From NCBI GenBank assembly GCA_037176725.1, contig JAZBRS010000049.1, positions 32,604,001 through 32,668,000 on the forward strand: 64,000 nucleotides of DNA. The letters run 5' to 3'. The position numbers and the translations under genes are program-made. How positions within the stretch are numbered: the stretch's first letter is position 1; every line of letters starts with the position of its first letter. This DNA comes from Posidonia oceanica (Eukaryota > Streptophyta > Magnoliopsida > Alismatales > Posidoniaceae). The notes beneath the pieces were generated by a model that saw nothing but the letters and a program-made list of their open reading frames with translations, was not told the DNA's origin and ran no database searches. Shown here in pieces: positions 1 through 64,000 of the stretch.

Positions 1-695
1 CTTGAAACCTGGAGGTAATCTAAATGGGGGGAACCAGCTCATGTCAAAGTTTGCCGGAGCCTGGGTATATACCCCTAATGCACTGAGCATTTTTCTCATC
101 TCATCCAAATTTGTTATCCCAACTGATGGGGTCGGGACATGTGAATTGAAGGACGGATGGTTCTGCTGTAGCTATTGCAGAAATGTTGAGGTGCAACCTG
201 CTCGTATCGCGGGGGAGATCCCTGGTGGTAATGATGATCTGGCCGAGGCTGATTGCCTGCCGGAGGTGGTCAGGGATGTCTCAAATAGACTCCTTCCTTG
301 TATTCGCCATGTGGCATGTAGTTGTGTTCCTGAATCAAGGGGTTGGCCCTTGAGTTATATGCTCCGTTGAGCGCTGTGCCCTGTCCTAGGTGGTTTGTGT
401 CCCGCAGTGAGTTCCCATTTAGTCCCTGGTATAGATCTTCAGGGGTATGGTCCGCATCTGGCCTTCGTTGTCCTTCACCGAGGTGGGGTGGCTGCTGGAG
501 GTTGTTTAGACATGGCCTCGTTTGGGCTGATGTCTCTTCATTTAAGAACTGGTACATGGCTCTGTACTGGATTGAATCCGAATCTAAGACTTCTCCGGTG
601 ATTGGGTGGTAGATTGTAGGCTCCTCTCTCGAGGTACTTGTAGAGTCTGACCTCTCTCTTTCTGGCTGATCAGCTTCATGGATTTGATTCATCAT
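1..695 (-). pseudogene. gag N-terminal fragment of element A2
   Basis: The open frame runs from the ATG at 695 to a stop at 270 (141 residues), starting MMNQIHEADQPERERSDS and containing TGEVLDSDSIQYRAMYQF. The same segment in element A1 starts at 8477, so the start is supported by two copies. It is polar and glutamine/proline-rich, as expected for the poorly conserved N-terminal part of a plant Tat-type gag; no Retrotrans_gag core is reached here. Downstream of 270 the homology to A1 continues in another frame (LPRDTSRLHLN, CPDPISWDNKFG), so the gene is frameshifted. Structural capsid protein of a retrotransposon by position; non-functional. Confidence 0.7.
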
Positions 696-730
696 TGCTA
701 CAACTTGTGAGATGGAATTGGCTTTAGGGC

Positions 731-787
731 GTAATACGCCTCAGTATACGGCATATAACATTGGACGCAAGATATCAAGCGTTCAAC
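731..787. repeat. stem-loop module, A2 leader
   Basis: Arms GTAATACGC at 731, GCATATAAC at 751, ATTGGACGC at 760 and GCGTTCAAC at 779. The second pair has the standard 19-nt offset; the first is 20. Lies just upstream of gag. Confidence 0.65.
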
Positions 788-799
788 GTCCCCAGTTGT

Positions 800-985
800 A
801 TTTCCTCCAACTCTTTTCCTGTCTTCTTTTTTCTTCTCAGCCTTTCACTCTCTTTTTTGTTTTGATTCTTTTGCTTTTCTTTTCTTTTTTTTTGATGATT
901 TTTCTTTTCCTCTTTTTTTTGCTCGTTTTCTGCTTTTTTTCTTCTTTTTTGCTTTTCTTCTTTTTCTTTTTCTTTTTTGAAGGAT
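800..985. repeat. pyrimidine-rich low-complexity tract upstream of gag (A2)
   Basis: About 185 bp almost entirely C and T on the plus strand (TTTTCTTTT and TTCTTTTTT type runs), purine-rich on the element's sense strand. The equivalent tract of element A1 lies at 8585-8745. The 92-residue F/L-rich frame over it is composition only. Confidence 0.85.
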
Positions 986-1160
986 TATAAGTGCGAAGAA
1001 AGGGAAATTACAAGAACTTTAATACAGATTCCTAGAAAAGAAGTAAAAATAAACAGAGTTGCCCCTAACTGATACTGTCACTGTTTTGGATTTTTCAATG
1101 TTTTACCTTGCAATTAATCCACACAGAAAAGCTAAAAATAAGCAGCCAAGAAAAAAATGT

Positions 1161-1216
1161 GTTAGACGCACTATTTCCTGCGTCTAACATTAGACGCAGA
1201 GATTTCAGCGTCTAAC
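1161..1216. repeat. stem-loop module, A2 leader (type example)
   Basis: A 56-bp double hairpin with arms GTTAGACGC at 1161, GCGTCTAAC at 1180, ATTAGACGC at 1189 and GCGTCTAAC at 1208. Offsets are 0, 19, 28, 47. All four arms use the same AGAC variant and pair perfectly over 8-9 bp, with 10-nt loops. Followed by ACACCC. Confidence 0.9.
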
Positions 1217-1920
1217 ACCCTCTTTCAGAAAACTTCACAGAAACACTTTCTGACAGCGATTTAAAATTTTGATTTATGTTTCGCTTTGAGATTAGTGTCT
1301 TAAACCTGTGTAGCTCTCAAGGTACCTTAAGGCTTAGGTATGGCTTTTTTTTTAAGAATTTCTATGGATCCTCACAAAATAGGTAAATATTTTTTTTGGT
1401 ACTATCCCCTACCTCAACTCCTAAGGATGTTAGGGGGTGCCCGAATACACTTAGGTCCCTACCCTGTAGAGGTAGAGCCCAGCGTACTCAGGATTAATCG
1501 GGTCTCTCACGTATCAACAACAATAAAATAAACAAACCACCGAAGGGGGGGAAGAATGCAAATCTAGACTTGGGTTTCTAACTTACTTCCACACGGAGCA
1601 AGGGAGAGAAGAGTGCCCCTTGTGAAAGCAAGTGACAACACAAACACCTCTCTTAAGTCCTTTACAACAGAGGTGCTCAGGATTCAAGTGGTTACTTTGT
1701 GTAATCCAAGAAAAGACACAATCAAATTAGTTCCCTAAATAGGGCCATGCAAGTCATTCAGAAAAATTTGATTTTTATTTGTTTTTTATAAAGCACCCAA
1801 AAGAAAATGAGATTCCGGTCCCTACGGCAAAGTCGATCACCTCACACCTCAGTCTTTAGGCTAGTTATAAAAAGAAAGCTAAGAAAAATTTTAAAACAGA
1901 AATGTTTCTGTTCAGTGGTC

Positions 1921-1976
1921 GTTAGACGCGGTGAATGGAGCGTCTAATGTTAGACGCGCCAGTTCACGCGTATAAC
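1921..1976. repeat. stem-loop module, A2 leader
   Basis: Arms GTTAGACGC at 1921, GCGTCTAAT at 1940, GTTAGACGC at 1949 and GCGTATAAC at 1968; offsets 0, 19, 28, 47. Confidence 0.9.
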
Positions 1977-2243
1977 ATACTGACAGAGTTTTTTGCAGAA
2001 AAATAGTGGCTTTTACAAACCACCTCCACTCCCGAGAATCCCAGAGAAAAGGAGAGGTGATTTCAGTTATTTAGACGTGAAAAAAAAACGAGAAGGGTCA
2101 CGGCGTCTCAAAACACTACGAGGAATTTCACCGCTACCTTAAAACTTATGAAAAAAAAAAACTAACAAAAAACTAGAAATGAAGATAACAAGGTAGAAGA
2201 AGAAGAAGAAATTACTCACCTTGCACGGGAGCACTTCTAGCCA

Positions 2244-2260
2244 TCCCACCGTGATCGCCA
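2244..2260 (-). other. primer binding site, tRNA-Arg type (A2)
   Basis: On the minus strand the site reads TGGCGATCACGGTGGGA, three bases after the LTR end. The terminal TGGCGA complements a tRNA 3' end ...UCGCCA. From memory the 17-mer fits the 3' end of a plant tRNA-Arg with a few mismatches; Tat-lineage elements commonly use tRNA-Arg. Identical to the site in A1. Confidence 0.65.
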
Positions 2261-2425
2261 GACTGTGGATATGGGGTTTTGGAGGAGAAGAAGAAGATGA
2301 AGGATGGGAGGTTTTGGGAAGAAGAAGGCTTCTTTTGGCTCCCTCTTTTGCTCGCTCTATCTTCTCTTTCTCGAGGTCCCCCTTCTTTGTATCCGACTCT
2401 GTCACTCCACGTGTGATGGAATCGG

Positions 2426-2438
2426 TGTGATCGCCACT
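2426..2438 (-). other. primer-site-like sequence inside the LTR
   Basis: TGTGATCGCCACT on the plus strand repeats the core of the true primer site (GTGATCGCCA) about 165 bp inside the LTR. The same arrangement occurs in the other LTR copies of the window. Confidence 0.55.
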
Positions 2439-3151
2439 CTCGGTTCGCTTTCGCCGGCCCTCGAGACGCCTTTGGGGAGATGTAGTGTGGTTGCGGGTTC
2501 AGCTACCTTGGGACAACGCCAGTATTGCCCAAGGGTGCCCGTGCTCGGTAAGCTCTTTCTTCCTTCTTCCTCCTTGTATGACAAACGTTAGCAAAGCAAA
2601 ACAAACAAGACAATATAAAAATGGATCAACATGTGTAGTAATCTATCTAGAGTTAGTAGAAAAGAAAGTAAAGAAAACATAGTGAGATACGTACCCGAGG
2701 GGTTTGATCCCCCCGATTGCAAATAAAAGAGATGTATGCCTAGCTAAGAATATATGAACTTGAAATAAAAATGCTTGATTATACTACGGAATTAAACATG
2801 TAATATCAGAAATAAAAAAAATGAGAAATGAACGAAATAGAGTCTCCTCTGTCTATGCACAAGGTGCAAACTGTGTTGGCATGAAGTCAACAACGACAAA
2901 AGGATTCTCAAGCTTTTTCTATGACTCTCCTTCTTTCCAAAAACTCTCTTCTCTTTTTCAATTCTTGAGGACCTCACTTCTCTAAGATTTTCAATCTCAA
3001 GAGCATCTGAGTTCCAAAAGTTTCTTAGCTTCTTTTCTCTCTCAAAATTCCGGCCTTGAACTCAGTGGAGATACCCTTGCCTTTATAGAAGCAAGGGAGG
3101 AACAAAAAAGAACACAAATACCAAGTCAGCAGAGTTTCCTGTTTTAGAAGT

Positions 3152-3207
3152 GTTATATGCTGGAAAACCAGCGTATAACGTTAAAAGCGAGAGAACTTGC
3201 GTATAAC
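3152..3207. repeat. stem-loop module in LTR
   Basis: Arms GTTATATGC at 3152, GCGTATAAC at 3171, GTTAAAAGC at 3180 and GCGTATAAC at 3199; exact offsets 0, 19, 28, 47. The arm word differs from the leader modules, but most pairing is kept. Confidence 0.85.
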
Positions 3208-3380
3208 GACCTCCGAGGCATAACTGTCAGGATCAGAGAAGATTCTCCAATTAAGGAGTCATTAAGTGTGATTAAACTCGGCTTTGATGGCTTTGACCAG
3301 TCAACAGGTTCCAAAGAAGGCAAAAACATGATTTTTGGATTAGGCCAAATAAGGAAAGCTTTGGCTGACTGGGTTGCCAC

Positions 3381-3464
3381 GTTGAACGCTAGAAACCCAG
3401 CGGCCAATGTTAGCCGCTGGAAAACCAGTGGCCAACGTTGTACGCCGAGAAGTCAGCGGACAAC
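3381..3464. repeat. triple stem-loop module in LTR
   Basis: Three consecutive 28-bp units at 3381, 3409 and 3437: arms GTTGAACGC/GCGGCCAAT, GTTAGCCGC/GTGGCCAAC and GTTGTACGC/GCGGACAAC. Each pair is offset by exactly 19 nt. The change to GGCC/GCC appears in neighbouring arms. Confidence 0.85.
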
Positions 3465-3673
3465 ACCTTTAATCAGTTTAACTTCCAAATTTGGTCAGGA
3501 CGTGAAGAACACTCAGGTTGCCAACATTTGGGACTTAGAAAGGTATAGCACTTTGGACTTAAGTGGAACATTTGGCTCAAGTGAGATTCAAAAATGGGTG
3601 GAGGGCCTCTAAGAGCGACCTAATGCAAGAGACTATCCTAATATGAAGGGAGTGCCAAAACGGGGTATCTACA

Positions 3674-4447
3674 ACAGAATCTAGGGGGATGCCCCTAGTG
3701 TTACCTCCATCAGTAGAGGTTGGTGCCTTTCTAGGCGGGCTCGTCATTGTTGACGTTCCCACCATCTTTGAAAAGCTCATGATCTGCTCCTAGTTCAGGA
3801 TCGATTTCAGACCCGTGGGGCTACAGATCTTCAGAGAGGTTCGCAGTGATGCGGCGAGCTTTATCTACCAGTCGTTGTGACTTGCGTCGATTTTTCTCCG
3901 TAAGTTGCTCCAAAGAAGAAAAGAGGTTCGGAGTTGGAGGAAGAGAGGGCTCGGAAGTGGCGGTGCCAAAAGGAGAGGGAAGAGAAGGAGGTGGCTTGTC
4001 AGGAGGTTCGGGAGCCAGTGTGCCTAATAGTGATGGCGACGATGATTCCTCAGTAGGCGGAGGAATTTCTGTTGCAATCTAACCTTTTGGAGGTTCTGCT
4101 GGCAACTCTAATGGCGATGGTGATTCCTCAGCAGGCGGAGGAGTCCCTGTTGCAGTCTGACCTTCTAGAGGCTCTACTAGCAACTCAAGTGTTTGGAATA
4201 AGCTGGAAATGTATTCGTCGGCTGTGTCCTCTTCACTTGGGAGGGTGGATTTGGTTGGCTTTGCCAATATGATATTTCCCAGCGGGGATGTATTCGGATT
4301 GAAAATCCCTACGCTAGTGAAATGCTTTTGTAAACTCCACTGTAACGGCTGCTCGTCAGGGAACTGGTCAAAACCAAGTCCTCCTTTCCCTTCTCTGTCT
4401 TAAGCCTAGACTGGCTCCTTCATTCCCTTTCCTTCTGGGCCTAAGCC
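3674..4447 (-). other. 3' internal region of element A1, no recognisable domain
   Basis: Next to the LTR the sense strand carries a CTAGGGGCATCCCCCTAG palindrome; its GGGGCATC resembles the GGAGGGGCATC that abuts element B's 3' LTR and may be a degraded polypurine tract. Repeated glycine/serine-type codons (around 4010-4160, two copies of a GATGGTGATTCCTCAG-like stretch) are visible. No polymerase or integrase motif seen. Confidence 0.5.
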
Positions 4448-4654
4448 CTAGCCTTCCTTATAGCCAAACTTTCTCATGATCTCCCAACCTACGCTCATGG
4501 AGGGTCTTCTGGACTTTGGAGATGCTTTCTTTTTGTGAACCAGCTTGGGCTTGGCCCATTTGTTCATTAGTTCAACCATAGATACAATGTTCTTTCCTTT
4601 CTCAGCTCTGGTTGGTTTTTCCCGCACACTGAACTGGTGCGGTAAATATTTCAC
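4448..4654 (-). pseudogene. ORF remnant after the second protease-like domain (A1)
   Basis: A 68-residue frame starting MKYLPHQFSVREKPTRAEKG, rich in lysine and arginine. It lies directly downstream of the protease-like domain at 4661-5065, separated by a stop (about 4659). It could be the spacer that normally leads into reverse transcriptase, but no polymerase motif follows. I do not recognise a domain. Confidence 0.35.
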
Positions 4655-4660
4655 ATTTGC

Positions 4661-5065
4661 CTAAGCTTCCTTGCCTGGTATGTCCCCCATTATTTTGATA
4701 ATCTTCCCGTTGTGAGGGAATTTCAGACATTGGTGCCGGGGGGATGATACTCCTTTCAGGTTGTCAAGCCATTGCCTCCCTAAGATGATTTGATATGGAA
4801 CATTCATGTCTATGACAATTAATTGGGTTAGAACCTGGGTTGGTCCTATCCCGATCTTGGTAGTCCATTTGCTGTGAGCTTTTCTCTTGCTATCATCATA
4901 TCCGGCAATTGTCATGTCTATGGGGGTCAGTGAGAGTTCATTCACACCCAGAGCCCTTATTGTATTCAAAAAACAAATATTCATTGATGCTCCAGTAACT
5001 ATAAGCATGCCAGACACTAAATGATTATTTATAGAAATTGTTACATTTAGTGGTGCTTTCCTCAT
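4661..5065 (-). pseudogene. second retropepsin-like domain, catalytic Asp lost (A1)
   Basis: A 134-residue frame with the fold signature of retroviral-type aspartyl proteases: a flap-side strand ending GMLIVTGASMNICFLNTI, a middle part GYDDSKRKAHSKWTTKIGIG, and the C-terminal hydrophobic motif YQIILGRQWL, as in Ty3/gypsy proteases. The active-site triplet, normally D-T-G, reads V-T-G (the Asp is replaced by Val), so it should not be catalytic. It lies about 0.9 kb downstream of another protease domain that keeps DTG, so the element carries two protease-like domains in series. Element B has only the first. Whether this is an old duplication or a join of two element types cannot be decided here. 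Confidence 0.7.
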
Positions 5066-5401
5066 TTCTAGTGGTGCCAGCTCGCTATCAGCAAATGTAA
5101 TTATAGGCTCTACAAAAGCTGTTGTAGCTATTACATGGAGATCTTCTACTGGTATGTCCCGTGCAACTTAAGCCTTCTCCAATACTTCTTGCAGAGCTTT
5201 TCGATGTAAGACTGAGCTGCTTATGAGATCAAAAATGGAGATCCTGGCTTGTGTTTTCTTTAGCTACTCCAAGATGTCATACTCTGTTGGCACAGGTCCT
5301 TCTTGTGGTCTAACCAGCTCTGTTTGCTCCACTGGTAGCATTATCCGATTTGATAACCTTCCTCCTCTAGTAATAGGTGCCGCTGCCTCATCCTCTCTGC
5401 T

Positions 5402-6457
5402 TTAGCTGCCTGATTCTTCTTTCTTTTTGTGTGGCAAGGCGAAGACATGCTTCTTTTGAATGAGCCCCCCAAGCTCTGGTGGTTTGATGGCTCTAGCTGG
5501 TTGTTCTGCTGGTACTCGGAAAATTGAGGATGGCGGAGCAGTAGCGTTCCGAAATACCGAGGTACTTTGTGAGCCTGGTGCTTTGAAGATTGGCAATTGG
5601 CCTGATGGTGGCCTAACTGCTCTGAAGATTGGGGAGACCGACGATGATTGTGGCTTGGGACCCCACAGCGATGACTTTCTCCATGGCAGGAATTGTGACT
5701 CTTCCTTATCCCGAAGGGTAGCTATTTGAGGTTCAGGCAACTTGAATTTGCATAATATCCCTAGGCGATTAGCAGGAATGCTAACAACCGCTCCCTCGTA
5801 GTTGAATTTCAGCAACTGGTGAACAGGGGATGCCACGGCTCCGACTTCTGCTAGCCAAGACCTCCTGAGGATGAGAGGTTCCAGGACTTCTTCCTTCATG
5901 ATGATTACTGTGGTGATGTTGGTCAAAGGACCCACTGTAATTTCCATTGGTATTGTCCCTAGAGCCAGTTTCTCACTTTAATCAAACCCAGTGCACATGA
6001 AAGGGGTCTTGTCTAGTCCATCGTCATTGATCCCTAGGCTTTGGAGCATGGATAAAGAACTAAGACTTCGACTTGCTCCAGTATCAACTAGCACTCATAG
6101 CACATGGTCATTGATGCCCACTGTAATGACGAGCGGCAATTCTTGCTTATGCAGTGGCGGAAGCTCGGATTCTTGGAAGACAATGTTTTCTTGTTCAAAT
6201 TGCTTGGTGCCTTTTTGAACTAAGGTGAGAGAGTTTTCTTCCTCCGTGCTATCTTGCGGCTCATCTACTGCCGTGAAGTTGAACTGGCTGAAAAGATCTT
6301 CAATTGTTAGCCCTTCGCCTACTTCGCTGTCCGAGTCATCATCTGAGATTATTTTCATATCATTGGCTTGGTTGCCCCAGTCCTCATCTGAGATTGCTTG
6401 GCTACCCCAGTCCTTTGTTATTAATGGGTTGGGGATCTCATCATCCTTGAATGCCAT
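5402..6457 (-). pseudogene. gag-pol segment with first retropepsin domain (A1)
   Basis: Two frames in the same phase (6457-6095 and 5947-5402) are split by in-frame stops at about 6095 and 5980. The first part is acidic (DSDSEVGEGLTIEDLFSQF). Between the frames lies VLVDTGASRSLSSLSMLQS with the catalytic DTG intact, followed by ITVGPLTNITTVIIMKEEV and LEPLILRRSWL, matching the protease of element B (20567-20178) segment by segment. Downstream is proline/serine-rich spacer (SSVSPIFRAVRPPSGQLP). The protease would mature the Gag polyprotein in the cytoplasmic particle; the stops make this copy dead. Confidence 0.75.
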
Positions 6458-6493
6458 TATTTGATGATTAGGGAGTGGGTCGTTGTAAATTTG

Positions 6494-6784
6494 CTAAGAT
6501 GCCCCTATTTGCTCCCTCTGTTTGGCTCTTTTTACCAGGACATCCCATTCAAACACATCCGCCTCTACCATGTCATAGACTGTATCTCTGAAGGTCCAGC
6601 AGTCATCTATGTTGTGACCATGTCTTCTGTGGAATGGACAATACTTGCTTTGGTCACAATTTGGAGTTTCTGGCTTAGTTGGCGGGAGTTCAATTGCTTT
6701 TGCGCCTTCTAGCTCGATGAACATATCCGCCAGTGTGACTGGTAGAGGAGCGTAATGGTCCCTTTTTCCCCCTCTGGGTGGCAA
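6494..6784 (-). pseudogene. gag C-terminal part with CHHC zinc knuckle (A1)
   Basis: A 96-residue frame with the plant Tat-type gag C-terminus: HYAPLPVTLADMFIELEGAK, then KYCPFHRRHGHNIDDCW. The metal-binding residues are Cys49, His52, His57 and Cys62, the spacing of a retroviral CCHC knuckle with the second Cys replaced by His. Followed by FRDTVYDMVEADVFEWD. A nucleic-acid-binding role is inferred from the family. It lies downstream of the repeat-coded proline/glutamine/tryptophan region and upstream of the protease. Confidence 0.8.
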
Positions 6785-6935
6785 TAGCTGTGGAGGGGGA
6801 ACATTATGATAATTTCCCCTATGCCCATTGTTGTTGCGAGGGTTACCATTGTTGGCTTGGTTGCTCTGATTGCCCCTATTCCATTGTGGTCGAGGGGTAT
6901 TCCACAGAGGACAAATCTGCTGCTGCTGAGGGGGA

Positions 6936-7164
6936 TTGCTCCATGCTTGCTACGGAGGAGGATGGCTCTATACTTGTTGTTGCTGAGGAGGGCGGCTCCA
7001 TGATTGCTACTGGGGAGGATGATTCCATGCTTGTTGCTGCTGAGGAGGGTGGCTCCATGATTGCTGTTGGGGAGGATGGTTCCATGCTTGTTGCTGCTGA
7101 GGAGGGCGGCTCCATGATTGCTACTGGGGAGGATGGCTCCATGCTGGCTGTTGAGGAGTTACTA
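6936..7164 (-). repeat. 57-bp tandem repeat coding a QSWSHPPQ-type peptide repeat
   Basis: About four copies with copy starts 57 bp apart (GGCTCCATGA at 6994, 7051 and 7108). In the gag frame each 19-codon unit reads approximately QSWSHPPQQQQAWNHPPQQ, interrupted in places by TAG in place of CAG. It links the gag core to the zinc knuckle. Frames in the other phases over this stretch are shadows. Confidence 0.85.
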
Positions 7165-8092
7165 TGGCTCTTTGCTCTAGTGGTTTTGGCGCGGTATTGA
7201 TCCTGTTGATAGCTCCAGTCACGCCTTCCACTACTTGTGCCTTTCTACTCTTCTTGGGCTCCTCCATGAATTCATGTAGATTCTCTTTGACAAAGGCAGC
7301 CACTTCGTACAGAGCTGTTACATTGGGACAGTATGCATTTACAAGTCCTTTCTTCATTGGTCCAGTAGTATTTGCAATGAGGGTCTGGACCACTTGTCTT
7401 TCTAGAATGGTCAAGCCTGATCTGGCTGCCATTTCACGCCATCTATTGGTGAATGTTACCCAGCTTTCACCTTGCTTCATGACTTCTTTGCTTAGATCAT
7501 GGAAGGTCGGCTTTGGATCTATCTTGTGCTGGTACTTGGTTAGGAAGCTTTCTCTAATCTTGTCAAAGCTGCTGAGATCTTCCTTGGAGAGGGTGAGGAA
7601 CCAGTCCATGGGTTCACCTTCCAGTGAGTAGAAGAAAAGGTGTATGAGGAGCCCCAAATCATAGAAATAAGGAGCCGACTCCATCTGGAACCGCACAAGA
7701 TGGCTGAGCGGGTTTGTGTTTCCATCGAACTTGGGAGTCTTTTGGTACTTAAAGCCCGGGGGAAGTCTGAAAGGGGGAAACCGGCTCATGTCAAAGTTTG
7801 CCGAAGCTTGGGTGTGTACCCCTAATGCGCTGGGCATTTTTCTCATCTCATCTAAATTTGTCATCCGGGTTGATGGGGTCAGGATGTGTGAATGGAATGC
7901 TTGATGATTAAGCTGTTGATGAGGATAGCCGTTGCAGAAGTATTGAGGTGCAACCAACTTGTGTTGCGGGGAAGGTGCCTGGTGGGGGTGATATTCCAGC
8001 AGGGGCTGGTTGCCAACTGTCGATGCTTGGAGAAGTGGTTCCTGGTGCTCGTAGGGTGGACCGACTCTTTCTCTGTACTCACCATGTGGCAT
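7121..8092 (-). pseudogene. gag core (Retrotrans_gag domain), element A1
   Basis: A 323-residue frame. After a Q/H/P-rich segment comes FPPFRLPPGFKYQKTPKFDG and then the Retrotrans_gag core: PLSHLVRFQMESAP, LEGEPMDWFLTLSKEDLSSF, LTKYQHKIDPKPTFHDLSK, WVTFTNRWREMAARSGL. This is the capsid-like domain of plant Ty3/gypsy elements. The frame ends at a stop in the repeat region, where Gln codons have become stops. The true gag start is 8477; stops between 8343 and 8092 break the gene, so this Met is not the native start. Confidence 0.8.
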
Positions 8093-8342
8093 TTGATGTT
8101 GTTCCTAGATCAAGGGGTTTGCCCTTGTCTTGTAAACTCCATTGAGCATTGTACCTTGCCCTTGGTGATTTGTGTCCGGCGGTGGGTTGCCATACTATCC
8201 CTGGTATAGTTCATCAGGTGTGTGGTCTGCAGTGGGCCTTCATTGCCTTTCACTAAGGGGGTGGCTCTTGGAGATTGTTGTTTTGGCACGGCCCTGTTGG
8301 TGTTGGTGCCTCATCATTTAAAAACTGGTACATGACTTTGTA

Positions 8343-8477
8343 CTAGATCAAGTCTGGATCCAGGACTTCTCCGGTGGTAGGATGGTAGATAGTGATGGTA
8401 GGCTCTACTCCCGATACACTGGTCGAGTCTGACCTTTCTCTTTTTGAGTGTTCAGTTTCAGAGATTTGATTCATCAT
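8343..8477 (-). pseudogene. gag start segment, element A1
   Basis: Starting at the ATG at 8477 the frame reads MMNQISETEHSKRERSDS and ends at a stop after TGEVLDPDLI. The parallel segment of A2 (from 695) continues through the same point, so the stop is a mutation. This start is preferred over the upstream ATG at 8573 because only the MMNQ start is shared by both copies and the upstream codons overlap a stem-loop module. Confidence 0.7.
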
Positions 8478-8525
8478 TGTGACAGCTTTGTGAAATGATA
8501 TCTGACTCAGGGGTGTAAAACACTT

Positions 8526-8571
8526 GTAATACAGGCGTTTCACATTGAACGCAGGATTTCTACCGTTGAAC
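8526..8571. repeat. stem-loop module upstream of gag, first loop shortened
   Basis: Arms GTAATACAG at 8526, GCGTTTCAC at 8535, ATTGAACGC at 8544 and CCGTTGAAC at 8563. The second pair keeps the 19-nt offset; the first has lost its 10-nt loop. Position matches the module at 731 in A2. Confidence 0.65.
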
Positions 8572-8584
8572 ACCCTCAGTAGTA

Positions 8585-8745
8585 TTTTCAGCTTCCTCTG
8601 TTTCTTTCCCTTTTCCTTTTTCTTCTCTCTTTTTTGTTGCTTGTTTTTTTTCTGTCTTTTTTTTTGCTCTCCTCTTTTTTTCTCTTGCTCTCTTTATTTT
8701 GCTCTCTTTTTTTGCTTTTATTTTTTTCACTTTTTTTTTATAAAA
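8585..8745. repeat. pyrimidine-rich tract upstream of gag (A1)
   Basis: Almost pure C/T on the plus strand, equivalent to 800-985 in A2. Confidence 0.85.
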
Positions 8746-8912
8746 GGAGGATTGCAAGTAATTACAGAAATTTTGCAATCTAATACAAGCTCCTAAGAAT
8801 GAAAAATGGAATTTAAAACTGCAAATGTCCTGTTTATAATCCCTGCTTAATCATTCACCCTGCAATCATTCCACAGATAAAAGCCAGAAATTAACAGACA
8901 ACCAGACAATGC

Positions 8913-8968
8913 GTTAAACGCGGGATCTCCTGCGTCTCATGTTAAACGCAGAGATTGAAGCGTTTAAC
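8913..8968. repeat. stem-loop module, A1 leader
   Basis: Arms GTTAAACGC at 8913, GCGTCTCAT at 8932 (decayed), GTTAAACGC at 8941 and GCGTTTAAC at 8960; offsets 0, 19, 28, 47. Same position as 1161 in A2, but with AAAC/TTT in place of AGAC/TCT. Confidence 0.9.
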
Positions 8969-9522
8969 ACCCTGTTTCAGAAAACTACACAGAAATACTT
9001 TCAAACAGCGATTAAAATTTTGATTTTTGAATTTTCACTTTGTTATTAGTGTTTTAAACCTGCATAGCTCTCAGGGTGCCTTAAAGCTTGGGTATGGCTT
9101 TTTTAGAGATTTCTATGGATCCTCACAAAATGGGTAAATGATATTCTCTTGGTACTGCCTCTATCTCAACTCCTGAGAATCTTTGGGGAGCCTGAACACA
9201 CTTAGGTTCCTACCCCATAGAGGTAGAGCCGAACGTACTCAGGATTGATTGGGTCTCTCGTGTATCAAGCACAAGCAATCACAACAAACCACCAAAGGAG
9301 GAGGGAGAATGCAAATCAACACTTGAGATTCTAATTTACTTTCACAAGAGCCAAGGGAGGAAAAAGGGGCCCTTGTGAAAGAAAATGACAACACAAACAC
9401 CTCTTTTAGGCACTTTGCAACAGATGTACTTGGGACCTAAATGGTTATTTGCGTAACTCAAGAGAAGATACAAACAAATCAGTTCCCAAATAGGGTCATG
9501 CAAGACATAGAGAAAAACTCGA

Positions 9523-9543
9523 TTTTTTTTTTTTTTTTTTTTT
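9523..9543. repeat. poly-T run
   Basis: About 20 consecutive T in the A1 leader; at the matching place in A2 (about 1771-1790) there is a shorter T-rich stretch. Confidence 0.85.
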
Positions 9544-9657
9544 GAAAAGCACCTGAGAATCAAAGTTCCGATCCCTACGGCAAAGCCGATCACCTCAATT
9601 ATCAGGCCAGTTATAAGCAAAGAAAACAAGAATTTTGCAGAGTTCCTGTTCAGTGTC

Positions 9658-9713
9658 GTTAAATGATGACACTGGGATGTTTAATGTTAAATGCTCAGAA
9701 CCAGGTGTTTAAC
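9658..9713. repeat. stem-loop module, A1 leader
   Basis: Arms GTTAAATGA at 9658, ATGTTTAAT at 9677, GTTAAATGC at 9686 and GTGTTTAAC at 9705; offsets 0, 19, 28, 47. Counterpart of 1921 in A2. Confidence 0.8.
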
Positions 9714-9927
9714 GCACTGACAGTGAATTTTTTAGAAAAAAAGAAAGATTTTTTTTATGAACCACCTCCACTCCCGAGAATCACAGAGAAAAGAGAGATG
9801 GTTTCAGGTATTATGAACAAAAAAAACAAAGCAAGGTTGCGGTGCCTCAAAACGCTATGAGGAATTTCGCCGCTACCTTGAAAAACTTACAAAAAATAAC
9901 AACTAAAATAAAAATAAAAATAGCAAG

Positions 9928-9960
9928 GAAGAAGAAGAAGAAGAAGAAGAAGAAGAAGAG
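9928..9960. repeat. GAA microsatellite next to the primer site
   Basis: About eleven GAA units; the A2 copy has a shorter one at about 2193-2212. A matching TTC run lies inside the LTR at 10258-10283. Confidence 0.9.
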
Positions 9961-9998
9961 ATCAAAATCTCACCTTTGCACGAGGGCACTTTTAGCCG

Positions 9999-10015
9999 TC
10001 CCACCGTGATCGCCA
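9999..10015 (-). other. primer binding site, tRNA-Arg type (A1)
   Basis: Minus strand TGGCGATCACGGTGGGA, three bases from the LTR end at 10019. It marks the 5' LTR and so the minus orientation of the element. Confidence 0.7.
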
Positions 10016-10134
10016 GACTGTGGATATGGGGTTTTTCGGAGGAGAAGATGGTTTCTCTCTGTGGTTTGTTTCACCTTCTCGGAGTCCCCTTTTGCTTTTC
10101 GTCGATTCCGACACTCCACATGTGTCGAAATCGG

Positions 10135-10147
10135 TGTTATCGCCACT
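10135..10147 (-). other. primer-site-like sequence inside LTR A1
   Basis: TGTTATCGCCACT on the plus strand, about 120 bp inside the LTR; one base differs from the copy at 2426. Confidence 0.5.
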
Positions 10148-10752
10148 CTCGGTTTGTTTGCGTTGGCCCTCGAGACGCGTTTGGGAGATGTAGGGTGTGG
10201 GTTCAGCTACCCTGGGACAACGCCAGCGTTGCCCAAGGGTGCCCATACTTTGGTGAGTTTCTTCTTCTTCTTCTTCTTCTTCCTTGCAACAAAAATGATA
10301 TGAAAGATACAACTTAATTCAGTGTAGTAAGTAATCCTAGATACATAGAAAATGACATAAACAAAATAAAGGAAAAAACACTTACCCAAGGGGTTTTATC
10401 CCCTCAATTGTAACTACCTATGAATGCCTAGCCACACAGTATGATAAAAGAAATGCAATATGCAAATGTGTAAAGCAAAATTATAACGCTAAAGTAAAAC
10501 CCCCTTTGGGTGTAATGGAATGCTTGGAATGTGAAAAATTGATGTGACGTAGTCGACGACAAAAATCTCAAGCTTTTTGGCTCTTTCTCTCTCTTTCTCT
10601 ATCTTAGGATCTTTCACAAGATTTCTCAAGGTCTTGGCTGATCAGTTCTGGGCCTCCCCCAAGGTTGAGGGTACCCCTGCTTTTATAGAAGCAGGGGAAG
10701 AACAATAATGTGTCAAAGGGAGCCAACTCAGCAAAGTTTCCAAAACAGAAGT

Positions 10753-10808
10753 GTTAAACGCTGATTTCTCAGCTTTTAATGTTAAACGCTAGGAACCCAG
10801 CATTTAAC
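10753..10808. repeat. stem-loop module in LTR A1
   Basis: Arms GTTAAACGC at 10753, GCTTTTAAT at 10772, GTTAAACGC at 10781 and GCATTTAAC at 10800; offsets 0, 19, 28, 47. Loop TAGGAACCCA. Confidence 0.85.
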
Positions 10809-10990
10809 AGCCTCCTGAGCTCTAGCTGTTGTGGATAAAGAATATTCTCCCATATTTGTTGATTGACCAAGATTAAGCCACTTTAAATTGGCATTAAAGG
10901 ACTTTGACTGGTCAAGGATTCCAAATATGGTAAAAGAATCGACATCAAATTTGGGCCAGATAAGGAAAGTTGATCCAGCAAATTGCCGCC

Positions 10991-11047
10991 GTAAAACACA
11001 TGGAATCAGGCATTCTACGTTGAATGGCTAGAACCCAGCGTTCAACG
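10991..11047. repeat. stem-loop module in LTR A1
   Basis: Arms GTAAAACAC at 10991, GCATTCTAC at 11010, GTTGAATGG at 11019 and GCGTTCAAC at 11039. Offsets 0, 19, 28, 48. Confidence 0.7.
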
Positions 11048-11219
11048 ACCCTCCGAGGTAGCTGTGGATTCGAAGGAATAATCAGCAATTAATTGTAGGT
11101 TAATGCCCATTAAATTAAGATTCGTTAATCACTTGATCAATGGACCTCCAAAAGGAGCAACAAACAGGATTTCTGCTTTGGCTAAATAAGGAAAGTCATG
11201 ATCAACACTGGGTATCAAC

Positions 11220-11275
11220 GTTAAATGCTAGTAACCCAGCGTTTTATGTTAAAAGCTGGGATGCCAACGTTTAAC
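11220..11275. repeat. stem-loop module in LTR A1
   Basis: Arms GTTAAATGC at 11220, GCGTTTTAT at 11239, GTTAAAAGC at 11248 and ACGTTTAAC at 11267; offsets 0, 19, 28, 47. The loop TAGTAACCCA is close to that of the module at 10753. Confidence 0.85.
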
Positions 11276-11443
11276 ACCTCCAGGCAGTCCACCTTCCAAA
11301 TTTGGCTAAGAAATTAAAGATGCTCAGGTTGCTGACATTTAAAGCACAATAAAGGACTCTTTAAGGGCACAAAGACAATGTTGTGGTCTGGGGATTAAAT
11401 TGGATTTATGAACTGAGCTGATCTGGCCATAGTTTTGTAAGGT

Positions 11444-11500
11444 TGTTAAACGGCTAATACCCAGCATTTAACGTAGAACGTTGTGAAATACCCTTTCAAC
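11444..11500. repeat. stem-loop module in LTR A1
   Basis: Arms GTTAAACGG at 11444, GCATTTAAC at 11464, GTAGAACGT at 11473 and CCTTTCAAC at 11492. Second pair offset 19; first 20. Confidence 0.7.
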
Positions 11501-11631
11501 ACCCACAATAAGCATTTGGCTTGAATGAGAGAGGTTAGATCGAGAAAAGGACCTCTAGAGGTGAACTGGGCATGATATGGTGCAAAGGGAATTCATTACA
11601 ATGAGAGAAGTGCCAAAATGGGGTGTCTACA

Positions 11632-12493
11632 GTAATAAGCTTGAAAGATCCTTTTGTATATATTTCTTTCATAGGTACTTTACGCATTTCCAATTTAAAA
11701 GGCTTTGGTCTACATTTTCGAAATTAAGATGTTGACTGTTTTTAATAGTTAGTGTTCTATTATAAGTAGGGTTTCAAGACCCATTGGAGTCGTTAGCGAT
11801 GAGATTTAATATCATTGACATAGTGGAAGATAACCCTAAATACTAGTGGCCCATCAACAGAAACAAAGCTCAAAAACCCCTAAATCATGCCTAGCAGGAA
11901 ACAAGGAGCAACCTACAACGAGAGGCCTCGAACCTAATATCCCATGTTATATAACACTATTCAAAGAAATTAAATTCGGCAACTAACGATCACTAATGAC
12001 TTTGATACCAACTCTAGCAGGAATACAAAAACTATTATAACATTGCTACTTATACATGAATAATAACACTGATAGAATTTAGGAGTGAAACTCATAGATT
12101 TTCAAATATATTACATAAGAAAGCTTTACAAATATTACTGCTTCAGATCTTTCAAGGCACAAATTCCTTGCTTGCAATTCTCCACTCACACTTGCAACTC
12201 TCAGCTCACACACACAATTCTCAACTCTCGACTCACACTTACAATTATCAGCTTCAGGCAACCGATGCCCTCCCTTTATCATGCTAGCCTTTTATAGAGA
12301 ATGGAGATGATTCATCCTTCATTAGTGGACAAATATGGCACGATGAGAGAAAAGTTGATCTTTTCGAAGGTTTAATCCCCTTCTTCCTTGTTTTTCACTC
12401 CCTTACATTCTCACTTCCCTCCCCTTCTTCCGAGTTTACCTCTTCCAATAAATACCAATACTAATCTTACTACATCCATAAAAGGGAGGATCA
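11632..12493 (-). mobile_element. Ty1/copia-type LTR and leader fragment
   Basis: At 12010-12000 the minus strand reads TGGTATCAAAG, one mismatch from TGGTATCAGAG, the classic complement of initiator tRNA-Met used by plant Ty1/copia elements. The sequence before it (12493 down to about 12011) is then the 3' part of a 5' LTR and 11999-11632 its leader. No coding domain remains. Element B sits at 12494, apparently inside this LTR; its upstream half may continue past 26894. No LTR start was defined. Confidence 0.5.
12439..12465. repeat. 27-bp segment nearly identical to the GTF3C3 start-codon region
   Basis: This plus-strand segment beginning CCTCTTCCAATAA matches 37631-37657 at 26 of 27 positions. 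The second copy ends with the AT of the GTF3C3 start codon. No similarity is seen on either side. Confidence 0.8.
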
Positions 12494-13225
12494 TGTGGAT
12501 GTGGATTTTGGGGGTGTAGATGGATGAATGAAGTAGTCGGTGCTTCCACGACGTCGTCTACTTGGTGTGATCGCCACTCGTCGATTTGCAATGCTGGCTG
12601 ACAAGACGCCTGGGGGAGATGTGGATGATGTGGGTCGTCAGCTCACTGGATCAACGGCAGGATGTCGTCCAGCAGCGTCCTCGTGCTATGTGAGTGTGTT
12701 CCTTTCCTTCAAAATAAATAATAGAGATCTAGGTAAGTCTGGGTGTAGTAAACATATCAGATAAACAAGAAAATAACATAATAAACGAATCTAATACTAA
12801 CCGGGGGTGGTTCCCCGCATGCATGTGCTATGGGTCCTAATTAAGGAATGCAATAATGAAAATGAAAAAGTAGATTTGAAGAAATACTCCCTTCACCCTC
12901 GTGCTCTTATGGCATGGAGTGAGGAAGTGGAGGTACGGACGGAGCTCCGGCTAAGCTGATCTCTAGCATCTAAAGTTGATAATCTAAGGTTGATCTAAAG
13001 TAGATGATCTCTGGGATCTAGGGTTTCTCGAAGGATTTGGGCAGAGTGGGGACTAGGGATCTCTCAGAATCTCTCTAACTCTTAGAAATATCTCCTAACT
13101 CGGGCTCCTAACTCTCAAAAATGCCTCCCCTTAAGCTCTAGCTCTCGGAGCCCTTCTATAGAGGTGTGGGGCTCAAATGGATCAGATCTAGGAATTTTCT
13201 AGAGATAAATTAGATATTTTAGCAA

Positions 13226-13246
13226 GTCGCCTATTGGATCGGCGAC
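13226..13246. repeat. B-type dyad GTCGCC / GGCGAC
   Basis: GTCGCC at 13226 and GGCGAC at 13241, offset 15, loop 9. In the other LTR (about 25765) one arm reads GTTGCC. Confidence 0.75.
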
Positions 13247-13898
13247 AAGCACAAATATCTCATATTAATAACGTGGAAATGGCGTGCAAGTCCGCAGATC
13301 GGAAGATAGAATGTGCCACTGTAGACACCCCATTTTGACACCTAGCGGCGGATCAAACTTGGAGGAACGAACGCAGAAGCGGCGGATTCAACCTTTCCAC
13401 CCAAACTGACCCAAAACCAAATCCTATTCCAAACCCTACCCAAAACCACCCATTCCCATTTCACAACTCAACTCAAGCCTTAAACCAACCCAAGCCCAAT
13501 AGCAGTCCAATCCATTGAGTTGCACGCTCAGGCGCCGCATGCAGAGGCGACTAGACCTCGTCGCCAAGATTAGTGGCAACTGGGTTTGGCGTCATGGGTA
13601 GCGGCAACTCGACTGTAACTCAGGCCACCGCCCAAGCCCTTCCCGCGCCATTGCCGATCGTCGTCTCCTGCCACCCGTTCCCTCGGCCACTTACTCCTCG
13701 CTACCGCCACCCACTACACGCCAATCGCCAGTAACTCCCTGGCACCACGTCACCTCCTCGCCAATGTCCTTCCCGCACTCACCGCCCTCACTGCCACGGC
13801 CGCCTGCAACCTTGCCACCGACGACCTTCGCCATCCTCTCCTGCAAGTCCACTTACTTCCTCGATCTCACAGCCCCCTCACAACTAGAGACTACCCCT

Positions 13899-13955
13899 CC
13901 TCTACCACGATTGGCTGCTGCCAGAGCCAATAGAGGCAGCCAATCGTGGTAGAGG
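13899..13955. repeat. 20-bp perfect inverted repeat
   Basis: The arm CCTCTACCACGATTGGCTGC at 13899-13918 is repeated as its exact reverse complement at 13936-13955, with a 17-nt loop. Next bases do not pair. Confidence 0.95.
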
Positions 13956-14909
13956 TGAACCCAATTCCAAACACCGGACACAATTTCACAGCCGACCCAA
14001 TTTTTCCATCTCCTCCCTCGCCGCTCAAACGAGAGGGCGTAGAGGCAATCCAGAAACACTCCTACACACCCCAGCTTCTTTCCAAGCTTTTCAAATATCT
14101 ATTTCGGATCCCGAACCGTCGCAACGACCCCGCAACCGATCCTCCTTGCCGCTACCAGCCAACATTGCTAGAAGCCAACCCGTGGCGCCAAACTCCTCCA
14201 GACTCCATGCACACCTTCTCCTGGTCGCCACGAACGCCGCCCAATCAACCCGAGCGCTCGTCGCTGCGACCTCCACGCCGGCGCACTCCGGCGAGCTAGG
14301 TCGGGGGGCACGACTGTGCATCCCCGTAGGTGAGCGACTCCTCCATCAGCTTCGTATCATGCCATGCATGCTTTTTAGATAATTATTTGTATCTTATCGT
14401 AGCTTAGCCGCCGTCGTTGGCCTTCTTCTCCGGTACCGAAGGATTGCTAGGTTAGGCGCTGCAGCAAGCAGCGACTGACCTGCACCTCCGACTGCCGGCT
14501 GGCCGGACTTTGGATCGTCGCTCTGGCCAACCCAGAGCTCCATTTTATTTACTTTTTGCATGCCTGTGATTGTAAATGTTTGCTCTTCATGTTTGCATAG
14601 TTAGATCATAGTTTTGCATAGCCATGGGTTCCAGATTTGGTCCCAAAGTTGGTTGTTTGGAAAGCCTGAGTTGCAGTACTGCCGCCGCTAACACTGGTGA
14701 CTCAACTGCAACTCTTGGCCATTCCTCCGGTCACTCTTTGGACCATCGTATCTTGCGACCTAGGCGTCCATTTTGCAGTTTGTTTGCATGCTTGTATTCC
14801 TGATCATGCCATCTACATGTTCATACATTTAGTTTGCCATTTCGCATCATTTAGCTAGCTTGTTTTCGGCCATGAAGGTCACTGTCTGGTTGACACTGTG
14901 CATGCCTCT

Positions 14910-14971
14910 GTCGCCAGTGTCCCAGGCGACAAGCTCAGACGCCACTCACACCAGCGACTGGGTTCAGTGGC
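14910..14971. repeat. triple stem-loop array in the solo LTR
   Basis: GTCGCC at 14910 pairs with GGCGAC at 14925; GACGCC at 14938 pairs partly with AGCGAC at 14953; a third arm AGTGGC starts at 14966. Units start every 28 bp and pairs are offset by 15. Confidence 0.7.
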
Positions 14972-16325
14972 TACTCTGACAAGCGCCATGTGCCTCGTCG
15001 ATCTCACTGGCGACATGCATTGCCACCGCTCAGGGCAGCGACCAAGCCTGCAGTCCAGACAGTGGTCGAGCCACCCTTGTTTGCCGCTTTGCATCTTGTT
15101 TAATCCGCTCGCCTGTTTACAGATTTGTTTCCCAAGCTTGTTTATCATCGCTTTGCTGCATTTTCGCTTTGATCTGATTTCTAGCATGTTTTCAAAGCTT
15201 GCATCATTTACAAACCCATGTCGCATGTCACTTTGCATTGCATGGTTTATCCGCTGTTTTGTTTTCCGCCTGCATTGCATTAGGGCAATGATGCTTACTG
15301 TCTGGAGTTCTTACGAATCAGGGCACGCCCCGTTCGGAACACTGGCAACGCTGCTGAGCACATAGACTGCATGTTTAATTTCATTCATGCATCATGACAT
15401 ATTAAGCATGTAACTAAGCATTCATTAGGCATTCATAACATCTCTTGCCCTTGGGGCGTACAGTAAAGGCAAGCAATTGCTGACATCCTGCATATGCGAG
15501 CGATAAGCCTTTAAAGACTGATTCCTCGGGTGTGTCAGGGGTGCCTAACACCTTCCCCGTGCGTAACAGGAGTCCTTACCCTTTCTCTTGGCCCGCAATG
15601 ACCATTAAGCCCTCATCCTAGGCACGAGTCATATCATTGCATAACATTGCATCCTTTTGCATGTTTTTCATGCATCTCCCCGGTTTTTCTTGTCTCCCGA
15701 TTTAATAGACTAGGTGGCAACTCCAAATTTGCTTTATCTTTGTTTTTTCTCTTTTTTAGGTGTTTTTGAGTAGAGTTTCCTTCCTCGGATCCACCCGCTA
15801 ATAGTGACCTACTATCGATCGGTGCACACGAACTTTGGCATCGTGCATGGATGCACCGATTTTCAGGGTTACTACAGCCACGTTATCAAGTCACCACTTA
15901 GGATGGCGTCGAGCTAACGCGGCAATGACATGTAGGATCCGATTAAAAGGTAACAGAAAAGACCACGTCATCAAGTCGCCGCTTATAGCGACACCTACTT
16001 CCTGGAATATTCCAGACTTAATTTTAAATGTGATTTTAGATTTTTAAGAAGGATATGACACATTAAAAATGTGTTAAAAATCAGGATAAAGTCTGGTTGT
16101 CACCCAAATCTAGGATTTTCTAGAATCTTCATTAATTAATCATTTTTAATATGATATACATAATATACCATATATTTAGTGTTAGAAAAATCGTAGAAAT
16201 ATCAATAATTATGGGAAAAATGTTATAATAGTTTATAAAAATCCCATATATTATATTAATGCCCAGGATGACAAAATATGCTGAGAGGGAGTGGCAGGAT
16301 TCTTCTCTATGGCGACATCACAGTC

Positions 16326-16378
16326 TAGTCGCCGGTGGTGGTGGCGACTAACTGTGTCGCTGTCTACAGGGCAACGAG
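16326..16378. repeat. doubled B-type stem-loop, 3' LTR
   Basis: TAGTCGCC at 16326 and GGCGACTA at 16343 with a 9-nt loop, then GTCGCT at 16356 (28 bp after the first GTCGCC) with GGGCAAC downstream. The 5' LTR copy is at 26393. Confidence 0.8.
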
Positions 16379-18109
16379 CTGATCTTTTTACATTTTTAAC
16401 CCTGTCTTTTATCTTAATTCAAAGAAACATGTTAAAGGCCTAGAAAACTTCAGAAATTCCATGAAATCATAAAAACATCTTCTTTAACATTAAGATACTC
16501 AAATCTGCCACTAATTTGAGTGAAATGAGAGTATTAACTCTGCCACAGCTAATAAACTCTCACTAAATAAGGTTAAATGGACTCAAACTTGCCACTAGTT
16601 TGAGTAGAATAAAAGGTGTCCAGGGTGCTCAAACTTGCCACTAGTTTGAGTGTGTTAGCTCCGCCACAGTCAACGACCTTGAACCGAGTAAAATCAAGTA
16701 TTGTTTTTAATTAAATCTTGGAAAATCTGAAAAATATGTTATTTGTCCTTAGTTATGTGATTTAGGACGCCTCAGAGGTTCCTATCCTTAGTGAACTCTG
16801 GGAAATGCCAAAATGGGATATCTACAGATGCCCCTCCTTGGAGTTGATCTTGGAACAAGATCGGCTCCAAGGTAAGATTGATGTCCCATTGAGCATTTCC
16901 TGAAGAGGGGAGCTCTGTCTCAAACAATCTACCGTTAGGGATAACTAAATTAAAAGAAAATAAAGAAGAAGGGGTGAACTGACTCGATTTCGGGAGATTG
17001 TCACACAGCTGAGTGGTTTGATTAAATGCCATCGTATTGAAGGCTCAGGCATGGAGGGGTCAAGCCGGTTTCGGAGCTATTTGTCACAACTGGTGTCAAG
17101 ACCATATCAATCATGTAGAGATGTGCTTCAACGGGGCAGAAACTAAGAAGGTGATCGTGGGGATTTTACCCTATCGCTGATCAAAAGGAAGTGCTCTTTT
17201 GGCATCATGTTTGAGATTTTACTCAGATTGGAATTGTTAAAAAGATAGGTAGGAATTGATTGGTTTTGGGAGGATCACATATTCTAAGGATTTCTATTAC
17301 TCTTGAAGAACAATGCTCTGTTCGTACTCCACTTCCAATGATTTGAGAAATAAATGCATGGATGCATGATTCAAGCAAAAAATGATAATGCAAGGTTAAC
17401 ACAAATGCAATGAATGGTCCATATGCTAGGTTAGGCCGGTGGGGTACGGTTGGTCCCAAACCATATGGACATATGCAAAATGAATAAATGCAATTCGTTG
17501 TGGTCAAGTGTTTTCCGTCCTCGAGTGTGACCAGTACTCTCAGGAAAGGATCATCATCCCACAACTCGATTTGGTAAGTAAAGAAGTTCTATGAATAAAG
17601 AACCAGGTGAGGGAGTGAACCCTTCATTTGCCAAACCGGATTTTGCCTTGTAGTCAAAGTGGATGTGCCTTCGCGCCATATGAGCCCCCAAGGCGTGAGC
17701 TCATTCTTCATGTTATAAGCTTTTCACCTTCACATTTAATAATGTATGTTAGTAATCACAGGTGGACCTTTCCCAGTCCCTAGGAAGATTGACTAAGTTA
17801 TACTTGCACAAGAAATAAAGTAGTCACTTAATCAACATTACTCGCTTTTTATCCGCTTGGGAACTAGGTGGAGGGAATTAGTCTTAGCCTCAGCTGAGAG
17901 ATGGAAAATCGGAGCCCAGTGGATGCCGATTGTGAGTCATCAGTAGATGCTCTAAAGATTATTGCAGGAGCAATGCCTTTGTCGAGAAAACGCACCCAAG
18001 CTGCGAAACACGCTTGAGTAGGACGCTGTCTTCAAATTCGAGGTGAATCAATTGTTACATCACCGGCAAGACTAGCTCCAATTTCCCTACTAGTATGTAG
18101 GGTAGATGG

Positions 18110-18315
18110 TACTTCTTTTTATGGTTTTTCCTTGGATTTTCTAATTTTTTTGATTTTCAAATTTTCTGATTTTTTTGGCTCTTTTTCGATTTTCTAAATT
18201 TTTTGGGGTTTTGGGTTTTCTGATTTTTTTTTTGGTTTTTTGGATTTTCTATTTTTTTTATTTGCTATTTTTTTTGTCTTTTGGATGCTTTTTTTTTGTT
18301 TTTTTTTTTTTAATG
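18110..18315. repeat. T-rich simple sequence
   Basis: Repeating TTTTCTGATTTTT and TTTTGGATTTTC type units. The F-rich frame across it is compositional. Confidence 0.85.
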
Positions 18316-18706
18316 ATGAGTGTGGTCACAACCCTTTCCTCTTTAGAGATCTGGCATGACTACCTCGTATTATCTTAGGGTGAGAGAGCCTTCCCTTCTA
18401 CCATGCTTGGCTTTTTTAGAACTTAGGACCTTATACTAACCTTAGTTGATTATTGTCTCCTTTATTTACTCAGTCTTTGAACTTCTAGGGTTCCCTACCC
18501 TTTGCTTGTGAGTGAGATAGGATGGGGGAGGTTTGAAGTACAGCAAGCTCTCGGCATCGGCTTGAGCTTTTAGGTTCCGCTTGCCAGGTTTGGTCCTAGT
18601 GCGCTTTCAATATTCCCAGGGGTTTCTCTTTTTCTTTTGGCTTTCTTTCTTTGCTTTGCTTTTTTCTTTTGGGGTTCCCCTCTCTTGTTATTTTCTGTAA
18701 GTGCCC

Positions 18707-18810
18707 GCCCATCACTGCCTTCCGGGCTTATGCTATGTACACTTACTTCATCTGTTTTCTCACCCCGTTTCAAGTACCTGCCCATCACTGCCTTCCGGGC
18801 TTATGCTATG
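18707..18810. repeat. 31-bp direct repeat
   Basis: The segment GCCCATCACTGCCTTCCGGG and the following 11 bases occur exactly at 18707-18737 and 18780-18810, 73 bp apart. Confidence 0.9.
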
Positions 18811-20177
18811 ACGGTGTACCAACATTTTCGTGCACTCCCCTATTTCAGTCGCTTTTCTAGGTCGAGTTAGGCATGCTCATCCATCACCACCCTCTCCGAT
18901 TTACACTAGTATGCAGCGCTATTTAGGGCAAGCGGATTTTATGATATGCCTTAGCTCCGAGCCTGCCTTTCTTTTACCTCCCTATGCAAGTGTATGTGCA
19001 GACAAGACAGAGTTGAGGTTACCCTAGTTGCTCAATTCCTTTTCTATTTGGGACACAACTTTCTTCCCTTGGCTAAGACTTAGTCTTTGATTCTCCCTGG
19101 GTTTAGCATGTTAATTAAGGGTGTACTTCTAGAGTACATGCAACTTCCACGGATCTGAAGATGGCTTCAGGTTGTCACAACCAGTTGATGGACCTTCCCT
19201 AGGTGTTACAGTCTCTGCTTAAAGACCCTAGATAATATTTTGGTAATTCTGCTCAATGCTTTAAGTTGTTGGGTGTAGTCCACACTCATCAGTCATTATT
19301 TTGATTTTATTTTTATTTATAATCTAAGCTAGCATTAAAAATAAACAAAATAAAGGAAAAGAAGAAAAAAATAGGAAACTGAATGTCTTATTTACATATT
19401 TTACAATAAATAAACACTGCCCCTAGTCGGGTTCAGTGAAACTTCGTACTCCCCTTCCCAGATGAGGGGACTTACCTAAGGGGTAACTGTGGAAGTCTGC
19501 CCCTGGCGTGGAGTAATGGTTGGGTGCTTGTGGCGCATCTTTTGGTTTTTCTTTCAGTTTGCGCCCAGTCCTTGCTTTTTCCGGATCAAAGTTGGACTCA
19601 TCTCGACTCGTTTCTTGCAATGTGCCACTAGTGGTTTTGTCTTTGAGTGAGGCTTTCCTCGGCCTTACTTATTTCTTTGAAGTGCAACCACTGATGTCCT
19701 CATTGGGCTCAGCATTAACCTCATTGTGTTCATATTTGCCCCTAGTGTACTCGTTTCCCTCTGTAGGATCAGGAGGTTTGGGAGGAGGACCGGTTATGGC
19801 CCGGGCCGCTTGAAGGTCTTGGCAAAGTGAGTGGAGTGCAGCCTCCATGTCATACCAGTATGTGTCAGTGTATTCATCATAGATGGGCCATGGGTGTGTG
19901 TACGGGAAGTATTGTTGAGCACTTTGTCCGATCATGTCCTGGAACATCTGAGAACCCGGCCCTTCCTCATGCCAATGATCATAATCTGACCACCCATCAG
20001 GTGGCTCTTCATCGTGTGACTCTGGTGATGACCTTCCTTCTCCTGGTTCTGGTGGAAAGGCTTCCCGATCTACCCTGAATCTCTCCAGTGGTTAGCCCTG
20101 ATAATGATTGCTTCCCCTTGATATTTGAATTTGAGCAGCTGGTGTACAAGGGATGCGACAACACCAATTTCTGCCAG

Positions 20178-20567
20178 CTAGGACTTTCCCAAAATCAAGG
20201 GTTGAGCCAGGTCCTCTTCCATTACTATAATTATGGTAGTGTTCGTGAGGGGGCCTATAGTAATGTTTAGCTTGATGGTCCCCATAGCTTCTCTTTGGCT
20301 TTTATCATAGGCTACGCAAGCGAAGCGATGTTTGGTGATCTCGTCTTCTTTAATGCCAAGACCATCAAGGGTGGATAAGGAGCAAACACTCTTGCTAGCA
20401 CCAGTATCAACCAGTACCCCAGGGAGTGGGCAATCATTGACGTCGACAGAGATGATTAATGAGCGTGAATGCTCTTCTGAAGTTGGTAGTTCCTCATCTC
20501 TAAAGACTATATTCTTTTGCTCAAACTCTGTGACAACTTCTCTAGCTGATTCAAGTTGTCCGTCCAT
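20178..20567 (-). pseudogene. retropepsin domain, element B
   Basis: A 129-residue frame with acidic N-terminus, FEQKNIVFRDEELP, then PGVLVDTGASKSVCSLST. The catalytic Asp-Thr-Gly sits at residues 54-56 (20408-20400) and is intact. Next come ITIGPLTNTTIIIVMEEDL and AQPLILGKS, where a stop replaces the Trp seen in element A1 (LILRRSWLAEVG); the homologous reading continues past the stop (LAEIGVVASLVHQLLKF). Role: Gag maturation. One stop and the lack of polymerase make the element defective. Confidence 0.8.
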
Positions 20568-20829
20568 GGGGAGGTAGCTAGAGTGGTTGGAGAGAGTGAG
20601 CTCGCTGATTCCCTTGTCGTCGTCCTCAGTCTCCTATCCCAGTGTATCTTCCCAGGGTTCGTCCGAGTCCCCTTCTGCCCATGCTTCCAGCCCGAGCATT
20701 GTTGGTTCTTCTTTATCTCTGACTGGCGGTTCTAGGTCGAGGTCTGCTTGTACATGCTAGATAGTTGCCAGTTCAGATCAAGCAGCTGACAGGATACTTT
20801 CTGCCTTCGCGTGAGCCACCGCATGATTG

Positions 20830-21200
20830 GGCATGGGATCTTAATGTATATGCTTTCTTTGCTGGTCCCCTTGAGTCACCCTCAATCTTGCTTTAAGCTC
20901 AGACCACATAATCTCCCCTCAGTCATTTAGGTCATATATTTTATCCTTGACCGTGAAGCATTTTTCAAGGGTATGCCCATAGTTTTGGTGATACGGGCAA
21001 TGTTTGGACATATTAGCATTGGGGGGACTCGGCCTGGGCCCGAGAGGCTGTAGATCTCCACTCTCGACCAACATCTTGAAGATGTCGGGGAGTGACTCTG
21101 GAAGCGGTGGGTAGCTCTACCTCTTTGGTCCTTTGTAAGCTTGTGGCAGAGGAACATTATTGTAGCTCCTTTGCCCCTGTTGTTGCCCCTTGTACTGATT
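20830..21200 (-). pseudogene. gag C-terminal part with CHHC knuckle, element B
   Basis: Minus-strand reading gives SYPPLPESLPDIFKMLVESG, then HCPYHQNYGHTLEKCFTVKD (about 21006-20947), the same C-x2-H-x4-H-x4-C spacing as in element A1, followed by IYDLND and a stop. It is not one long open frame, so it is missed by simple ORF calls. The upstream part (21200-21600) codes glutamine/tyrosine-rich peptides with stops. Confidence 0.7.
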
Positions 21201-21644
21201 GATCAGCCGTCCTTGTTGGGCATGTACCGGGTAGGTTGGAGGCTATTGTTGTTGGGACTGCTGGTATTGCTGTTGATACGATATGGGGTGCCCCTGGTAC
21301 TGGCTCTGATTCTGAACTGGCTGCCCCTGGTACTGCTCTAGCTAACTTTGATATTGATACCTAGACTGGTATTGGATTGGCTACCCCGGGTATTGCATTT
21401 GGCACTCAGGTTGGTATGGGGACTTTCCCCCTCTTTTCTGCCCTTGTTGAGCCGAGACCTATGATGTACTACCAGTGGTGCCTTCAAGTGCATAACCGGA
21501 GGTCTTCTTCTTGCCCCTTCCCTCAAGCTCTAAGAATGGTAGGTCCTCTTTGTTGCGGAGGACTCTTGCAGGTCGTTCATACAGTTGAGGGTATGTTTGG
21601 AAGACACTAACTAGTAACCCCGCTCTCAGTGTCCCTATAGTGTT

Positions 21645-22010
21645 TCAGGCGATAACCTCAACTGCCTGGCTTTCTGGGATGTAGCATTCAAATCGGGCAG
21701 CCATGTCCCTCCATCTTCTTGTGAAGGTGGCAAACTCCTCATCAGGTTTCATCTTTTCGGCGAGGAGGTCGTCTATTGTGGGCTTGTGCTGGATGTGGTG
21801 GCCATATTGGTACAGAAATTTTTCCAGTACTATCTTGAAGTTACTGAGATCGTATGCTGTGAGCGTGTTGAACCATCTCAATGCTTCTCCCTCCAGACTT
21901 TTGAAGAAGAGGTATATAGTAAGCCCATTATTATGTTGATAGGGTAGGGTGTCCATAGTAAAAGTAGCTAGATGATTTCTTAGATCACTCATCCCATCAT
22001 ATTTTTGCAT
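21645..22010 (-). pseudogene. gag core (Retrotrans_gag), element B
   Basis: A 121-residue frame: MQKYDGMSDLRNHLATFTMD, IYLFFKSLEGEALRWFNTLT, LEKFLYQYGHHIQHKPTIDD, FATFTRRWRDMAARFECYIP. It matches the core of A1 gag position by position (LEGE..WF, F...Y, F..RWR.MAAR). The frame stops after QAVEVIA, but homologous sequence continues (QTYPQLYERPARVLRNKED), so the stop is a lesion or a frame change. Confidence 0.8.
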
Positions 22011-22252
22011 TTTAGGCGTTTTGAACCCAGGCGAAAGGGTGAAGCGGGGGAACTTGGAAGTGTCAAAGCTGACCCGTGCCTTAGATGTGACCCCCCTTCT
22101 GCTAGTGCCTCTGAGATCATTTTCTTGACATCTGGTCCCGACATGGCTGGTTGCCCCTAGCTTAGGTGCTCGTGAGTCTGGTGGTATTGTGGTGATGGAG
22201 AGGGGTTATATGGTAGAGAGAAGGGTAGGGACTAAGGTGGAGTGTGGTAGGA

Positions 22253-22753
22253 CTATAAGGTCGAGAGTGGTGATTGGGGTGCCCTTGGGTATTGTGGTTG
22301 GTGGTAGCTTGTTGGGGATGGCGAGGTGTGATGTATGGAGGGGTAGGTTGGTATTGCGTGGTATTGTGCGGATGGACCTTGGGTAAGGAAGTTTATTGTG
22401 GGGTTTGATGGTATGGTGTATGTTTGAGTGGACGTGGTTGACGAGCTCCTAAACGAAGGGTGATGCCATACCAAGAGTTGGTAGATCTCATTAGTTGCTT
22501 CTTCAGATAGATAGGAAGCGGTCGATGTAGGTGGCACTACATGGGAGGTTACCCCGGGAAGCGTGTGTCCAAGCAGGGTACTCCACGGTTGAGAATGGCC
22601 TATCCCTCTTTCCCTTTCAACTTCCTCCCCACTGTAATTTGGTGCAGAAAATACAGGAGTAGGGCCCTCAGAGGAGTAGTTGAACGAAATGGATGTGTGG
22701 GGGAATATCCGACAAGCCCTTTCTTGCATGAAGTTATATGGCTCTTGTGACAT
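22253..22753 (-). pseudogene. gag N-terminal part, element B
   Basis: A 166-residue frame starting MSQEPYNFMQERACRIFPHT, rich in Ser, Thr, Pro and Tyr, ending in RAPQSPLSTL. Low-complexity N-terminal gag segment by position, directly downstream of the AAATTC-rich array (sense) and upstream of the core at 22010. A frame break separates them. The native start could be further upstream (22860 region). Confidence 0.55.
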
Positions 22754-22861
22754 TGGGGTGCTGAAGAGGTACTCATGCTAACCACCGGTACTGCTTGCTT
22801 GAGCCATGGATGTTGAAGCAGCTGCCATGCTTGGAGTGACCTGGGCCAAGCTTGATGCAAT

Positions 22862-23590
22862 TTTGAGTTTTAAATTTAAATTTGATTTCGAATTCAAATT
22901 TGAATTTAAATTTTGAGTTTGAATTTTAGTTTTAAATTTGGATTTTGATTTAAAAATGCAAGGTTTGATTTTGAATTTGAATTTTAGTTTGAATTTTGAT
23001 TTAAATTTAACTTTGAATTCTGAATTCCAGATTCGAATTTCGATTTTTAATTTGAATTTCAATTCATATTTTAATTTGGATTTTGAATTTGGATTTTGAA
23101 TCTTTAATTCAAATTTAAGACTTGATTTTGGGTTCGAATCTTTGAATTTTTAGTCTTACTTCGAATTTGAATTTAATCGGGATTTGAATTTAAACTTGAA
23201 TTTGAATTAAGGCTTGATTTTAAATTTAAATTTTGGGATTTGATTTTGAATTCGGGTTTCAATTCAAATTTGAATCCTGATTTTAAATTCAAAATTTTAG
23301 TCTAACTTTGAATTTGGAATTCAAATTTGAATCTGAATTATTTGGATTGAATTCGAGTTGGGACTTAAACTTCAATTTGAATATGATTTTGGAGTTGGCT
23401 TTGAATTTGAATTTGGAGTTGATTTTGAGTTTTGAATTTGAATTGGAATTTGAATTTGGGTTTGGATTAGAACTTTGATTTTCAATTTGAATTCGAATTT
23501 TAATTTGAATTAGGATTTGAACTCAAATTTTGAATTTTGAATTTTAATTTTGAATCCAAGTTTCGAATTTGAATTTTGATTTTTTTTGTA
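22862..23590. repeat. GAATTT/AAATTC hexamer-like array before gag (B)
   Basis: About 730 bp of imperfect units such as TTTGAATTTGAATT, AATTTAAATTTG and TTTTGATTTTGAATT. It lies between the leader and gag. The K/N/F/L-rich frame 22778-23062 over it is a translation of the repeat. Position corresponds to the pyrimidine tracts upstream of gag in elements A1 and A2. Confidence 0.9.
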
Positions 23591-23813
23591 TTTTGTTATG
23601 AATGCTAGAGAGCAAAAAAGTAAATTACAGACTCCAAAAAAAGCAACTTACACAAGATTCCTATGAAAAGAAAATTACAAACTCGATAGGAAAAAAAGTA
23701 ATTACAACTTCTCAAACAAACAAAAAATATCCGATGAATGTTTCTGCAGTTCGTATCACTGAATACAGCCAAACCACCCTGCAAACAAGGCATGCTGGTG
23801 CGATCTCCTTGTA

Positions 23814-23866
23814 GTCGCCTGTGAGACAGGCGATGAGAAACACGTCGCCGATTGAACCAGCGACGA
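23814..23866. repeat. doubled B-type stem-loop, element B leader
   Basis: GTCGCC at 23814 pairs with GGCGAT about 15 nt later; a second GTCGCC starts at 23844, with GCGAC downstream. Units are 30 bp apart here. Confidence 0.65.
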
Positions 23867-25009
23867 AACGCAACGCCTCTTGGATAGGTGGCGAAGTCCC
23901 CTGTTCTCTTGGCAACCAGAATCTGTCCCTTACAGACCACGAATCAAACAAGGCTAACTAAGCAAACAAGTTTCAGATAGAACACGAGTTTTACTTGTTT
24001 AAGTAGTTAATTAATCGCTTGATTTAACCTGCGTGCTCTCAGTAATTAGGTTCCTAGGCTGGGGGTAAGGACAACTTTGTGGGATCTAAGGGTCACTCAA
24101 TGGGATTTTTGACACCTTGGTACCTCCCTTTGACTTTCGTTAGGATCCACCAAGAGGACCTAGGCGGCGGGTTTGTCTCTCTATAGAGGGACCCGCAACC
24201 TAGGATTATGTCCTTAGGCTCGTATCCTAACAAACCACAAAGTAGTAAGGAAACACGAAATACTAGAGTATCAAGTATCTACCAAGGATTATTATTGACT
24301 CAGGGAGAAGGAGTCAATAATAAAACCTTAGGACACCTTGAGTTCTCAATCTAACTATTACAATCAACACTGAGTATGGGAGAGCGACTTGCACTGGCCC
24401 GGTTCGCTCAGGTTGATCGTTCTAGTTAGAGGGAGATTCCCTCAAGGAACTTTAACTCTAATATCAAGAAAATAGCTTCCACCCTAGTGGTGGACACAAA
24501 TAGACCTAAAAACCGTAAAAAAACTAAAATATGGTTAACAAGAATGATTTCTTTTTTTTGTTTTTATGCAACCGCAAATCTAAAACACAACGTAAACTAC
24601 GAAAAAACTACTAATCTGTAGTGGGAATCGTACCTAGATCCAGTCGCCGTTGCAAGGGGCACCTATGTCAGTTGCCACATAGAGGCGCGACGAGAGAAGG
24701 CACCGCTAGTAGAGGCAGTTGTGCTCGAGAGTTTTCTAACCTCAGTAAAACCAACCTAGTCGTCGAAGCTCTGGACACTGAAGTGAGTCATTGCCTCAAA
24801 GTGCTAACGAGACTTGGCGCCCTAAGTAGAAAATGACTAGATATAAGGTTTTACTAACATCATAAATAAAAAACTCGATGAAAATGTCTGGGTGTCACGA
24901 AAACCTATACGTGTGACAACCAGACTAAAAACAACACCTAGATCTATGCAAAAAAATAAAGGAAGGAAAAGGGTTCACACACGTAACACAAAGGGTTGGC
25001 TCAAGTCGG

Positions 25010-25026
25010 TCCCACTGTGATCGCCA
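25010..25026 (-). other. primer binding site, tRNA-Arg type (B)
   Basis: Minus strand TGGCGATCACAGTGGGA, six bases after the LTR end. From memory, plant tRNA-Arg(UCG) ends in a sequence whose complement is TGGCGACCACAGTGGGA, one mismatch (a possible G:U pair). Confidence 0.65.
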
Positions 25027-25031
25027 CTTTT

Positions 25032-26894
25032 TATGGATGTGGATTTTGGGGGTGTAGATGGATGAATGAAGTAGTCGGCGCTTCCACGACGTCGTCTACT
25101 TGGTGTGATCGCCACTCGTCGATTTGCAATGCTGGCTGACAAGACGCTTGGGGGAGATGTGGATGATGTGGGTCGTCGGCTCATTGGATCAACGGCAGGA
25201 TGTCGTCCAACGGCGTCCTCGTGCTATGTGAGTGTGTTCCTTTCCTTCAAAACAAATAACAGAGATCTAGGTAAGTTCGAGTGTAGTAAACATATCAGAT
25301 AAACAAGAAAATAACATAAATAAACGAATCTAATACTAACCGGGGGTGGTTCCCCGCATGCATGTGCTATGGGTCCTAATTAAGGAATGCAATAATGAAA
25401 ATGAAAAAGTAGATTTGAAGAAATACTCCCTTCACCCTCGTGCTCTTATGGCATGGAGTGAGGAAGTGGAGGTACGGACGGAGCTCCGGCTAAGCTGATC
25501 TCTAGGATCTAAAGTTGATAATCTAAGGTTGATCTAAAGTAGATGATCTCTGGGATCTAGGGTTTCTCGAAGGATTTGGGCAGAGTGGGGACTAGGGATC
25601 TCTCAGAATCTCTCTAACTCTCAAAAATATCTCCTAACTCGGGCTCCTAACTCTCAAAAATGCCTCCCCTTAAGCTCTAGCTCTCGGGGCCCTTCTATAG
25701 AGGTGTGGGGCTCGAATGGATCAGATCTAGGAATTTTCTAGAAACAAATTAGATATTTTAGCAAGTTGCCTATTGGATCGGCGACAAGCACAAATATCTC
25801 ATATTAATGACATGGAAGTCCGCAAATCGGAAAACAGAATGTGCTACGTCATCAAGTCGCCGCTTGGGATGGCGTCGAGCTAACCCGGCAATGACGTGTA
25901 GGATCCAATTAAAAGGTAACAAAAAAGACCACGTCATCAAGTCGCCGGTTGATGTGGCGCCTAGAAGAGATATTTTATTTTTAATGACATCGAAATGACG
26001 TGGAAGATATAAATAAAATATCTGCGGAGTCTTATCGCCACTTATAGCGTCGCCTACTTCCCGGAATATTCCAGACTTAATTTTAAATGCGATTTTAGAT
26101 TTTTAAGAAGGATATGACACATTAAAAACGTGTTAAAAATCAAGATAAAGTCTGATTGTCACCCAAATCTAGGATTTTCTAGAATCTTCATTAATTAATC
26201 ATTTTTAATATGATATACATAATATACCATATATATGGTGTTAGAAAAATCGTAGAAATATCAATAATTATGGGAAAAATGTTATAATAGTTTATAAAAA
26301 TCCCATATATTATTTTAATGCCTAGGATAACAAAATATGCTGAGAGGGAGTGGCAGGATTCTAGTCGTCTGTCTCTATGGTGACATCACAGTCTAGTCGC
26401 CGGTGGTGGTGGCGACTAGCTGTGTCGCCATTTGCAGGGCAACGAGCTGGTCTTTTTGTATTTTTAAACCTGTCTTTTATCTTAATTTAGAGAAACATGT
26501 CAAAGGCCCAGAAAACTTTAGAAATTCCATGAAATCATAAAAACATCTTCTTTAACATTAAAATACTCAAATCTGCCACTAATTTGAGTGAAATGAGAGT
26601 ATTAACTCTACCACAGCTAATAAACTCTCACTAAATAATGTTAAAGGGATTCAAACTTGCCACTAGTTTGAGTAGAATAAAAGGTGTTCAGGATGCTCAA
26701 ACTTGCCACTAGTTTAAGTGTGTTAGCTCTGCCACAGCCAACGACCTTAAACTGAGTAAAATCAAGTGATGTTTTTAATTAAATATTGGAAAATCTGGAA
26801 AATGTGTTGTTAGTCCTTAATTATGTGATTTAGGATGCCTCAGAGGTTTATATCCTTAGTGAACTCTAGGAAATGCCAAAATGGGATATCTACA
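25032..26894 (-). repeat. 5' LTR of element B
   Basis: An 1863-bp LTR, sense start TGTAGATATCCCATTTTGGC at 26894. The sense end here reads CCACATCCATA (final CA mutated to TA) beside the primer site. Contains a doubled stem-loop at 26393, a dyad at 25941 and an internal primer-site-like copy at 25104-25116 (TGTGATCGCCACT, matched at 12566-12578 in the 3' LTR). Confidence 0.85.
26393..26447. repeat. doubled B-type stem-loop, 5' LTR
   Basis: CTAGTCGCC at 26393-26401 and GGCGACTAG at 26411-26419 form a perfect 9-bp stem with a 9-nt loop; the next arm TGTGTCGCC starts at 26421, exactly 28 bp after the first, followed by GGGCAAC. Confidence 0.85.
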
Positions 26895-28038
26895 AATCTT
26901 CCCTCCTTTTTCACATAAAGTTCACGTATTATCCTCTATTATTTCTTCTTTTTCCTAAGATTGATCCTAGTATTTAATTAATTATACACATGTGTACTAA
27001 AGTATGGAGACTATGATTTATTTATTTCAATGCATTTATTCTAGTTTTGACTCATTTATATTGTTCGACACATCCTCCTTTTTCTTTTGTTTCTCTCTAT
27101 ACACACCAAGTAGCAGTAGGATTAGGGCACATGGTAGGAATCACAATGCACTGGACACATGTTGATCTCTGATTACAAAAAAAAAAGAAACAGAATGATT
27201 AAGCTACTATCTTGTTTATCTAAGCTGGTGGAACGTCAAGGAGATTGTCGACAAGGTGATGTCCCTAGAGCAATCATGTCAAAAGGATGTACCCTGTGTT
27301 TGTCCTAGAGTGGACTTTGGAGGATTCTTAGAGTAAGGACACGGGACGGACCAGCTCCTACACAAGGTGGCTCGTTCGTGACCGTGCAGTGCGCTTCAGC
27401 GGCTACTTGTTGGCTGGTCGGCCACTGTTGGCCACAATGACACGACAGGTTTTGACGCTGGGTGCGTGTGTTGTGGTTCTCTGTGCTCAAATTCAGATTT
27501 TTCGGCTTGGTCAAGAAAAGACCTTGGTTTTAAGATGTGGTTTTGTGGTGATTTTCTGGACTTGGTTTGGCGTAAAATAGCCATTCCAAGGGTGCATAAT
27601 GGATTTTAAAGAATGCACGTGTTTTAAAAGAAAAGAGAAAAGGTTTTGAAAAGCATGTTTTAAAAAGAAATTGTATGCTTCTTTATGATAGAATTTTGCA
27701 GACTTCAGGTTTTTGGGACTGCCAAGAGAGACAACTGTGTGGTTCTGGGAGCCGACAGCCAGTAGCTCTAGTTTTTGGTTTGTTGTTTTTTGTTTTTGAT
27801 AAGCGTGTATTGGGTGACAATTATATGTCACTCATACATGTTTTCGTTGGTTTCTTTTAGGTGCAGTTTGTGGAGTTTCGGTCCAGTGTAGTGCACATAG
27901 TTGGAGAGCCACGTAGCCGCACACCACAGGTTCTGGGTAGAAATAGGTTTTGTTGAGTTTTAATTCAGTTATTTTCTTTATTTAGTTAATATTCCTGCAA
28001 GTTTTGGTAAGTTATTTAATTGTTAATTTGTTATAGGT
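26895..28038. other. unassigned stretch between element B and the MULE
   Basis: AT-rich first 200 bp, possibly the upstream half of the copia-type LTR split by element B. The remainder (27180-28038) has no recognisable coding domain or repeat; it may include the decayed 5' part of the MULE. Confidence 0.4.
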
Positions 28039-29929
28039 AGTTTGATGCTAGTTGTGGCACCGGAGGTGTTACATGTGGGTAAGTCAAAAAACTATAGGAT
28101 GAAGCAGAAAGCAGTGGACCTACTATCTGAAAGCTACAAAGAATTATATAGTAGATTGTGAGACTATTGTAATATTTTAAGGTATAAGAATCCTGACTTT
28201 GTTGCAAAGTTGAAGGTAGAGAGGCCATTACCTAATAGTCTACCTTTATTCCAAAGAATGTCTATCTATTTCGATGTTATGAGGAAAGGAATGTCACATT
28301 GTAGGCCCTTTTTGGGTCTTGATGGTTACCATTTACATGGCCCATACAAAGGTATTCTTTTGAGTGCCATTGTCATGGATGCCAACAACCAGCAATTTCT
28401 TGTTTACGCTGTTGTTGTGAAAGTTGAGAATAAGCATAGCTGGGCATGGTTCCTAACTAATGTTGTGGAGGCATTGGGTACACCATAAGTAGGATAGACG
28501 TTCATATCAGACAGACAAAAGGTAATATATTTCACCCCATTCTTGGTTTATAACTTCATTCTTAATTTAATTTTTTGCATAACACATTTAATGTTATCTT
28601 TCAGGGCTTGCTTCAAGCAATCAATATGTTGATTAGTGGTGCCGATTATAGATATTGCCTTCGTCATTTGCATGTGAATTTTAAAGAAAAATCTAGAAGA
28701 AATATATACAAAGATGGATTTTGGGCTGCAACCGAGGCTTATAATGAGGCTTTCTTTAAGGAGAGAAGGAGTTACTTAAGAAGCATGAAGCCAAATTGTG
28801 AAAATGTGTTTCAATTCCTTGACAGTATTCTACACTATCATTCGACTAGATATGCATTTAGCACCAAATTCAAGTGTGATCATGTTGAAAATAACAATAG
28901 TGAGAGTTGGAATAATGCTATAGAAGAAGCTTGAGGGAAGCCAATAATCAATCTATTTGAACATCTCAGAAGATTATTGATAAGGAGAAATCAAAAAAGA
29001 AGAAATGTTGATACAAGTTCGTTATTATGTCCCAATATAGCTGATGGGTTGGAGAAAACTATATTTGATTAAAGGAAGCGTGACATCTATTATGCCGGGG
29101 ACCTTAAGTTTGAAATTGATTGTGCTTGTAAATCATATGAGGTTGATTTGTACCAATGAACTTGTGGATGTAGAAAGTAGGACCTCACAGGCATCCCATG
29201 TACACATGCAGGTTAATGCATAGGGTTTACATTTTTTGGTATTTATATACTCATTATTGTTTACATAAGGTATACACATTTTTTGGTACATAAGGTTTCT
29301 TATTGTTTATGTGTTATTTGCTCGCAGTTGCAGCAATCCTCTATATGAAGCACAATGTTGAGGACTATGTCAATTCATATTACCACACCAGTACAAACAA
29401 AAAGGCGTATGAGCACTTGGTACTTCTTGTGCCTGATATGAGTCGGTGACCTAGCACCGAGTTTGAGGAAGTGCTGCCACCTTTCGTCAAGACACAACCA
29501 AGAAGATCAAAGAAGAAAAGAGACAAGTCCAATGATGAGAAGCAACATCCAAATAAGGTGAGGAGATTGAAGTCAGTGATGATTTGCTCAAAATGCAATC
29601 ACCAAGGTCACAATTCTAGGACTTGTAAATGGAAGGAAGGAGACCTCATTCAATCAAGGATGAGGATTTGGAAGAGAGGCTCATCAAATGCAACAACCTC
29701 ATCATGTGCAGCACCACAAACTTCTACAACACCATCATCTTCTACAACACCATCGTCTTCTGTAACACCTCATTTTAGAAGGACAAGAGCTTCACAAAGA
29801 GCCCGGGCAAATGCAAGCACCGCTGTAGAGACTGTCTTCGTGGAGGAACAAAGGGTGTTGGAACGTTCAAGTAAAATTCCACCAAGAAGAGCTCAAACAA
29901 CCCATTTAACTCAAGATTCGTGTGGTTAG
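28039..29929 (+). pseudogene. Mutator-like (MULE) transposase, decayed
   Basis: Domains in order: the MULE transposase core CRPFLGLDGYHLHGPYKGIL ... VVVKVENKHSWAWFLTNVVE (28300-28486), FISDRQK (28505-28521), an apparent intron 28522-28604 (GT...AG), YCLRHLHVNFKEKSRRNIYK (28652 onwards), a SWIM-type zinc motif with TCGC and GIPCTHA (about 29163-29211), a second apparent intron 29212-29333, then KHNVEDYVNSYY and a CSKCNHQGHNSRTCK knuckle (29586 onwards). In-frame stops occur at 28486-28500, 28932 and around the SWIM motif. The N-terminal DNA-binding part and the terminal inverted repeats were not found. A dead copy of an autonomous Mutator-type transposase. Confidence 0.85.
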
Positions 29930-29959
29930 GAGGTATGCTTACTTTAGCAGTGCATATGA

Positions 29960-30410
29960 ATTTTATACTCATAATTAAAACTAACTTAGTTGTAGGCGAT
30001 TATGGTACATGGTCTACTGATTTTGGTTGTACTTCTCCACTGATTCTTAGGAATTTCTTTATGCACTGATGTTCATAGACATTTAATATCTATTTGATTT
30101 AATATCTGGAATTCTCGTATTCTATACTCATGATTGAAACTAACTTAGTTGTAGGTGATTATGGTTCATGGTCTACTAATTCTTAGGAATTTCTTTATGC
30201 ATTGATGTTGTTTATACAATAATTGTGTCCAATGTATAGGAGATTATTCTTAAATATTTCTTTATGCACTGATGTACATAGAAAATTAATATCTGTTTGA
30301 TTTAATATCTGGAGTTTTTGTATTCTATACTCATAATTGAATCTCATTTAGTTCTAGGTGATTATGGTTCATGGTATACTGTTTCTGGTTGTACTGATTT
30401 AGTTGTAGCT
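29960..30410. repeat. tandem repeat, about three copies
   Basis: The segments TATACTCATAATTAAAACTA..., AGGTGATTATGGTTCATGGT and TCTTAGGAATTTCTTTATGC recur around 29965, 30125 and 30325. Spacing is roughly 160-190 bp with internal deletions. Lies just 3' of the MULE gene. Confidence 0.75.
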
Positions 30411-30985
30411 TGCATTAATGATGGAAACATGAAGAAAATAGAATTGGGCAAAAATCTAGAGTTCTTGTATTCGAATTAATCATCTCAGTACAAGTACAAC
30501 TCATATATACAGGGAGACTGTCTTCATGTCATTAGATTCACTAACAACCTGTTTTTCTTTTCTTATTGTCTCAAGAAAATAAGACATGGACAGAACCTCA
30601 AGAAAATTCATAGAAAGTGGGAGGTTTTGTTTTTTAATGTTCTGTTGGTTCTCCCAAAACTCACTGAATGTAAATTTAGATAGACATGATCTGTAAAATT
30701 GATACACTTCCTGGATGTTCTGTTGGTTCTCTAAAAGTTCTGTATGTAAATTGATACACTTCTTGTATGATCTTGTATGATTCATGCCACGTTATGAAAT
30801 TTAGAATGTAAATTCATGCACATTCTCCCAAAACCAGCTGAAAGTTCTAATTTAGATAGTGTTGATTCATGTTGGTTCTAATTCATATGTTTTGTTGAAT
30901 GTTTTTCTTTGACATCACTTTGTATAATTCATTCTTCTACATTATTGGGTTGTATTGCATTTGAAGGAAATGTGATATTGCATTG
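30411..30985. other. AT-rich spacer, nothing recognised
   Basis: Contains two short duplications (TGTTCTGTTGGTTCTC near 30640 and 30717; TTCTTGTATGATCTTGTATG near 30760). No coding signal. Confidence 0.5.
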
Positions 30986-31735
30986 AACATGTGATGGTTA
31001 CCATGGGAATGAATCCTATTACCAGAAAAAATCATTTGGTTACCATGGGAATGAATCCTATTACCATTGAACATGTGATGGTTATCATGGGAATGAATCC
31101 TATTTGTTACTAGAGATATACTTACATTTGGCTACCATAATAATTCTATTCGTTATCAATAAAATCTTCTGAATTACCATATGTATTTAAGCAAATATTC
31201 TTTTAAGCAAACAAATACCTTACAGTTACAAAAATTAATATGGTTACCATGGAAATTGTTGTTATTACTATAGAAATTGTTCTAGTTACCAGATGAATTC
31301 TTCTGGTTACCAAATAAATTGTTCTGGTTACTAGATAAATTATTGTACTTACCATTGAAATTCTTCTATTAATCTGAGAATTTACCAGAGATATACTTAC
31401 ATTTGGCTACCATAACAATTCTTTTCATTATCAAAAAAATCTTCTGAATTACCATATGACTGTAAGAAAATATTCTTTTTAAGTAAACAAATACCTTACG
31501 TTACTACCATTAATATGGTTACCATAGAAATTTCTATAATTACCATGGAAATTGTTGTTATTACTATATGAATTGTGCTGGTTACTAGAAGAATTGTGTT
31601 GCTTACCATTGAAATTCTTCTATTAATCTGAGAAATTACCAGAGATATACTTACATTTGGTTACGATAACAATTATTTTCTTTATCAAAAAAATCTTTTG
31701 AATTACCATATGATTGTAAAAAAATGACTAAAGAA
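30986..31735. repeat. higher-order repeat built on GTTACCAT..GAAATT units
   Basis: Short units such as GGTTACCATGGAAATTGTT and GTTACCAAATAAATTGTTCT, about 20-24 bp each, fill the region. Superimposed is a longer unit of about 250 bp: ACCAGAGATATACTTACATT is seen near 31111 (as TACTAGAGATATACTTAC), 31384 and 31638, each followed by TTTGGCTACCATAA-like sequence and ATCTTCTGAATTACCATATG. Confidence 0.8.
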
Positions 31736-32271
31736 ACTGAGAAAAGAAGGAATGAAGAAAAGATGATGGTTTTATTGGTTTTGTAAGTTCTTCTACAATA
31801 TTCCGTAATAATATCACAATTAGCATTTGAAGAAGTTGTAGCTTGGAAACTGTGGAAGTTAAGGATGGCACATGGAAGATGGTAAAGCAAAGATGGCAAA
31901 GCATATAATATCTTGGGCTTCTACTACAAGTCGCAATTCAAATATATTTGGGGGAACATCATCGAATTGTACATCAGTGAAATAGGAACTCATGCAACCA
32001 AAAATAACTTTGTGAATTCATTGCATGTGAATAACTTTGTATGCCATTTTCTAGGAGGGTTGCAAAATGTTACTATGCCATTTTGGCATTTTCACAAACA
32101 TGTTGTAGATGTCCACAATCAAAGGATACCCACATATGAACTCAAAATGCAGTGAATCTAAAATGCTTTCAATCATTTTCATTCATTAGAGATAAGATAC
32201 AAAGCAATACTAATCATTAATTCAACTATAAGCCACTTCATTTTCACAAGAAACATAGTGAAGATTGTGTA

Positions 32272-32541
32272 TTATGCAATCATAGTGGGATTTTGCACTT
32301 TGAGAGTGGCATTTGGAAATGTAACTTTACTTTCAAGCATGCCAATTTTCTCCAAGAGGATGTTGACGACCTCAATGCCACGTTCAGTGAGTGGAGGATC
32401 CACCCATTCAAATAACCCACACCCATTTTGCCAAAATCTTTTGTAGCCGTGGAATTTCCGTCCAAGATTCTCCGACGTCCACGAAGTCACCAATGGCGAC
32501 TCCAAATTGCAGTAAAAATGGAGGAGCAAAGCTTTTGGCAA
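32272..32541 (-). pseudogene. GRF-type zinc-finger protein remnant
   Basis: The 89-residue minus-strand frame reads CNLESPLVTSWTSENLGRKF then HGYKRFWQNGCGLFEWVDPP. It fits the GRF zinc finger (C-x-C, TSWT, NPGRRF, C, CGFFEWVD) seen in many short plant and transposon-linked proteins. Some zinc ligands are missing (Tyr at HGY where Cys is expected), so the finger is probably non-functional. Trailing sequence GIEVVNILLEKIGMLESKV looks like a short coiled coil. It may belong to a transposon or a captured gene fragment. Confidence 0.6.
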
Positions 32542-32569
32542 GGATCGGAGGTGGAGTTGGAGGAGCTCA

Positions 32570-32765
32570 TGATTCAGTGAGTGGAAGAAGAATAAGAAGA
32601 AGAAGAAAAAGAAGAAGAAGAGGGCTGGAGGGTGTTTTCAGTTAGTGGAAGAAGAAGATGATGATGATGATGATGATGAGGAGGAGGAGGAAGAGGGTTG
32701 GCGGATGTTTTCAGTGAGTGGAAGAAGAAAAATAAGAAGAAGGAGGAGGAGAAGGGATGAGGGGC
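32570..32765. repeat. tandem GAA/GAT-rich repeat, three units
   Basis: TTCAGTGAGTGGAAGAAGAA-like starts recur at about 32573, 32638 and 32711; each is followed by purine-rich triplet runs (GAA, GAT, GAG). The middle unit has about seven GAT. Confidence 0.8.
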
Positions 32766-34788
32766 ATTTTCATCCTAAATTATTGTAAAACTATAAAAAC
32801 TTAACAGAAATACTAAATTGTGAAATGTTGGAAGTTGAGAGTACCAAACTGAACTCTTTTAAAGTTTAGGATAGTAAAGTGAGAATAAGGTATAGTTTAG
32901 GGTACCAACATGACAATAGTTCTTGTTAAAATTATGATTCTATACAATTTTAGGGTCTAATTTGCAATTTCAGTAAAAATTCATATATACAAGGGTTGTT
33001 GTGTAATTTCAAACAAACTTTCATTGTTGTATTTCAAAATTATCAATCCATAATCTGATATTATTAAATATGCAATGATATACATCAACATCTTATCTTA
33101 CTATCTTACTATCACACCAAGCGATGACATCTTTCTTTAAAACAAGGGAAGGTAAGGAAATAGCTATCTTCCGTACTCATGTTTTCTTGGATTTATTTAT
33201 TAACTTTTAAAATTTTGAATTCCTACATTATGTCTAGTTTTCTTAAGTTCTTTCTTTTATTCTCTTATTTATTCCTAATTGTCCTCTACTCTACCCGCTC
33301 TCCCATGAAAACTTCCACCTATGAATTTCCATAAATAAGAAAACTATAGAAAGAGTACGAGAGAGAAGGTTTTTCGTTTTGATTTATTAATGATGAATGT
33401 TTCTTAATTTTCCCCTCTATCAATGTCTCTCAATAAATAAATAAAAGAAGAAGAAAGATTGAACGAGTCAAATAATTTATCATTTTTAAAGTATCTTAGT
33501 CTTTGCATATCTAATTGAAAAAATATTTTTGTAAACTTGGTCATTTTTATATTCATAAAACAATTTGTAATAGATTTTAAAATCTTAGTTTTTCGCAATC
33601 ACTATATATATATATATATATTACAATTTTTCTTTAGATCACAGTCATTAAATTAAAGTTTTAATATTCTAAACTTTATTTACAGAGAACACAATAAATA
33701 ATAATTTCACATCTCAATGTTTGCTCTTCATTTTTTATGAATTATGGATTGCTTAGTATTTCTTATTTCTTTTTCTCGTAGGATTGTGAAACATTCACTT
33801 ATTTATGAGTATTTTTTGGTTCCATGTTTATAAAAACATTATAAATGTTTATAAGTTGTTTTTGAATAAAAATCAAGTTCAACAAAAAAATTTCAACATT
33901 TTTACATGGGAATTACTCTTGTTTTGAGTTTTCCTATAGTATTCAGACAAACATAAATATATTAGCATGTAAAGTTTTCAACTACTATTAACACTTTTAC
34001 TTCTTCTTTTTTTAATATTTTCATAATTAATAAAAAATACAATCATTATTTTTTACTTATAGTGTAGATCAAGAACTAAATAGAATGATGTTAGACAAGT
34101 GATATGACATTAAATTAAATTAGAGATAGAAGTTAGACAAGAAACTTACAAATAACAGTTAATTTTACGTAAACAACAATCTCATGGAAACTAATAATTT
34201 GTTTTCGTATTTTGTATTATTTTTCCTAATAGTTGTTTATTCATAAAGTAGGTAGCAATTAATGTATGAACACCCATTTTAGAATCCATAATGTTATTAT
34301 GAAGTTGTATAATTTTTTTATTTTTTAGTTATCCTAAAACTATTTTTAAGTGTTTGTGATACTCAAAATTGATATGCATATAAACTTATAATAAGTCATT
34401 TTTCACTTTTTATGCACCATGATTTTTCGTTTGTTATTAAGCGTAGACCTACATTCATAACCAAATGAATGAAATAATCAATAAGGATCTAGTCGTAAAT
34501 CAGTCTCTGTAGTTCACAAATTAGGAATTGAATAATAAAATTTTACATAGTTTAAGGATGTTTCTGTAATATTACAAAATATTTAGTAATCTACAAGGAT
34601 TTAGACTTGAATCAAATGCTGAAATACAAAATTAAGGACTAATATGTAACACTTGATAATATTAGATTATTAACTTTGATAACTTTAGAGAAATCATAAA
34701 CTATCATGCTACACATGTTATTCATCATTTCACCTTCTATGTATTTCCTGTGCATAAGCATTTATTCTGGATGCAGGTATTTAGATAG
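32766..34788. other. AT-rich intergenic stretch
   Basis: No coding domain found. It includes a TA microsatellite at about 33603-33622. Nothing else I can support. Confidence 0.5.
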
Positions 34789-35548
34789 TATTAGGGGTGT
34801 ATATGGGTTCAGGTTGACTCGAAAATTAAATAATTCTGACCCATACAAGTTGAGTTTTTTGTATCATGGGTTGGATATAGATCAAAAAATCTCAACCTGA
34901 ACTTTTTGGGTTGGGTATGGGTTACAAGGACGAGTTACCCGATTCGACCCAAAATCTGAAAGTATATATATAATTATTTATTTATATTTATAAATGCATA
35001 TTATATATATAATTAATTATTTATAAAATCTTAATCTCTTCTCTCCAAATTCTTATGGTTATTCTAAATTTCTAATGATAATTACGAATCATTTTAAACA
35101 CGTGTTGCACTGTTGATGTGCATTTGAACAAAATAGGAAAATTCTTGTGATTCATCAAGTTACAAAAGAATCTGATTGTTCACCATTTTTCCATGAATTA
35201 TTTATTTAGAGTGATAATTTATATTAGTCAAGGCATGTTGTTAAATCATGTCTTTCTCTACAATATAATCAGATTGTTCACAATTTTATGTTTGTTATTA
35301 GTGTTGTATATTGTTGTATATTTTTATACAGTATGTTATAAATGTAATCTTTAGTTCTTAATAAGTACATATAAAATCCGAGAACCGACCTGACCCAACC
35401 CGACTCAACCTAAAGTTTGTAGGTCAGTTAAGTTGGGTCTATACTGAGGTTGGGTTGGGTATGGATCTAAAATTATCCAATTTGAACAATTTAGGTTCAG
35501 TTATGGGTTAATCCTTAATCTGACCTGACTTAACCCATGTAACCCCTA
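34789..35548. mobile_element. hAT-like non-autonomous element, TIR TAGGGG
   Basis: Left end TTAGGGGTGTATATGGGTT and right end AACCCATGTAACCCCTA are inverted and imperfect (TAGGGGT...ATGGGTT). Flanks TTAGATAG (34781-34788) and TTAGATAC (35549-35556) match at 7 of 8 positions, the 8-bp target duplication of hAT elements. The interior repeats TTGGGT/ACCCAA and TTCAGGTTG motifs; no transposase. Confidence 0.75.
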
Positions 35549-36186
35549 TTAGATACTGTTTGATATGGATTTAGCAAAGCCTATGACTACCAACTCATGT
35601 AATAACATGATTACTCAAGGACTTGAACACAAAAAACCCCACACCACCATCCTCAAGCTGCAACTCTAGTTCCCACATGACCGAAACTCAAACAGAGAGA
35701 TCGGTGATCAACTACCTCCCTACCGGCTACTTCACCGTCATTGATACACCGACGTTGACGTTCGACAATTGTTAATGCCAACCATCATCTCCATCTCCTA
35801 GGTTTTCCAAACGAAGGAGTGAGGTTATTCCAGACGAAGGAGTGAAGAACCCAATTGGGGAAAACAACCCAAACTCAACAATTACCACCCCACATACCTT
35901 TCACAGACAAGTTCTTTCCGTTCCCATGTCGCCGTTGCTTGACAGCACCTCCGATCTTCAGTAAGTTCTCCTTTACTTCCTCACGCTCTCGATTTCACAA
36001 TTCAAATGGAAGAAGTAAGGCTTCTGTATATAGCCTCAAGCAACTTCCTATCATTACTACCTTATTAACACCTATAGACCAAAAGACCACAAAACTCCAG
36101 TCAATTCAATCCACAATGCCCTTAATCCTCATTGGAAATCCAAAACGACGCCATCGTAACACGCCCGCTTTGATCTTGACTCCTTG
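35549..36186. other. region upstream of the TSR1-like fragment
   Basis: More GC-balanced than its surroundings, with TTCTGTATATAGCC at about 36023-36036. It may be promoter and leader carried with the fragment at 36187. No independent coding domain recognised. Confidence 0.35.
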
Positions 36187-36273
36187 ATGGGGAAATCGTT
36201 GCAGGTGCACAAGTCCCACAAGAAGACACGCTTTGCCTCCAAAGCATCTCATCATGTCCACGGAGGCTAGTGG
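36187..36273 (+). pseudogene. TSR1-like N-terminal fragment
   Basis: An ATG at 36187 opens a 28-codon frame, MGKSLQVHKSHKKTRFASKA followed by SHHVHGG and a TAG. From memory, plant TSR1 (a GTPase-like protein of 40S ribosome maturation) starts with MGxSxVQVNKxHKTRFxSKS and continues with HKT-type residues; the resemblance covers about 25 residues. Right after VH the homology ends and a repeat-like sequence begins (36275 on), so the exon is broken. It is probably a captured or truncated first exon rather than a working gene, because no further TSR1 sequence is seen. Such a short match could still be misassigned. Confidence 0.5.
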
Positions 36274-36274
36274 G

Positions 36275-36400
36275 GTCTTACTTCTTAGACCCTACGGGAC
36301 TTCTGCAAAAATAACACAAGTATTGGACTCTTTCGAAATTTACCAACAAAACTACCAAAACCCGGTTCGATCTTCGTCGTTCCTGCGCCGCAGCTATCTC
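36275..36400 (-). repeat. repeat-like junction sequence
   Basis: The minus strand reads TAGTTTTGTTGGTAAATTTC, a type of sequence I associate with plant transposon ends, between the TSR1-like fragment and the CTC-rich array. Assignment tentative. Confidence 0.3.
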
Positions 36401-36404
36401 CCAC

Positions 36405-36800
36405 ACAGCCTCCTCCTCCTCCTCCTCCTCCTCCCGAGTCCCGCCGACACAGCCTCCACCTCCTCCTCCTCCTCCTCCAGCCGGCGGCACAGCCTCCTCC
36501 TCCTCCTCTCGAGTCCCGCCGGCACAGGCGCACAGCCTCCTCCTCCTCTTCCTCCGCTCCTCGGCTCCTCCTCCTGCCGGCGGCACAGCGTCCTCCTCCT
36601 CCCGCCGGCATAGGTGCACAACCTCCTCCTCCTACTCCTCCCGTCGGCCGCCAGGCACAGCCTCCTCCTCCTCCTCCTCCTCCCGCCGGCACAGGTGGAC
36701 AACCTCCTCCTCCTCCTCCTCCTCCTCCCGCCGGTCGCCGGACACAGCCTCCTCCTCCTCGTCCTCCCGCAGGCAGTCCGGCACAGCCTCCTGCCCTCCT
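36405..36800. repeat. CTC-rich minisatellite
   Basis: Runs of (CTC)n alternate with CCGCCGGC and GGCACAGC blocks; roughly nine blocks. The minus strand is a long GGA/GGAGG tract. Many long frames on both strands here are poly-Leu, poly-Gly or poly-Glu translations of the repeat and are not genes. Confidence 0.9.
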
Positions 36801-37655
36801 CCAGTCTGAATTAGGAACTGTGAAGTGTGAAGTAGGGGCGTAGGGCACACTGTGGGCAAGGACACAAGGTGCAATAGTGCAATGCCTTATTTTTTGACTT
36901 TTTGTGTTTTATTTTTGAATAATTTGGAACTGTGTTTATGTGAATTAGGATGCTTGATCTAATATGAATTAGTTTTTTCATGCATATCAAGGCTTGGTGC
37001 CAATTGCCAAAGCTGGTTGAGTGGTTGTACACTAGTACTTTGTGTTCAGGGAGTTCCGATTTTGATATATTGGAATTAGAGTATTGGTTATTGCAGGTGA
37101 GTAATGAGTTGTGTGTTAATTATTTTAGATGTTTTTGGAGATAATTATTCAAGTTAAATTTTTCTGAGATTTCATACTTATGTTTAGTGCTTACTGTCTT
37201 TTTTGTCTTTTTTGTCTTGTTTGATCATATTTTCAGTTACTTGTTCTTCATTCATGGATTGTAATGATGATATATTATATTTGTTTGGAACTTTTATAAA
37301 AGTACCACTCCCCAAACAGGTAAGCACTCGGTGATCACCACCTCTTCTTCCTCCATGTGCTGGTTATCTTTCATTCACACTACCAACGCTTCCTTCCTTT
37401 GTGGCTTCTAGACAAGGGCCAGATTTCCAAGGAGCAGAAGCATGTGGGGAACAAGATGATATCTATTGCTAATTTGTTTTCGTCCTCTAAATGCCCGTGT
37501 ACTGCAGTTTTGAATATCTGATAGAAGTTCCTGAGAACTCAATTGTTCAAGTCACAATTGCTTAAGAGGGCTCTGCTAGTACTAATAAATAATAAGAGAT
37601 AGGACGCAGCAGCAGCAACTGTTGTTGACGCCTCTTCCAATAACTACCAATACTA
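36801..37655 (+). promoter_or_regulatory. probable promoter and 5' UTR region of GTF3C3
   Basis: No gene domain is visible. Sequence immediately before the start codon (CAGCAGCAGCAACTG and on) is leader-like. A short frame near 37412 (DKGQISKEQKHVGNK) looks protein-like but I do not recognise it. I cannot place the transcription start. The last 25 bases before the ATG match a segment of a copia-type LTR at 12439. Confidence 0.4.
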
Positions 37656-37942
37656 ATGGAGGAAGAGATGGACGGGAACAAGGATTTGGTGGGGGAGCAG
37701 GAAGAGAGGGCGGCGATGGAGGAAGATGGCGGGGGGATGGTGGAAGAGGAGGAGGAGGAGGAGGAAGAAGAAGATGATGATGGCGACGAGGATGAAGACG
37801 AAGGGGAGGAAGGAGAGAACGAGATGGATCCTCTGGATTACGTTGACGAAGAGTTCAGGATGGGGACTTACCAGCAGTTCTCAAGCCTCGAGTATGAAGC
37901 ACTCGCCGAAAAGAAGCGTAGAGCGCTCCACGAACAGCAAAG
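37656..37942 (+). CDS. GTF3C3: GTF3C3 exon 1
   Basis: Codes residues 1-95: MEEEMDGNKDLVGEQEERAA, a run of Glu and Asp, then MDPLDYVDEEFRMGTYQQFS. Ends AAAG before gtgtgt, phase 2. The start is the first ATG of this frame; five codons later a second ATG could also serve. Confidence 0.85.
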
Positions 37943-40900
37943 GTGTGTGGAATGAACTCTCTTTATTTACTACTAATAGTAACAACTCATCGGAATTCCA
38001 AAGAAACGATGAATTTGTCAATATTCTTGCTTGGACTTGTGTTATGAGCCGTTTGAATGATCTTTATGGGTTTCCGGCTTGTTTTATATTTTTTCTTTTG
38101 TTTGTAGCGAACTTATGTCTGATTTGGATGGCCTAGTATTGTCGCCGAGTATTTGTTTGTATGTTGCCTGTACAGTTTCTAATGTGTAGATAAGTAAATA
38201 TCAGACATTGTGGCTTCTGCTTGCTGTGAGCTATTAGATATAGGAGAAGTGTTGTGGTTTAAAAACTTTTGGATAATAGGTGGTCAGTGTTTTTTTTTCA
38301 TGAAAATTCTATTTCCTTGCAAAATATTATATTATTACACTAGTTTACTTGCTGACAATGAGAAGGATCACGATAGCATGATCAGGGAACGCAAAGCTAC
38401 ACAACTATAGAAATGGTTCAACCATTCTTTATGGCTTGTAGAGCATTTTCACAAATATGAAAAAGAGGCTTGCAACTGCAGCTATTTTGGACTATTATGC
38501 AGATAGTATTTCGTTGTTCTGTAATCATTCAATTTGGCTTCACTTGGAAGTTCTCTACAAATCGCAAGCCCACCAAGTTGCATTCTTGAACACAACTTGT
38601 AGGAGAAGAAATCTATGCCGCATGTTACACAACGGGATTTTGATCCCTGAACCCAATAAGGAATTATATATAAAGAATAAATGAGCTAAAGAAGAATGGG
38701 AGAAGTGGACAATGCCGTAAAGGTTAGATGGCTCAGACTTCCAAGGAAACATTAGAAATGGACGATATATGATGATGTATGCAACAACCTTAGAGTAGGT
38801 GATCTAAGACATGACCTTGGAAGATGAAACATTGTAAGAGGGCACCGATCATGGCTTGATGCTTGAACAATTCGATGATCAAGTCAAGATGTAAGATGAG
38901 AAGAACGAAGTAGGATGTTTTCTTTAGGCATCCTTATGTGGTACATGAGGATTGTAGAGTTCCTTTTCTAGGATATTCAAGTTCTTTAGTTCGGAAACCT
39001 TACTTCCATCTCGTATCTCTACATAGATCCATGAGATCTTCTTTTATATGCGAGGAAACTCCTGAGGAAAGCATACGAGGGATCGAGATCTTCTCTTATC
39101 AGTTAGTTGGGATTTGCCTATTACAATATCATTCCCAAATAATTCATTTGAAGCAAAATATTCTAGATATCATTCTCTATGTCCTTAGCAAACAGACACG
39201 GATGCAACTTTGCAAGTGTCGACCTTATATCATAAGGGGAGCATTTCTCAATTGTTGATTATTATGCATAGTCTCTAGGGGTGCACACGGTTTGTCAGAA
39301 CCAAACCGAGCCGTATGTGTATTTGGAACCAAATCGAATCGAACCATCCAAAAAGTGGTTGATTCGGTTCAGTTCTCAGTTTTCAATCTAAATATCTATA
39401 AAAAATGCCATCATAAATTCATAATCTAGTATGTTATAATCCCTAAGGCTTTCCCAATTGTTGTGGCTATCAAATAACTGCCACCTCTGTCTATTGCCTA
39501 AGGTTGTTATACTATAACACAACTAATATAAATAAGCCCTGTTGTCATATGTTATAACTTATAACACAAATAATATAACAGTTATAGCATAGCTTTTCCA
39601 AATTCCAACCCTGTAGTCAACTTAGATGTTAGTATGGCTTATAAAAGGCATTTGACAGATATGGTCCAAATACTTCTACACGACGGGCGTGGGGAAAAAT
39701 AGGGAAAATGAAGGAAATATGGGGAAAAATATGGGGAGTGGAGCACGAGGGAAACTAAGCACAAGTATGAAGGAAATATGAGGAAAAATACTTTCAGAAG
39801 AAGAAACCAAGAGAGAAACAAACCAAATCCTCAGGAGTGGAGCACGATGATGACGGCATGTTGGACTGCTGGAGGAGTGGAGCACGACGGGCGACAGCAT
39901 GTTGGAGGAGTGGAGCATCGAGTGGCGAGCGACGTTGGTTCTCTGCTAGATTGTCGGAGGAGTAGAGCACGACGAGTGACGGCACGTTGGAGGAGTGGAG
40001 CACAAGTGCACATCGGCACATTGGACTGCTGGAGGAGTGGAGTACGACAGGCGACGGCATGCTGGAGGAGTGGAGCATCGAACGGCGAACGGTGTCGGTT
40101 TTCTGCCAGACTGACACTCTCGTCTCTCGATTTGGGAATGGGAAATGCTGATTGCCGAAATGTGAAGTTAAGGCTTAGGGTTTTGAAATGAAATATGTGT
40201 TTATATTACTTTGAATAAAAATGAATGGTGGAGATTTAAACCCATTTAATCGGTAGAGATGTAAAATAAATATATATATATAAATAAATATTGATATATG
40301 ATCGGTTCTAGATATGGTTAAGTTCTTGGTTCAGTTAACCATACCTAGAACCAAGAATTGAATCACTAAAAACGGTTTCAAATTTGAGAACCTAACCGAA
40401 CCATTAAACAAATCTAAACCAGACCGAAACCGAACCATAAAAAATGGTTCAATTCGGTTTGGTTAACCGAACCGTAACCATGTGCACCCCTATTAGTCTT
40501 CCTAAAAGTTTAGTTCTAATAGCTTCCAGTAGAAAATATTTAATACCTTTCCCATGGTTAAATCCTACCTTGGTTTAAAAAATTGATTTGTTTTTTTCCT
40601 AAACAATTTTACATAATGGGGCTAAGGACTAATTGATATATTGCTTGTTTCTTTGCCTATTCTACTTTTTCGACTAGAAAACAATTTGATACCTTTCATA
40701 TGTCTGTTTAAGTAGACCATCGTCCAACCGCCTTCATCAGATTGATTGGGTTGTTGGTGATCATGACTCCTCTAACGTGTATCCCTAAGCCATCCTCCTC
40801 TCCTTTGTTGATCCCTAAAGCTCTCTGCAATTGTGCTTCCCAAAGGTATAACCACCACCATTCTCACTCTTGGATCCCTCCCGTCGTCTCTCATCCCTCT

Positions 40901-43900
40901 CTCTTTTCCTTGCCATGGTGACCGCTGAGAAGTCAAAGCACATTGGAGGGTGGAGGCTACATAAACAAAGGGCCGATGAGGATGTTTAGCAGTAAAGGGC
41001 TGTCGGAGAATGGAGAAATTGCACCACTGTGGGGAAGGGCCAACGATTAGAACGTAAACTTAGAACATCACGAGTTGATTGAGGACATGATTTTAGGAGA
41101 GTATCATGGGAAGGAGATTCAAAACCTCGATTTGAATCTAGATGTAACGGTTCCTTCGTCTGTGGAGGTGGAAGAAGCAGTAAGGGAGGAGTTGGCGAGG
41201 AAGACGACAAAGGCTCGGATAGAGGATGTAGTTACAAAGAAATTAATTTCCCTATCTCCAGAAGAATTCTCTCCTGATCCTTTTGGGATTTGGGATGTAT
41301 TGGGTGGAAGACACAAGAGAAGACATGTGGCAGCAAGGAAGGGAAGGATACAAAACAAAGAAACTGTAGAATAGGGAAAATGTGTGGGAAACTGCATGGG
41401 TCCCATGTGGGATGGAAAGTTTTTATTGCTGAGAGAACAACACACAAGTGAAGTGGAGGATGGGACGCACAAGAGATCATGTCCTTGAAGAGTTGACTAT
41501 GGTGGAGGGAGTGAGTCACGTGGAAAACAATGACGAAGATGGACTTTATTCCCCATCTCAGCCTATCTGTTACCCATCATCAGAAGAGACAGAGGTGCTA
41601 CAGTGGAAAGATGACACAGTTATGGATAGGTGTGCCACCTTAGGTGACAACATGCATGGTCAAATTAAAGATTTTAAGAAGAAATGGGCCATCCTCGAGG
41701 AAGAAGATGCAAGTGGATGTCAATACCAGAGAGCAATCAGATGTTTCCCAATGAAGATAATCTCATGAAACATCATGGTGTGTAATGACATCCTTAAACA
41801 GAGAATTGTTGGACAATACGTGAAAAAACATGGGGTGTTGGTTTTTATTTTGCAAGAAAAGAAGAAAATAAGATTTTCTGCAGCAATTCAGAGAAGATTA
41901 GGTGGCTTGAGAGTTGAGACTGGATACATTTGTGTGTAAAGAATCAATGAGCACATCTGGAGGAATTATGGTGGCATGGGAGAGCAAGTGGTTCAAGGAG
42001 GTAGATCATACGATTGGTGAGTTCTTGGTATCAATACTGTTCAGCAACTGTAGGGATGGCACTAGGTGGAATTGCATTGCAGTATATGGTCCTCAAGATT
42101 CACTAGGGAAGGCAGCTATGTTGGAGGAGCTATCGGCTATCAAGAATACATGGCCATACCAAACTTTGATTATAGGAGATTTTAACAGGATCTAGTGTCT
42201 AGATGAAAGTTCCAGTGGTGGTCCTCTTGCAGAAATTACACGATTATTTTCTTCATCGATTGAGAATTCATATTTACTTGACTTCAACGTTGTGAATCAT
42301 CGTTTCACGTGGACAACTTTCCAAACATGTGCTGCGATGTCAATGATAGATCTGGAGCTAGTGGATGGTGATTGGGAGGTGTAATATCCAAATGTGAGAG
42401 TATCTAGACCTCCAAGATCTTGTTCAGATCATATTCCATTATTGGTGGATACAAAGGGGATATATAAGAGTGGACCATTCAAAATGGAGTCTTCTTGGTT
42501 AAAGAATAAAGAATTCTGTGATCTGGTTGAGAGAGTGTGGAGATCGACACCAGAAGAAGGCTTGGTGGCACATAAAATTGCAATGCAATCAAAGAGAAGT
42601 CACAAGAGTGGGCAAAGGAATATAGAAGGAAGCAGAATGAAAAGAAAACGAAGATCATGGAGGAAATACAAGCACTGGACAAGAAAAAGGAGAGTAGTGG
42701 ATTATTGGAAGCTGACAGACAGAACTGAGCTTCACTGAAATGTGAAATGGAACAGATCATGGAGTTAGAGGAAATGGAATGGCAACAAAGATCAAGGGAA
42801 ATTTGGCTGAAAGAAGGAGACAACAACATGAGTTTCTTCCGTAAATGTGCTAATCAAGAGAAGGGTGAATCAAGTGGCTAGAATCTGTGTTGATTTTGAG
42901 ATCTTCGAAGGAGAGGCGGTGGAGATTGAGATGGCAAAGCACTTTAAAAAATTGTTCGAGAGAGACACTGGATGAAGACCAAGATAGGATGGTGTTCGAC
43001 TCCTGCAAGTATCACAAGAAGGGCAACAGAACCTTGTCTGACAGTTTACCAAAGAAGAGATTAAGGAGGTTTAATGGAAGGTGAGAAGTTGCCCGGACCA
43101 TATGATTTTCCTATGATTTTTTTCCAGTATTTTTGGGTGTTGGTTTCTGTAGATATGGAGCCTACAATGGCAGAATTTGAGAGACAGGAAACGAGGTATG
43201 ATTCCATCAATTTTTCTTTCCTATTCATGATCCCGAAGATCCAAGGTGCAGGAGAGATAGGGGACTTCTGACCAATAAGCTTGATCAACTGTGTAAGTAA
43301 TGAAGATCATTACAAAGATTTTAGCAAACAAGTTGTTGTGGGTTATAGAGATGATTATTGAACCAGCTCAGACAAGTTTTATTGCGAAGAGAAGTTTAGT
43401 GGATGGTTTTGTAGCTGCCCAAGAACGTATTTCGGAGTTTTGGAAGACAAGGAAGACGGGAGTAGTTTGCAAGATTGGTTTCAAGAAGGCTTTTGATAAT
43501 CTCAGCTGGAACTTTTTGTGGGATGTTTTAAAGCTCACAACTTTCCTTCAAAATGGATTTTTTGGATGAAGAAAATATTGGTAACCGGAAGAGGTTTGGT
43601 CCTTGTCAACAATACATCAAAGGGATACTTTCCTTTCGAAAAAGGAGTGCATCAAGGAGTTCCATTATCACCACTTCTTTTCAACTTAGGTGTGAATTGC
43701 ATATATGTGTGATAGAGCGATGTCGGATGGTTGGTTGGAAGGATGGAAGATAGGCAGCACACCAATCAAGGTGTCAATCCTTCAATCTGTCGATAACACA
43801 CTGATGTTATGTGATGCAGCAAAAGATCAGGTAGTTTGTTGAATCTTTTTTTATGAGGAATTTTGAGTTGTTATCAGGGTTCAAGATAAATTTCAAGAAG

Positions 43901-46900
43901 AGTTCAATAATGGGGGTGCATGTGGACAATGATACTCTCGATTTCTTTGCGTCACATATGAACCGCAAGGTGGAAGCTTTGCCAATCAGATACTTGGGCT
44001 TACCGCTATTGGCATGGTAGCTGAGAAAAGGAGAATGGCATTTTCTATGTGATAGAATGGATCGCAGGCTAGAGGGGTGGAAGGCAAAATATTTGAGTCT
44101 TGGTGGACGTTTAACACTATTAAAGTGTGCTGGCCTCCACTCACAATATTTCGTATGGCAGTCTTTCATATTCCAAAAGGGGTGATTGATGTGATAGAAG
44201 GAAGATGTGGACATAGTTATGGCAAGGTTCTTGCACAGACAGCAAGAAAGTACACCTTGTAGGATGGGATGAGGTATGCAAACATTACAAGTTTGGAGGT
44301 ATTGGGATTCGTGAAATGAAAGAGTTCAATAGAGCATGCCTGATGAAATGGTTATGGAGATATGAGAAAGGAGAGAAGGCATTGTGGAAGGATATAATAA
44401 ATACTAAATATTATTGTGGGAGATCAAACATCTCAAATATTTCTTTCTTCTAGAGAGACGTGCAAAAGCAGAGATGCAGGTTTCAGAAAGAGCTGTAATA
44501 TATAATTCACTCTGGAAATAGAACACGGTTTTGGCATAATAAATGGGTGGATACATCCACTCAGCGAGGCGTATAGCAAGATTTTTACATTATCAAATTC
44601 TCTTAAGTCAGTTGTATCAGAGAGAGGCTACTGGTAAGGAAATCACTCAATCAATGGGTTTGGAACGTAGATCTGAGGAGGAATCTGCGAGAAGAGCAGC
44701 ACAATGAAGTGTTACAACTGTTACAGTTGGTTGGGGTCTCTCATCCGAGATCTGAGGAGGAAGACAAGGTGGTTTGGACTGCATCAGCATCTGGGGTATT
44801 CACGGTTACGTCCTGTTACCAGCGACTCACTGTGCCAGACAGAGAAATATGGAAACCACATAGAGGTGTATGGAAGTGCAAATCCCCACTGAAGGTCAGG
44901 ATTTTCATGTGGCTGATGGCTCATGGTAGGGTGTTAACGAAGAAGTATAGCAGTAAGTGGAGGCCAGGATCAGATGTTACCTGTTCCTTGTCTAGGGTGG
45001 ATGATGAAGACATGGAACATCTGTTTTTTATGCCCTTATGGCAAAGTCATGTGGAAGGAGGTGTACAAAGAATTTGATCTGGTAGAACAGATACCTCAAA
45101 CCTTATAAGGACTTTGGGAGGAGGTGGACGTGAGATCAAAAGGGAAGGTTGAAGAGAGGAAACAGAAATTGTTGCTGATATTACATGGTATATGCTGGGC
45201 ATTATTGCGATTCAGAAACGAAGCAGTATTTGGTCAGAGGGTGTGCAAAGTTGAGGAGTTGATTGGGAGAGTTGTTTGGTTTATTAGAGGGTGGTTAGAT
45301 TCTTTTCTGTAATTTTTTAGTTGTTTTTAGTTTGTTTTTTGTTTCTTTTTGTACATATCATCCTCTTGGATGATACTTATTTCTTAATAAGAATTATCCT
45401 ATCTTTTCCTTCAAAGAAATAAAAACAGCTGTAAGCACTATAATTATTTTTTAAATTTTGGACCCATGTCATCATGGTCTTGTTATTTTTATGCTAAAGT
45501 ATCTCTTATATCATGAATTCATGATATCATCATATTAATTACCAAGGGCCCTTAATTTACTGTTCCTTGTATTAAAATTGTGGTCATTCTAACTTCTAAG
45601 TTTATTTTGCAGAGATGAATCCTCAAAGAAGCCTCAGGAAGATGACATTTTTGGTGCAAAGTTTGATGAAATACTAGAAGCAATGACTCATCGTCGAGGG
45701 AGGAAATCTGGGCAGGTTTTTTTTTTTTTTTTTTGTAATTTCTTGTTCTTGTTTTTGTTTTTTTATTGGATTGTGCAGTCTAGTATCTAGTTCGAGTTCA
45801 GAAGGGGATGATTTAGATTATTTAGTCTTGATATTTAACCCACTAGAAAATAAATACTCATTGGCAATTTTTAATCAGATTATCACAACAGTGCTTCATA
45901 GCCTGTTCCATTAGGGGACATATACAATTATCGTTTGCCATCAATGGGTGGAGATGTTAAGTTGGCATTGATTCAATTATTTAATCTAAATTACAAACGT
46001 ATCACTTGTTTTTCTTCCTTTCATTAACATGAATTAGAAGGTGCTAGAGATAATTGAGAGAAAGTTCTTGTAGTAAGGATCTGTTCTCATAGGACACCAT
46101 TTGACAATTTTGAGTTTGAATCAAGGTTATCATGATGCCAATGCGTCTCGGCGACTAGCTAGGGCACCTTCTGCCGGTTAGGTGCCTTAGGCAGTTAGGC
46201 AACCCAAAAAAAGGGATTTTCCCCTATTATATAGGCATCAACCTATCCAATTTAAACTATGTTAAACACTACATAACATTGAAATATACAAAATGTAGGA
46301 AGGTTTAAACAAAATATTGTGAGATTGACATGTGCCTTTGGCACATCAAGGTACCCAAGGTGGTGTCTAAAACCCGTGGTGTGTGCTTAGTTCACTACAA
46401 CATGGCATCAACAACTCCTTAATCCAAGAAGGTGCTGGCCTACCTTGAGCTTGGTTGGGATCATCTTATGATGGAGAGAAGAAGTGGGTTTTAGCATTTC
46501 TTTCTTTTCAAGAAGTGTCACTTAGCTAAATGGCTTTGGAGTGGGTGACACTCTAATAGAGGATTACATTGGACAAGTGGTATAGAGAAGATTTTTGAGA
46601 GCATGGGGCTTCCTTGTGGCAAATCATTCATGGCGTGGAAGGATATTTTTGGAGTGGAGGAGATGGTGAAGTTTGGGATGAGCTCTAGGTGGGTGCAAAA
46701 AAGTCTATGTTGGTGGTGTACTATGGAAAAATAAGGTGTTGGTGAAGATATAGATGTTTGTTTGGACATTACTTGTAATGACCCCAGTCGCTACAACACC
46801 TAATAAATCATTTCATTCTTCCTTTTTTTTTTAACATCACATATTACTATAGAAACTAAATCCTAATGCATAATATAAAGCACTATATTCAATAGAACTA

Positions 46901-49900
46901 AATTTAGAACAGTATACTTAATATGTGGCAGAGTGGCTCCTCTCAATGTGTATTAGTAAGATATTCTACTTTTAACGTGCACTTGCGAGACACAAAAATA
47001 AAACACATATGAGTGACCACTAAAAAGGTCACCCAGCACACACCTACCTACATAATATCAAAACACCAACTCGGTAGAAATCATTTCTACAAGGCAACAT
47101 CGGAAAAAAGCCATGCTCAAAACCACGCCAAAACCTCATAAGCAGGTCACAAAAACACGACAAGACAATTCTACTATTGTCCAACAAGCACAAATTCTTT
47201 AAAATATGCCTTTCAAAATCATTTTTCTCATTTTCAAACTAAAATCATATACATATTTGAAATCTCTTATGCATACTTGAAATGGCTATTCTACACCAAG
47301 TCAAGTCCATAACCAGTACAAATCCACAAATCACACACATGTTGAAAACTAAAAGCAGTACGGAATACTCAGCTATCTTAGTACTCAAAACCACGTAGTC
47401 TGAACTCATGCGCTCTCCACAATCAACGGTGTTTGAATACTTTATATCGCAAACAACACATCCACAACATAAGCACTGACCACAAGTAGCCGTCGAAACG
47501 CCACTGCACTACCACAGACAAGTCGACCAACAAGGAACATATTTATCCCGAAGTCCAACCTCTCATAAGGACTCTCAACAATGTGTCGTGTTGCCTGCGT
47601 CAAGCAACCAACATTGGCCATAAGCAATCACCAAAATGCACTGCACTGCCATGGATAAACTACCTTATGAGGAGCCTCTCCATCTCTAAGTCCAATCTCT
47701 CTAAATGACCCTCAAAATGCTAACTCTTTTCAAAAAAGCTGTCTTCTCTCAGGACGTCACCAGAAACAGGACACGTGCAACTACCCGCACTGACTAAACA
47801 CTACAGGGTCCGTCCTCTTGGCGTCTTAGTCTCAGTACCCGAAGTAACCAGAGTCTCTCACCTTCGGGTCCAACCAGCACCTAAAGTCTCAGTGGTCGGA
47901 GCAACCAGAGTATCATACCTCTAGGTCCGTCCAGACGATACATCAACCTGCGAACTTCAGTCTAGTAAATCGTACTCGACCACCTAAGAGTCTCGTACTC
48001 CCTAGTCCGGCAACACAACCCTCCGGCCTGTCGACTCTGGACATCACACTCAACTACATAGAGGTATCATACTCTTAGGTCTACTGTCATGATTTCTCGA
48101 CATTTTGGTTCCTGGACCTCAGTCTCGGACTTGTGCTCAACATTTCCAAAGGTATCATATCTTCTTGATCTCCACAAACAGAAAACGTATGGAAAACATT
48201 TTTCAAAACCTTTGCAAAACTTATACATTTTATTTCCAAATCCTTTTGGAAAACCAATTTTGAATCAAACCACTTCGCAAAAACCCATACGAAATAACAA
48301 ATTTGGTTAAAACACATAATACCTAAATTGTCGATCTCAAACCATCAAAAACAACACCACGTTAGTGAAAGTCAAGAAACTCAGAGAAAACACAAATCCA
48401 GCCACAAACATAATGCTAATACACGTATACCAACAAAACAGTCAAAAAATGAACTTAAAGTGTAAGACGTAATACAAGTTGCGTTCAATGTTAAACGCTT
48501 GATTTCCCAACGTTTAACACACCAGACAGTGCTCCTTAACTACTCAGAGCACTGCACACCAACAATCCTCCAATCACATGCATTGAAGGCACAACTCAGA
48601 ATATACGGGCTAAAAGATAAACATGACTAACACCACACCAAATCCATACACAATAAATCTCTAATAGATTAAGATTAATTCCCTAATTCATGTGTCATAC
48701 TAACATTTGCTTCCATTTTAAACTCTTATGTTCATCCCACAATCAAAGCCTTATGTAGTAGTTTTACTCACCTACGTCATCTAAATCAGGCATTTAGTTT
48801 TTCCCTAATATCCATAGAAACTTAAGACTAAGTTTTTTAGAATTACAGAAATTGCTGAATTACAACCTAGAACGTTAGACTCTAGGATACTTACTTCCTA
48901 CATAGGACGCATAAGTTCCTACGTCTGACACATGAACTACAGGTTTTCTTAGAAAGGCCTCTTCTTGAAAACTAGCACACCTCTTGATCATTTCTCTAAG
49001 AAATCAAAATATAACAGGAGGAGCATTTAAACTACTACATGCAACCCAGGTACAAATCAAAATCACTTCTATTAAGCATGCATTGCCTAACTGGAGTGTA
49101 ATACGTTATAAACTGTGCGTCTTATATTCGACGCAGTCCGATTTGCGTCTTACACCTAGGTTCAGACCCTTGACCAAACTTCCAGAAAACTATCATGCAC
49201 CTACATTAAATGATCAAGGAGTCGAAATAGGAAATGAACCACATATATTCTACTACATGCAATACAATCTTAGTTTCATTATCCAATTTAAATTACTACA
49301 AATTGATTATGGCAATAGGGAGCTGTTTAGAGTGTAAGACGCATAGATCTGGGCGTTTAACATAAGACGCACTAGGTTGGATGTCTTACACCCATAGGTT
49401 CAGACAACAAGAAATTCCTACTGTAAACCTACACAACTCCCCTCCACAAGCTCGCAAGTACAGAACATGTTCGAAGAGGAACCCGAAACTACGGCATGTA
49501 ACAAAGTCTTAACCACAAAACAAACCAAATACATCTAAACGAATATGTACCTTGTATCTAAGAGGAAAGCCCAACACATGCAGCAAGCTCCCAACTCGAT
49601 CCAGAGCTCTATGAAACCTTATGAATACTCTTCTAGCACTCTCAGATCATCCACGATCCCTAACCCTTCATGCACACTAGAGGTCCATAAATAAGTGCAT
49701 GTATGCATGAGAGAAGGGAAAGGAAAGAGGAAGAAGAGAGCTCAACACCAAAGAACCCCACCAAGGCTTACCACCAGAGCTCCGATCCTTAACAACTCTT
49801 CCCCAGGCCTCCTCAGAGCTCCCACGAACCCCAACAACACATGCATCATCAAAGATCCAAAGAGTGGGTGCATGCATGGAAGAAGGGAAAAGGAAGGGAG

Positions 49901-52900
49901 AAGAAAAGGAGAGAATGCAAAACCAAAGATTCCAAACCACAGTTGCAGCACCTCCTCAAGCCAAACGCAACGCTTGGAACATGCAAAGGGTCGCCAGAGC
50001 TCCATCTCCACGCTTACAACACATCCATGGAGGAGGAACCCAACATGCACACCCAAGCAACCGAAGCACACCTTCTTCTCCAACATGCCAGCTGCCTCTC
50101 ACCCTCAGCATTGGTTTTCTCCTCTAGAATCGGCTCTCACAACGTAGACGAGGAGAAGAGAAGAAAACTCAGAGAAGTGGCGTTGGTATCACAATATATA
50201 GGCAGACAAATCTTCCTAGAGACGACTCGAGGCGTTGGACGTTGCTACGTCTTATATAAGACGCACAAATTGTTGTGTCTTACACTTAGAAGCCAGAAAA
50301 CACAAATTCAGGTGTAGAACGTTGCTTGATATGAGTTTACATTAAACGCTATATATTTAGCATCCAACACATTCAACTTCCAGATTAAATATTTCGTTTA
50401 AAATGCCACCTAAAAATATGGGTCGTTACATTACTACATTTTCTGGGGAAAGGGTTGGGATTGGTGGGGTTGTTTTAAATTTGATGGCACTTCAATTGCA
50501 GTTGTATACTTAGTGAGTCAGCATGTTTGTTGTTGCAAGGTGACAATTGGGGACACCTCTTTCTTTCAGTGCACTACTCATATTTTTTTGTGGTAAGTTG
50601 AGGATAAGTGATGCTAGACAATCTTGAGGGCTCCTCTTTGGTAGAGCTTCACTTGAAATGGAGGTTGCAAGGCCTCAAGGATGATGCTCCCACATACTAT
50701 TTCGTGGATCGTGTGACTTTAGAGGAATAAGAGAATATTTTGCAATGAGCCATCTATATTTGCAAGCCTTTACAAGCAGTGGTGTGGCTTGTTGCTCCTT
50801 TCATTGAGGTTGGTTGGAAGGAATATTGGGAGGTCCCAGTCTTTGTGAAATAGGTATAGATCAAACATAATGGATGGGTGGCCTACAGTGCCAGGCACAT
50901 TCACATTTTTACTTTGTTTTGCATTATGCTGCCTTTTCTTTTATAGTGTTCATTGCTTATTTTATAGTACATGGTGTTGGGCAGTTATAAAAAAGTCCTG
51001 TTCAAAAAGTAAATATAGCCAAAATCACGATGTGAAGACAGATGAGTGGGAATATTCTAAGGGATTGAATTCATTTGTAATAGGGTGGGTAGCACCAATT
51101 GAGGATAAAATGATCGCACCAAATGTTCGATAAATTCTGCCAATAACCATATAATCCTTTATCGGTCCCCTCACCCAAACCAGAAACAAATTCCAATATT
51201 CAGAACCTTGAGGTATAGTTGTTTTTGCTGTTGTCATTGCTAGTTTTGTATTGTCCACATCTCATCCATCCTATCTCCTTGATGAGGAACTTCCATGTTA
51301 TGATTCTTGCTTTTGAGATTTGTTGAAATATGGACATCCAACTCAAAAGTCAAAATTAATTGGCTATGAGTGAAGAGGTCCATCTATATATAACTACAAG
51401 TCCAATTCTCTCTTTTTTCAATGTAGGGCTATTCTAACACTTTCCCTCACTTGTGGCCTTTTTTAGGTCCTATAAGTGTCTCTTTTGAATATAGGTGGTT
51501 GCGTGTGGACTTAGGTCTATTTGGGTCTCTTTTGGTTCTTATACCATGTTAAAATATGAACATTCAACTCAAAATCAAGTGATTATGAGTGGAAGGGCCT
51601 ATCTATATATAATCACAAGTTCAATTGTTACTTTTTTCAAGATGAGATTATTCTAACAAGATTTTCTCTCTTTCTGTAGGTTTATTAAAATTTGTTCAGA
51701 AATAGTTAAATGTTCTAAAAGTTAATAACAATCTAAGTGGCATGCAAGTGTGGATCAGAATTCGCCATATCACCAATATGTCAGCTACATGTGTCGAATC
51801 TTTAGCTGTCGACTTGATATTCACTCAAAAGTTAGGTTTCGCACTATATTGTGTGAAGTCTTTCCAACATAGCCGATGTCCTCTTCTTTTCATTTTGTAA
51901 CTATGGTAGGTTTGACCAAGCAAACCAGCTTAGAATCTAAGTCTATTCAATCTAAATGGGGACAGACCTGCCCATATGTTTTTTTTTGGGTGTATTACAA
52001 TGTTTTTACGATGCTTTGGCCATGTTTTACATATGTGCAACATGCTTCATCTTTTGGAAGGGTTGAAGTCCAAAGTGAAATTGACATTCTAAACTATTCA
52101 TGCAGATGGAGGGGGTAACACAGCTCTTAGGATTTTGTAAACAATTTCTGGTTCATTTTATAATTCAGACAAATATTTGTGCAACGTAAAGTTAATAATG
52201 TATATTTAGATGGTAGAGGCTTGTCTAGTCAGTGTTCTTGGGATAAAGTATCACAAAATGGCTATTATATTGATAATGTTTAATGATGTTGTTATCTTAT
52301 TTCCATTTCAGGCAATTTTACATCCTTTTCGTTTTTATGCCATTCTAATGGGGCTCCATTTAAATTATCAAAATTTTGGTTCTCTGATAAATTAGTTTCT
52401 CTAGCTTCTTAAATAGATATTTCGTATGTAGCATTTCATATGTGTGTCTTGTCTCCTAGGCATAATATGTTTTTATAATAAAAAAATCCTAATGTATGTT
52501 TATGAACTAGGAGTGGACGCATGATCTTAAAGACAGCGAGCTAAATTGTTACTTATTTTATCTGTTTTATGTACTTAAGCATTTCATCCTCAAGGAATGG
52601 GGCATCCTTATAGGCAACAAAATAGCTGATAGCCGCCGACTGGCCACCTGATTTGATTTCTTTTGCTGTTTTGAATGATATACATGTTTCTATGTTTATC
52701 ATTTTCTTTGCAAGGTGGCTGTCTAATATTTTGCTTTATCATCAGCCAAAAAAAAGGGGAAGGAGAAAGGGGTCCAAAAATAAGCTTAGCCCTGAAATTA
52801 CTAGGAAACTTGGTGATGCTACTCTTCTTTATGCATCTGGAAATTACAATGAGGTTCCACATTTTTCTTCCAGCCATGTTTCTTCTTTGCCTGTTTAAAT

Positions 52901-55900
52901 GACAGATGACTAAAAGTGTTAAATATAATAAATCATGCACTCATCACGACCAATTGCTTTCTTTAAAAAAAAAAACCAATTGGTTATAATGAATGCATAA
53001 TTTATTATATTTAACCAAAAGATCCCTTGCTTATTAGTTTGTTGTTAAAATGGGCAGGCAATTTCTTTACTGAAAGAGGTTGTACGAATGGCACCCAATT
53101 TACCTGAAGCTCACCATACGCTTGGGCTAATTTATAATGCCATTGGGGACAGGAAAAAAGCTATCAACTTTTACATGGTTGCGGCTCACCTGACACCCAA
53201 GGATCCATCTCTTTGGAAACTTCTTGTAGCATGGTCTATGTAAGTTTTCTTGGATTCAGCAACATCTTTATGTAGTTTTTAGGCTTTTAGCTGATAGGAT
53301 GGTGTTCTATATGTATTCATTGTTGTATGATATTTGTTGAGATGGAGTTTTATGTGACATACATATACAACTGGTGGTAAAGGGTGAACTTTGAGGCTGT
53401 ATTATGGACTTGTGGTGTTAGACTATGAACTGCTGACATGTAAATTAGCTATTTCTAAAAAATCATCACCACGATCTGGGTTATGAATCTCATCTGTAGG
53501 TACTCTGTATACAACTGTCAAATATCAGTTTAAGGGAAAAAAATATCCTTAAAAAGAAAACTAAGGGAAAAGTAAAACACATATGGCGGAATATAGACAT
53601 ATCCAGCGATGAATTTGAATTTTAAGTGATTAATGTTAGTGTCTACTTTTTCATAGACACCTCAGAGATGGAATTTAGGTTAAATGTTGCATTTATACAT
53701 TATTATTAAATGGCTTTTCATATGCAGTGAACAGGGAAATACGGGTCAGATTAGGTATTGTCTTTCAAAGGCAATAACTGCTGATCCAGAAAATATCAGC
53801 CTTAGACTGGACCGTGCTTTACTACATATTGAACTCGGTGATTATCTGAAAGCTGCAGAGTCATACCATCAAATAATTGGGTTGTGTCCTACTAATATTG
53901 AAGCTTGCAAGATGGCAGCCAAGGTTATAAATTCTAGATGAATTAGCACCTTTTTATGGGAATACAATTTCTTGCCTACTCTGTCTCATGCTTTGTAAGT
54001 ATCAGTGTTTGATTTATATTATTTGTTCCTTAACAACTAATGTCTTCAAAATTTAGTACTTTTTTGAACAATTTTGATTGTTTGATCTGATTTTGATAAA
54101 AAATTATCTGATCTAATATGCATATTAAAGAGCTCACAAGCTGAACTTTTTTTACAAATTATAGTATAGTCATAAATTGGCAGTCTGTCCTTCATAACCA
54201 GCTCCTATTTTTGTGCCTGCCTGCCTGGTATATCATGGTGCCGACTTTAGGCTTTCTACTCTTTCAAGTGTTTTTTTTGTGAACACATCTTTTTTATTTT
54301 TTATTTGCTTTCATGTGTTCTTCTTTAATATATGTGTCAAATTTCATGTCTATCTGTGGTTATGATTTAATACGATTCATTTAATTGTGTATTTCTGTTG
54401 AGTTGAAATCGCACGAATCAAAGATTTTATTCTGGAGCCTTATTCTCATTAATTGCTATTTTCCTCATTCTCATTAATTGCTATTTTCAGATGTATCGAA
54501 GGTGTGGTCAAGTTGAGAAAGCAGTCCAGATTCTGGAGAATTATTTAAGTGAATTTTTTTCTGAAAATGATCTTAGTGTAGTAAATCTTCTCATGTCCTT
54601 GTACATGGAAAATAATTTACATGCCAAAGCACTTGAAGTGTTTCAGCGCTTTCATTCACTCTGCTACTCCGAGAGAGAATTTCCATTACATTTAACAGTG
54701 AAGGCTGGAGTTTGCCAAGCATATCTCGGGAATATGGAAAAAGCTGAGGTCCGCTCCCACTTTTTGCATTATGAATTTATGATGTATCTCTAAATCATTT
54801 TTTGGTACTTGATAATGTCACTTCAGGTGTGAAACACATTTCTTCTCTCTTTTTAATCATTTGCCTTTCACAGATTTACGAAATGCATGCTTTATATTAA
54901 TCTTCATTCAAATATAAATGCCAATAATTATGCCTTCTAATTGGTTGATAAGATGTGTGATTTGATTTCATACAAAATCTGTCAAAAACATTGCTTTATT
55001 GTCGGTTATGTAATGTATATTGGATTCAAGGTTGATACTTGACAGTTGTGTGTGTTGCAATGTTATATATATTAATATATATTTACTTCTTGTGCATCCT
55101 GAAATTCTTCCAGGATCTCTTTCAAAGGCTGTGGAAGGAGCCCATGGAGGATAATGGTGACTTGGTTATTGAAATTGCTGATTCATTTTCAAATCTTGGG
55201 CACTATGAATCTGCCCTGAAGTATTATTTTATGTTAGAAGAGACATCTTATGACAAGGTGTGGTACATGACTCAATGCTTACTTTATTGCATTGTTTGTT
55301 TTTACACGATGAAGTGCTTTCATCATCAAGTTGATGAATTCAATCCAATCATGGCATGCGAAGCTCTATTTTTGTGTTCTGAACTATTGATACAATTGCT
55401 GTTTCTTTTTCTCCCAATATCATTTAAAAACTAGAAACTGATTGACCATTGCATACTGCTGTTTTCTTGAATTACCAATCATGGGCATGCAAAAGAGACT
55501 AGGCCATTACAATGTATCTTGAGGGTGTAGGGATCATAGTTTTAAATGTCAATTTTGTGTCGGACTTCGGTTCGACAAAAATAGAAAACATGGCAAACAT
55601 CGGTGGAAATATTGATAGAAATGCGGTAAATTTATAGAAGTTCATGGAAATTGTCATTAAACTTTGAAATTTTATTTGAACTTTAGAATAAGCTAAAGTA
55701 AGCAATAATCTACATCTTAGACTACTTAGATTAACTTCCTCAATATGTATCATATTAAAATACATTGGCTTAATAAAAATATCATGAAGCATAACTAATA
55801 CGTAAAAATGTTTAATAAATGTTTAAAAACAAAAGTGCTCATAAAAGTTACCTCATATATGCTTAACATAAATATTTTATTGTTTTTTTATTTAATTACG

Positions 55901-58900
55901 AATTTTACTACTTTTTAATGATTTTATAGAATGATTATGTTAGATTTATGTATTATTAGGTTAGATCTATGTAATATCAAGTTGTTAACATCAAAACACA
56001 AAAAAAATATGAAAAAAACCTAAGACCTATGTATTATTAGGTCAAATCTATGTAATATCAAGTTATTAACTTTAAAACACAAAAAAATGAGAAAACCTAA
56101 GACATATGTATTATTAGGTTAAATCTATGTAATATCAAGTTATTAATAGCAAAACACAAAAAAGAAAAAGGAAAAACCTAAGATTTATGTATTGTTAAGT
56201 TAGATTTAATTATTATTACAATTGATCTAAGATTCTATCATAGATCTACATGAAAAGTTCAAAACACAAACTCAAAAAATGAGAAAAACAAAGATTCTAT
56301 ATAAAAATCAAGTGTTACCTTAGAGAGGGATAAAATTTAAGAGCAATTAAGAAGAGAAAGTCCTTCAAGTTTGCAGCAAGCCATCGGGTTGCAAAGGAGT
56401 AAAGGAGATGCATAGAAGTTTGGAACTCATGAAAGAGAAAAAGGAAATGAAAAGGAAAGAACTCTGATGCACCTGCAGTTTTAATGGGCGTGTTAGTTGA
56501 CACTGCTCAAACTCAGTGTAAAAAATACACCGTGTCGACCGACACTCCAACACTCACCAATACGAGTTGAAGTTTGACTTTGCCTGATTGTAAATCGTGT
56601 CAACCAACTCAAAGTCCGACAATATCGTCGACACATGTTGATGTTTAATTCTATAATGGGGATGGATGGAGAAGTACATCATAACCGATATGAAACAAAG
56701 AAATGCCAGGGATTAGAGAAGCTAAGTAAAGAGTGTCACATGAGCGAAGGATAATGGAAAACAATATGCACAAATTTTAACTAATAAAAAGACTCTATTG
56801 ACCATTTAATTTGTCAGATGTACCATACTTATTAAGGCGTCAAGGCGCCAAGGTGTTGACCTTGGGTGCCTGGTCGCCTAGGTGCCATTAAAAAAATTAA
56901 AAATAAATTAATTTCAGTATTTTTATTATTTATGTTATATATTATTAAATACAATTATGCATTGATGTCTCTGTCCTTAACTAATTCCTAAATAACGTTG
57001 AAATATATAACAAATGACAAGATAACAATAAACTATAATAAGATTAATATCAAAGCATCAATATAAACACACATTAACATCTAAATAAGTTAAAAACAAT
57101 GAAGTTTTAAACTTTTAATAAGTCTTAACGAAACAAAACAAAAATATAAGAGAATATAATCCCTGTTTATATTTGAAATCCTCATTTATATCCCTAAAAT
57201 CCATATCTAGATCCGATTACCCTAGGCCGCCTCAATAAGTATGAGATATACAATATATTATGCTCTTGTTTCATTTTACTCAGTTCTGCACTTTTGGTCG
57301 TGCTCAGTCACGGCTTATTCTATCTATGTGGGAAGTGCATCATGGATCAGACTGATTATGATCTAATATATTTTTATATAATGGCTATCGATTTGACCCC
57401 TTTTAGTGTGAGTTGCCACATTGTCCTCAGCAACAACTCTTTTTTGGGTTAAAAGGTCATTTTCCAACAAGTGGTCAGTCTTTTTGACCTGGACATTTAA
57501 GGGAAACCATGCAATTTCTTTTAATTTTTTTTAGTAATTTTTTCAATTATGGAGGTTTTAACCTATAACGTTTTCCATGCGAGATTGTATCACCACACTG
57601 CATATTTTTCTCTTATCACATCCACATATTTATGCATCACTCATCTCTATATCCTAATATTACATTTCTTTTCTGAGTTTGGTTGCTGTTTTTTGTCCTT
57701 ATTTCCCCCTACTGTTGTTCACAGGGCCCGTTACAACTAAAAATTTCAGAATGCTACTTATCTTTGAAGAAAACTGCTGAAGCTATTTCTTTGTACTATA
57801 AAGGTATGATTTTTTTTTTATAATACTAAATGAATTATTGTTTGCTTGAGAGAGGCTTGAAACTTTCTCTGCAATGATATGATCCGTCTTCCGACATGTT
57901 GAATAGGCTGCAAAATTTTAGGACTTTATGCCCAGACTTTTGTTAATTCAGCCCCAAAGGACAATTTTATCTTTAAAATTGTGTTGTCCTTTGTTGATTT
58001 CAGGTGTTTACATTTTTATTCTCAGGAATAGTGTGGAGGTGCTTGTTGTTATAGTGGACTGTAATACTTGGACTTGGGATATTATTAGTAATAATAATAT
58101 TAAGAAATTGTCCAATTGATAAATGTTTTTTTAAAGAGGGGAGGTGGGGGTGTGTAGTCTGCATCGTAGTTATTAGTTAATAACATTATCTACATGGTTG
58201 TTTAATTTGCACAAAACTACACAAAGCTGATTCTGATTTTCTAATTTTTACTATTGTTATTTTCAGCTTTGTCTACAATGGAAGGAAACATTGATGCTCG
58301 TATCATGCTATCTACCATTCTTGTTCAAGAAGAAAGAATTGATGAAGCTATCACTTTGCTTGCTCCTCCGAAAGACTCAGGTAGAACTTTTGATGTTTCA
58401 TATTTCCTGTGCATTTGGAAATATTAAGAATTTAAAAATTGAGCTGCGTCATTTGTAATATCACTATGCAGAGCCAACATCTGATGATCATTCTATGGAA
58501 CTTAAGCCTTGGTGGCTTGATGGTAGAGTAAAGATGCAGCTTGCTAGAATTTATCATGGAAAGGGAATGCTTGAGGAGTTTGTGGAAACAATCTTCTCAT
58601 CCGTTCGTGAAACTTTATTGATTGAAACTTTGAATGAAAAGGTATAGAGAAAGGATGGTTTATGTAAGGTTTAGCAATATATTATTTGTTTGTCTTTATG
58701 GTTGTTTCTTTCCTTGTGATATATTATTATATGCTTAGACTCATGTCTCTTGCCTCTATTAGTGCATGTTTTTTTAAACGTACTCAGTACAGATGCTCAT
58801 TATTGATGCTTTCTTACATAAAAAATTTAGGTTTGTTTTAAATTTTAGATTGCTTACCATGGAAATTTGTATTAATCATATTAAGCACTAGTATTGAAAC

Positions 58901-60343
58901 TTCAGAGTCTGATAATGCCATATGATATGTGTTATAGTTTAGTTCCACAAAGGGTAATCTCGAAATAAACATGGGCCTTATATAATCCTGGACTGTTCCA
59001 CTCGGCAATTTGTGCGAGAGCCAAACTATGTACTAGTTGGGTCAAAAGACTTTTCTATCCTCCATATCACCCATTAAAAATATGTAAATGTGCAGGTCCT
59101 AAAAGAGACTGCATGTAACGGTGTGCTAGAGCCTAGAGATTAGTCCCCCATTGGGTCATTACAAAATATATACCCTGGTTCACTCCATTCCTTGCCTATT
59201 AGTTTTGAGTTGGTGTTAGATTATCGAACAGGCTGTTTGTATTTTTAATTGTATTCAGATTATTGAACAAAGTGTAGCTCATTCGGTATGTGATTATTAT
59301 TCCAATTGGAGGGTTAGGGGTTCAAATCCTACTGGGTGCAGAATTAAAATAAAATAAATAAATTGAGGGTTGCTTCTTGTGAGTAAAAGCTCCCAAACTA
59401 TAATTCAAGTACTGGCTGCTACTGAAATGATTTGTGAAAACCATGGATTGTATCGTCCAGTCTGACTTTGATCTTGACATCACTTGTTGAATAGGACATC
59501 AAGCTGTTAATAACTTTTACATTCTAATATTCTATTCAATTACAGGAGTAGATTGAGACTTGGAACATATTATGCAGACTCATCTCAATAAATTTTTTTA
59601 TGAGCTAATTTGTTAGCACTGTTTTAACAATGGCATATTATTCTTTATTTAAAAAGGTTCCAGTAAAAAAAAGGCTCACAATAGTTGATCTATCTAAAAG
59701 GGCAAAGTTGCTAGATGATCAAGCTGACAATGTCTTTCGTGGATTCAAGCCAATTGCGACACCATCAGAATTGTGAGTTCTTTACTGTTTCAGTTACAGT
59801 TTTTCTCAATTCCATACCCTAGAAGTTGTTGGTGATGGAAAACTCAAGCAACAAAAATTTTATACTGTTGTTTTGTTGGGACATAACTTAGATGAGGATT
59901 TGTTCTTCACATACTTCTCATGTTCCCATATACTCCTATTATTTTTCCTTGACGTTACAATGAATCAAGTTGTAATATTTGTATGATCTGATTGCTTTCG
60001 GAAATTTTGTTGGGACAAGGTAATTAAGCCTTAATTTTTTTTATCAGGGTCAAGGCATCTAGAGCAAAGAAGAAGCTTCAGAAGTGGACAGCGTTAAGAG
60101 AAGAAAGAAAGGCTAAAGCATTGGCATCTGGACTGGAGTGGCAGAATGATGATCTGGATGAGGAATCCCTGGTGAAGTGAATTTATTTTTCTCTTAAAAA
60201 CGTATTTTTCTTTATCATTGTACGAAGGGATGACTTTTGCTGGCTTACAGGATTTGGCTGATCACATGAAGCCGAAAGAACTGCAAGAACCACCTCTTCC
60301 CAAACTTCTGAAAGATGAAAAACATTATCGCCTTATTTTGGAT
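37656..60343 (+). CDS. GTF3C3: TFIIIC subunit 3 (GTF3C3 / tau131-type TPR protein), 13 exons, 3' end outside window
   Basis: Joined exons give 658 codons with consistent phase. Order: acidic N-terminus (E/D-rich, residues 28-57), MDPLDYVDEEF, helical segment, a basic patch PKKRGRRKGSKNK (131-143), then tetratricopeptide repeats (about 147-450; ATLLYASGNYNEAISLLKEV, EAHHTLGLIYNAIGDRKKAI, ALLHIELGDYLKAAESYHQI, QVEKAVQILENYLSEF, SFSNLGHYESALKYYFML), a mid region, a charged helix VKASRAKKKLQKW and EPPLPKLLKDEKHYRLILD. This is the layout of TFIIIC tau131/GTF3C3, which bridges the A-box module to TFIIIB on RNA polymerase III genes in the nucleus. Plant relatives have about 900-950 residues, so roughly 70% is here. 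Every junction is GT/AG; the acceptor of exon 11 is pyrimidine-poor. No stop or frameshift was seen, so the gene looks intact despite transposon-filled introns. Confidence 0.88.
39276..40492. mobile_element. hAT-like non-autonomous element, TIR TAGGGGTGCACA
   Basis: Left end TAGGGGTGCACACGGTTT, right end AACCATGTGCACCCCTA; inverted. Flanks ATAGTCTC (39268-39275) and TTAGTCTT (40493-40500) agree at 6 of 8, as an aged hAT target duplication. The interior holds AACCGAACC/GGTTCGGTT-type subterminal repeats and a GGAGGAGTGGAGCA minisatellite. No transposase. Confidence 0.8.
39834..40095. repeat. GGAGTGGAGCA-type minisatellite inside the hAT-like element
   Basis: About seven imperfect units, each starting GGAGGAGTGGAGCA or GGAGGAGTAGAGCA with an alternating tail (CGACGGGCGACGGCATGTT or TCGAGTGGCGAGCGACG). 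A unit pair containing GGACTGCT occurs at 39862 and 40023. Confidence 0.8.
41075..41768 (+). pseudogene. L1 ORF1-like remnant
   Basis: Two frames (41075-41374 and 41448-41768): RKTTKARIEDVVTKKLISLS, DPFGIWDVLGGRHKRRHVAA and ENNDEDGLYSPSQPICYPSS. This is the C-terminal linker style of plant L1 ORF1 proteins, but no zinc knuckle or RRM is left. Assigned by position before the endonuclease. Confidence 0.4.
41752..42480 (+). pseudogene. L1 endonuclease domain (APE type)
   Basis: Starts MKIIS followed by TGA where Trp is expected (MKxxSWN), then a shifted frame with SGGIMVAWESKWFKEV, IAVYGPQDSLGKAAMLEEL, the LIIGDFNRI motif and, after stops at 42194 and 42382, RSCSDHIPLLVDTK. GDFN and SDHIPL are the endonuclease signatures that nick target DNA in target-primed reverse transcription. 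At least three stops or shifts; dead. Confidence 0.8.
43060..43835 (+). pseudogene. L1 reverse transcriptase domain, catalytic motif lost
   Basis: Across several frames: MKIITKILANKLLWVIEMII, QTSFIAKRSLVDGFVAAQER, FKKAFDNLSWNFLWDVLKL (motif A), KGVHQGVPLSPLLFNLGV (motif B), then ILQSVDNTLMLC where the polymerase motif should read F-A-D-D. Loss of one of the two catalytic Asp residues (D to N) adds to the frameshifts; the polymerase is not functional. Confidence 0.85.
44709..45312 (+). pseudogene. L1 C-terminal zf-RVT region
   Basis: VVWTASASGVFTVTSCYQRL, then WKCKSPLKVRIFMWLMAHGR and SLSRVDDEDMEHLFFMPLW matches the zinc-binding region at the end of plant L1 ORF2, with several expected Cys/His positions lost. 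Followed by ICWALLRFRNEAVFGQ, the typical terminal motif. Confidence 0.75.
45613..45715 (+). CDS. GTF3C3: GTF3C3 exon 2
   Basis: Residues 96-130: DESSKKPQEDDIFGAKFDEI then LEAMTHRRGRKSGQ. Acceptor ttttgcag, donor CAG|gttttt; the intron then has a T run to about 45735. The alternative acceptor two bases on would give a stop, so 45613 is used. Confidence 0.85.
48462..48518. repeat. stem-loop module, intron-2 LTR
   Basis: Arms GTAAGACGT at 48462, GCGTTCAAT at 48481, GTTAAACGC at 48490 and ACGTTTAAC at 48510; offsets 0, 19, 28, 48. Confidence 0.75.
49098..49153. repeat. stem-loop module, intron-2 LTR
   Basis: Arms GTAATACGT at 49098, GCGTCTTAT at 49117, ATTCGACGC at 49126 and GCGTCTTAC at 49145; offsets 0, 19, 28, 47. 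Confidence 0.8.
49334..49389. repeat. stem-loop module, intron-2 LTR
   Basis: Arms GTAAGACGC at 49334, GCGTTTAAC at 49353, ATAAGACGC at 49362 and ATGTCTTAC at 49381; offsets 0, 19, 28, 47. Confidence 0.85.
50234..50283. repeat. stem-loop module, first unit shortened
   Basis: Arms GTTGGACGT at 50234, ACGTCTTAT at 50247 (loop 6 nt shorter), ATAAGACGC at 50256 and GTGTCTTAC at 50275. Second pair keeps the 19-nt offset. Confidence 0.7.
50313..50368. repeat. stem-loop module, intron-2 LTR
   Basis: Arms GTAGAACGT at 50313, TGAGTTTAC at 50332, ATTAAACGC at 50341 and GCATCCAAC at 50360. Offsets 0, 19, 28, 47 although arms have decayed. Confidence 0.65.
51323..51665. repeat. direct repeat of about 120 bp in intron 2
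   Basis: GTTGAAATATGGACATCCAA at 51323 and GTTAAAATATGAACATTCAA at 51549 start two similar segments that share TCTATATATAA(C/T)(T/C)ACAAG and TTTTTTCAA. About 225 bp apart. Confidence 0.75.
52746..52853 (+). CDS. GTF3C3: GTF3C3 exon 3
   Basis: Residues 131-166: PKKRGRRKGSKNKLSPEITR then KLGDATLLYASGNYNE. Holds the basic patch, a likely nuclear signal or DNA contact, and the first TPR helix. Acceptor atcatcag, donor GAG|gttcc. Confidence 0.88.
52918..53015. repeat. foldback (inverted repeat) element in intron 3
   Basis: Left arm GTTAAATATAATAAATCATG... ending CAATTG (52918-52956) and right arm CAATTGG...TTTATTATATTTAAC (52976-53015) are inverted copies with some mismatches, joined by a 19-nt T/A-rich loop. 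MITE-like; it ends about 40 bp before exon 4. Confidence 0.85.
53058..53239 (+). CDS. GTF3C3: GTF3C3 exon 4
   Basis: Residues 167-226 plus two bases: AISLLKEVVRMAPNLPEAHH, TLGLIYNAIGDRKKAINFYM, VAAHLTPKDPSLWKLLVAWS. Two TPR units. Acceptor gggcag, donor AT|gtaag. Confidence 0.9.
53728..53923 (+). CDS. GTF3C3: GTF3C3 exon 5
   Basis: Residues 227-292: EQGNTGQIRYCLSKAITADP, ENISLRLDRALLHIELGDYL, KAAESYHQIIGLCPTNIEAC, KMAAK. TPR units 3-4. Acceptor tatgcag, donor AAG|gttata. Confidence 0.9.
54442..54489 (+). promoter_or_regulatory. duplicated acceptor region before exon 6
   Basis: ATTCTCATTAATTGCTATTT and two more bases occur twice (54442-54463 and 54468-54489); only the second is followed by AG. 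Confidence 0.85.
54491..54748 (+). CDS. GTF3C3: GTF3C3 exon 6
   Basis: Residues 293-378: MYRRCGQVEKAVQILENYLS, EFFSENDLSVVNLLMSLYME, NNLHAKALEVFQRFHSLCYS, LTVKAGVCQAYLGNMEKAE. TPR units. Acceptor attttcag, donor GAG|gtccgc. Confidence 0.9.
55114..55257 (+). CDS. GTF3C3: GTF3C3 exon 7
   Basis: Residues 379-426: DLFQRLWKEPMEDNGDLVIE, IADSFSNLGHYESALKYYFM, LEETSYDK. Acceptor ttccag, donor AAG|gtgtgg. Confidence 0.88.
55537..56653. mobile_element. non-autonomous element related to the hAT at 61779, intron 7
   Basis: The first 340 bp (55537-55880) match 61779-62115, the terminal part of the hAT transposon in the last intron. Left end TAGTTTTAAATGTCAAT and right end ATTGATGTTTAATTCTA region (56640-56653) are imperfect inverted copies; both carry GTCGGACTT close inside. 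Interior has a threefold repeat at 55950-56210. No transposase; a deletion derivative. No clear 8-bp duplication. Confidence 0.7.
55950..56210. repeat. threefold tandem repeat, about 95 bp
   Basis: TATGTATTATTAGGT, AATCTATGTAATATCAAGTT and AAAACACAAAAAA recur at about 55950, 56025 and 56105, with a partial fourth near 56185. Confidence 0.8.
56824..57243. mobile_element. MITE with TIR CATACTTATTAAGGCG, intron 7
   Basis: Left end CATACTTATTAAGGCG (56824-56839) and right end CGCCTCAATAAGTATG (57228-57243) are inverted with 15 of 16 matches. 420 bp, AT-rich interior, subterminal GGCGCC and CCTAGG motifs; no coding. The outer TACTTATT could include the target duplication. Confidence 0.8.
57725..57803 (+). 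CDS. GTF3C3: GTF3C3 exon 8
   Basis: Residues 427-452 plus one base: GPLQLKISECYLSLKKTAEA, ISLYYK. TPR helix. Acceptor ttcacag, donor G|gtatga. Confidence 0.88.
58267..58380 (+). CDS. GTF3C3: GTF3C3 exon 9
   Basis: Residues 453-490: ALSTMEGNIDARIMLSTILV, QEERIDEAITLLAPPKDS. Acceptor tttcag, donor CAG|gtagaa. Confidence 0.88.
58472..58641 (+). CDS. GTF3C3: GTF3C3 exon 10
   Basis: Residues 491-547: EPTSDDHSMELKPWWLDGRV, KMQLARIYHGKGMLEEFVET, IFSSVRETLLIETLNEK. Acceptor tatgcag, donor AAG|gtatag. Confidence 0.88.
59657..59772 (+). CDS. GTF3C3: GTF3C3 exon 11
   Basis: Residues 548-585 plus two bases: VPVKKRLTIVDLSKRAKLLD, DQADNVFRGFKPIATPSE. The acceptor (ttatttaaaaag) is weak, but phase and family similarity fit. 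Donor TT|gtgagt. Confidence 0.8.
60048..60171 (+). CDS. GTF3C3: GTF3C3 exon 12
   Basis: Residues 586-627: LVKASRAKKKLQKWTALREE, RKAKALASGLEWQNDDLDEE, SL. A charged helix then an acidic tail. Reading on past the donor CTG|gtgaag meets TGA within three codons. Confidence 0.85.
60251..60343 (+). CDS. GTF3C3: GTF3C3 exon 13 (last in window)
   Basis: Residues 628-658: DLADHMKPKELQEPPLPKLL, KDEKHYRLILD. The acceptor cttacag at 60250 keeps phase 0. Relatives continue with a further TPR-like region; no such exon was found up to 64000. Confidence 0.85.
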
Positions 60344-61778
60344 GTCAGTATACTTTCTGGAAATACCTGTATATTTAATTTCAGTGAGTTGGTACTTTCA
60401 TTGCAATAATAAAATCAATTGTTGAGAATAAGTGTTAACCGTTGTTGCTGAAAAGCAGACTGTCATGCCCTAAGGTTTGAACAATATAAATGCGGGGATG
60501 ATGCTTAACATAGTGTAATCCAGTGTAATCCAAATTTACAAGGAATCAAGAACTTTTCTTATTATGCAACAAAAATTCTGACATTCATCTAAAGACATTT
60601 TAAGGAGGAATCAGGAAAAGCTCTTAAACCACTAAAGTAATGCATACAATCTTACCTTCATATACATGCCTAACACATCCACTAAATAGCATGACATAGT
60701 GATGATATACATAATATACACCCTACTTGGATGGTATTGAATCAAAATAGATATAGGTGTAAATATCTGCATACAAATTGTTGCAGGATTAAGATTATTA
60801 CAACTTATTCTCATACATAACAGGTAACTACACTTTATTTACGTATTAATCATTGGGATAATTAGAGTGAAGAAGGGCTTGGGCCTGCCTGAATCAGCCC
60901 TCTCTTAGTATAAAAAAGAAGCAAAGAAGTAAATGAACTAGTTTGGACATGTTCTCTCTTACTTTTGACTTTATGCAGAGCCGATGTATTAAGTGAGCAC
61001 ACACACCGCAGTTAAGAGGAGGAATGATGGTTTGTTTTCTCCTTTGTCTTGTCCGCAAAGATGGATAATCTAGCAATACAAAGTATGTAAAAAGGCACAG
61101 TATCAGAAATAGACCAATGATGACACAACTTGTCAATGACAAAGAAACAGCCCAGTGATGGCAAGGTAGTATTAGAAGGCAACAGAGTGGCAGAGACAAA
61201 GGGGGTTATGCATTGGCCATTACCACAACCTTCCCCACCCACCCACCCCCCCAACCATTGTTGTTTCTATAAATGCCTTCAAATTTGATATGTAGTTAAT
61301 AGAAAAGATAAGAGACATAATAGAAATTGTCCCACATCTTGCAATTCTAATTGTAAAAGCCCCCCATGAATACTAATCTAGCTCTGCCACTGGCAACAGA
61401 GGTTTCTTGCAGAAGATATACTAACAAAGACAAGTCAGACCATTTGCACAAGCATACAGACTTGCAATAGCATATACTTTTTCTATTGCAAACTTATGCT
61501 AGTGATCTGAAATTGGATGTATCTATGCCTTAGTTATTGGATAACCATTCCTGTTTTGCTTTTCCTTGTTCCTCTTCTTTTCCCTCTTTTAACTTCTTTT
61601 CCTTAACTTATGTTAATATTCTAGCCAAGTAGACCTGGTTTGGGAGAACACATAGGCTCTTTATTCCTATTTAACATTTTCTAGATAATTTCTGATAATC
61701 CACATATACATGACATTTGTTATTGTCATTTATCAGTATTTCTTGAATCATCAGTCTGTTGAATCTAGTTAAAACCAA
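60344..61778 (+). other. GTF3C3 intron 13, 5' part
   Basis: No recognisable coding domain on either strand; short frames at 60632-60814 and 60894-61254 have no family features. It runs into the hAT element, so the intron is longer than 3.6 kb. Confidence 0.6.
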
Positions 61779-64000
61779 GGTTTAAAACATCGATGTCGTG
61801 TTGGACTTCGGTCCGACAGAAATAGGAAACGTGTTGGACATCGGTGGAAATGTCGATGGAAACACAGTAATTTTACGGAAGTTCATAAAAATGGTCAAAA
61901 AACTTCGAATTTTGCTTTGAAACTCTAGGATAAGCTAAAGTAAACAATAATCTACATTTAAGACTACTTAGATCAACTTTCTAAACATGTATCATGTTGA
62001 AATACACTATATGGACTTAATACAAATATTCTGAAGCATAAATAATATGTAAAAAAACTTAATAAATGTTTATTAACAAAAGTACTCATAAAATATACCT
62101 CATATATACTTAATACCAGAAATAATGTCTTGGTTTATCAACATGTTTTTGTTGTTCAGCTTGGTTGTGGTTACGATGAATTTGTTGGCGAATTTGGGAC
62201 TCCTTCTACAACACATAGTTGTTCCAAGATATGTAAGTATAATATGTCTGGTATTCCATGACATAGTGGTGATAATCTGACATTGGCAGCCGAATCAGGA
62301 ACCTTATTGGTGGATAATGTGCAATAAAAACTTGTTGAGACTCTTGAGGGAAGTAATGTTGACTTGGAGGACCTTGATGAGGTTGCTGCTCATGTTCTGT
62401 TTGTTGTGGTACATAGTTGAAGATGGAGTTCGTATCCCATTCACTTTGTTGGCTTGGGACATTGGATGATGAAGTTCTCGTCCATGCACTTTCAGAAGCA
62501 TAATCTGATTGTCCATAAGAATGAGCTCCAAAAGAGCTGTAGTCATAAGAGTCTGTAGGATTTTGAATATTCAAAGAGTCAAGTGACTCTAATAAACTAT
62601 CTCTAGTCTGGCTACTCTAAGAATCTGAATCTTTTGCTGTATCTTTACGAGACTTTCTTCTATAATGATATGGCAAAGGATCAGGTCTTGATGGTTGTCG
62701 GACTCCATGATGCTCATCCTGCGTGGCATGTGTGAATTCAACTTCTCTTGTGAATGGGCTAAGTGGCATTTGACTTGCTCCTCGTACGTCTTCAGTTCCA
62801 ACATATGCACTGTCACCGCCTTCATCATCGTCTGGTGGTTGTGAGGAATCATCTGTATCACTCTCACTACCTAATCCTGGAGTTCCACTACGAGAATGCT
62901 CTGATAAACTTATGTATTCTTCAACATCAATGTCCATTTCAGTAGCAATTCTTGAGCTTGGTCTATCTTGTTCTTCATCTAGCATTGGTTGTCCATTTTC
63001 TTGCAACCACTCAAGTATAGGATCCTCATCTTCGTTCTCATTGTATATATATGCCAAATCAATTAGGTCCATCCGTTCCTTATCTTCTCCCTCTCTTATA
63101 TGTTTCATTCTCAGCCTCATGTTATAGTGCACAAACACAAAATCATTTAATCTTTGAGTTCCCAATCTGTTTCTTCTTTTTGTATGGATAAGATTAAATG
63201 TGCTCCAATTTCTTTCACATCCGGAAGCTGAGGCAGTTTGAGATAAAATCTTAATTACAATTTTTCTCAAATTTGGAGCTTCTGTTCCATTCAACATCCA
63301 CCATTCACCTGAAATAGGATATTAGATTATTAGTTTATTACGTATATTATGATGTAATGTTATGAACTAGAATAAATAATATTGAAATCCTTAGTTGGAG
63401 TCATCAAAGCACGACCACGAATCGCTTGAGGATTTCCAAATCCAAACAGTTGGTTCCTAAAGTGTTTTATTTCATTCATGGCCTGTATTTGATTATCCAC
63501 ATTTGGTTCCAATTTCTTTATCACCATTCTCATGGAAGATAATAAATCTGACCGATTCACGAGTTTATGATCATATTGGAACTGCGGGTTCAGGTAGTAT
63601 GCTACAATGACAAAAAAAAGTCATTAAGCAACAAATTTTAATGTAAACATAATTATGACAAATATAAATCTATATATCAAACTACTTACCAGCTTCATGC
63701 AAAGGGTGAAGAAGCATGTTAGACCATCTATCTTCGACGATCTTCAAGTATCCCTTTGAAGTTCTGTATGCTGCATCTTTCACAGCATCTTTCATCAACT
63801 TCATTGTTTCATACAAGAAACCCATTGTAGGTTTCTTATCATCATCCATTAAGCGAAGAATCTTTGAAACTGGCTTCATTATGTTCACAATTTTTCGAGC
63901 GTCCTTCCAAAAAGACTGACTATTAATGATAGCATTTATTCTCCAACCAATAAGAGTATCACTCTCATAATATTTGTACCATACTTGTGAATTAAACATG
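61779..64000 (-). mobile_element. hAT transposon in GTF3C3 intron 13, extends past window
   Basis: The low-coordinate end begins near AGGTTTAAAACATCGATGTC at 61778, inferred by comparison with the related element at 55537. It contains the transposase gene on the minus strand. The other end lies outside the window. Confidence 0.75.
62206..63999 (-). pseudogene. hAT transposase, C-terminal two thirds, one in-frame stop
   Basis: Apparent exons on the minus strand: beyond 64000 to 63690 (YKYYESDTLIGWRINAIINS, DDDKKPTMGFLYETMKLMKD), 63601-63368 (YYLNPQFQYDHKLVNRSD), 63308 onward with EWWMLNGTEAPNLRKIVIKI and ASASGCERNWSTFNLIHTKR, the hAT C-terminal dimerisation motif. Introns 63602-63689 and 63309-63367 have GT/AG ends. 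A TAG at 62619-62617 ends the main frame after KDSDS, but the same frame stays open to 62206 (NIQNPTDSYDYSSFGAHSYG ... SDYHHYVMEYQTYYTYISW), a tail typical of plant hAT proteins. So a single stop seems to have shortened it by about 137 codons; the dimerisation domain lies before the stop. Catalytic residues further upstream are outside the window. Confidence 0.82.

Follow-up and report, generated by a model that had tools for sequence, protein, structure and literature searches.

Fixed-geometry arrays of 9-bp half-sites in the non-coding regions of Ty3/gypsy retrotransposons of Posidonia oceanica, a probable target of a DNA-binding protein

Elements in the window and location of the modules

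The window, a 64,000-nucleotide stretch of the Posidonia oceanica genome (contig JAZBRS010000049.1), contains two copies of a retrotransposon, family A, which together carry twelve modules of short inverted arms (Table 1). The pol region of this family, on the minus strand of locus L042, specifies RVT_1 (in an ORF at 7888-9000), RT_RNaseH (7345-7887), RVT_3 (6706-7194), and Integrase_H2C2 with rve (5497-6705). The order of reverse transcriptase, RNase H, second RNase H (RVT_3) and integrase is characteristic of the Tat lineage and places family A among the Tat-type Ty3/gypsy elements. A second gypsy lineage, represented by the element in L043, bears the spacer-11 form of the module; it possesses RVT_1 and RT_RNaseH, then Integrase_H2C2 and rve, gave no RVT_3 match, and is tentatively named Athila-type from its RT residues.

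Table 1. Features of family A copies 1 and 2 in the window
Feature	Position	Strand	Arms or remarks	Basis
Leader module nearest gag, copy 1	731..787		W 731, W′ 751, W 760, W′ 779; offsets 0/20/29/48	half-site scan
Leader module, copy 1	1161..1216		offsets 0/19/28/47	half-site scan; aligned in 12 copies
Leader module, copy 1	1921..1976		offsets 0/19/28/47; one additional 28-bp unit here in relatives L029 and L039	
TATA box, CTATAAA	3082..3088	minus	63 bp downstream (sense direction) of module 3152	
Promoter-proximal U3 module, copy 1	3152..3207		offsets 0/19/28/47	half-site scan
Three-unit U3 module, copy 1	3381..3464		offsets 0/19/28/47	half-site scan
LTR 5′ end, copy 1, inferred	3673	minus	TGTAGATACCCC on minus strand	read from sequence, without matched LTR pair
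gag-asp_proteas (PF13975) fragment, copy 2	4661..5167	minus	below Pfam cut-off	
gag ORF, copy 2	7121..8104	minus	PF03732 and PF19259, both below cut-off	
Leader module nearest gag, copy 2	8515..8571		offsets 0/20/29/48	half-site scan
Leader module, copy 2	8913..8968		offsets 0/19/28/47	half-site scan, leader alignment
Leader module, copy 2	9658..9713		offsets 0/19/28/47; second arm ATGTTTAAT badly decayed	
TATA box	10682..10688	minus	64 bp downstream (sense direction) of module 10753	
Promoter-proximal U3 module, copy 2	10753..10808		offsets 0/19/28/47	half-site scan
U3 module, copy 2	10991..11046		offsets 0/19/28/47	half-site scan
U3 module, copy 2	11220..11275		offsets 0/19/28/47	half-site scan
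U3 module, copy 2	11445..11500		offsets 0/19/28/47	half-site scan
LTR 5′ end, copy 2, inferred	11631	minus	TGTAGACACCCC on minus strand	read from sequence, without matched LTR pair
Separate half-site array group, apparently another element	48462..50368		outside the present finding	

Modules of family A are found in U3, in the leader, and in the 3′ region beside an antisense plant-mobile-domain (PMD)-like region. By comparison, ~13.2 kb of gag-pol in three stretches (L042 4300-9000, L021 1-4200, and window 4200-8480) contained zero modules. The U3 modules sit upstream of a TATA-like box, defined as 13 or 14 of the 14 letters of CTTCTATAAAAGCA. Such a box lies within 130 bp of 18 of the 161 modules detected locally, at a distance of 63 bp in 15, 64 in two and 62 in one; these distances come from related elements and are therefore not independent evidence.

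Module geometry and half-site preference

A local half-site scan characterizes the module as four half-sites, W-N10-W′-W-N10-W′, of alternating orientation, the consensus of W being GTTRDMCGC. The arms have fixed letters (GTT...CGC / GCG...AAC); among 464 arms from 116 modules, position 4 is A or G in 449, position 6 is A or C in 453, and C occurs at position 5 in two. This preference is similar across all four arms; W′ and W differ at position 3, which is A in 39/232 and 16/232, respectively. In the local gap histogram the gap from W′ to the following W is zero. Minor peaks are also present there, e.g., 13 cases in which W follows W′ at 37.

At a score of at least 17 of 24, the scan recovered 161 modules in 270,425 bp, and the reversed template none. 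Loci L015-L020 and L022-L041 were selected for containing GTTAAACGC-N10-GCG; their module density is therefore uninformative on the genome, for which the genome counts are informative. Spacer sequences are mutually unrelated and fast-changing, whereas spacer length is rigid. In a leader alignment of 12 copies, built blind to module score, identity is 0.867 and 0.840 at the fixed arm positions, 0.785 and 0.771 in the flanks, and 0.664 and 0.590 in the spacers. The same alignment reveals gain of whole 28-bp units in L029 and L039 and their loss in L015.

The initial annotation had brought all twelve window modules under a single rule, with arms at offsets 0/19/28/47 around a fixed 10-nt loop. 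Ten possess recognizable arms at these offsets, including that at 9658 despite its decayed second arm, and the third unit of module 3381 is indeed found at 3437; the two modules nearest gag depart from the rule with a first spacer of 11. Two start positions required correction, from 11444 to 11445 and from 8526 to 8515. A comparison with shuffled sequence (window 601-11650) bears out the pattern: 10 units pair at at least 8 of 9 arm positions against a mean of 1.75 (maximum 7 in 200 shuffles), and two-unit scores reach 17, compared with at most 14 in the shuffles.

Genome-wide occurrence

The genome searched (2.96 Gb) contains the window. The pattern GTTNNNCGC-N10-GCGNNNAAC has 65,123 exact matches (reversed control 5) and its N11 form 123,619 (control 117), the latter total also taking in another repeat (GTTAGTCGCC...), which accounts for 5 of the 63 distinct places among the matches listed. 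With N9 and N12 there are just 307 (control 71) and 110 (control 21) matches. A second pattern with free spacing, GTTGGACGC-N{0,30}-GCGTCCAAC, gave 97,313 matches (control 0), and at all 54 distinct places among the matches listed the spacer is 10 (18 places) or 11 (36 places). Since lengths of 10 and 11 are abundant and 9 and 12 rare, the spacer corresponds to one helical turn. The genome-wide rule, a spacer of 10 or 11, is wider than originally formulated. Six loci in viral contigs carry the unit, which is approximately chance by our own estimate, and these are excluded as evidence.

Pairing tests and alternative explanations

In the initial annotation the partner arm was described as often changing along with its arm, from which selection for pairing was proposed. 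The units would then be stem-loops of the genomic RNA, serving dimerisation, packaging, or strand transfer. The arms are partly complementary and, on folding of ten window modules as sense RNA, eight beat dinucleotide shuffles, although the fold topology differs from module to module. At the fixed arm positions of 116 modules, 15 compensations against 13.6 expected were counted among 169 deviations; over the whole genome, the two bases of pair 1 vary almost independently (14.3% vs 12.3%, odds ratio 1.18, 85,724 units); and within positional clusters the fixed positions give z values of -1.0 and -1.1. On these counts the joint change of the arms is not confirmed as compensation, and selection for RNA pairing was rejected. 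Together with a spacer of 10 or 11 and hardly ever 9 or 12, they make RNA stem-loops a very improbable explanation. The divergence of dead copies is largely neutral, which weakens any compensation test.

The arm centres behave differently from the fixed positions, with within-cluster z values of 3.9 and 3.9 for the hairpin pairs, 4.5 for the outer, 2.8 for the adjacent, and 2.1 and 2.7 for the direct pairs; as every arm pair is affected, this correlation is read as module-wide descent or homogenisation. In 100 spacer-10 units among the matches listed, centre matching is in excess at position 4 (67 vs 49.3) and position 5 (51 vs 41.7), with no excess at position 6 (67 vs 65.3). In a reduced set of 30 units whose spacers are dissimilar, the excess persists at position 4 alone (24 vs 15.4), and 44 spacer-11 units among the matches listed show none. 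The first spacer base, a point in favor of RNA structure, pairs beyond chance in the raw samples (52/100 vs 33.9 and 30/44 vs 22.5) and, within clusters, in one of the two hairpins (z 2.5; the other 0.8). Element-wide concerted change of the centres is weak, being reached by 41 of 1000 permutations.

The units might instead constitute a selfish minisatellite, functionless and spread via slippage or template switching during reverse transcription, then homogenised. The gain and loss of whole units and the centre variants common to the arms of a module are congruent with this; nothing links the gain and loss to the hairpin templating suggested in the initial annotation. Against such an origin stand the conservation of the fixed arm positions above, and of the spacers below, the flanks, the constancy of spacer length despite unrelated spacer sequences, the sharing of the half-site by two element lineages, and the module-free gag-pol stretches; we regard it as unlikely. 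A further alternative is a target of host silencing, where the inverted repeats would serve as sources of hairpin siRNAs or as binding sites for a host silencing factor, by analogy with maize Sirevirus LTRs, whose palindromes are small-RNA hotspots. Palindrome motifs in Sirevirus LTRs are described as hotspots of sRNA mapping (PMC5311732), and host PMD proteins function in TE silencing (PMC5418596). Silencing leaves unexplained why the element should maintain a conserved half-site and one-turn geometry, and we deem it extremely improbable.

The PMD-like region

The PMD-like region is flanked by module groups on both sides in seven fetched loci (L022, L030, L035, L036, L037, L038, and L042) and lies beside one group in L019, L027, and L039, where the far side is cut off or no module was found. 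In L040 another PMD ORF lies at distances of ~1.1 and 2.3 kb from two successive module groups. All of these loci had been retrieved because they contain the motif or are neighbours of the window. No module occurs in six stretches of 3.6 kb (L044-L049) that surround PF10536 matches picked by domain score. Their PMD scores against Pfam are high, and they may represent another PMD type. A search for homologues yielded six, all of them short. A PMD protein as the general cognate factor was rejected, given that the six motif-blind PMD loci lack the module and the PMD loci beside modules were selected through the motif or as neighbours of the window; the element-encoded PMD-like product is a candidate for a cognate, anti-silencing binder of the motif.

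Relationship to known systems

The array is nearest to the palindromes of Sirevirus LTRs and to the VANC target arrays of VANDALs, which are DNA transposons, yet it is a member of neither. A literature search with the arm words returned, among the matches listed, none bearing on LTRs by title. Like the modules, Sirevirus RM boxes are short palindromic boxes, many per element, located in the LTR upstream of the TATA box; they adjoin an extra 3′ gene (ENV there, the PMD-like region here), and a regulatory role has been proposed for them (PMC2829016). In 12 of 13 RMs a CGG-CCG core lies inside a 10-20 bp palindrome (PMC2829016). This core is missing here, where the half-site is GTTRDMCGC and the dyads have a fixed 10/11-bp spacer and a 28/29-bp period; moreover, Sireviruses are Ty1/copia elements, whereas those described here are Ty3/gypsy (gypsy-type gag and protease, integrase after the RNase H domains).

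The VANC targets, as far as the available text of PMC5735166 describes them, share with the modules a degenerate 9-bp motif in dense arrays within non-coding regions, with repeats gained and lost and units diverging together. Copies of YAGTATTAY are same-oriented there, whereas the present half-sites alternate, and that text mentions no dyad geometry for YAGTATTAY (PMC5735166). The DOWN motif, in the accessible part of PMC7156037, likewise ties a DNA motif to PMD proteins (MAIN/MAIL1), as a PMD-like region adjoins the modules; DOWN resides in gene promoters, and its recognition is suggested.

Proposed function

Among the roles suggested in the initial annotation, palindromic factor binding fits best, considering the one-turn spacing, a similar, degenerate half-site on both strands, the proximity to TATA, and the empty gag-pol stretches. 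We consider it likely that the module works as double-stranded DNA, as an array recognized by a multimeric DNA-binding protein that acts on retrotransposon transcription. Its four 9-bp half-sites (GTTRDMCGC) alternate in orientation (W-10/11-W′-0-W-10/11-W′); W and W′ are one helical turn apart, and each W′ abuts the next W in an 18-bp dyad. A sequence-specific multimer would read this array. Whether located in U3 directly upstream of the TATA box, in the leader, or in 3′ non-coding sequence, the bound array would activate or protect transcription of the element. The putative factor is probably a host protein driving or protecting LTR transcription; a host factor is likelier than an element protein because the site is common to two gypsy lineages. 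Neither the centre correlation nor the pairing of the first spacer base is predicted by a plain additive binding site, and the RNA folds that beat shuffles and the incomplete likeness of W and W′ also speak against a protein array.

It is conceivable, albeit doubtful, that these two deeply separated gypsy lineages share one operator (>100,000 exact units) and one putative factor, either a captured host regulator or a protein encoded by the elements themselves, for instance the antisense PMD-like product. On this view the array would provide retrotransposons with a shared, sequence-specific network for activation or anti-silencing, with spacers of 10 and 11 as two specificity classes.

The genome-scale counts correct a tempting RNA-structure reading. 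Should the array prove to be a site of protein docking, then two or more retrotransposon lineages carry a single regulatory site at a scale able to shape transcription and chromatin of a plant genome of 3 Gb. The testable question would then be which protein these LTR elements recruit, and whether one factor wakes or silences many families.

Modules in the window

The initial annotation described twelve modules, each made of four 9-bp half-sites (W-spacer-W′-W-spacer-W′, where W′ is the inverted arm), with fixed arm offsets. These offsets hold in ten of the twelve, whereas in the other two (731, 8515) the first spacer is 11. In this region 10 units (W-spacer-W′) pair at eight or more of nine arm positions, where shuffled sequence yields 1.75 on average, and two-unit scores reach 17 as compared with 14 for the best of 200 shuffles; the pattern is therefore not explained by chance. 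A second group of half-site arrays, beyond the range of this finding and apparently belonging to another element, is found at window 48462-50368, where several arms are the GTAAGACGC / GCGTCTTAC variant.

Genome-wide geometry

A search of the genome (2,962,952,704 bp; the window is G000:C48:32604001-32668000) with GTTAAACGC-N10-GCG gave 4,795 matches versus 9 for the reversed pattern. Twenty-six stretches holding such matches were taken for study, amounting to 270,425 bp with the window. With 2x[GTTnnnCGC N10 GCGnnnAAC] as the scoring template (24 fixed letters), 161 places reach the threshold of ≥17, and none does so when the template is reversed. The distances between half-sites with at least eight of nine letters (283,425 bp) peak at 19 (200 cases) and 20 (31) for W to W′, at 9 (104) for W′ to W, and at 28 (104 and 91) for direct pairs. 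With a free spacer of 0-30, GTTGGACGC/GCGTCCAAC yields 97,313 genome matches and the control none; among the matches listed, all 54 distinct places have a spacer of 10 or 11.

Matches by spacer length; genome counts of repeats, here and in the text, are lower bounds
Spacer	Genome count	Reversed control
9	307	71
10	65,123	5
11	123,619	117
12	110	21

Another inverted repeat, GTTAGTCGCC...GGCGCCTAAC with spacer 11, is recurrent and also fits the loose pattern (G000 C1:213590, 477349, 931503, 1065824, 2809917).

Protein site or RNA pairing

We read the module as an operator-like DNA array for a protein; selection for RNA pairing had been suggested initially. B-DNA turns approximately every 10.5 bp, so that spacers of 10 and 11 both set W and W′ on the same helix face; an RNA loop gives no reason for tolerating 10 and 11 yet hardly 9 or 12. 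Complementary partner change accompanies 15 of 169 deviations at fixed positions (GTT and CGC), where independence predicts 13.6. Within 15 positional clusters (79 modules) the fixed positions give z values of -1.0 and -1.1, and the centers, the three letters between, correlate in every arm pair. Genome-wide, the outermost pair is unchanged in 65,123 cases, changed on one side in 9,814 and 9,156, and on both in 1,631; the partner is altered in 14.3% if the first is altered versus 12.3% if it is not. Evidence to the contrary comes, however, from a raw 100-unit sample, in which center position 4 matches in 67 (49.3 expected) and pairing at spacer base 1 is seen in 52 (33.9 expected), an excess which may stem from family mixture or may reflect a weak preference for symmetric sites.

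Turned to W orientation, the 464 arms of 116 modules define a half-site of GTT, A/G (449/464), non-C (C in 2/464), A/C (453/464) and CGC. The four arms resemble one another in letter preference; position 3 is A in 39/232 W′ arms versus 16/232 W arms. A leader alignment of 12 copies, built independently of module score, reveals pairwise identities of 0.867 and 0.840 at fixed arm positions, 0.711 and 0.794 at arm centers, 0.664 and 0.590 in spacers, and 0.785 and 0.771 in flanks. Stretches L029 and L039 each have one extra 28-bp unit, and L015 is without one.

Elements and placement

Family A, the retrotransposon bearing the modules, lies on the minus strand of the window, where parts of copy 1 (1-2291) and copy 2 (7748-10048) are 75% identical and gag and protease pieces are present. 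The rest of copy 1 is found in L042 and L021, the DNA directly upstream, with the pol order RT, RNase H, second RNase H (RVT_3), integrase, from which we take family A to be of the Tat lineage of Ty3/gypsy. Each window copy has three leader modules. An exact CTATAAA occurs within 130 bp of 16/136 modules: 14 of these are in U3, 13 lying at 63 bp and one at 64 bp, and the other two are in the leader at 73 bp. A looser TATA-like box (≥13 of 14 letters), found for 18/161 modules, lies at 63 bp (15), 64 (two) or 62 (one). In the 3′ region of the element, modules of L042 at 2166-2296 and 4023-4149 flank an antisense region (2766-3833) resembling the plant mobile domain (PMD); no module was found in L042 4300-9000, L021 1-4200 or window 4200-8480.

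The second window element (12496-26908) is gypsy-like; it has fragments of gag and protease, and long direct repeats of which pieces are 91-97% alike. It contains two single units only and no module, and is a useful internal negative. A long degenerate array of TTTGAA-like units (22855-23583) adjoins its gag-side ORFs. Stretch L043 carries seven four-arm modules, mostly with spacer 11 and two of which overlap. They lie directly downstream of a pol of gypsy type that comprises RT, RNase H and integrase, and in which the domain search gave no RVT_3 match. This element is presumably Athila-type, a name given on the basis of RT residues.

Known systems and a candidate factor

Judging from excerpts of the respective papers, the nearest system in place and symmetry is the Sirevirus RM boxes (PMC2829016), and in behavior the VANC target arrays (PMC5735166); at least one defining feature of each was looked for and is absent here. 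No description of this array was found by title or abstract start in a literature search whose reach mostly excluded subscription papers.

Loci fetched from the genome contain the PMD and plant transposon families, from which the window is taken to be plant DNA. In the literature, PMD-A clades are described as exclusively gypsy-encoded (PMC5418596) and a DNA motif is connected with the PMD proteins MAIN/MAIL1 (PMC7156037). In seven loci a PMD-like region is flanked by module groups, which at first favored an element-encoded candidate factor. However, six loci chosen from the domain search for PF10536 (PMD) matches have no module in their 3.6-kb stretches, so the domain alone is not predictive of modules. 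Many PF10536 matches, several about 25 kb apart and with long open frames, occur at G000 C62 ~0.36-1.86 Mb.
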